Shown here piece after piece: positions 1-36,043 of a DNA stretch of 36,043 nucleotides. Source of the DNA: an uncultured Pelagibacteraceae bacterium (lineage in GTDB: Bacteria > Pseudomonadota > Alphaproteobacteria > Pelagibacterales > Pelagibacteraceae); contig CACFKJ010000007.1 of the NCBI GenBank assembly GCA_902566805.1, positions 1 to 36,043 on the forward strand, given 5' to 3'. The translations under genes were made by a program, and so were the position numbers. The notes under the pieces were generated by a model, which was not told the origin of the DNA, searched no databases, and saw only the letters and a program-made list of their open reading frames with translations. How positions within the stretch are numbered: position 1 is the first letter of the stretch; the number at the start of each line of letters is the position of its first letter.

Positions 1-1694
1 AAACCAATTTTTTTATTTTTAATCAATTTTTTTGGCAATTTATCTTCAAGAATTTTTTTTAAAATAATCTTTTGATTACCTTTGTAAATTTTTTGGTTTA
101 TGTTCAATTTTAAAGCAAATTCAACTATTCTATAATCTAATAAAGGAACTCTTACTTCTAGTGAGGAATGCATACTTGCTCTATCAACTTTAGTTAAAAT
201 ATCGTTAGGCAAGTATTCACCGATATCTTGGGCCATGTATCTTTCGTAAGGACTGTCAATATAATCAAAGTCGTTATTATCTTTTAAATTCTTGTCAATA
301 AATTTACTATAAAGAAGTTCATCCAAATTTCTCCATTGGCACAAATAATCATCATAATTTTTTTTTGAATTTTCAAATTCTAAAAAATTTTTACTTTTTT
401 CTTGTAGATTTTTTTTATTCAAAATTTTTTCTAAAATTGAAAGAGTTTTATTATTTGTTCTTAAAAAAAATTTAGCGAGTAATTTTTTTATTACATTTTT
501 AGAATTAGTTTTTCCAATTTGATTTTTTTCTGCATCCATATATCTAGTATAACCGCCAAATAATTCATCACCTCCATCTCCAGATAAAATAACACCTGCA
601 TTCTTTTTAGAATAATTAGATATTATTGTAGTTGGAATCTGAGAAGAATCTGCAAATGGTTCATCATAAATTTCTGGCAATTTTTCAAACACCTCCAATA
701 GTTCATTTTTACCAATTATTATTTCATGATGGTTGCTTCCAATATTTTTTGCAATTTCTTTTGCTTCTTTTGATTCATCATAATCTTTTTCTATAAAACC
801 AACAGAATAAGTATTTATTTTTTTTTCTGATACTTCGCTCATTATTTTTGATACTAAACTTGAATCGATTCCGCCGGATAAAAAAGATCCTACATTTACA
901 TCGCTAACCAATCTTATATTTATCGAGTCAGTAATTAATTTTTCCAACTCTTTTTTATTTTCCTCAAGGCTATCTTTAGATTTTTTATCTTTAAAAATAT
1001 TATTGTAACTCCAATAAAAATATTTTCTAATTTTTAAATTTTTATCAATTTCTAGCACTTCGCCAGGTTTTACCTGGTTTAGATCATTAAAAATTGATGT
1101 ATAATTTTTATTAAAACCAAATTTTAAAAAAGAATTTAAAGCTTTTAAATTAATAGATGATTTAAAATTAAAAAATTGTCTTACCGATTTTATTTCTGAT
1201 CCAAAAGCAATAGAATTATTATTGTTATAATAAAATAGTGGTTTTATTCCTATTCTATCTCTTACTAAATGCAAAACTTGTCTATCAATATTATACAAGG
1301 CAAATGCAAACATACCATTAATTTTTTTTAGTGTTTTTTCTAAACCAAATTTAGATATATGCTCTAGCAATATCTCAGTGTCTGATGAAGATTTTAAAAT
1401 TATTCCCGAATTAATTAACTCGTTTTTGATATTTTTTGTATCATAAATTTCACCATTATAAATTATAATAAATTTTTTACATGATGAAATCATTGGCTGA
1501 TTTCCATTAGAAGATAGGTCTCTTATGGATAACCTTGTATGGCCTAGACCAACATGATTTGTTTCATCGATCCATGTTCCTGTTGCATTTGGACCCCTAT
1601 GATTAAGAATATTGGTCATTGAAATCAAATTCTTAAATAAAAAAGACTTTTCGTAACTATTATTTCGTATATAAAAGCCTGTTAGTCCACACAT
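1..1694 (-). CDS. asnB: Asparagine synthase (glutamine-hydrolysing), class II glutamine amidotransferase; truncated by the left window edge
   Basis: Manual reverse-strand translation from ATG at 1694 gives MCGLTGFYIRN... (Cys2 nucleophile), then ILNHRGPNATGTW, YNGEIYD, SFLSGGIDSSLVSKI (PPi loop) and LSGDGGDELFGGYTRY. Frame is open to base 1. Absent from the ORF track because no stop lies inside the window. Confidence 0.93.
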   Translation of the reverse strand, partial: MCGLTGFYIRNNSYEKSFLFKNLISMTNILNHRGPNATGTWIDETNHVGLGHTRLSIRDLSSNGNQPMISSCKKFIIIYNGEIYDTKNIKNELINSGIILKSSSDTEILLEHISKFGLEKTLKKINGMFAFALYNIDRQVLHLVRDRIGIKPLFYYNNNNSIAFGSEIKSVRQFFNFKSSINLKALNSFLKFGFNKNYTSIFNDLNQVKPGEVLEIDKNLKIRKYFYWSYNNIFKDKKSKDSLEENKKELEKLITDSINIRLVSDVNVGSFLSGGIDSSLVSKIMSEVSEKKINTYSVGFIEKDYDESKEAKEIAKNIGSNHHEIIIGKNELLEVFEKLPEIYDEPFADSSQIPTTIISNYSKKNAGVILSGDGGDELFGGYTRYMDAEKNQIGKTNSKNVIKKLLAKFFLRTNNKTLSILEKILNKKNLQEKSKNFLEFENSKKNYDDYLCQWRNLDELLYSKFIDKNLKDNNDFDYIDSPYERYMAQDIGEYLPNDILTKVDRASMHSSLEVRVPLLDYRIVEFALKLNINQKIYKGNQKIILKKILEDKLPKKLIKNKKIG

Positions 1695-1744
1695 GAAAAT
1701 TTTTGTTTATTATATTAAATTTTATAAATTAGATAATTAATACA

Positions 1745-2530
1745 ATGATCAATGAATTAATACTTTTTATTCAATCACTCAAAAACCGCAATTTGTGGTA
1801 TGAATTAGCTCAAACAAAAATGAGAGCAAGATTTAATCGGACAGTTCTTGGTCCATTTTGGGAAATATTTGGTTCATTATTTCTATTGCTTCTTTTAGCA
1901 TTTTTATGGTCAAAATTATGGAATAAAAATTTTTTAGATTTTTTTACTTATTTATACGTAGGATTTAGTTTATGGAGAATAATTCTTTCGTCTGTAACTG
2001 ACGCAAATGGTTTATTTAGTATTACATATAATAGTCTTATAAAAAATATTTATATTCATCCTTTTGTTTTATGTATTGCATCAACTTATAAAAATTTAGT
2101 AACGTTACTTTTAAATTTACCACTAATTATAATAATCTTAATCATTAATGATCAAATTCACTTAATGTCTTTATTATATTTAATTTTATTTTTAATATTT
2201 TACTTTGTATCAGCAATTTGCGTAACATTTTTATTTAGTATTTTATGCTTAAAATTTAGAGACCTTGAACATACAATAAATGTCTTTTTTGGAATACTTT
2301 TCTTTTTTACTCCGATTATTTGGGAGGTAGATCAATTAGGTAGCAAATTGTTATTAATTCAACCAAATATTTTATACCATTATATTGAATTTTTTAGAGG
2401 AGGTCTAATAAATGGATCTGTGAACAGCTTGTCAATAATTTTAGTAATCATAACAACAGTTTTATTATTAATTTTATCACTATATCTATCGAAAAAATTT
2501 AAAAATAAATTAACATATTGGGTGGATTAA
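1745..2530 (+). CDS. wzm: ABC-2 type polysaccharide export permease (Wzm-like)
   Basis: 261 aa, about six hydrophobic segments, N-terminal MRARFNRTVLGPFWEIFGSLF typical of Wzm/KpsM/TagG permeases; followed directly by an ABC ATPase. Confidence 0.88.
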   Translation: MINELILFIQSLKNRNLWYELAQTKMRARFNRTVLGPFWEIFGSLFLLLLLAFLWSKLWNKNFLDFFTYLYVGFSLWRIILSSVTDANGLFSITYNSLIKNIYIHPFVLCIASTYKNLVTLLLNLPLIIIILIINDQIHLMSLLYLILFLIFYFVSAICVTFLFSILCLKFRDLEHTINVFFGILFFFTPIIWEVDQLGSKLLLIQPNILYHYIEFFRGGLINGSVNSLSIILVIITTVLLLILSLYLSKKFKNKLTYWVD

Positions 2531-3279
2531 TGGAAATTATAGTTAAAAATTTATCTTTAGCCTATAATGTTAAAAATTTAGATAGTAGTTTTTTAAGAAA
2601 AAGTTTAATAAAACAATTTTTTTCTAAATCAAAAAAAAAACTAGATCAAATTTGGGCCTTAAATAATTTGAATTTTAAATTGTCAAAAGGAGATCGCTTA
2701 GGTGTTATTGGATCTAATGGTTCAGGAAAAAGTACTCTAATTAAATGTTTGTCAAATATTTATAAACCCTCAGAGGGTTCTGAAGTCATTGTATCTGGAA
2801 AATTTTTACCTATAATTGAGCCGTGGTCATTATCTGAGCCAGCAGACTCTGTTGAAAATAATATAGTATTAATTGGACTTATTCTTGGTTTTGATAAAAA
2901 ATATATCCTGAATAATATTGATAACATTTTAAAATTTAGTGAGTTAGAGAATAAAAAAGATTATCAATTCTCTTCATTATCAACAGGAATGAAACTTAGA
3001 TTAATTTTTGCTATTGTTTTCTTATTAGAAACAGAAATATTTTTAATTGATGAATTTTTGACAACAGGTGATGAAAAATTTAGAAATAAAAGTTTTAAAC
3101 ATTTGATTGAAAAAACTCAAAATTCAATAACTGTAATATGTTCGCATGAAAGAAAGACAATAAAAGAATTTTGTAATAAAGTTTTAGTATTAGATAATGG
3201 AAAACAAGCTTACTTTGGAGATATAGATGAAGGATTTAGGAAATACGACGAAATTTTAATGAAAAAGGTGAACAGTTAA
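2530..3279 (+). CDS. wzt: ABC transporter ATP-binding protein, polysaccharide export (Wzt/KpsT-like, short form)
   Basis: Walker A GSNGSGKST, signature-like SSLSTGMKLRL, Walker B TEIFLIDEFLTTGDEKF. The ORF track starts at TTG 2518; the ATG at 2530 in a TAATG overlap with the permease stop is the likelier start. Confidence 0.9.
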   Translation: MEIIVKNLSLAYNVKNLDSSFLRKSLIKQFFSKSKKKLDQIWALNNLNFKLSKGDRLGVIGSNGSGKSTLIKCLSNIYKPSEGSEVIVSGKFLPIIEPWSLSEPADSVENNIVLIGLILGFDKKYILNNIDNILKFSELENKKDYQFSSLSTGMKLRLIFAIVFLLETEIFLIDEFLTTGDEKFRNKSFKHLIEKTQNSITVICSHERKTIKEFCNKVLVLDNGKQAYFGDIDEGFRKYDEILMKKVNS

Positions 3280-4265
3280 TGAAAGTCATTGTTACCGGAG
3301 GCGCAGGATTTATTGGAAGTCATTTAGTTGATAGACTTTTGAAAGATAAAAAAATAAAGAGCATTGTTATTTTAGATATTTTAAAAGCAGGAAAAAGAAA
3401 TATTAATCATCTAAGCAAAAATAAAAAAGTTTATGTATATAAAAAAGACGTAGCTAAAATAAATAAAAATGATAAATGTTTTAAAAACGCAGATTGTGTT
3501 TTTCATTTAGCTGCTATTGCAGATATAGTGCCATCTATAACTGATCCATCTGATTATTATAGTACAAATGTAACAGGGACTATAAATATACTTGAAGCCA
3601 TGAGGCATAATAATGTTAAAAATATCGTTTACGCTGCCTCATCCTCTTGTTATGGAATACCCAAAAATTATCCAACGACAGAAAATGAAAAAATTCAACT
3701 TAAATTTCCTTACGCTTTAACAAAATATATTGCCGAGGAAACAATTATACACTGGGCTGAAGTATATAAAATTAAATTTATTTCATTAAGATTATTTAAC
3801 GTATTCGGATTAAGATCTAGAACATCAGGTGCATATGGAGCTGTAATGGGAGTTTTTTTAAAACAAAAATTATCTAACAAACCTTTAACAATTGTTGGAA
3901 ATGGAAATCAAACAAGAGATTTTATTAATGTTAAAGATGTTGTTGAAGCTTTTTATAAGAGCATGAAATTAAAAAATAAAAATCACATTATTAACATTGG
4001 ATCATCTAGACCTATAAAAGTTAAAAAGTTGGCTAGAATGATAAGTAATAAATATACTTTTGTACCTAAACGACCCGGTGAACCGGATAAGAGTCATGCA
4101 AATATTAATAAAGCAAAAAAAATATTGGATTGGAGTCCAAAAGTTACTTTTGAAAATGGAGTAAAGGAATTATTAAAAAATATTCATTTTTGGAAAAATG
4201 CACCATTGTGGGATAAAAAAAGTATTACTAAAGCTACCAAAAAATGGTTTGAGCAATTAGGGTAA
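3279..4265 (+). CDS. NAD-dependent epimerase/dehydratase (extended SDR, UDP-glucose 4-epimerase-like)
   Basis: TGGAGFIGSH, SSSCYG, YALTK (YxxxK), SLRLFNVFG, GNGNQTRDFINVKDV. Confidence 0.9.
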   Translation: MKVIVTGGAGFIGSHLVDRLLKDKKIKSIVILDILKAGKRNINHLSKNKKVYVYKKDVAKINKNDKCFKNADCVFHLAAIADIVPSITDPSDYYSTNVTGTINILEAMRHNNVKNIVYAASSSCYGIPKNYPTTENEKIQLKFPYALTKYIAEETIIHWAEVYKIKFISLRLFNVFGLRSRTSGAYGAVMGVFLKQKLSNKPLTIVGNGNQTRDFINVKDVVEAFYKSMKLKNKNHIINIGSSRPIKVKKLARMISNKYTFVPKRPGEPDKSHANINKAKKILDWSPKVTFENGVKELLKNIHFWKNAPLWDKKSITKATKKWFEQLG

Positions 4266-4268
4266 ATT

Positions 4269-5330
4269 TTACTCAAAGTAAATAAACTCAAAATCTCCAG
4301 TATAACCAGAATTCATAAACATCCATTTCCAGGATTCGGTGTCGATCAACGTTTCGGCAGTTAAAGCCCAACATTGAAGATTAAAAAATTCTTTTTCATT
4401 TCTGAAAGATTCAACACATATGAACTTTTTCTTTCCAACTCTCTCAATTTCTTTAAGAGCTTGATTTAAGTTTTCTAGTTTAAGATTATGAAGAGTATTT
4501 ATTGATAATACTAGATCAAAATCATTATAATTAAATTTTAGTTTTTTATTTATATCGTAACAAATAATATTTTTTTTCACCTCCTTTTTGGCTTTCTTTT
4601 TTGCATACTTTGATATGTCTAAACCAACTATTTTAATTTTATTTAAAATCTTTCTTATTTCATATAAAAGAAATCCCTTACCGCATCCGATATCTAGTAT
4701 TTTAGAATAATTATTGAGATTATATTCTTTAATTAACTTTTTTGCTAAAGGTTCGTGATATCCTGGAAGGTATTTATATCCACCATAGCCGTATTTTCTG
4801 TTTCCATCCCAATAATCTTTTCCATATTTTTTAGATATTTTCATACAATGAATTTTTTTATATTTCATTCTTTCTAGATAATTTCTTTTAGTTTTTTTAT
4901 GGTTAATAGTTACAAAATTTTTTAATTTACCTATTTTGAACCTATTATTTTCTTTAAGCGAAAGTTTTTTTATTAAAAAAAGTTTTTCTATTCTGTTAAA
5001 ATCATTTTTATTTTGAGCAACTAAGTTTTCAACTACAAAATGCAATTCTTTTTTTTTTTTTAGTATTGATTTATATAAATTTAATCTAGCAGTATCTTGT
5101 TCTGGTAGTTGTAAAAAACTATAAAAAATAATTCCATCATAGTTATTAAGATTTTCAATTACTTCATTTAATATATAAATACTTTTTTTAAATGTATATT
5201 CAGTAGAGCTTAGCAACAAATTAAATCTTTTTATCCTACAATAATCTCTTAAAACTGTATTTTGTATATGCTGCGGAACCCTTTCATCAAAAAAAGGCCT
5301 GCTAAATATATACCCTTTTAAACTTTTCAT
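4269..5330 (-). CDS. LIC12192-like sporadic carbohydrate cluster domain fused to a class I SAM-dependent methyltransferase
   Basis: N-terminal KGYIFSRPFFDERVPQHIQNTVLRDYCR...YDGIIFYSFLQLP resembles the LIC12192 family (TIGR04323, from memory); C-terminal SKILDIGCGKGFLLYEI...IVGLDIS...FDLVLSINTLHNL is a Rossmann methyltransferase. Confidence 0.78.
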   Translation of the reverse strand: MKSLKGYIFSRPFFDERVPQHIQNTVLRDYCRIKRFNLLLSSTEYTFKKSIYILNEVIENLNNYDGIIFYSFLQLPEQDTARLNLYKSILKKKKELHFVVENLVAQNKNDFNRIEKLFLIKKLSLKENNRFKIGKLKNFVTINHKKTKRNYLERMKYKKIHCMKISKKYGKDYWDGNRKYGYGGYKYLPGYHEPLAKKLIKEYNLNNYSKILDIGCGKGFLLYEIRKILNKIKIVGLDISKYAKKKAKKEVKKNIICYDINKKLKFNYNDFDLVLSINTLHNLKLENLNQALKEIERVGKKKFICVESFRNEKEFFNLQCWALTAETLIDTESWKWMFMNSGYTGDFEFIYFE

Positions 5331-6109
5331 TTTTTAAATGGATACTTAAAATTTAAACCAATATCGGTCATAGGCCTTGTTGTTATGGGCACAAAAAACT
5401 CACCAATTTTTTTATCACCATAAGGTGAAAAAAGGCTTTTAAATCTACAGTTCATTGACCAGCGAGTTTCATTTTCTTTGTTAACAATATTTCCATGAGG
5501 CAATGCTTGATTAAAAATTAAACATTGACCATAATTCACTTTTAACCATTTTATTTTTTTTTTAACTAAATTAAAAATTTGTTTACTATTTGTAATTTGT
5601 TGATTTTTAATATCATAATTAAATCTGTTCATATATTTATTTTCAAGAATATACATAGATTTAGTTTTATAACAGTCAACTAATGGTATCCACAGATTGA
5701 TTTCATATGGAGAGTCTCCTGACCAAACATCTGAATGTATAGGAAGTAAAGAGCTATCGTCATTGGGAAATTGAATACTAAGATTTATATTTTTTTGCAT
5801 CATTAATTCATTACCAGCTAAAGTATACAAAGAATTTCTTGCTGTATTAAAATAATGATATCTAATCTTTTTATCCTTATTAATTTTATTTATTATATCA
5901 AGTCTAAATTCATTTAATTGTTTAGAAGATACATAATTATGAATTTTATTTAAATTTATGTTTTTTTTATTTAATATGAGGTTTGAATATTTAATAATCA
6001 AATCTTTGATATAATTTAGAGATCTTCTTTGTTCAATTTTAGAAATAATATAGCCGTTTTGTGAAAACTTCTTTGAATATATAATTTCTTCTTTTGATAA
6101 AAATTCCAT
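5327..6109 (-). CDS. 2OG-Fe(II) oxygenase-like protein (sporadic carbohydrate cluster / phytanoyl-CoA dioxygenase-like)
   Basis: LPIHSDVWSGDSPYEINLWIPLVDC (HxD) and LIFNQALPHGNIVNKENETRWSMNCRFKS (distal His and Arg); ATGA overlap with the downstream LIC12192-like gene. Confidence 0.75.
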   Translation of the reverse strand: MEFLSKEEIIYSKKFSQNGYIISKIEQRRSLNYIKDLIIKYSNLILNKKNINLNKIHNYVSSKQLNEFRLDIINKINKDKKIRYHYFNTARNSLYTLAGNELMMQKNINLSIQFPNDDSSLLPIHSDVWSGDSPYEINLWIPLVDCYKTKSMYILENKYMNRFNYDIKNQQITNSKQIFNLVKKKIKWLKVNYGQCLIFNQALPHGNIVNKENETRWSMNCRFKSLFSPYGDKKIGEFFVPITTRPMTDIGLNFKYPFKK

Positions 6110-6147
6110 ACTTACATTATATTTTTTAAATTATTTTAAGATATAAC

Positions 6148-6639
6148 TTAAAATTTTTTCTTTAAAGTTTTGTCAGTTTTTAAACTTACAAATGTTGGTC
6201 CATTTATTCCATATGTTTTTTTTACAATTTTATTAGTTTCTTTACTATTTTTAGGAAAGAAAGACTTGATGTTTTTGAATAAAGACATTAGTTTTTTTGC
6301 ATTTAGCTCACTGTGAGATGGTCCAAGAGTTGGATAGTCTGCAAATCCTACTAAATTTACATTTGCTTTTTGTTGATCTATATCAAGTTTAATTTGCTCA
6401 AAAGGTCTTTCTATTAAAAATGGTGTAATAGTATAAACCCAAGGCTTTAAGCCTTCCAAAGCCATTCCTGAAGCAACTCCAATAAGACTTTGTTCACAAA
6501 TACCTAAATTGTAAAATTTATCAGGATTATCTCTTCTAAAATCATCAAATATTCCATAACCTATATCTCCAACTAAAAGTACAACTTTTTTATCTTTCTT
6601 TGCAATCTCATTAATTATTTTTCCAAACTCTCTTCTCAT
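6148..6639 (-). CDS. Transketolase C-terminal subunit, pyrimidine-binding domain only
   Basis: 163 aa: VVLLVGDIGYGIF..., YNLGICEQSLIGVASGMALEGLKPWVYTITPFLIERPFEQIKLD, ending GPTFVSLKTDK; ATGA overlap with the N-terminal subunit gene. Confidence 0.85.
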   Translation of the reverse strand: MRREFGKIINEIAKKDKKVVLLVGDIGYGIFDDFRRDNPDKFYNLGICEQSLIGVASGMALEGLKPWVYTITPFLIERPFEQIKLDIDQQKANVNLVGFADYPTLGPSHSELNAKKLMSLFKNIKSFFPKNSKETNKIVKKTYGINGPTFVSLKTDKTLKKKF

Positions 6640-7382
6640 TTTAACAATCGCTTTCTTCCAATTTCAATCTCATGACCTTGTAGTTTTCTGGCGTGCCAAA
6701 TTGGATCATTTTCAAATTCTTTTATACCCTTTCCTTTAATTGTATTAGCAATAATAACTGTAGGTTTATTCTTAGTTTTTTTGCTTAGAGCGGGAATTAA
6801 ATTTTTAAATGAATGACCATCTCTAATTGAAATACAATTACAATTAAAAGATTTTATTTTATTTGACAGGCTATCAAGTGGCAACGCATCTTTTAATTTA
6901 GAAAGAGCTTGAATTTTATTATAATCAATAATTATAATTAAATTATCCAATTTTTGTTTAGTAGCTATTAAAAGTGACTCCCAAGTAGTACCCTCTTGGC
7001 ATTCACCATCACTTATTAATACAAATATTTTGCCTTTTTTTTCCCTTTTTTTTCTTGCAAAAGCCATACCTGTTGCAATAGGCAATCCATGGCCCAAACT
7101 TCCAGTTGTACAGAATATACCGTTTTTTTCATCCTTTTCTAAATGGGTGGTAAGCTTTGTCTTAAATCCTTTAGCTCTTAATATTAAACACAATGGATAA
7201 GATGAATGAGATTTACTAATTATAAATTTATCGTTTTTTTTTAAAATTTTTTCATAAAGTGAAATTAATATTTCAATACAAGAAAAACTACCTCCTAGAT
7301 GTGCCTCACCTTTTTTAATAAATGCGTTAAAAGTGTCAATTCTCAATTTTTTTGCTTTTTCTTTAAGTTTAATCGAATTCAT
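6636..7382 (-). CDS. Transketolase N-terminal (TPP-binding) subunit
   Basis: GSLGHGLPIATGMAFARK, LISDGECQEGTTWESLLIATKQKLDNLIIIIDYNKIQ (TPP motif), ANTIKGKGIKEFENDPIWHAR. Confidence 0.88.
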   Translation of the reverse strand: MNSIKLKEKAKKLRIDTFNAFIKKGEAHLGGSFSCIEILISLYEKILKKNDKFIISKSHSSYPLCLILRAKGFKTKLTTHLEKDEKNGIFCTTGSLGHGLPIATGMAFARKKREKKGKIFVLISDGECQEGTTWESLLIATKQKLDNLIIIIDYNKIQALSKLKDALPLDSLSNKIKSFNCNCISIRDGHSFKNLIPALSKKTKNKPTVIIANTIKGKGIKEFENDPIWHARKLQGHEIEIGRKRLLK

Positions 7383-7383
7383 T

Positions 7384-8361
7384 TTAGACCATATTAATAT
7401 TTTGCATTTTTTTAATGTTAAAATAATTTATATCATCTAGACAATTATTTAATATTTTTTTTTCAAATGCGTTTTTTAAATCTTTTACAGCATCTTCAAT
7501 ATTATAATTTGCTTTAAACCCAAGTTCGTTCCATATTTTTTTTGATGAAACATGGTATGATCTATTATCATCAGTTGGTACATGTTTAATAATTACATCA
7601 TTTCCAATTACTGACTTAACACTAGATGCTAACTCATTAACAGTCTTATTTTCAAAACCTACATTGAAAATTTTACCATTAATTTTTTCAGCGTCTATTT
7701 CAATAAATAGTTCATATGCTCTAACCATATCTTTAATATGAATATTTGGTCTAAGTTGGTCACCACCAAAAACAGAAATTTCCCTTTTATGATATGCTAA
7801 ATTGCTTAAAATATTGACGACCAAATCTAACCTTTGTCTTGGAGAATATCCACAAACAGTAGCAGGTCTTATTACAGAGGCAATAAAGTCATCTGATTTA
7901 TATTTAAAAAGTATTTTTTCACATTTAGCTTTAAATTTTGAGTAGTCAGTTAGTGGCTCTAAAGACATATCCTCGCTTACGTTTTTTTCTTCTTTAATAC
8001 CATAAACAGAGGATGATGATGCATAAACAAATCTTTTTACCCCTGCATTTTTTGAATTAGCAACAAGTGGCTCAAATGAGTCCAAATTTATTTCTTTACC
8101 TAATTTTGGATTTAATTCAAAACTTGGGTCATTTGAAATACATGCAAGATGTATTACTTGATCTTGTCCTTCTAAACTCTTTTTCAATAAAACGTTATCT
8201 CTCATATCTCCTTTGATTATTTTTAGGTTATTATGTTGTTTTAAAGTTTCTCCATAAATAAAAAGATCAAAAACAGTCACGTTATAGTTCTTTGATAAAA
8301 GATAAGGTGTAAGAACTGAACCAACATATCCCGCTCCACCTGTTATGAAAATATTTTTCAT
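7384..8361 (-). CDS. NAD-dependent epimerase/dehydratase (extended SDR)
   Basis: TGGAGYVGSVL, SSSSVYG, YSKFK, SVIRPATVCGYSPRQRLDLVVN, HIKDMVRAY. Confidence 0.88.
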   Translation of the reverse strand: MKNIFITGGAGYVGSVLTPYLLSKNYNVTVFDLFIYGETLKQHNNLKIIKGDMRDNVLLKKSLEGQDQVIHLACISNDPSFELNPKLGKEINLDSFEPLVANSKNAGVKRFVYASSSSVYGIKEEKNVSEDMSLEPLTDYSKFKAKCEKILFKYKSDDFIASVIRPATVCGYSPRQRLDLVVNILSNLAYHKREISVFGGDQLRPNIHIKDMVRAYELFIEIDAEKINGKIFNVGFENKTVNELASSVKSVIGNDVIIKHVPTDDNRSYHVSSKKIWNELGFKANYNIEDAVKDLKNAFEKKILNNCLDDINYFNIKKMQNINMV

Positions 8362-9059
8362 TTTTTAAACATCTTTGCTATTTGTTCTTGTCCAACTAAC
8401 CTTAAGCCTCCATCTACTGGAATTATAACTCCAGTTATATAAGATGATTTTTCAGAAGTTAAAAATTCTGCAAGGTTTGCAATATCTATTGAATTTCCCA
8501 TCCTTCCAATCGGAGTAATTTTTTCAATTAATTTTCTGTCTCTATTATTTTTTTTACTAAAAAATTTTTTATTTTCAGGTTTAAATATTTTAGTTGGTTG
8601 AATACAATTTACTCTAATATTTTGTTTGCCTAATTTGTAGGCATAATATTTTGTCAATGTTTCTAAAGCTCCTCTTGTAAAATGATAAGTGTCATTTTGA
8701 TCACCAATAATAGTAGTACTTGCTATTGAACCCAAAATAACTATTGATGAGTTATTGTTTTTAAATTTCGATATTTTAATTAAATTATTTGTAGCTTTTA
8801 AAACTACATTATATTCTTCATCACTATCATTTCCTCTATATCTTTGAGCAAAAATCAGGTTATCTATTTTTTCTTTCTTAAAAAAATTCTTAATTAAATT
8901 AATTCCATCTTTTTTTGTGATATCAGCGCTAATAAAATTTTTTTTTTTAATTTTAGATCTGCAAATACAAAAAACTATATCTCCTCTTTTTTTAATAGTT
9001 TCATAAATACTTTTCCCTATTCCTCTGTAACCACCAATTATGAGTGTCTTTTTTTTCAT
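8358..9059 (-). CDS. SDR family oxidoreductase with atypical YxxxR active site
   Basis: IIGGYRGIGKSI, VILGSIAST, YHFTRGALETLTKYYAYKLGKQNIRVNCIQPTKI, YITGVIIPVDGG. Arg sits where the catalytic Lys is expected. Confidence 0.85.
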   Translation of the reverse strand: MKKKTLIIGGYRGIGKSIYETIKKRGDIVFCICRSKIKKKNFISADITKKDGINLIKNFFKKEKIDNLIFAQRYRGNDSDEEYNVVLKATNNLIKISKFKNNNSSIVILGSIASTTIIGDQNDTYHFTRGALETLTKYYAYKLGKQNIRVNCIQPTKIFKPENKKFFSKKNNRDRKLIEKITPIGRMGNSIDIANLAEFLTSEKSSYITGVIIPVDGGLRLVGQEQIAKMFKK

Positions 9060-10273
9060 TTCAAAATTTTATATTTAGGAAGTGGTACAATAAATTTTGT
9101 TTTTTTACTAAATAATTTTTTATTTCTGCTTATAATTTGTTGTGCATATCTCCATGCAAAAATTATTATATAATCTGCATTGAGTTTTTTTAGATTTTTA
9201 GGATCTAAAACCTTTATTTGAGTGCCAGGCATAAATAAATCAAATCTTCTTCTCTCATTATCAAAAATATATTTTATCTTATTATTAATCTCAAAATCAT
9301 ATACTAATGTAGTGGTACCAACCGAAGCTCCAAAGCCAAAGATTCTTAAACCTTTATCGGAACATTTTTTTATAATTTTTATAATTTTATTTTTATTACC
9401 TATATTAAGTTTTTGTAATTTTTTAAATTTAAAATTCATATTTTTTAATATGGAATTTTCTTGTTTTATTAATTTTTTTAATTTTTTACTTTCCGTATTA
9501 AATTTTTTTTGGAATATGAGTCTTAAAGATCCTCCTTTAACTTTTAAAAACTCTGCTTCTTTAAGATATAAATTATATTTTTTTGAGAACTCTTTAAATG
9601 TATTTAATGAAAAATATGACAAATGCTCATGATATACATTATCTACTAAATTATTTTTTAAAATTCCATGCAAACAAAAAGTTTCAATAATTAGAAAACC
9701 ATTATCTGAGATAATTTGTTTAATTCCCTTAAACACATCATCTAAATTATCGATATTTGCAATTACATTGTTGGCAATTACCACATCAAAACTACCAAAT
9801 TTTTTTAATATTTTTTTACTTAATTTAAAATTAAATAAACCTTTTATATTTTTAATCTTTTTATTTTTGAATAAATGTGCAGCAGGATCTACACCTACCA
9901 CCATTTTGCTTTTATTATAAAAGTAATTTAATAAAGTTCCATCATTGCTTCCAATTTCTAAAATTTTACTTTTTTTAGTTATTATATTTTTTTTAATAAG
10001 TTTTTCTCCTAAACTATAAAAATGTTTTTGAAGCCCTAATGAAGTTTTTGTTACGTAAAGATATTCTCCATAAACCTTTTTAGGATCAATAACATTAGAT
10101 AATTGTACAAATTTACAATTTGAACATTTAATTAGATTTAGATCATACAATTTCGGTTTAATTGGTTTTTTAGTATAATCATCACCAATAGGATTTTTAG
10201 CAAATGAATAAATTTTGTTTAATTTCTTGCTTTTGCATAACCTGCATGATTTTTTATTATAAGATTTTTCCAT
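9056..10273 (-). CDS. Class I SAM-dependent sugar C-methyltransferase (Zn-binding N-domain + methyltransferase + C-terminal Rossmann domain)
   Basis: CRLCKSKK...KCSNCKF Zn site, ILEIGSNDGTLLNYF, DNVYHEHLSYFS, GFGASVGTTTLVYDF. Layout as in TylC3/TcaB9-type sugar C3-methyltransferases. Confidence 0.86.
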   Translation of the reverse strand: MEKSYNKKSCRLCKSKKLNKIYSFAKNPIGDDYTKKPIKPKLYDLNLIKCSNCKFVQLSNVIDPKKVYGEYLYVTKTSLGLQKHFYSLGEKLIKKNIITKKSKILEIGSNDGTLLNYFYNKSKMVVGVDPAAHLFKNKKIKNIKGLFNFKLSKKILKKFGSFDVVIANNVIANIDNLDDVFKGIKQIISDNGFLIIETFCLHGILKNNLVDNVYHEHLSYFSLNTFKEFSKKYNLYLKEAEFLKVKGGSLRLIFQKKFNTESKKLKKLIKQENSILKNMNFKFKKLQKLNIGNKNKIIKIIKKCSDKGLRIFGFGASVGTTTLVYDFEINNKIKYIFDNERRRFDLFMPGTQIKVLDPKNLKKLNADYIIIFAWRYAQQIISRNKKLFSKKTKFIVPLPKYKILK

Positions 10274-10275
10274 TC

Positions 10276-10662
10276 TTAAAATTTAGACAGTCTATCTCTT
10301 TGATGAAATTCAACAATATTTCCTTCAAAATCTTTTGTGAAAAATTGAAGAATTTTATCAGTTTTACCTCTTTTAATAGCAAATTTATTATTAAATTTTT
10401 TTTTATTCAAATATTTTAAATTAGAGACTTCAAAACAAATATGTTTAAAATGATTATTTCTATTACTAAAATTAATTTTTTTTTTAGTTTTAAAAAATTC
10501 TAAAAAAGTATTGTTTTTTGAACTTAAAAAATAACCATAAAGATCATTATTTTCATTTCTGAATTCATGTACTATTTTTAAACCAAGTTTTTTTACATAG
10601 AAATTCTTTACTTTACTTAAAGAATTACTCATAAGTGAAATATGGGATAAATTTTTTATCAT
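10276..10662 (-). CDS. VOC (glyoxalase/bleomycin-resistance) family protein
   Basis: LSHISLMSNSLSKVKNFYVKKLGLKIV...HICFEVSNL...FFTKDFEGNIVEFHQ. Confidence 0.8.
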   Translation of the reverse strand: MIKNLSHISLMSNSLSKVKNFYVKKLGLKIVHEFRNENNDLYGYFLSSKNNTFLEFFKTKKKINFSNRNNHFKHICFEVSNLKYLNKKKFNNKFAIKRGKTDKILQFFTKDFEGNIVEFHQRDRLSKF

Positions 10663-10663
10663 T

Positions 10664-12181
10664 TTAAGAAAGAATATGTTCTAATTCTTTTAATAGTTTG
10701 ACTTTGCTGATAGATTCTTTATTTCCAATTGTGTTCACTGATTGTGCTGCTGCTAATGAGGATATTAATAAAGAAAGATTAATATCTACTTTATTATATA
10801 GACAAATAGACATTATTGATAACATCGCATCACCAGCACCTATTTTGTCTAGTGCATTTTTGGAAAATGCTTCAGTAAAATAAAACTTATTATTTTTTTT
10901 TTCATAAAGAATAGCACCTGAAAGACCACGTGTTACAACTAAATATTTAATATTTTGATTTTTTGAAAGTTCTTTAATTAAAATTTCGATTTTTTTATCC
11001 TTTGTTCGCATTTCGTGTCGCAGCTCAATTTCATTTATAATCATGAAATCTATTGATCGATAATCTTTTAAAGTATGAAATCCAATGTTTGCTGCATTTA
11101 CTTGTACATTTACTGCAATAAATTTAGACTTTTTAATTAAATCTTTTCTGAAATCTTTTGATATCATTCCGTGACCGTAATCAGATAATATAGTAAGATT
11201 TGAATTTTTAGATAATACCTTAAACTTTTTTTTTAATAGTATTTCTTGTTTTTTCGATAATAATTCATCGTTTAATGAATATACACCTAATACTTTTGAT
11301 TTAGTAACCTCATCCAAAAACCTTTTTTTTAAAATAGTTGGTGAATTTTCTTTTGGTAATAAATAATAAGACGTATTTTTTGGTATATTTTTTTTTATAA
11401 AGGCAATATTATCTTTTTTTTCTCCCACAATTGATAAAAATTTTTGTTTCTCACAAAATTCCGCAGTATGTTTACTTATTGCTCCAGCTCCTCCAAAATA
11501 AGTTTCATTAAAACTATCTCTTAAAACAAGCATTGGTTCTTTTCCTGATTTTCCCAAAGCCTCACAAAAAAAATATTGATCTATAATTGTTTCACCAACT
11601 ATGATTGGTACTGACTTTTTAAAATTATTTATAATTTTTTTTATTTTATCGAAATTATATTTTTTTTTTATTTTATTAATTAATGTTTCCTGATTTTGAC
11701 TAAATATATTTAACTGTTTATTAATTAAATTGCTTGAACTATATTTTTCAGATTTTGTTATAAAGAGTTTGCCAGAATTTTTTTCAACTTCTTTTCTCTC
11801 GAGAAGAATTTTTTTTGTCATATCTTGGCTAGATATTTTATAGTCAGGTCCTTTAAAGTAGAATCTGGGTTTAATTTTATTTATGGTTTCAACGGCTGAC
11901 TCTTTATTTGATAATACTACGTAATCTATAGACTCTAAATTTGATAAAGCCTCCATTCTTTGATATTGATCAAATACCGGTCTACCTGGCCCTTTAGAAA
12001 CATATTTATCTTCAGTAACTGAGACAACTAATATGTCACAATTTTTTTTGGCTTCCTTGAAATGATTAATATGTCCCAAATGCAATAAATCAAAAACTCC
12101 ATGGCACAAACCAACTTTTTTTTTACTACCTGATAATTTATAAACCAAGTTTTTAAGGTTAAATATTTTTTTATTTATCAT
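10664..12181 (-). CDS. Bifunctional nucleotidylyltransferase / PfkB-family sugar kinase, HldE-like with inverted domain order
   Basis: N-terminal GLCHGVFDLLHLGHINHFKEAKK (GxFDxxHxGH); C-terminal PfkB with FGGAGAISKHTAEF, TILSDYGHGMI, INEIELR, DKIGAGDAML. Confidence 0.85.
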   Translation of the reverse strand: MINKKIFNLKNLVYKLSGSKKKVGLCHGVFDLLHLGHINHFKEAKKNCDILVVSVTEDKYVSKGPGRPVFDQYQRMEALSNLESIDYVVLSNKESAVETINKIKPRFYFKGPDYKISSQDMTKKILLERKEVEKNSGKLFITKSEKYSSSNLINKQLNIFSQNQETLINKIKKKYNFDKIKKIINNFKKSVPIIVGETIIDQYFFCEALGKSGKEPMLVLRDSFNETYFGGAGAISKHTAEFCEKQKFLSIVGEKKDNIAFIKKNIPKNTSYYLLPKENSPTILKKRFLDEVTKSKVLGVYSLNDELLSKKQEILLKKKFKVLSKNSNLTILSDYGHGMISKDFRKDLIKKSKFIAVNVQVNAANIGFHTLKDYRSIDFMIINEIELRHEMRTKDKKIEILIKELSKNQNIKYLVVTRGLSGAILYEKKNNKFYFTEAFSKNALDKIGAGDAMLSIMSICLYNKVDINLSLLISSLAAAQSVNTIGNKESISKVKLLKELEHILS

Positions 12182-12264
12182 TTAAATAGAGTAATTTATT
12201 AATATTGTATTTTTTAAGTAATCTTATATAGATATTTATCGCACAAGTTTAAAAATTGCAAAAA

Positions 12265-12318
12265 ATGAATATTCAAGTTAATTCAACATTAATTGAACTG
12301 GGTACAAACGCTAGATGA
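12265..12318 (+). other. Putative 17-codon mini-ORF (MNIQVNSTLIELGTNAR) in ATGA overlap with the radical SAM gene
   Basis: ATG at 12265, TGA at 12316-12318 overlapping the ATG at 12315-12317 of the radical SAM ORF. No homology or ribosome-binding evidence. Confidence 0.3.
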
Positions 12319-13538
12319 TTTATAATTCTCCATTTGAAGTCAAGGCTCAATCATATGAGCAAATAGAAAAATTTAAAAAAGACGGTGTTACAGTCTTCGG
12401 AACAGGAAATTTTGGATCTCTTATCAAGTCAGCACTAGCACAAAACAATATTATGGTGAATTATTTTGTAGACAATAATTTTAATAATTGGGGTAAAAAA
12501 TTTGAAGAAGTAGAAATTATTTCTGCCAAAGATATTTTAAAAAAAAATCCAGACTCTAACGTTCTTATAGCATCATTAAATTTTAGATATCTGAAAAGAC
12601 AACTTACAGACTTAGGAATAAAAAATTTTTATGATGTTGATTTTTTATTAAACAACTTTGATATAACAAAAATAAATACTAAATGGTCTAAAGATAGATG
12701 TAAGGTCCAATTAGACTTATATAATTATTCTGTTAATGCAACCAGAGATAAGGAAAGTTTGAAAGTAAATAGCATCGATTTAGTTTTAACGGAAAAATGC
12801 TCATTAAAATGTAAGAATTGCTCAAATCTGATGCAATATTATGAACGTCCAATTGATAACGATTTAGATGTAATGTTAAAATCATTCGACAATTTCCTTT
12901 CAGCAGTTGATTATTGCTACGAAGTAAGAATGATTGGCGGAGAACCGCTAATGTATAAAAATATTGATAAGGTAATTGAAAAAGTTTTATCAAAAAATAA
13001 CGTTGGAAATATAATTATCTATACAAATGGAACCATTGTGCCAAGGGGTGATAAAATTAATATTTTCAAAAATCCTAAAATATATTTTAAAATTTCAAAT
13101 TATGGTTCACACTCAAGAAATGTTGACAAATTAGAAAAAGTTTTATCCGAAAATAATATTCATTTTATTACGGAAAGAGTAACTACTTGGCAAGACTGTG
13201 CTAGAGTTGAGAAATTTGATAGAACTGAAAAAGTAAATAAAGAAATATTTGGAAATTGTTGTGTTAATGAAACTTTAACAATGTTACATGGTAAACTTTA
13301 TTTATGTCCTTACTCAGCACACGTTGAAAATCTAAAAGTAATTAAACCTAAAGTAAAAGAGCATGTGGAACTTTTTAATGAAAAAAATAAAAAAAATTTA
13401 AAATCTGAAATAAGAAATTTATATTTTGGAAAAGAATTCTTGGAAGCATGCAATATATGCAATGGAAGAGATCACAATGTTGCATCTATACCAGCTGCAG
13501 AACAAACTAAAACCTTTTTAAACTTAAACAAAATTTAA
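12315..13538 (+). CDS. Radical SAM protein with N-terminal Rossmann-like domain and C-terminal Cys-rich (SPASM-like) region
   Basis: LVLTEKCSLKCKNCSNLM (CxxxCxxC), MIGGEPLMYKNID, later GNCCVNETL, YLCPYSAH and CNICNG. N-terminal GVTVFGTGNFGSLIKSALAQNNIMVNYFVDNNF. Confidence 0.88.
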   Translation: MIYNSPFEVKAQSYEQIEKFKKDGVTVFGTGNFGSLIKSALAQNNIMVNYFVDNNFNNWGKKFEEVEIISAKDILKKNPDSNVLIASLNFRYLKRQLTDLGIKNFYDVDFLLNNFDITKINTKWSKDRCKVQLDLYNYSVNATRDKESLKVNSIDLVLTEKCSLKCKNCSNLMQYYERPIDNDLDVMLKSFDNFLSAVDYCYEVRMIGGEPLMYKNIDKVIEKVLSKNNVGNIIIYTNGTIVPRGDKINIFKNPKIYFKISNYGSHSRNVDKLEKVLSENNIHFITERVTTWQDCARVEKFDRTEKVNKEIFGNCCVNETLTMLHGKLYLCPYSAHVENLKVIKPKVKEHVELFNEKNKKNLKSEIRNLYFGKEFLEACNICNGRDHNVASIPAAEQTKTFLNLNKI

Positions 13539-14720
13539 TATACGATTGTTGTTTATTTTTAAACTATTTATTCTATTCTTAATTTTTTTATAAATTTGCA
13601 AATCTACAACTGCAATAAAAAAATAATTTTTTAAATCTTTCTTAAATTTATATTTTTCTAATTCAATCAAATTAAATTTTGGATTGTCATCAAATACATA
13701 ATTAACTTTAATACCATTATACTTTAAATAATTTTTCAAAGATTTTCCTAAGTAATTATTAGAAAAAATATAGAAGTTTATATTTTTTTTTTTATTTATA
13801 AATTTATCAATTTTAAAAACAAATTTGTTATGATTTAAATTTTTAGTTTTAAATTTTGAATAAAATTTATCGAAAATTTTTAAGATTTGGGTATTTTTAA
13901 AATTAAGAAAATTTATGTATAAAAAAGTTTCTAAATATTTTACTTTTTCATTAATAAATATATTCTCATACACATTATTACGTTTAATTTTATAAAAATA
14001 ATCCAATAAAAAAATAAAAGATAAAGTCATATCTGATAGATTGCTAGAACTTAAACCACTTAATGAAGAGTAATGATAAATAATTGGTTTTTTATTAACA
14101 AATATATTTTTTGAGTTTAATATTGCTTCGAATACAAAACATTGATCTTCCCCAACATAAACTGGTGGAAAAAAAATTCGATTTTTAGTTATAATTTTTT
14201 TTTTTGCTATTATTTTCCAGCATTCGTTAATATTAAGTTTTTTTGAAGAGAAAATTTTTAAAAACTCGTATTTATTGTAAATTTTATTGCTAAAACTACT
14301 AAAAAAAAAATTATTTGAGAAAGGTTTTTTATTTCTCATATTATTATTTATTAAAATATCAGGGTTTTTTTTTAGGATTATTTCTTTTAATAAGTCCAAA
14401 CTATTTTTGAGAAAAAAGTCATCACTATCTAAGAAAGCTAGAAAAATTCCAGAAGATTTTTTGATACCAATATTTCTACAAAAACCAGGACCCTTATTTT
14501 TCTTTAAAGAAAAAAACTTAAAATTATTTTTACTAACTTTTTTTTTGTATTTTTTGCATATTTCTAAGGTTTTATCATTTGAATTGTCATCAATAACTAT
14601 TAACTCTAACCAATTTTTTTTTTGATTAATAATACTATTAATACATTTTGATAAAGTTTTTTGAGCATTAAAAGCAGGTATTATAATAGTTAATAGTTTA
14701 TTATTTTTTTTTGTTTTCAA
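13524..14720 (-). CDS. Glycosyltransferase family 2 with C-terminal Rossmann-like domain
   Basis: LLTIIIPAFNAQKTLSKCINSIINQ...IVIDDNSNDKT...FLAFLDSDDFF. ORF track start is GTG 14798 inside the divergent gene; TTG 14720 is a plausible alternative, so the start is uncertain. Confidence 0.85.
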   Translation of the reverse strand: MKTKKNNKLLTIIIPAFNAQKTLSKCINSIINQKKNWLELIVIDDNSNDKTLEICKKYKKKVSKNNFKFFSLKKNKGPGFCRNIGIKKSSGIFLAFLDSDDFFLKNSLDLLKEIILKKNPDILINNNMRNKKPFSNNFFFSSFSNKIYNKYEFLKIFSSKKLNINECWKIIAKKKIITKNRIFFPPVYVGEDQCFVFEAILNSKNIFVNKKPIIYHYSSLSGLSSSNLSDMTLSFIFLLDYFYKIKRNNVYENIFINEKVKYLETFLYINFLNFKNTQILKIFDKFYSKFKTKNLNHNKFVFKIDKFINKKKNINFYIFSNNYLGKSLKNYLKYNGIKVNYVFDDNPKFNLIELEKYKFKKDLKNYFFIAVVDLQIYKKIKNRINSLKINNNRILNFV

Positions 14721-14779
14721 AATAAAAATTTCTTTTTCTAATTTATTAATGTATATCCCTATAGCATAATTATAAATCA

Positions 14780-15757
14780 ATGATAGTTTCAAAAACACCC
14801 CTTAGAGTAAGTTTTTTTGGCGGAGGAACTGATTTTCCAGAATATTTTAGAAATAATAATTCTAGAGTAATAGGGACTGCTATAAATAAATATATATATT
14901 TATTTCAAAACAAATTTTATTCAAGCTTATTTGATCACCAGCTTAGACTTTTTTATAAGGAAGTTGAATTTGTAAAAGATGTTAGAAAAATAAAGCACAG
15001 TGTTTTCAAAAATATTCTTAAAAAAGAAAATGTTTTTAAAGATATTGAAATACACGCATCATCAGAATTACCAGGCTTTGTAGGCCTAGGCACATCATCA
15101 GCATTTACAGTAGGTTTATTAAATTTAATAAATTTTTATAAATACAAAAAAAAATTAACAAAAAAAATTTTATCTGAAAAATCCATTTATTTTGAAAGAA
15201 ATATTCTAAAAGAAAACGTAGGATATCAAGATCAAATATTAGCAGCACACGGAGGCTTAAATTCAATTGAATTTTATGATGACACTTTTAAAATAAAGAA
15301 ATTAGAACCAAAGTTTTCATTAAATAAATTTAGAAGAAATTTAATATTAATTTATACTGGAATACAAAGAACAGCATCTCATGTAGAACAAAAAAAAATT
15401 AAAAAAATAAAAAAAAATTTATCTTATTTAAATAACATAACTGATATTTCTAATGAAGCTTTCAATTATTTTCAAAAATCAAAGCATACAGATTTTTTTG
15501 GTAAATTATTGCATGAAACATGGTTACAAAAAAAGAAACTTCATAAATCTGTTTCAAATATTGTAATCAATAATATTTATGATAAAGCAATTGCATCTGG
15601 AGCCTCTGGAGGAAAATTGTTAGGTGCTGGAGCTGGAGGTTTTATATTATTCTATGTCAAAGAAAGTAATAAAAAAAAATTTTTTAAAGCATTTGATAAG
15701 AATAGGTATATTACTTTTGATTTTGAAAAAAATGGAAGCCAAATTATAAAAATTTGA
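14780..15757 (+). CDS. hddA: GHMP-family sugar kinase, HddA-like (D-glycero-alpha-D-manno-heptose 7-phosphate kinase-like)
   Basis: TPLRVSFFGGGTDFPEYF, ELPGFVGLGTSSAFTVGLLNL, GYQDQILAAHGGLN, GASGGKLLGAGAGGFILFY. Confidence 0.82.
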   Translation: MIVSKTPLRVSFFGGGTDFPEYFRNNNSRVIGTAINKYIYLFQNKFYSSLFDHQLRLFYKEVEFVKDVRKIKHSVFKNILKKENVFKDIEIHASSELPGFVGLGTSSAFTVGLLNLINFYKYKKKLTKKILSEKSIYFERNILKENVGYQDQILAAHGGLNSIEFYDDTFKIKKLEPKFSLNKFRRNLILIYTGIQRTASHVEQKKIKKIKKNLSYLNNITDISNEAFNYFQKSKHTDFFGKLLHETWLQKKKLHKSVSNIVINNIYDKAIASGASGGKLLGAGAGGFILFYVKESNKKKFFKAFDKNRYITFDFEKNGSQIIKI

Positions 15758-15761
15758 AATT

Positions 15762-16697
15762 ATGAATATATTAGTAACTGGAGGAGCTGGATACATTGGT
15801 TCTGTATTAGTCCCAATTCTTATAAATAATAATTTTAATGTCACAGTATTAGATAATTTTTTATTTAAACAAAAAAGTCTTAATGAAATTAAAAATGATC
15901 ATCAATTAAAAATCGTTAAAGGTGATGTTAGAGATAAAAGTACTATTAAAGATTTAGTTGCAAAAAACGATATAATTATACCATTGGCTGCCCTTGTGGG
16001 GGCACCTTTATGTGACATAAAACCTAAAGAAGCAAAAGAAGTAAATTTAGATAGCATATTTTTATTAAAATCAATGCTTTCAAAAAATCAGAAAGTGATT
16101 TTACCAGTTTCTAACTCTGGATATGGAATTGGAAAATCCGGAGAATTTTGTACTGAAGAATCACCACTTAACCCAATTTCCTTATATGGACAAACCAAGG
16201 TTCAATCAGAAAGTATTATTATGGAAAGAGAAAATTCTATTTCATTTCGGTTAGCAACTGTTTTTGGAATGTCTCCAAGAATGAGAATTGATTTGTTAGT
16301 GAATTATTTTGTAAATAAAGCATTAACAGAAAAAAAAATTCAAATTTTTGAAGGTCATTTTAAGAGAAATTATGTTCACATAAAAGATGTTGCAAATGTA
16401 TTTTTATTTACTATCAATAATTTTGAAAAAATGAAAAATAATACCTATAATTTTGGACTTGAAAATGCAAATTTTTCAAAAATTGAATTGGCAGAAAAAA
16501 TTAAAAAATATCTTAATAATTTTGAGATACAGATTTCTGAATTTGGAAAAGATCCAGATAAGAGAGATTATGTAGTTTCTAATAAAAAAATTCTCTCTAC
16601 TGGATATAAATTTATAGAAGACTTGGACTCTGGGATTCAAGAATTAATAAAAGAAATACCAAAATTATCAAAAAGTGAAAACTATTCAAATGTCTAA
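15762..16697 (+). CDS. NAD-dependent epimerase/dehydratase (extended SDR)
   Basis: TGGAGYIGSVLVPIL, YGQTK, SFRLATVFGMSPRMRIDLLVN, YVHIKDVANVF. Similar in layout to the 7384-8361 protein. Confidence 0.88.
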   Translation: MNILVTGGAGYIGSVLVPILINNNFNVTVLDNFLFKQKSLNEIKNDHQLKIVKGDVRDKSTIKDLVAKNDIIIPLAALVGAPLCDIKPKEAKEVNLDSIFLLKSMLSKNQKVILPVSNSGYGIGKSGEFCTEESPLNPISLYGQTKVQSESIIMERENSISFRLATVFGMSPRMRIDLLVNYFVNKALTEKKIQIFEGHFKRNYVHIKDVANVFLFTINNFEKMKNNTYNFGLENANFSKIELAEKIKKYLNNFEIQISEFGKDPDKRDYVVSNKKILSTGYKFIEDLDSGIQELIKEIPKLSKSENYSNV

Positions 16698-17889
16698 CAA
16701 AAATTGTATTCAATGTGGAAGTAGAGATTTAAAAAAATTAATTGACTACGGTTACCATCCTTGGTGCAACGATTTTAAAAAAGATAAAACTAATAGATAT
16801 CCTTTAAAAGTTAAAATTTGTAAAAATTGTTCAGGTGCTCAATTGACTTATATTTTAAGTAAAAAAAAAATGTTTTTGCAAAATTATTACTTGAGCGGTG
16901 ACAACAAAGAGTTAATTAAACATTTCGAAAATTTTTCATATAAAATTAAAAAGAAATATGTTTCAACAAAGAAAAATCCTAGAAGCATTTTAGATATTGG
17001 ATCAAATGATGGATCTTTCTTAAAATTTTTTATGAATGATTGGGATGTATTGGGTATAGACCCTTCAATTAATGCAAAAGAAATATCATTAAAAAATAAA
17101 ATCAAAACTATTAAATCTTTTTTTAATTATGATTTGGCAAAAAAAATAGGAAAAGAATTTGACATTATTCATGCTTCTGGTGTTTTTTTTCACATAGAAG
17201 AACTAATAAGCATTACGAAAGGAATAAAAATATTACTTAAAAGCAAAGGAACTCTAATAATACAATTTATTTATTTAAGTGAACTAATATTTAAAAAACA
17301 TTTTGATCAGATTTATCATGAGCATTTGTATTATTATAATTTAAAATCATTACAAATTTTGTTGGAAAGGTTTGATTTGGAAATTTTTCATGCTGAAAAA
17401 AGTAAAATTCATGGAGGGTCAATGATTGCCCATATTGCACACAAGGGTGTTAAACAAAAATCAACACAATTTTTAAAACTACTAAAATCTGAAAAAAAAA
17501 ATAATATTAAATTTTGGAAAGAGGCAAATTTATTTGAAAATAAAATTATTAATTTAAAAAAAAAATTTAATGAAAAAATTAATAATTTGAAAAATAAAGG
17601 TTATAAAATTTCAATCTTGGGTGTTCCGGCAAAAGGATCAACAGTAGTTAATTTTTTTGATATAAATTCTAAACAAATTGATAAATCATATGATATTAAC
17701 CAATTTAAAATTGGAAATAATATTCCAGGCACTGATATTAAAATACTTAATGAAAATAAAATTAAAAATATAAAAAAAAAACAAATTTTTTTAATATTAA
17801 GTTGGAATTATAAAAATACTATAATAAAAAAATTTAAAAAAAAATTTGGTAAAAAATTTAAATATTTCTTTCCATATAGTAATAAATGA
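16675..17889 (+). CDS. Class I SAM-dependent sugar C-methyltransferase
   Basis: CIQCGSRDL...KICKNCSGAQL Zn site, SILDIGSNDGSFLKFF, DQIYHEHLYYYN, GVPAKGSTVVNFF. Similar in layout to the 9056-10273 protein. Confidence 0.87.
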   Translation: MKTIQMSNKNCIQCGSRDLKKLIDYGYHPWCNDFKKDKTNRYPLKVKICKNCSGAQLTYILSKKKMFLQNYYLSGDNKELIKHFENFSYKIKKKYVSTKKNPRSILDIGSNDGSFLKFFMNDWDVLGIDPSINAKEISLKNKIKTIKSFFNYDLAKKIGKEFDIIHASGVFFHIEELISITKGIKILLKSKGTLIIQFIYLSELIFKKHFDQIYHEHLYYYNLKSLQILLERFDLEIFHAEKSKIHGGSMIAHIAHKGVKQKSTQFLKLLKSEKKNNIKFWKEANLFENKIINLKKKFNEKINNLKNKGYKISILGVPAKGSTVVNFFDINSKQIDKSYDINQFKIGNNIPGTDIKILNENKIKNIKKKQIFLILSWNYKNTIIKKFKKKFGKKFKYFFPYSNK

Positions 17890-19028
17890 AAAAAAAAATT
17901 GCATTTACTTTTCCACATTTACATGAATTTGGTGGTGGAGAAATTTTTTGTGAGTATTTGTCTAATTTTTTAATACAATATTATGATATAGATTTATACT
18001 ATTATAATTCATACGGCATTAACAAAAAAATAAAATTTGATAAAAAAATTAAGATAATAAGTATTAAGTGTAAAAATAGTATCATTAATTATTTTTGCAA
18101 AAATTATATTTTTTTAGCACACCTTTACATATTGTTTTTTTTACAAAGTAAAAAATACCACTTTGTATTTTCAGGAGCAGGAGAATTTTTTCACTCAAAT
18201 AGATGTTTTCAGTATATTCATCATCCATTTTATTCAATGAATATTTTACATTATTTATCTCTTGGTTTAAAAAAAAAAAATTTTATAAAAATTTTACTTA
18301 GATTTATAATCTCAGTAATAGTAAGATTATTTATTATAAATTATAACAAATATTCTAAAACAATTACGTTTGTTAATTCAAAATTTATTCAAAAAAGATT
18401 TTTAAATATTTATAGTAATAACAAAACAAAAATCATTTATCCTACTTTTAAAATTCCAAAAATAGTGAAAGAAAGTTTTTTAAAATTTGAAAATCGCAAA
18501 AATGATTTTGTAATTTTAGGAAGAGTAAGTAAGGATAAAAATACGATTGATGCAGCAAAATTTTTTTTAAACTTTAATAAAAAAAATAGAACATTAAATT
18601 TAGGTAAATTGCATATAATAGGTCCAATTGAAAAAAGTCTTGAAAAAGAGGTAAAAAAACTTAATTTTGAAAATGATAATTTGTATTTTCATGGATATCT
18701 ATCTTTGAAAAAAAGGAATAAAATACTAAAAAAAACTAAATATGGATTACACTTTTTTGTTGGAGAACATTTTGGAAGATCTATATTAGAAATGCAAAAA
18801 TTTGGCATAATAGTTTTTTGTCATAATTCTGGTGGAGCAATGGAAATTGTAGCTAGTAAATTACAAAAATTTAATTATCCAGAAGATCTGGAAAATAAAA
18901 TCAAAAAAGTTCTAAATAATAATTCTGAAAGAAAAAAAATAAAAAAAATGATAGCTAGAAAAATTCAAAAATATTCAGATCTAGAATTTAGAAAAAATAT
19001 ATTAAGAGAATTACATAATGAACAATAA
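17886..19028 (+). CDS. Glycosyltransferase, GT4-like
   Basis: KIAFTFPHLHEFGGGEIFCEYLSNFL; VILGRVSKDKNTIDAAKFF; HFFVGEHFGRSILEMQKFGIIVFCHNSGGAMEIV. Confidence 0.83.
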   Translation: MKKKIAFTFPHLHEFGGGEIFCEYLSNFLIQYYDIDLYYYNSYGINKKIKFDKKIKIISIKCKNSIINYFCKNYIFLAHLYILFFLQSKKYHFVFSGAGEFFHSNRCFQYIHHPFYSMNILHYLSLGLKKKNFIKILLRFIISVIVRLFIINYNKYSKTITFVNSKFIQKRFLNIYSNNKTKIIYPTFKIPKIVKESFLKFENRKNDFVILGRVSKDKNTIDAAKFFLNFNKKNRTLNLGKLHIIGPIEKSLEKEVKKLNFENDNLYFHGYLSLKKRNKILKKTKYGLHFFVGEHFGRSILEMQKFGIIVFCHNSGGAMEIVASKLQKFNYPEDLENKIKKVLNNNSERKKIKKMIARKIQKYSDLEFRKNILRELHNEQ

Positions 19029-19956
19029 AAATAAAAAAGTATTAGTAACTGGATCTGAGGGCTTTATAGGTAGTTATTTAATTAAACAATTATTATTAAA
19101 AAATTTTAAAGTTATTGGAGGATATTATAAAAAAAAAAAATTTAATAAAATTAACAAAGTCAAATATATATATTGCGATGTTAGAAATTTAAATAATGTA
19201 AAAAAAATCCTAAATATTTATAAACCTGATATAATTTTTCATTTGGCTGCAAAAAGCCATCCTTTTTATTCTTTTACTAATCCGGTAGAAACGATGAATA
19301 CAAATGTTATTGGTACAATCAATTTACTAGATACTTGTAAAAATCTCAAAAATAATCCAAAAATTGTAATTGCTTGTTCAAGTGGACAATATGGGTCTAG
19401 ACCTTTTTCAAAACTCCCAATGGTTGAGTATAATGAATATGACCCTGAACATATCTATGGTTTATCAAAAGTATTTCAAGATTCTCTTTGTAAGCAATAT
19501 TATAAAATGTTTAAATTGAATGTTATCAGAGCAATTTTGTTTAACACTTCAGGACCTGGAAAAAAATTTGATGTTTTTTTTGACATTTGTAATCAATTTT
19601 CTAATCAAATTCATAAAAAAAAAATAGTTATTAAGTGTGGAAATCTTAATAATTATAGAGATTTTATGCATGTAGAAGATGTTGCAAAAGCTTTGCTATT
19701 TTTATCTAGAAAAGGCTTACCCGGAGAATCTTATAATATTGGTTCTGCCAAACTTACCAAAATATCAAAAATTATAGAGATTTTAAAAAAAAAATATAAA
19801 AAAAAAATAATAATTAAAATAGATAAAAAACTACTAAGAAATTATGACGAAAAATTTATAGCAGCTTCAATTAAAAAAATAAAAAAATTAGGATGGAAAC
19901 CTAAAAAAAAAATTGATGATATCATTGATGATATGATCACTAAAACTTTAAAATAA
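19018..19956 (+). CDS. NAD-dependent epimerase/dehydratase, GDP-mannose 4,6-dehydratase-like
   Basis: VTGSEGFIGSYL, FHLAAKSHPFYSFTNPVETMNTNVIGTINLLDT, SSGQYG, YGLSK, YRDFMHVEDVAKAL. Confidence 0.84.
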   Translation: MNNKNKKVLVTGSEGFIGSYLIKQLLLKNFKVIGGYYKKKKFNKINKVKYIYCDVRNLNNVKKILNIYKPDIIFHLAAKSHPFYSFTNPVETMNTNVIGTINLLDTCKNLKNNPKIVIACSSGQYGSRPFSKLPMVEYNEYDPEHIYGLSKVFQDSLCKQYYKMFKLNVIRAILFNTSGPGKKFDVFFDICNQFSNQIHKKKIVIKCGNLNNYRDFMHVEDVAKALLFLSRKGLPGESYNIGSAKLTKISKIIEILKKKYKKKIIIKIDKKLLRNYDEKFIAASIKKIKKLGWKPKKKIDDIIDDMITKTLK

Positions 19957-19959
19957 ATA

Positions 19960-21468
19960 ATGAGTAAATTAGGAATAAAGCCTATTCATTTAATAAGTGT
20001 TATTTTTTTTTCTATTTTTTTATTTAGAGGAAGGTTGGGGTCAGATGATATAGAGGTCTATAACTTTGTAAAACATTTTATTTCATCAAATCTTTCATTA
20101 AAAGAATTTTTAGTAAATTTTTCTAAAATTGAAGAAGCAAATATAGAGCAAGATATTCAATTAGTAGCTTCATCTACTTGGAGTCATAGGTTTTTTTGGA
20201 TAATACAAACTTTTGTTATTACAAAAATAATTTATTTTTTTGGCATTTTTTTCGATTTTAATAAATTATTTATTTCACAATATTTTTCTGGATATATATT
20301 AACATTTTATTCATGTTTATCATTTTTAATTGTTTTTTTATATTTAAAAAAAAAAAATAGTCTTTATTACTCATTTCTATTATCTTCAATTATTTTTTTT
20401 GGAACCGGATTAATAAGCTTTTTTACTGGTTCTTACATCGAAAGCTTAATATTGCTTCTATTTGTTTTAAGAGAAATTACAAACAATATAAAACTTAAAT
20501 TTTTTTTTGATGCATTAATTATATTAATCAAACCATATTATTTTATATACTTGATATTTTTATACTTTTATAATGATAACAATTTTTTTAAGAATACTAA
20601 AATATTACTCTCTTTACTATTAATATATTTTTTTACCAAAAGCGTGGTTAACTCATTCTCATCATCAAATAATGTTGATTTACTTTTAAGTTTTAATCCA
20701 AATTTTGATTTTCATTTTGTTTTAAAAAACTTATTTAACTTTTATTTTTCATTTGGAGTCGGTATTTTTTTTACATCAACCATTGTTATTATTTTGCTTT
20801 TGTTTGGTTTTTCAAAAAAAGTATTTTTTAAATTAGCTGGATTATTTATTTTAAGTATTTTTTTATGTATGTGGGAGGGCTTTCACGGATATGCTCCCGG
20901 TGGGAGATTTTTTTTACCAGTTATTATAACTTTTTTACCTGAAATTAATTTAGGGTTTAATCGAGTAGTGTCAAAAACTTTTAAACTGAGATATAAAATA
21001 CTGTTCAATGTTATTATAGTTTTGTTGTTATTAAACTTACCTACATTAGAATATAGAAATACTAATTTAACAAGTTATATAAATAGTTCAGTGTATAAAA
21101 ATAGTAATCCAAATTTTGTTATAAACGAAGGTAACTCTTTTAGACTTTTAAATACTCCTATCCAAAATATATTCTATAACCATATAGTTTTTTCAAATAG
21201 AGTAGTTTTTAATAAAATATTTGATATTGAAAAATTTGATATTAGTGGACAACAGTTAAAATTAAATTCAATTTATCCAATGAGCGGAATAGCTAGATTA
21301 ATATTTATTAGTAATAAGAATATTAATATTTATAGTGAAAAAATTAAAAATTTTTCTGACTCTATTAAGTTATTATTGACTATTTTATACCTTGTGTCTG
21401 CCTCAATTTTAGTAGGATTTATCTTTTATTGTCATTCAAATATAAAAAAATTAAGAAAAAAAAAGTGA
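19960..21468 (+). CDS. Multi-pass membrane protein, candidate GT-C-type glycosyltransferase
   Basis: 502 aa with many hydrophobic segments; early acidic RLGSDDIEVY motif after the first helix; GYAPGGRFFLPVIITFLPE. Flanked by glycosyltransferases. Confidence 0.6.
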   Translation: MSKLGIKPIHLISVIFFSIFLFRGRLGSDDIEVYNFVKHFISSNLSLKEFLVNFSKIEEANIEQDIQLVASSTWSHRFFWIIQTFVITKIIYFFGIFFDFNKLFISQYFSGYILTFYSCLSFLIVFLYLKKKNSLYYSFLLSSIIFFGTGLISFFTGSYIESLILLLFVLREITNNIKLKFFFDALIILIKPYYFIYLIFLYFYNDNNFFKNTKILLSLLLIYFFTKSVVNSFSSSNNVDLLLSFNPNFDFHFVLKNLFNFYFSFGVGIFFTSTIVIILLLFGFSKKVFFKLAGLFILSIFLCMWEGFHGYAPGGRFFLPVIITFLPEINLGFNRVVSKTFKLRYKILFNVIIVLLLLNLPTLEYRNTNLTSYINSSVYKNSNPNFVINEGNSFRLLNTPIQNIFYNHIVFSNRVVFNKIFDIEKFDISGQQLKLNSIYPMSGIARLIFISNKNINIYSEKIKNFSDSIKLLLTILYLVSASILVGFIFYCHSNIKKLRKKK

Positions 21469-22235
21469 CAGATCTAATAAGTATAGTAATTCCAACATAT
21501 AACTCTGAAAAAACTATTAAGAGAGCATTAAATTCAGTATTAAATCAATCATATAAAAAATGGGAGGTTATAATTATAGATTCTTATTCAACCGATAAAA
21601 CCATTAAAATTATTAAATCTTATGGAAGTGAAAAAATTAAAATTTTCTATCTCTCAAAGAATAAAGGATTAGCAAATGCTAGATATTTAGGAATTAAAAA
21701 ATCTAATGGAAAGGTAATAGCTTTTTTAGACTCCGATGATACTTGGAATAAAAATAAACTTTCATATCATATTAATTTTTATAAATCTAATTCAGCTCGA
21801 TTTACATGTACTGCATATAGTTTAATAAATAAAAATAATACAAAAAAAAAAATTCAACTAAATTTAAGCAAATTTGATTTTAAATATTTGCTTTCAAATA
21901 GACCTATTGCCTTATCTACAGTAATGGTAGAAAAGAGATTAGCTTTGGACAAATTCAAAAATTACCTTAGAAATGATTACGCAGAGGATTATCTTTGGTG
22001 GTTGGTAGCGCTTAAATATGAAACATATTGCCATATTTTACCCAAAAATTTATCTAATATATATCTAGGAGAACAAAATAGATCACTAAATTTTTTTAAG
22101 AATTATATTTCGTTATCCAAGATTTATAAATATGATTTTAAATTAGATAACCTTAAAATATTAAAAATTTATGCCTTATTATTTTATAGAACTTTGGGAA
22201 AAAATATTTTTAAATTTAAAAGTTTTTACTTTTAA
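21465..22235 (+). CDS. Glycosyltransferase family 2
   Basis: LISIVIPTYNSEKTIKRALNSVLNQSYKKWEVIIIDSYSTDKT, VIAFLDSDDTW. ORF track uses TTG 21429 (40-nt overlap); GTG 21465 gives a 4-nt GTGA overlap. Confidence 0.87.
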   Translation: MTDLISIVIPTYNSEKTIKRALNSVLNQSYKKWEVIIIDSYSTDKTIKIIKSYGSEKIKIFYLSKNKGLANARYLGIKKSNGKVIAFLDSDDTWNKNKLSYHINFYKSNSARFTCTAYSLINKNNTKKKIQLNLSKFDFKYLLSNRPIALSTVMVEKRLALDKFKNYLRNDYAEDYLWWLVALKYETYCHILPKNLSNIYLGEQNRSLNFFKNYISLSKIYKYDFKLDNLKILKIYALLFYRTLGKNIFKFKSFYF

Positions 22236-22262
22236 CATTACTAAAAATATAAAAAAGTATAA

Positions 22263-23555
22263 ATGAAAATTAATACCATTAATCTTTTTTCTTATTTAAT
22301 ATTTTTACTACCTTTAGCTCTAATTTCAGGCCCATTAATTCCAGAATTAATAGTTTTATTTTGTAATATCTTTTTTTTGTTTAGAATTTTTAAAGAAAAA
22401 AATTTTTCTTATTTTAAAAGCGATTTTTTTAAAATATTTTTATTTTTTTGGTTAATATTAAACATATCTGCATTGTTTTCTAATAATATTTTGTATTCTT
22501 TAAAATATAGTTTTTTTTATATCAGATATGGAATATTTGTTTTAACGGTAAACTATTTAATTGAAAATAATAATAATTTTATAAAAAATTTTTATAAAAT
22601 TCTACTTTTCACACTAAGCATCATCTTGTTTGATAGCTATTTTCAATTTATTTTTGATCATAATATTTTCGGGTTCGAAAGACCTAATGTTTATATGGTC
22701 TCAAGTTTATTTAATGATGAATTAATACTAGGAACTTTTTTTATGAGATTTTCACCTTTATTTGTTGCTCTATATTTATATCTTAATCAAATTAAAAATA
22801 AAAAAATTAACTCCTATTTATTTTTCATTGCTTTAATTTTTCCAATGATTTTTCTAAGTGGACAAAGGACACCTTTTATTTTATCAATTATTTTTTTAAT
22901 TTTCTCATTAATAATATTAAAATTAGATAAAAATAAAATTTTATGTTTATTTTTTTCGTTTAGTATAATTATGACGAATATTTTATTAGATAATAAGGCT
23001 TATACGGGCATAGGAACTGGATATAAAAGCAGAATGATTTCAGATGTGATCTTTAATTATAATAGGATTTCAGACTATCAAAAAGAAGAAATAAAAAAAT
23101 ATAAATATATGCAGTTTATTTTTATTAGCCCTGGTCATAACTCATTATGGCTAACAGCAATAGAAATTTATAAAAACAAAAAATTACTTGGGCACGGCCC
23201 AAACACATTTAGAAAAAAATGCAGTATATTTGAAAATAAACCACAGTTTAGTTGTTCAACACATCCACATAGTTTTGTTTTTCAACTTTTGGCTGAAACG
23301 GGATTAATTGGTTTATTATTTTATTTTTTATTATATTTTTACATTGTTAAAAAAATACTTTACAACTTTTTGTATCTTAACAAAGAGTCTAAAATAAATA
23401 ATTATATAAAAGTCAATATATTTCTATTTTCTTCAATTTTAATGAATTTTGCTCCATTCATACCTAGTGGAAATTTTTTCAACAATCATCAAAATATTTT
23501 TATTTTTTTACCAATTGGTTTTTTAACTTATTTTTTAAAAGCTAGAAAAAAATGA
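22263..23555 (+). CDS. O-antigen ligase / Wzy_C family membrane protein
   Basis: 430 aa polytopic; LSGQRTPFILSIIFL and LGHGPNTFRKKC...STHPHSFVFQLLAETGLIGLLFYFLLYF typical of the WaaL/Wzy family. Confidence 0.83.
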   Translation: MKINTINLFSYLIFLLPLALISGPLIPELIVLFCNIFFLFRIFKEKNFSYFKSDFFKIFLFFWLILNISALFSNNILYSLKYSFFYIRYGIFVLTVNYLIENNNNFIKNFYKILLFTLSIILFDSYFQFIFDHNIFGFERPNVYMVSSLFNDELILGTFFMRFSPLFVALYLYLNQIKNKKINSYLFFIALIFPMIFLSGQRTPFILSIIFLIFSLIILKLDKNKILCLFFSFSIIMTNILLDNKAYTGIGTGYKSRMISDVIFNYNRISDYQKEEIKKYKYMQFIFISPGHNSLWLTAIEIYKNKKLLGHGPNTFRKKCSIFENKPQFSCSTHPHSFVFQLLAETGLIGLLFYFLLYFYIVKKILYNFLYLNKESKINNYIKVNIFLFSSILMNFAPFIPSGNFFNNHQNIFIFLPIGFLTYFLKARKK

Positions 23556-24601
23556 TTAAAATTTTAATTATTCAATTTATATCATTTAATTTATTATATC
23601 TAATTTTTAAAAAAATTTCCTTTTTCAATTATTTCTTAGATAAAGATTTTTCAAAAATTCAAGGTTTTCATAAAGTTTCAACACCCAGATACGGGGGGAT
23701 TTTAATTTTTTTAAGCTTTATAATAGGATTTTTTATAAATCAAACTGAATTATTTTTTTATAGTCTTTTAGTATTTTTTTTAATTGCTAATTTTTTTTTA
23801 GGTTTAATTGACGATGTTAAATTGATTATAAATCCATTATATAGATTTTTACTTTTTGTCCTAGTAAATATTTGTTTAATAATATTCTTCGATTTGAAAA
23901 TAAAAGAATTTGATGTGTTAATTCTAGATTATTTAAATACTAATTATTTTTTCTCAATTATAATTACTTTTTTTTGTATTTTTTTTGTAGTAAATGGTTC
24001 TAACTTAATTGATGGATTTAATGGCCTTTTAGGTATTCATGCATTTTTAATATTATTAATTTTATCGTCAGCAACTTATTATCAAGAAAATTATGAAATA
24101 TTAAATATTAATTTTATAATGATGATGTCATTGTTTTGTTTCTTAATTTATAATATTCCTTCTGGTAAAATTTTTTTAGGTGACTGTGGATCTTTCTTAA
24201 TTGGTGCGTATATTTCAATATTAGTTATAGCTATATATAATCAAAACAATGATATTCCACCATTTTATTTTGCAATAATAATTTACTACATTTTTTTAGA
24301 AATTTTCTTTTCTGTTTTTAGAAAATTGTTTCAAAAAAAAAATCCGTTTTATCCTGATAGAAAACATCTTCATATGCTTCTTTACAAATTTCTTAAGATT
24401 AAAAAGGTAAAATTTAAAAACCATAATTTTTTGACCAGCATAATAATAAATAGTTTTTACTTAATTACAGTTTTGCCTTCTTTCCTTTTTATTCAAGATA
24501 ATTTTTTGTGTAAGATATATTTCAGCTGTTTAATTATAGTTTATATTTGTTTATATTTTTATCTAAATTATCACATAAACTTAAATGAAAAAAAAAATTA
24601 A
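23552..24601 (+). CDS. WecA/MraY-like undecaprenyl-phosphate glycosyl-1-phosphate transferase
   Basis: PRYGGILIF, FFLGLIDDVKLI, NGSNLIDGFNGLLG, IFLGDCGSFLIG, DRKHLHMLLY. Confidence 0.88.
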   Translation: MIKILIIQFISFNLLYLIFKKISFFNYFLDKDFSKIQGFHKVSTPRYGGILIFLSFIIGFFINQTELFFYSLLVFFLIANFFLGLIDDVKLIINPLYRFLLFVLVNICLIIFFDLKIKEFDVLILDYLNTNYFFSIIITFFCIFFVVNGSNLIDGFNGLLGIHAFLILLILSSATYYQENYEILNINFIMMMSLFCFLIYNIPSGKIFLGDCGSFLIGAYISILVIAIYNQNNDIPPFYFAIIIYYIFLEIFFSVFRKLFQKKNPFYPDRKHLHMLLYKFLKIKKVKFKNHNFLTSIIINSFYLITVLPSFLFIQDNFLCKIYFSCLIIVYICLYFYLNYHINLNEKKN

Positions 24602-25289
24602 ACAAATAGTATTACTAAATGGAGGCTTTGGCAAAAGAGTTAAATCTGTTTCTAAAAATAAACCAAAATGTCTAATTAAATTCAATAATAAAACTTTTTT
24701 ACATAGACAATTGATGTTTTTTAAAAAAAATGGAATAAAAGATGTAATAATTTGCGTAGGATATAAGAGTAGATATATTTATTCAGAAATAGAAAATATA
24801 AAAATAAAAAAACTAAATATTAAGATTTCTAAAGAAAATTTTCCATTAGGAACCGGTGGAGCAATTAAAAATTGTCAAAAATATTTAGATGATAATTTTT
24901 TTGTAACGTATGGAGATTCCTGGCTTAATTTAAAATTTAATAATATAAGAAAGAAATTTTATCATCAAAAAAAGAATAATATGATTTGTGTTATTAGTAA
25001 AAATAAAATAATTGATCATAAACCAAATATTTTTATTAAAAATAAAAAAATTAAAAGTTATGAAAAAAATAATACTTTTTTCAATTATATTGATTATGGA
25101 TTAATGATTTTAAGTGTTAAAAATATAAAAAAAATTAAAAAAAAAAAATTTGACTTAGATTTTTTAATAAAAAAGCTAATTCAAAGTAATTCAATATCTA
25201 TTTATAAAGTTAGAAAGAAATTCTATGAAATTGGTTCTTTACAAGGTATAAAGGAATTTAAAAAATCATTTAATTATGAAATATCTTAA
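24585..25289 (+). CDS. hddC: Sugar-phosphate nucleotidyltransferase, HddC-like (heptose 1-phosphate guanylyltransferase-like)
   Basis: IVLLNGGFGKRVKSVSKNKPKCLIKFNNKTFLHRQL, NFPLGTGGAIKNCQ, FVTYGDSWLN; adjacent to a GmhA-like SIS gene. Confidence 0.8.
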   Translation: MKKKIKQIVLLNGGFGKRVKSVSKNKPKCLIKFNNKTFLHRQLMFFKKNGIKDVIICVGYKSRYIYSEIENIKIKKLNIKISKENFPLGTGGAIKNCQKYLDDNFFVTYGDSWLNLKFNNIRKKFYHQKKNNMICVISKNKIIDHKPNIFIKNKKIKSYEKNNTFFNYIDYGLMILSVKNIKKIKKKKFDLDFLIKKLIQSNSISIYKVRKKFYEIGSLQGIKEFKKSFNYEIS

Positions 25290-25860
25290 AAAACATTTAA
25301 AAGATCATATCCAAATTGGTAATTTGATTGATTTAAGATCAGTTAATAAAATATTAAATTTATTGAAAAAATTAAAAAAAAATAAAGGCAGATTGTTCAT
25401 ATTGGGTGTTGGTGGAAGTGCTGGAAATGCTTCTCATGCTGTAAATGACTTTAGAAAACTTTGTGGTATTGAAGCATATGGACCCGCTGATAATGTGTCC
25501 GAGCTTACTGCAAGAACAAATGATGATGGATGGGAAAATGTTTTTTCTAAATGGTTAGAAACAAGTAATTTGTCAAAAAAAGATATGCTTTTATTTTTTT
25601 CTGTTGGCGGGGGATCTTTAGATCGAAGAATAAGTGTAAACTTAATTAAAGCAGCAAGATATGGAAAAAAAAAAAATAGCAAGATAGCAAGTGTTATAGG
25701 AAGAAAAGAAGGTTATTTAAATAAAATATCCCATGCTTGCTGCGTTGTTCCAAATGTAAATAAACATTCCATAACACCACATACAGAGACATATCAAGTA
25801 TTTATATGGCATATGCTTGTGTCTCATCCAGAGCTGCAAATAAAAAAAACAGTTTGGTAA
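25276..25860 (+). CDS. gmhA: SIS-domain sugar isomerase, GmhA-like (sedoheptulose 7-phosphate isomerase-like)
   Basis: LFILGVGGSAGNASHAVNDFRKLCGIEAYGPADNVSELTARTNDDGWENVF...TPHTETYQVFIWHMLVSHPEL. Confidence 0.83.
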   Translation: MKYLKKHLKDHIQIGNLIDLRSVNKILNLLKKLKKNKGRLFILGVGGSAGNASHAVNDFRKLCGIEAYGPADNVSELTARTNDDGWENVFSKWLETSNLSKKDMLLFFSVGGGSLDRRISVNLIKAARYGKKKNSKIASVIGRKEGYLNKISHACCVVPNVNKHSITPHTETYQVFIWHMLVSHPELQIKKTVW

Positions 25861-25868
25861 TACTATAG

Positions 25869-26633
25869 ATGGCTAAGAATTGGAAAGAAGCTCAAATTAA
25901 TGAATCGAAATTTTGGATTGATATATATTCAAAAAATTCTGATGAAAAATTTTATAAAAAAATAGATGATGAGGGATTAATTGGATTTACAAATCAAGTT
26001 TTAGAAAGACATAAATTAAATGTCTATAGTTTTTCAGAAAAAGTTATTGCTGACGTAGGATGTGGACCATTTGGAATTATTGGTGGATTAGCTTTAATTG
26101 AAAAAGAAAAAAAAATAAAGATAAGAAAAATTTTCGGTATTGATCCCTTGATGAATTTTTATAGAGATAACATTAAAATATTAAATGAGGATGATCATTT
26201 AAAATTAATCAATTCGCCAGGAGAAAATATTCCATTAGACAATAAAACAGTAGATTATATTTTTTCAACAAACGTTTTAGATCACTGCAGTGATCCAAAA
26301 GAATTCATAATTGAAACAGAAAGAATTCTAAATGAAAAAGGAGAATTTCATTGTTCCGCACATGTTGTGTATCCAATTTTGACTTTATTAGCTCCATTTC
26401 TAAAATACTTTGATAAAAATCACCCAAAACATTTTACAGAAAAATTTTTATTAAAACTTTTAAGATCAAAATTTAAAATTGTAAATGTAACCTATAGAGC
26501 TACAATAATTGAAGATCATCCAAAATTTAGTTTTTTAAATATTTTTAAAAATAAAAATTTTTTTAGAGGAATAAAAAGGTTTTTATCAAATTATATTTTA
26601 TATACGGTATATTTTTCATGCAAAAAAAAATAG
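25869..26633 (+). CDS. Class I SAM-dependent methyltransferase (Methyltransf_11-like)
   Basis: VIADVGCGPFGIIGGL, VDYIFSTNVLDHCSDPKEFIIETERIL. Confidence 0.85.
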   Translation: MAKNWKEAQINESKFWIDIYSKNSDEKFYKKIDDEGLIGFTNQVLERHKLNVYSFSEKVIADVGCGPFGIIGGLALIEKEKKIKIRKIFGIDPLMNFYRDNIKILNEDDHLKLINSPGENIPLDNKTVDYIFSTNVLDHCSDPKEFIIETERILNEKGEFHCSAHVVYPILTLLAPFLKYFDKNHPKHFTEKFLLKLLRSKFKIVNVTYRATIIEDHPKFSFLNIFKNKNFFRGIKRFLSNYILYTVYFSCKKK

Positions 26634-27151
26634 ATGAAAAAAGTAAAGCTATTTTTTTTGATAGAGACGGAGTATTGATAGAGGCTCCAGTAGTAGATGG
26701 TAAACCTAAATCTTCAAAATATCTACATCAAATTAAACTTTGTAAAAATATTGAGGAAATATGTTTAAAGTTTAAGTATTCATATCTATTAATAATGGTA
26801 ACTAATCAACCCGATTTTAAAAGAAAAATAAACACAAAAAAAAATATTAAAACTATAAATAATTATTTAAAAAAAAAACTTAATTTAGATGATGTTTTTG
26901 TTTGTTATAGTGATAATGATAAATGTTACCATCGCAAACCAAATCCAGGTATGATTTTTGATGCTCAAAAAAAATACAACATTGATCTTAAAAAAAGTTA
27001 TTTGATTGGAGATAGATGGAGAGATATTGGAGCTGGAAACAAAGCAAAATGTAGGACTATTTTTATTAACAAAAAATATAATGAAAAAAATATATTTAAA
27101 GCTAAATATACTATAAAAAAAATAAAAGAAATTCTAAAAATAATTAAATGA
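26618..27151 (+). CDS. HAD-IIIA hydrolase, GmhB-like (heptose bisphosphate phosphatase-like)
   Basis: AIFFDRDGVLIEAP, IMVTNQPD, CYHRKPNPGMIFDAQ, YLIGDRWRDIGAGNKAKCRTIFI. Confidence 0.83.
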   Translation: MQKKIDEKSKAIFFDRDGVLIEAPVVDGKPKSSKYLHQIKLCKNIEEICLKFKYSYLLIMVTNQPDFKRKINTKKNIKTINNYLKKKLNLDDVFVCYSDNDKCYHRKPNPGMIFDAQKKYNIDLKKSYLIGDRWRDIGAGNKAKCRTIFINKKYNEKNIFKAKYTIKKIKEILKIIK

Positions 27152-28233
27152 TGAAAAAATTTAAATGTATACATGTCGGATTAGGTAATTTTGCACTTCA
27201 AAGGATTCAGCTAAACTTGAATAATAATTTATTTGAGGTAGTAGCTTTTGTAGATTTAAATATTACAGATACGATTAATAATTTAAAGAAACTTAAAAAT
27301 TTACCTATTGATTATGAAAAAAGAGTTTTTAAATCAATTAGTGAAGCGCAAAAAAAATATTCAGCCGAAGTTTGTTTTATATATGTTGCGTCAGAATCCC
27401 ACCCAGAACTTATAATTGAAAGTCTGGAAAATAATTTACACACGTTTTGCGTTAAATCTATAGCATGTGAAATGCAAGAATTTAAAAAAATAATGGAGGT
27501 AAAAAAAAAATTTAAAAAATTAAAATTAGTTCAAGGATTAAATAACCAGTGGAATGAAGCAAGCATAAAAATGCAGGAGTTGTTGAATGATAAGGAAAAT
27601 TTTGGAGAATTGATGATTGGTAATTGTACTATGTGGGGAAGGCAAAATCTCAAAAGTGAAAAGCCAATTGTAGATGTAATAAAGGAGGGAATTTTTTTCC
27701 ACTCCATGGGAATTCACCAGTTAAGCCAAGTTGTTGCAGCGCTGGGTTTGCCAGAGAGCGTTATTTCGTCTTCGCCAGAATTCGAACAAGAGGAAATAGG
27801 TTTTAAAGGAATTACAGGAACATCAACAGGTGTATGCTTTATTAAGTATAAAAATGGAGGTACGATTACTTACACCGCAACAAGAGGTGGACATGGAAAT
27901 CCTTATGGTTTTGCATCAAGATGGAGTGGAAATTGGTTATTTCATGGAACTAAAGGGGACATTAAAAGAAATGGCGGAAGATTAACTTTATATAAAAATG
28001 GGAATATTGTTCAGGATTATTTTTTAAAGGATCTAGATAATAACCTTTATATTGATGAACTTAAACAATATGAGATTTTTCATCAAAATTTATCTGGGAA
28101 TAATAAATTTGATATTCAAAAGAAATCATTAGAGAGCTGGTTGTTGATGGAAGCTTGCAATTTATCAATAAAAAAAGACAAAAAAATCATGTTAAATGAT
28201 TTAATTTTAGAAACAGATTTTAAAAATTTATAA
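27148..28233 (+). CDS. Gfo/Idh/MocA family oxidoreductase
   Basis: CIHVGLGNFALQRI, VCFIYVASESHPELIIESLENNLHTFCVKSIACEM, GIFFHSMGIHQLSQVVAALG. Confidence 0.85.
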   Translation: MMKKFKCIHVGLGNFALQRIQLNLNNNLFEVVAFVDLNITDTINNLKKLKNLPIDYEKRVFKSISEAQKKYSAEVCFIYVASESHPELIIESLENNLHTFCVKSIACEMQEFKKIMEVKKKFKKLKLVQGLNNQWNEASIKMQELLNDKENFGELMIGNCTMWGRQNLKSEKPIVDVIKEGIFFHSMGIHQLSQVVAALGLPESVISSSPEFEQEEIGFKGITGTSTGVCFIKYKNGGTITYTATRGGHGNPYGFASRWSGNWLFHGTKGDIKRNGGRLTLYKNGNIVQDYFLKDLDNNLYIDELKQYEIFHQNLSGNNKFDIQKKSLESWLLMEACNLSIKKDKKIMLNDLILETDFKNL

Positions 28234-28239
28234 AAACAT

Positions 28240-28998
28240 ATGAATTCTTTTAAAAATAAAAATATAATAGTTACAGGTGCTTCCAAGGGTCTTGGAAAAA
28301 CTATATCTATTGAATTCGAAAAACTTGGTTCTAATATTGCTATGATCGCTAGAAGCAAAAATTTATTAGATGATATAAAAAGCCAATTTAAAGAAAAAGA
28401 TAACCATCTTCTTTACGATATAGATTTAATAAATGATGATGAAAGAAATAAATGCCTTATTGATATAGAAAAAAAATTTAAAAATATTGATATCATTTTT
28501 CATTGTTTAGGTGGCAGTTTTGGAATAAACCAACCTTTGGATGAAATGTCCAAGTATATGAATTCTATTAAAGGAAATTTAGGGGTTTCAATTGATATAA
28601 ATAATAAATTTATACCAAATATGAAAAAGAATGGATTTGGAAATATTATTCATATTAGTTCTGTGGTAGGAAAGCAAGCAACAGCATCAGTTCCCTATGT
28701 TACCGCTAAATCTAGTATATCAGGATATGTGAGAGTTATGGGTAATTATTTGGCCAATTATAATATTATTCTATGTGGTGTGATGCCAGGAGCTTTTATT
28801 GCAGAAGACAATGCAATGAATAGATTTAGGAAATTTAAACCAACAGAGTACAATGAATTTGTTGAAAAATTACCTAAACAAAGAATGCCAAAGTCAGAGG
28901 AATATATTGAAATCCTTAAATTGCTATCTTCAAAAGAGTCCAAAATATTTAGTGGATCGATGATACCCTTGGACACAGGTCAAGGTATATCAATTTAA
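28240..28998 (+). CDS. SDR family oxidoreductase (classical)
   Basis: NIIVTGASKGLGKTI, IIHISSVVGKQATASVPYVTAKSS (YxxxK), IFSGSMIPLDTGQGI. Confidence 0.88.
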   Translation: MNSFKNKNIIVTGASKGLGKTISIEFEKLGSNIAMIARSKNLLDDIKSQFKEKDNHLLYDIDLINDDERNKCLIDIEKKFKNIDIIFHCLGGSFGINQPLDEMSKYMNSIKGNLGVSIDINNKFIPNMKKNGFGNIIHISSVVGKQATASVPYVTAKSSISGYVRVMGNYLANYNIILCGVMPGAFIAEDNAMNRFRKFKPTEYNEFVEKLPKQRMPKSEEYIEILKLLSSKESKIFSGSMIPLDTGQGISI

Positions 28999-29000
28999 CA

Positions 29001-29705
29001 ATGAAAATTACCTTTGGAATTGCAACATATAATAATATTAATAATCTTATTTTAACATTGAACTCAATACAAAAAGTTATGAAAAGTTATCAAAAATATA
29101 AGTACGAAATCGTTATTGTTGATGATAATTCCATGGACAAAACTGAAGAGAAGCTAAAAAAAATAAAAAAAAATAAAAAATATATTAAATATTATAAAAA
29201 CAATTCTAATTTAGGGTTTAGACATTCTATACTGAAAGCAGCAAAAAAAGGCAAAGGGACTTACTTTAAAATAATACACTCTAGCAATATTGAAAACATT
29301 AAAGATCTTAAAGTTTATTTAAGCAAAATAAAAGATTATGAGTTAATAATGCCTTATCTAATAGACAAAAGAAACTATTTTAGAAAATTTATTTCAAAAT
29401 TTTGTACAGTTATATTGAATTTTTTTTCAGGAAAAAATTTAAAGTATTATCAATCACCAATAATGTGTAATCGCAGAAAATTTATATACTTTTCTCCAAA
29501 GATGAATGCAGGTAGTTTTTTTTTAGCAAGTATAAATTTTAAATTGAAAAATTTTTACAATAAAAGTCAAGTTTATGAATTTGGAATAAAACCTAAATTT
29601 AAAAAAAAGGGCTCAACAGCAATTTCTTTTACAAACTTAATATCTTTTATTTTTACAATAATTGATGTTTTATATTTTAGAATAAAAAATTATTGGAATA
29701 AATGA
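29001..29705 (+). CDS. Glycosyltransferase family 2
   Basis: ITFGIATYNNINNLILTLNSIQK...IVIVDDNSMDKTEE...KNNSNLGFRHSILKA. Confidence 0.8.
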   Translation: MKITFGIATYNNINNLILTLNSIQKVMKSYQKYKYEIVIVDDNSMDKTEEKLKKIKKNKKYIKYYKNNSNLGFRHSILKAAKKGKGTYFKIIHSSNIENIKDLKVYLSKIKDYELIMPYLIDKRNYFRKFISKFCTVILNFFSGKNLKYYQSPIMCNRRKFIYFSPKMNAGSFFLASINFKLKNFYNKSQVYEFGIKPKFKKKGSTAISFTNLISFIFTIIDVLYFRIKNYWNK

Positions 29706-30625
29706 AAAAGAGAGTTTTTATTACAGGTGGAAGTGGATATTTAGGAAAACACTTAATAAAATATCTAAAAAAAAAAAATTGCAAAGTATTTGCGCCAACA
29801 TCTAAAGAAATTAACTTAAAAAATTATAATCAGTTAAAAAAAATTAAAAATAATTTTGATCAGATTTATCATTTAGCTGCATGGACCCAAGCAGGAGATT
29901 TTTGTCTTAAATATCCAATGGATCAATGGGTCATAAACCAAGAAATCAATTCTAATATGGTAAAATGGTGGTCTAATACTAACAATAAAAAATCTAAAAT
30001 TATAATTATTGGAACCAGTTGTTGTTATGACGAAAAAGGTAGTTTTAATGAAAAAAATTATCTAAATGAAAAACCACATAATAGTTTGGCGACTTATGCA
30101 ATGACAAAAAAAATTTTAATGCAAGGTGTTATTGCTTGTCATTTACAAAAAAAACTAGAATGGAATTGCTTTATTCCTTCAACTCTGTATGGAACAGGAT
30201 ATAAAATAACTAATAAAACTCCACATTTTATATTTGACTTAGTTAGAAAAATTTTAAGAGGAAAGTTTTATGGATCTAAAGTTGAGCTATGGGGCAGTGG
30301 TTACCAAACTAGGGAAATAATACATGTAGATGACTTCATTAGGAATATGGTCAATATTTCAAATATTAAAAGTAATGATGCCTTTAATATTGGTGGTGGC
30401 AACGAATATTCAATAAGATTTTTTGCTAAAAAAATTTGTAAAATTAGTAACTATGATTTTAATAAAATATATTTTAATAAATCTAAATATGTTGGATCTA
30501 AATCAAAAAAACTTTCAATTAAAAAGATTTTGAATATCTATCCAAAATATAAATCGAATTTAACAAAAATCGATAAAGGTTTATTTGAAATGGTTAATTG
30601 GCATATAAAGAACAAAGAATATTAA
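29702..30625 (+). CDS. NAD-dependent epimerase/reductase, GDP-L-fucose synthase-like
   Basis: FITGGSGYLGKHL, GTSCCYDEKGSFNE, YAMTK, STLYGTGYKITNKTPH, GSGYQTREIIHVDDFIRNM. Confidence 0.82.
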   Translation: MKKRVFITGGSGYLGKHLIKYLKKKNCKVFAPTSKEINLKNYNQLKKIKNNFDQIYHLAAWTQAGDFCLKYPMDQWVINQEINSNMVKWWSNTNNKKSKIIIIGTSCCYDEKGSFNEKNYLNEKPHNSLATYAMTKKILMQGVIACHLQKKLEWNCFIPSTLYGTGYKITNKTPHFIFDLVRKILRGKFYGSKVELWGSGYQTREIIHVDDFIRNMVNISNIKSNDAFNIGGGNEYSIRFFAKKICKISNYDFNKIYFNKSKYVGSKSKKLSIKKILNIYPKYKSNLTKIDKGLFEMVNWHIKNKEY

Positions 30626-30626
30626 A

Positions 30627-31742
30627 ATGAGAAGAAATTTTTTTGTGCTCATGCCATCATTTGAAAGCTTTGGTGGTCACGAAGTTGAATTTTTAAAACC
30701 TTTAAAGCTTTTTGCTAGTAAAAAAAAACTAGATTTAATCTATTTGTTACCAAAAAAGAATTTAATGAAATTTAAAGAAAAAAACATTAAATGTTTTTTT
30801 GGAAATAAAAAAAATTCACTTATTAAAAAACTATTTGGAATTCTCCTTAATTTGATCAAATTAAAAAAATTTTTTGCAAAAAATTTAAAACAAAATGATA
30901 TAATCTATTTAGATGGTTTTAGTATTTATTTTTTAATTTCTTTTATCATTTTTTATTTTTTTTTAAAAAAAGAAAGCACAAAATTAATAGTATGGTTGAG
31001 ATATCCTTATCAAAATTCAATTAAAAATATGATTTTAAAGTTTTTTATAAATCAAATAAAAAATCCAAAAGAAACAGTATATTTAACTGAAAATGACAAT
31101 CTAAGAAATAAATTAAAAAAAAATTTCAAATTAAAAAATATTTATACAATGCCTAGCTTGCATAATTTAAATAAATATAAAAAAACTAAAAATAAGTATA
31201 ATTCAAAAATTCCCCCAGTTGTTCTTTGTCCGGGAATATACAGAGAGGAGAAATTTGGAAATAATTTAAATTTTTTCTTAACAAAAAATTACCAAAATAA
31301 TTTTCAATTAAGAATTTCTGAAAATTTCAAAAAAAAAATTGAAAAATCAGACAAACTTAAAAATTTAAATATAAATTTTATAAAGGAAAACTTAAATCAT
31401 AAATTACATATAAAAGAAATTACTAATTGTGATATAATTCTTTTACCGTATCAAATGCCCGATTATAAGTATAGAACATCTGGCCTTTTTTTTGAAACTA
31501 TAAGTATGAATAAAATTACTCTTATTACTTCAGGAACACTAATGGCTGAAGATTTAAAAAAATTTAACTTACAAAGTTTATCAATTTCAAGATGGAAAAA
31601 TATTCCTTTTAAAAAAATTTTAAATTTATTAAATAATAAAAAAATAAATAAAAACTTATTAAAATTTTCTAATTACTATAACAAAATTAATGGTATAAAA
31701 CCTTTTACAAATAAATTATTAAATGTTTGTGACTGTTTATAA
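30627..31742 (+). CDS. Putative glycosyltransferase (GT-B fold-like)
   Basis: FFVLMPSFESFGGHEVEFLKPL; VVLCPGIYREEKFGNNLNFF; ILLPYQMPDYKYRTSGLFFETISMNKITLITS. Confidence 0.65.
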   Translation: MRRNFFVLMPSFESFGGHEVEFLKPLKLFASKKKLDLIYLLPKKNLMKFKEKNIKCFFGNKKNSLIKKLFGILLNLIKLKKFFAKNLKQNDIIYLDGFSIYFLISFIIFYFFLKKESTKLIVWLRYPYQNSIKNMILKFFINQIKNPKETVYLTENDNLRNKLKKNFKLKNIYTMPSLHNLNKYKKTKNKYNSKIPPVVLCPGIYREEKFGNNLNFFLTKNYQNNFQLRISENFKKKIEKSDKLKNLNINFIKENLNHKLHIKEITNCDIILLPYQMPDYKYRTSGLFFETISMNKITLITSGTLMAEDLKKFNLQSLSISRWKNIPFKKILNLLNNKKINKNLLKFSNYYNKINGIKPFTNKLLNVCDCL

Positions 31743-31808
31743 AATTTTTTAAAAAAGATATTTAAATTATATTTACTAAATGATAAAGCACATATAAGAA
31801 TTATTATT

Positions 31809-32507
31809 ATGAAAATAAAAATTTACGCTGATGGAGCAAATAAAAAAGACATATTATATTTTAATAACCAGGCCGATATCTCGGGACTAACAACAAATCC
31901 TTCATTAATGAGAAAATCTGGAATTTCAAATTATAAAAATTTTTCCATTGATATTTTAAAAAAAGTTAAAAAAAAACCTATTTCCTTTGAGGTTTTTGCT
32001 GACACTTTTAAAGATATGTATAGTCAAGCAAAAACAATCTCTTCATGGGCTTCGAATGTTTATGTGAAAATCCCGATTTCAAATACAAAAGGATTAAGTT
32101 CAAAAAAATTGATTAAAATTTTATCTAATCAAAACGTTAAATTAAATATAACTGCCATTTTTACTAAATCACAAATAAATTTAGTATTTAAAAATTTAAA
32201 AAAAACTACACCAGCAATAATATCAATATTTGCTGGCAGAATAGCTGATACTGGTAGAGATCCAATACATTTAGTTGAGTATGCAAGTAAATTATTTAAA
32301 AAAAATTCAAAACATAAAATATTATGGGCGAGTACAAGAGAAGTGCTGAATATAATTCATGCAGAAAAAGCTGGAGCTGACATTATTACCGTGCCCACTG
32401 GCATACTAAAAAAAATGAAATTGATAAATAAAAATTTAAATATGTATTCTTTGGAAACTGTGAGAGAATTTTATAAGGATGCAAAAGCAGCAAAATATAA
32501 AATTTAA
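31809..32507 (+). CDS. Transaldolase / fructose-6-phosphate aldolase family protein
   Basis: KIYADGANKKDI, ISGLTTNPSLMRKSG, NVYVKIPISNTKG (Schiff-base Lys), ISIFAGRIADTGRDP, ILWASTREVLNI. Confidence 0.88.
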   Translation: MKIKIYADGANKKDILYFNNQADISGLTTNPSLMRKSGISNYKNFSIDILKKVKKKPISFEVFADTFKDMYSQAKTISSWASNVYVKIPISNTKGLSSKKLIKILSNQNVKLNITAIFTKSQINLVFKNLKKTTPAIISIFAGRIADTGRDPIHLVEYASKLFKKNSKHKILWASTREVLNIIHAEKAGADIITVPTGILKKMKLINKNLNMYSLETVREFYKDAKAAKYKI

Positions 32508-33484
32508 TGATCTTTAGTAGAGCTCCTTTAAGAATATCTTTAGGTGGTGGTGGAACAGATTTGCCATCTTATTATTTGAAAAAAAATGGATTTGTTATTT
32601 CAACAGCAATAAATAAATATATTTATATATCTCTTGGTAAAACATTTAATAAAAAATTTTTATTAAAGTATTCAAAATTTGAGGAAGTTGACAATATAAA
32701 AAAAATAAATCATCCGTTATTTAGAGAAACTTTAAAAGAATTAAAAGTTGAAAAACCTGTTAATATTTCTAGTCATGCAGATATACCTTCTGGATCAGGA
32801 CTTGGATCTTCCGGTTGTTTTACCGTTGCATTAATAAAAGCGTTAAATGGAGTTGAAAATAAGAAATTAAACAATAAAGAATTAGCAGAACTCGCCTGTA
32901 AAATTGAAATAAAAAAACTAAAAGAACCTGTTGGAAAGCAAGATCAATACTCAGCAGCTTTTGGAGGCTTGCGATCTTATGAATTTAAAAAAAATGGAGA
33001 AACAATTGTAAAAAAAATTAATATAAGTAAAAAAAGATTAAATAATTTGAATAATTCTTTATCAATATATTATACTGGTATTTTAAGAAATTCATACGAC
33101 ATACTAAAAACTCAAGATATAAAATCTAAAAGCATGAATAAGGAGATGTTTTTAAATTTAGACATGGTGAAAGAAATGGGATTTTATACAAAATATATTT
33201 TAGAAAAAGGTAACTTAGAAGAATACGGACATCTAATGAACGATCATTGGAAAACTAAAAAAAAAAGATCTCCAAAAATGACAAGTAAATATATTAATAA
33301 TTTATATAATTATGGGTTAGATAATGGTGCTATTGGTGGAAAACTAATTGGTGCAGGTGGAGGAGGTTTTTTAATTTTCTTTTCAAAAAAACCAAAAGAA
33401 TTAACAGAGGCATTTAAAAAAATAAAAATAAATAAAATAGATTTCAAGTTTGATTTAGAAGGAGCAAAAATATTATCAATTTAG
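32507..33484 (+). CDS. hddA: GHMP-family sugar kinase, HddA-like (second copy)
   Basis: APLRISLGGGGTDLPSYY, DIPSGSGLGSSGCFTVALIKAL, EPVGKQDQYSAAFGGLRSYEF, GAIGGKLIGAGGGGFLIFF; TAATG overlap with the transaldolase stop. Confidence 0.85.
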   Translation: MIFSRAPLRISLGGGGTDLPSYYLKKNGFVISTAINKYIYISLGKTFNKKFLLKYSKFEEVDNIKKINHPLFRETLKELKVEKPVNISSHADIPSGSGLGSSGCFTVALIKALNGVENKKLNNKELAELACKIEIKKLKEPVGKQDQYSAAFGGLRSYEFKKNGETIVKKINISKKRLNNLNNSLSIYYTGILRNSYDILKTQDIKSKSMNKEMFLNLDMVKEMGFYTKYILEKGNLEEYGHLMNDHWKTKKKRSPKMTSKYINNLYNYGLDNGAIGGKLIGAGGGGFLIFFSKKPKELTEAFKKIKINKIDFKFDLEGAKILSI

Positions 33485-34336
33485 AGATAAAGTTACAGTT
33501 TTAATATTTAATGGGAATTTCTTGTTTTTTGGTATACCTAAGCTGTTAGTCATAAACTTAGCATTATTTGAAATATTATTAATTTTATAAAGCTTATTCT
33601 CAAATCTATCACTGGATATTACCTTTCCATCCCCAAGTTTTGCTAAGTAATCTAGTTTTCTGTAATCTATTGATGGATCTTTTATATTATAATATTCGTA
33701 TGTAAGAAAAATGTAATTCAAATTTAAAAGAATTTTTTCTATTTTTTTATAAGTAACATGGGAAGTTTCAATTAATAAAATTGGTTTATTTTCTAGAATT
33801 AATTTTGAGGCTCCACTAAGAATTTCAGGTTCTTTACCCTCTGCATCTAATTTAATTAATTTAATTTTTTCATTAAATTTTATTTTATCTAAATTTATAA
33901 CTTCTATTTTTTCAATATTTTCTAAAAACTTATTTTTTTTTAAACTGAAACTTTCTGCATAAATTTCATTTTTTGATGTATAAAAATTTTCAATTCCTTC
34001 TTGGTTAGAAACACCTTTTTTATAAATATGAATATTATTATTATTATTAAATTTTTTTTTTATAATTTGATAATATTTATCAAAAGGTTCAAATAAATAA
34101 TACCTATCTTTTGGAAAAAATTTTAAAAATAAAGTTGTTTTATCTCCTTTATGTGCACCTATATCAATTATAGAACCAAATTTTTTATCTACAAAGTTAT
34201 CTAAGATATAATTTTCTATTGTTTTAATTTCAAAAAAAATAAATTTTTCGAATAAAGATTTATAAATTTTTTTTAAAAAAAAATATAAGTTTAATTTTTT
34301 TAATATTATAATTACTATATTTGGCAAATATAGCAT
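33476..34336 (-). CDS. FkbM family methyltransferase
   Basis: FGSIIDIGAHKGDKTTLFLKFF, YYLFEPFDKYYQIIKKKF, KLIKLDAEGKEPEILSGASKLILENKPILLIETSH. Confidence 0.86.
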   Translation of the reverse strand: MLYLPNIVIIILKKLNLYFFLKKIYKSLFEKFIFFEIKTIENYILDNFVDKKFGSIIDIGAHKGDKTTLFLKFFPKDRYYLFEPFDKYYQIIKKKFNNNNNIHIYKKGVSNQEGIENFYTSKNEIYAESFSLKKNKFLENIEKIEVINLDKIKFNEKIKLIKLDAEGKEPEILSGASKLILENKPILLIETSHVTYKKIEKILLNLNYIFLTYEYYNIKDPSIDYRKLDYLAKLGDGKVISSDRFENKLYKINNISNNAKFMTNSLGIPKNKKFPLNIKTVTLSLN

Positions 34337-34337
34337 T

Positions 34338-35510
34338 TTAATAGTATTTAATAATAATTTTATTAAAGTTTATTATTTGATCTTCGAGGTCTACTGGCGC
34401 ATTGCCCAAGAAGAACCCATTTTCATGTATATAGTTTGCATTTTTAACGTTTTCAAAGACAGAATAATTAAAATATCTTTTTACTGGATGTTTTAAAAAG
34501 CATCCACCAGTTATTAACCTAAATTGAATATTATTATCTCTTAAATCAGAATATATTTTTTCTTTTAGATGGCTAAATTTTTTTTTAAAAATAAAAATTA
34601 AAGAAAAAGCTGAACTTACTCCGACTTCTTTTTGTATATTAAATATTTTATTATTTTTAAAAATATTTTGATATAAATTAAAATTTTTTCTTCTAATATC
34701 AATGAATTTTTTAAGCTTTCTTAATTGTGAGATTCCAACAGAGGCATATATTTCATTAGGTCTTACGTTATATCCAGGTAGTATAAATTCATAATTTTCA
34801 TAAATTCTTTTTTTATTAATTCCAAATTTTTTTTTATTAATAATATCTCTCGTCCAACCATGAGATCTTAGTGACCTCATTATTTCAGCCAGTTCACTAT
34901 CATTAGTTGTGATCATTCCTCCTTCGATTGTTGATATATGGTGGGAAAAAAAGAAACTCATTGTATTTATTTGCCCAAAAGTTCCTGTAAATTTATTTTT
35001 ATATTTTGCTCCAAGAGACTCGCAATTATCTTCCATAAAATAAATTTTTTTCTTTTTACATATATTTTGAATTTCAGATAGATTACAGGGATTGCCTAAT
35101 ATATTAACTGCAACTATCATCTTTGTTTTGCTAGTTATTGCTTTTTTTAATTTTATAAAATCCACATTTACTGTTTCAGGATCAACATCTATAAATTTTA
35201 GTTTCAATCCATATTGTTGCAAAGGAGAGTATGTTGTTGACCATGATATTGCTGGCACAATTACTTCATCACCTCTTTTCAGTGGATTTTTTTTTTTATA
35301 AAATAGCGAAGCAATTGAAATCAAATTTGCAGATGAACCTGAGTTAACCATAACACCATACTTCATGCCAAAATATTTTGAATATATTTTTTCAAAATTT
35401 TTAACTTGTTTTGAATATGTAAATTGATTAGATTTAATAACTTTATTTATTTGTTCAATTTCATCCTCATTCCATGAGCTATATGTGAGTGGATAATTTT
35501 TTTTTAACAT
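34338..35510 (-). CDS. colD: PLP-dependent GDP-4-keto-6-deoxy-D-mannose 3-dehydratase-like (ColD-like, DegT/DnrJ/EryC1/StrS fold)
   Basis: GDEVIVPAISWSTTYSPLQQYGL, NILGNP, MEDNCESLGAKY, FFSHHISTIEGGM (His at the Lys position), RSHGWTRD, FILPGYNVRPNE; strong remembered resemblance to E. coli ColD. Confidence 0.85.
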   Translation of the reverse strand: MLKKNYPLTYSSWNEDEIEQINKVIKSNQFTYSKQVKNFEKIYSKYFGMKYGVMVNSGSSANLISIASLFYKKKNPLKRGDEVIVPAISWSTTYSPLQQYGLKLKFIDVDPETVNVDFIKLKKAITSKTKMIVAVNILGNPCNLSEIQNICKKKKIYFMEDNCESLGAKYKNKFTGTFGQINTMSFFFSHHISTIEGGMITTNDSELAEIMRSLRSHGWTRDIINKKKFGINKKRIYENYEFILPGYNVRPNEIYASVGISQLRKLKKFIDIRRKNFNLYQNIFKNNKIFNIQKEVGVSSAFSLIFIFKKKFSHLKEKIYSDLRDNNIQFRLITGGCFLKHPVKRYFNYSVFENVKNANYIHENGFFLGNAPVDLEDQIINFNKIIIKYY

Positions 35511-35522
35511 AAGAATATTAAT

Positions 35523-36043
35523 TTATACTATCAAAAAGTAAGTAAACTCTCCTCTTTCGCCTAATTCATTATAAATTTTATTAAAATTAAATTTATTTAA
35601 GTTTCCCAAGTATTGCATATTAAATGGATCATAAATTTCTGAATAAATATCTTTTATATCATTAATTAGCATGGAATGTGAATCTGAATTTTTCATATAA
35701 TAGGGGCTATATTCAAAAAGTATAGGAGGTTTGTATTTAGATAAAATTTTTTTACCACCATTAATTACATGCGCCTCAGATCCTTGATTATTTAACCAGA
35801 GCAAAGAGTTTGAAAAGTTAGTATCTTTAAATAAGTTATCCAAAGTAAAATTTTTTACTTCAATTATTTTTCTATTCTGCTCACCAAATAAACCACTATA
35901 TTTTTTATAAAATACTCTTTGATCGCCTATATCAGACTCATCTAATTCAAAATTTACATATTTACTTGTGCTATTTGTTATTGCACAATTGTATAATTTA
36001 ATTTTATCTTCTAAATCGTTTAGAATCACATTTGATTTAAGAA
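35523..36043 (-). CDS. FkbM-family methyltransferase-like protein, truncated by the right window edge
   Basis: LKSNVILNDLEDKIKLYNCAITNSTSKYVNFEL resembles the FkbM core. The GTG start at 36029 in the ORF track is probably internal because the frame stays open to 36043. Confidence 0.7.
   Translation of the reverse strand, partial: LKSNVILNDLEDKIKLYNCAITNSTSKYVNFELDESDIGDQRVFYKKYSGLFGEQNRKIIEVKNFTLDNLFKDTNFSNSLLWLNNQGSEAHVINGGKKILSKYKPPILFEYSPYYMKNSDSHSMLINDIKDIYSEIYDPFNMQYLGNLNKFNFNKIYNELGERGEFTYFLIV

Follow-up and report, generated by a model that had tools for sequence, protein, structure and literature searches.

Split transketolases with an altered residue signature and a predicted recombinase fold in a sporadic carbohydrate cluster: a possible route to branched surface sugars

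Comparison of sequences indicates that the split transketolases of the gene block analysed here have kept their catalytic residues and lost the sugar-phosphate pocket. The replacement of S385, H461 and D469 in these cluster transketolases is new here, and so is the recombinase fold predicted for the TIGR04323 domain encoded in the same block. As part of our best overall explanation, there is close to an even chance that the block represents one version of a surface-glycan module of wide distribution, which makes an unusual activated sugar.

The original prediction described a nine-gene minus-strand block at positions 4269-12181 of the window (the whole analysed stretch of 36,043 nucleotides), and all nine open reading frames are indeed present there and on that strand. 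It had missed one conserved member, a plus-strand epimerase at the end of the block. The host is a marine SAR11-type bacterium, and the window as a whole is devoted to surface polysaccharide, with common sugar genes in large number. The relevant features are as follows:

3279..4265, plus strand: GalE-like epimerase, conserved tenth member, transcribed convergently to the block with 3 nt separating the two; shares 56% identity with the family adjoining the 2OG gene in locus L028
4269..5330, minus strand: TIGR04323 (LIC12192) domain, residues ~1-125 (126.7 bits; curated cut-off 55), joined in one chain to a methyltransferase of the class I SAM type (residues ~190-345; Methyltransf_31/11)
5327..6109, minus strand: TIGR04324 Fe(II)/2OG oxygenase (325.5 bits; curated cut-off 150), double-stranded beta-helix oxygenase fold
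6148..6639, minus strand: transketolase pyrimidine-binding half (TK-C), short form (PF02779, 68.4 bits); closest solved structure 6yaj, a split transketolase
6636..7382, minus strand: transketolase ThDP-binding (N) half (TK-N; PF00456, 84.7 bits); closest solved structure 6yak
7384..8361, minus strand: core epimerase/dehydrogenase (PF01370); closest solved structures 6vo6/6vo8 (6vo6, 146 bits)
8358..9059, minus strand: SDR oxidoreductase, accessory (PF13561)
9056..10273, minus strand: sugar C-methyltransferase, accessory (Methyltransf_13/23/14; TylC3/MtmC type domains all present)
10276..10662, minus strand: VOC (glyoxalase-like) protein, accessory (PF00903)
10664..12181, minus strand: first gene of the block, an HldE-like bifunctional protein with an N-terminal nucleotidyltransferase (rfaE_dom_II 16-155) and a C-terminal PfkB kinase (rfaE_dom_I 184-488)
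15762..16697, plus strand: close Cj1427-type sugar-nucleotide dehydrogenase of the GDP-heptose set, associated and not core (6vo6, 328 bits, E 4e-97)
25276..25860, plus strand: GmhA-like SIS isomerase (relatives' GmhA-like family, E 3e-12; SIS_2 25.4 bits, just below the cut-off of 27)

The near-contiguous gene boundaries that had been noted are equally real. The ORF coordinates give 4-nt overlaps at the methyltransferase/2OG, TK-C/TK-N, epimerase/SDR and SDR/C-methyltransferase junctions, gaps of 1-2 nt at the TK-N/epimerase, C-methyltransferase/VOC and VOC/HldE-like junctions, and a single wider gap of 38 nt from TK-C to the 2OG gene. The family HMMs confirmed the TIGR04323 and TIGR04324 proteins above their cut-offs, and Pfam and NCBIfam profiles agree with the remaining gene assignments. 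An Rfam search returned zero matches.

Both transketolase halves are present as predicted, but the 'C half' consists of the pyrimidine-binding domain only (163 aa). The C-terminal domain is absent from the window and eight relatives (nine genomes), and the long form is found in 63 loci. A truncated or frameshifted TK-C was ruled out by its equal length (163-167 aa) in all nine genomes. The short form is similar in make-up to ThDP decarboxylases that have two domains. Such unusual transketolase forms had not featured in the original prediction.

In TK-N, the ThDP/metal residues and all four donor-site histidines are conserved, with H26, H66, H100, D155, E160, N185 and H261 invariant in 67 cluster sequences. 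The catalytic glutamate E411 and H473 are kept in 71 of the 72 cluster TK-C sequences. In contrast, S385, H461 and D469, which we take to be phosphate/acceptor residues of the substrate channel (E. coli numbering throughout), occur in 0/72 cluster transketolases as against 24/24 ordinary ones, a signature that cleanly separates the two groups. The same genome encodes an ordinary transketolase that is intact, as well as a DXS. Since DXS likewise lacks H461 and D469, another phosphate-binding mode is conceivable, and the loss of these residues from the cluster transketolases can alternatively be read in this way.

The survey covered 96 loci collected via the 2OG oxygenase (TIGR04324), which is hence present in 96/96 by construction. 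Co-occurrence of the cluster genes elsewhere was borne out in these loci across many phyla: the LIC12192-type gene is found in 95, the methyltransferase in 89, TK-C in 71, TK-N in 67, the core epimerase in 60 (orthologues 43-68% identical) and the HldE-like gene in 59. Wherever TIGR04323 and TIGR04324 genes were both found, they are neighbours (82 of 82 loci), and TK-C stands immediately ahead of the 2OG gene in 50 of 60. The usual companions are a split transketolase, an HldE-like nucleotidyltransferase-kinase, a sugar-nucleotide dehydrogenase and an epimerase. The GalE-like epimerase family is represented in 57 of the 96 loci, and in L153 it forms the first gene within the same operon. The block resembles the NCBIfam 'sporadic carbohydrate cluster' (LIC12192 type), with both families adjacent and over cut-off and with split transketolase, HldE-like and epimerase neighbours. 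It differs in its LIC-methyltransferase fusion, its short transketolase subunit and an inserted VOC/C-methyltransferase/SDR cassette. The closest full match to the block is SAR11 locus L149. Our literature search found no paper mentioning TIGR04323 or TIGR04324 and no described function for either.

About a quarter of the loci carry no transketolase inside about 10 kb, so the transketolase is not obligatory. E1-type pairs are present in 8/96 loci, some of them adjoining the 2OG gene. Their interpretation as a strict transketolase replacement was rejected: the first five E1 loci have no transketolase (P about 0.001), yet SAR11 loci L147 and L156 carry both. On a tailed-phage contig (L104), genes for an epimerase, nucleotidyltransferase, GmhA-like isomerase, dehydrogenase, TK-N, TK-C, 2OG oxygenase, LIC protein and methyltransferase lie between terminase genes, with a kinase immediately after this set. 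Carriage of the core between terminase genes indicates that the set travels as a unit. A phage GT9 heptosyltransferase suspected by eye (L129:4843-6486) was dropped for want of Pfam support. The 2OG protein gave zero matches against named plasmid and phage records.

The N-terminal domain of the 4269-5330 protein yielded an AF2 model with a pLDDT of 96.2. Foldseek with the TIGR04323-domain model retrieved serine recombinase catalytic domains (probability 1.00, TMq up to 0.76). At the positions equivalent to the recombinase catalytic Ser10 and Arg8/68/71, as set by secondary structure and by eye, these residues are not conserved as such; the residues conserved in TIGR04323 are G6, Y7, R11, Q23, N24, E44, P76, R82 and E101. 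The domain is predicted to adopt the serine-recombinase catalytic fold without the catalytic residues. Because this predicted fold comes without the recombinase active site, the domain has probably been exapted for binding or catalysis, putatively on the sugar intermediate. Unlike serine recombinases, with which the predicted fold is shared, TIGR04323 proteins have no DNA-binding domain and are encoded in sugar loci. A comparable case is poxvirus F16, a dead serine-recombinase relative. A sequence-only link to resolvases is weak: hhalign against the serine recombinase profile gave P 0.01 in the right register (other families 0.075 or worse), Pox_F16 matches were weak (best E 0.013), and the recombinase claim stands on the predicted fold. 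This fold had likewise gone unremarked in the original prediction. The LIC12192-methyltransferase fusion is present in the window as described, but represents a minority state, shared with a few SAR11-type loci (L024, L025, L028), the genes being separate elsewhere. The TIGR04323 and methyltransferase matches also abut in L149.

In the adjacent 2OG oxygenase, the iron triad of H125, D127 (HxD) and distal H205 is invariant in an alignment of 31 relatives, and R216 or R222 is also conserved. Foldseek gave 427 matches at E <= 0.001, the best ones being Fe/2OG oxygenases.

Both domains of the HldE-like protein are as predicted, but their order is reversed relative to HldE, and the full-length HldE model (kinase then nucleotidyltransferase) scores 171.5 bits, below its cut-off of 521. 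The reversed order is common to relatives; in phage L104 the two are separate genes. The 6vo6/6vo8 structures are presumably those of Cj1427, the GDP-heptose C4-dehydrogenase, and by homology the 7384-8361 protein may be likened to this enzyme. The GmhA-like isomerase at 25276-25860 may also belong to the pathway.

We hypothesize, with confidence just short of evenly balanced, that a dedicated two-carbon transferase acts on an activated and C4-oxidised sugar, probably of the heptose type, and branches (or extends) it for use in a surface glycan. The HldE-like protein would activate a heptose-type sugar to an NDP-sugar, from which the Cj1427-like dehydrogenase would form a 4-keto intermediate, while the GalE-like partner, judging from relatives, would set the stereochemistry. 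The split transketolase, with catalytic residues intact and acceptor channel rebuilt, would then place a two-carbon hydroxyacetyl unit on this keto-sugar rather than on an aldose phosphate, and a branched sugar would result; the residue pattern is observed and hints at this reaction. The 2OG oxygenase, methyltransferase and TIGR04323 protein would complete the sugar. Branching is favoured because the cluster transketolases lack the phosphate/acceptor residues yet keep the catalytic ones, and the same pattern speaks for the earlier suggestion that two-carbon transfer may yield a branched or chain-extended sugar. More tentatively, a split transketolase able to accept ketones (reduced in the window to a minimum of two domains) might put a hydroxyacetyl branch on an NDP-keto-heptose, aided by a family exapted from serine recombinases, on a route mobile enough for a tailed phage. 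Branched surface sugars would then be made by a route that is new.

Against branching, the GmhA-like and HldE-like partners suit chain extension equally. In that case, the transketolase would make an unusual ketose or its phosphate, and this product would be converted to an NDP-activated heptose or octose, without branching, by the successive action of a GmhA-like isomerase, the kinase and the nucleotidyltransferase. The joint presence of all four in phage L104 fits such a scheme, as do GmhA-like genes in about 30/96 loci and in phage, a window transaldolase gene that ends at the start of a heptose-kinase-like gene, and GmhB- and HddC-like genes in the window. We nevertheless consider it somewhat unlikely, with the sugar-phosphate-holding residues missing from all 72 cluster transketolases and a normal transketolase already in the genome.

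The subunits could also have ceased to be a transketolase, acting for example as a decarboxylase or DXS-like enzyme that supplies a small precursor. Absence of the C-terminal domain in nine genomes and the remodelled substrate channel might be explained in this manner, but retention of all four donor-site histidines and H473, together with split transketolases as the closest solved relatives, makes it improbable. Far-fetched in our estimation is an ordinary O-antigen operon in which common sugar genes have met by chance and the transketolase merely raises sedoheptulose-7-phosphate supply for heptose. It would suit a surface-polysaccharide region rich in such genes, but is largely refuted by conserved co-occurrence across phyla and in phage; plain sedoheptulose-7-phosphate supply is further disfavoured, as the sugar-phosphate residues are lost and the genome encodes a normal transketolase at another site.

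The preferred reading, hydroxyacetyl transfer to a keto-sugar, has also been proposed for the split-gene transketolases of miharamycin and amipurimycin, which were never assayed; according to a 2025 review, proposals of such enzymes are confined to 13 Streptomyces sequences (PMC12247030). Compared by description, these systems likewise have a two-gene transketolase next to sugar-nucleotide oxidoreductases, but the 13 sequences come from antibiotic clusters. Beyond them, the present loci contribute about 70 further split transketolases from surface-glycan loci of many phyla, and the small cluster proteins and residue signature open the keto-sugar question to direct test. If true, reuse of a recombinase fold in sugar metabolism would be new, as would a phage carrying the pathway. 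The AviB1/AviB2 complex has been proposed to add acetyl branches, and AviB1/AviB2, Pau11/Pau12 and YerE similarly represent ThDP enzymes putting a two-carbon branch on a keto-sugar (PMC4753412), and the E1-type pairs of 8/96 loci are a further point in common. They belong to other ThDP subfamilies, however, and use pyruvate, not a ketose, as donor. The paper on the Campylobacter jejuni GDP-heptose pathway does not mention a transketolase (PMC10680097). The window has homologues of its GmhA, HddA, GmhB, HddC and Cj1427, one of them close to 6vo6, whereas the core dehydrogenase of the block is a more distant Cj1427 homologue. To our knowledge, the Campylobacter pathway has no 2OG oxygenase or LIC protein.

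The VOC, C-methyltransferase and SDR genes were correctly assigned in the original prediction, but the 96-locus survey places them in an accessory cassette rather than the conserved core: the SDR gene accompanies the C-methyltransferase in 8/96 loci and the VOC gene in 4/96. In the window, they would add a further C-methyl branch, a ketone reduction and perhaps an epimerisation. The closest solved relative of the C-methyltransferase is the D-mycarose 3-C-methyltransferase 4rv9 (161.6 bits).

The two family assignments behind the predicted sugar cluster were borne out by profile searches: the protein encoded at 4269-5330 scores 126.7 bits against TIGR04323 (cut-off 55) and that at 5327-6109 scores 325.5 bits against TIGR04324 (cut-off 150). 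TIGR04323 occurs once in the host genome, and neither family found a match in 14 control genomes. TIGR04324 exceeds its cut-off in 25 of 297 genomes of the host's family and in 7 of 398 genomes of the sampled phylum, and therefore the label 'sporadic' fits its distribution. In a search of the genome collection, the closest relatives of the TIGR04324 (2OG) protein belong to uncultured Pelagibacteraceae. The window (G+C ~23%) is contig C7 of an assembly of 51 contigs and 0.9 Mb.

All nine minus-strand genes lie exactly where they had been placed. The block starts at 12181, divergent from a radical-SAM gene, and 3 nt separate its end from an epimerase gene in convergent orientation. The near-contiguous boundaries described for the block hold as 4-nt overlaps or 1-2-nt gaps, except for the 38 nt separating the C-terminal transketolase half (TK-C) from the oxygenase gene. 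Such tight junctions make a single operon likely. Next to the block is a Wzm/Wzt-like ABC exporter pair (1745-3279; permease and ATPase, by eye), of the sort that would be expected to export O-antigen or capsule. The radical-SAM protein (12315-13538) has a 35% identical relative in locus L039, located between methyltransferase and 2OG genes.

To survey neighbourhoods, we combined 80 loci retrieved with the 2OG protein (Alpha-, Beta- and Gammaproteobacteria, Cyanobacteria, Actinomycetota, Myxococcales and others), 3 viral contigs and 13 further SAR11-family loci, giving 96 loci that are not all independent. As predicted, both families recur elsewhere with transketolase halves and sugar genes.

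Genes of the cluster in the window and their occurrence in the surveyed loci
5327-6109, minus: 2OG oxygenase, 96/96 (by construction of the survey)
4269-5330, minus: TIGR04323 (LIC) domain, 95/96
4269-5330, minus: cluster methyltransferase, fused to LIC, 89/96
6148-6639, minus: TK-C, 71/96
6636-7382, minus: N-terminal transketolase half (TK-N), 67/96
7384-8361, minus: core epimerase/dehydrogenase, 60/96 (at least 43% identity)
10664-12181, minus: HldE-like kinase, 59/96
3279-4265, plus: GalE-like epimerase, 57/96
10276-10662, minus: VOC protein, accessory, 4/96
9056-10273, minus: C-methyltransferase, accessory, 25/96
8358-9059, minus: SDR, accessory, 11/96

Within the first locus set, LIC directly follows 2OG in 82/82 loci and TK-C lies close upstream of 2OG in 50/60; by a rough estimate that assumes a few transketolase-like genes per genome, chance alone would place one in a few per cent of 20-kb stretches. 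SAR11 locus L149 repeats the window's nine-gene order at 56-78% identity, with an inserted aminotransferase gene, and L153 carries a minimal operon of epimerase, HldE-like, dehydrogenase, TK-N, TK-C, 2OG, LIC and methyltransferase genes. Many proteobacterial and actinobacterial loci also encode a ~540-aa HAD-like and APH-like fusion protein (APH part supported, HAD part by eye), absent from the window. In some SAR11 loci a 2OG-type gene or 2OG-LIC pair occurs twice, the two copies lying ~5-10 kb apart (L028:1-943 and 10001-11142; L151; L157), and the conserved N-terminal motif has diverged in the second LIC copy of L028. Pyruvate-dehydrogenase E1 alpha/beta-like pairs occur in L024, L025, L039, L054, L093, L147, L152 and L156, in several cases immediately adjacent to 2OG; a transketolase pair is also present in L147 and L156.

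The core set was also found in a virus. L104, an IMG/VR contig, encodes a DnaB-type helicase, a terminase large subunit (155 bits) and a portal protein (101.6 bits), matches that identify it as a genuine tailed-phage fragment. The module (L104:3505-14657; near-copy in L105) lies between the terminase large subunit gene and a terminase-small-like gene, assigned by eye and without a PHROG match. It begins with a GalE-like epimerase, a lone nucleotidyltransferase, a GmhA-like isomerase, a dehydrogenase and a methyltransferase, and continues with an HNH endonuclease, TK-N, TK-C, 2OG, LIC and the cluster methyltransferase. After the terminase comes a lone PfkB kinase gene, so that the HldE-like functions reside on two separate genes, and a family-2 glycosyltransferase is encoded further downstream (L129:2947-3966). 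The core, being found inside a phage, therefore travels as a unit.

Residue patterns offer a closer view of the transketolase. The window's TK-C (163 aa) consists of the pyrimidine-binding domain alone, and eight further genomes have similarly short forms (163-167 aa); long forms, mostly 300-310 aa, occur in 63 loci, with a C-terminal domain in the single one tested. With E. coli numbering carried over via 6yak/6yaj alignments, H26, H66, H100, D155, E160, N185 and H261 of TK-N are present in 67/67 sequences, and catalytic Glu411 and His473 in 71/72. In transketolase, Ser385, His461, Asp469 and Arg520 contact the phosphate and hydroxyl groups of bound sugar phosphates. The first three are found in 24/24 ordinary transketolases, the host's own included, versus 0/72 cluster sequences, the Ser385 count being slightly alignment-dependent (an earlier alignment placed one Ser there). 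Position 520 carries Lys or Arg in long forms and a neutral residue in short ones. From these residues, the cluster enzymes appear to retain the two-carbon transfer machinery within a rebuilt acceptor channel. DXS likewise lacks H461 and D469, so despite their loss the substrate may be phosphorylated.

Among the other members, the HldE-like protein has both HldE domains in reversed order, the HxD...H triad and the oxygenase fold are both present in the 2OG protein, and the C-methyltransferase is nearest to D-mycarose 3-C-methyltransferase. The closest solved structures to the core dehydrogenase are 6vo6/6vo8, which we take to be Cj1427. Cj1427 is the C. jejuni GDP-heptose C4-dehydrogenase (PMC10680097). 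From homology, residue patterns and co-occurrence we infer every reaction of a pathway in which the HldE-like protein would activate a sugar, C4 would be oxidized, two carbons would be transferred onto the ketone, and oxygenation and then methylation would follow. Each of these ideas has a precedent: split transketolases have been put forward for miharamycin and amipurimycin (PMC12247030), and AviB1/AviB2-type or YerE-type enzymes for the octoses with acetyl branches that occur in antibiotics and O-antigens (PMC4753412). The main rival reading is chain extension, which would yield a heptose or octose of an unusual kind. As far as families and neighbourhoods are concerned, the evidence supports the sugar-cluster interpretation well.

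The TIGR04323 domain model (48-sequence alignment; pLDDT 96.2, pTM 0.89) matches serine recombinase catalytic domains ahead of every other fold, with E 4.7e-5 against the TP901-1 integrase 3bvp and TMq 0.75-0.76 at probability 1.00 against serine integrases, pointing to a recombinase-like predicted fold. Real resolvase profiles match weakly in the correct register (P 0.01, unrelated families 0.075 or worse), and the weak Pfam matches include poxvirus F16 (best E 0.013), reported to be a serine recombinase that has been inactivated (PMC4304020). The invariant or near-invariant residues (G6, Y7, R11, Q23, N24, E44, P76, R82, E101) differ from the recombinase set, and therefore the protein very probably does not function as a recombinase. 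This fold and the transketolase substrate-pocket signature are two new points, and the uncharacterised cluster is now testable.

The window very probably also encodes GDP-heptose synthesis, as judged from its HddA-, HddC-, GmhB- and GmhA-like genes and a protein (15762-16697) much closer to 6vo6 than the core dehydrogenase is (328 bits). An HddA-like kinase, this Cj1427-type dehydrogenase and another methyltransferase-like protein, by eye a C-methyltransferase, stand in a row at 14780-17889, probably a GDP-4-keto-heptose branch of the same locus. At 31809-33484, the end of a transaldolase gene (TIGR02134, 280.4 bits, below the cut-off of 281.95) meets the start of an HddA-like heptose-7-phosphate kinase gene, a pairing that suggests a private sedoheptulose-7-phosphate supply.
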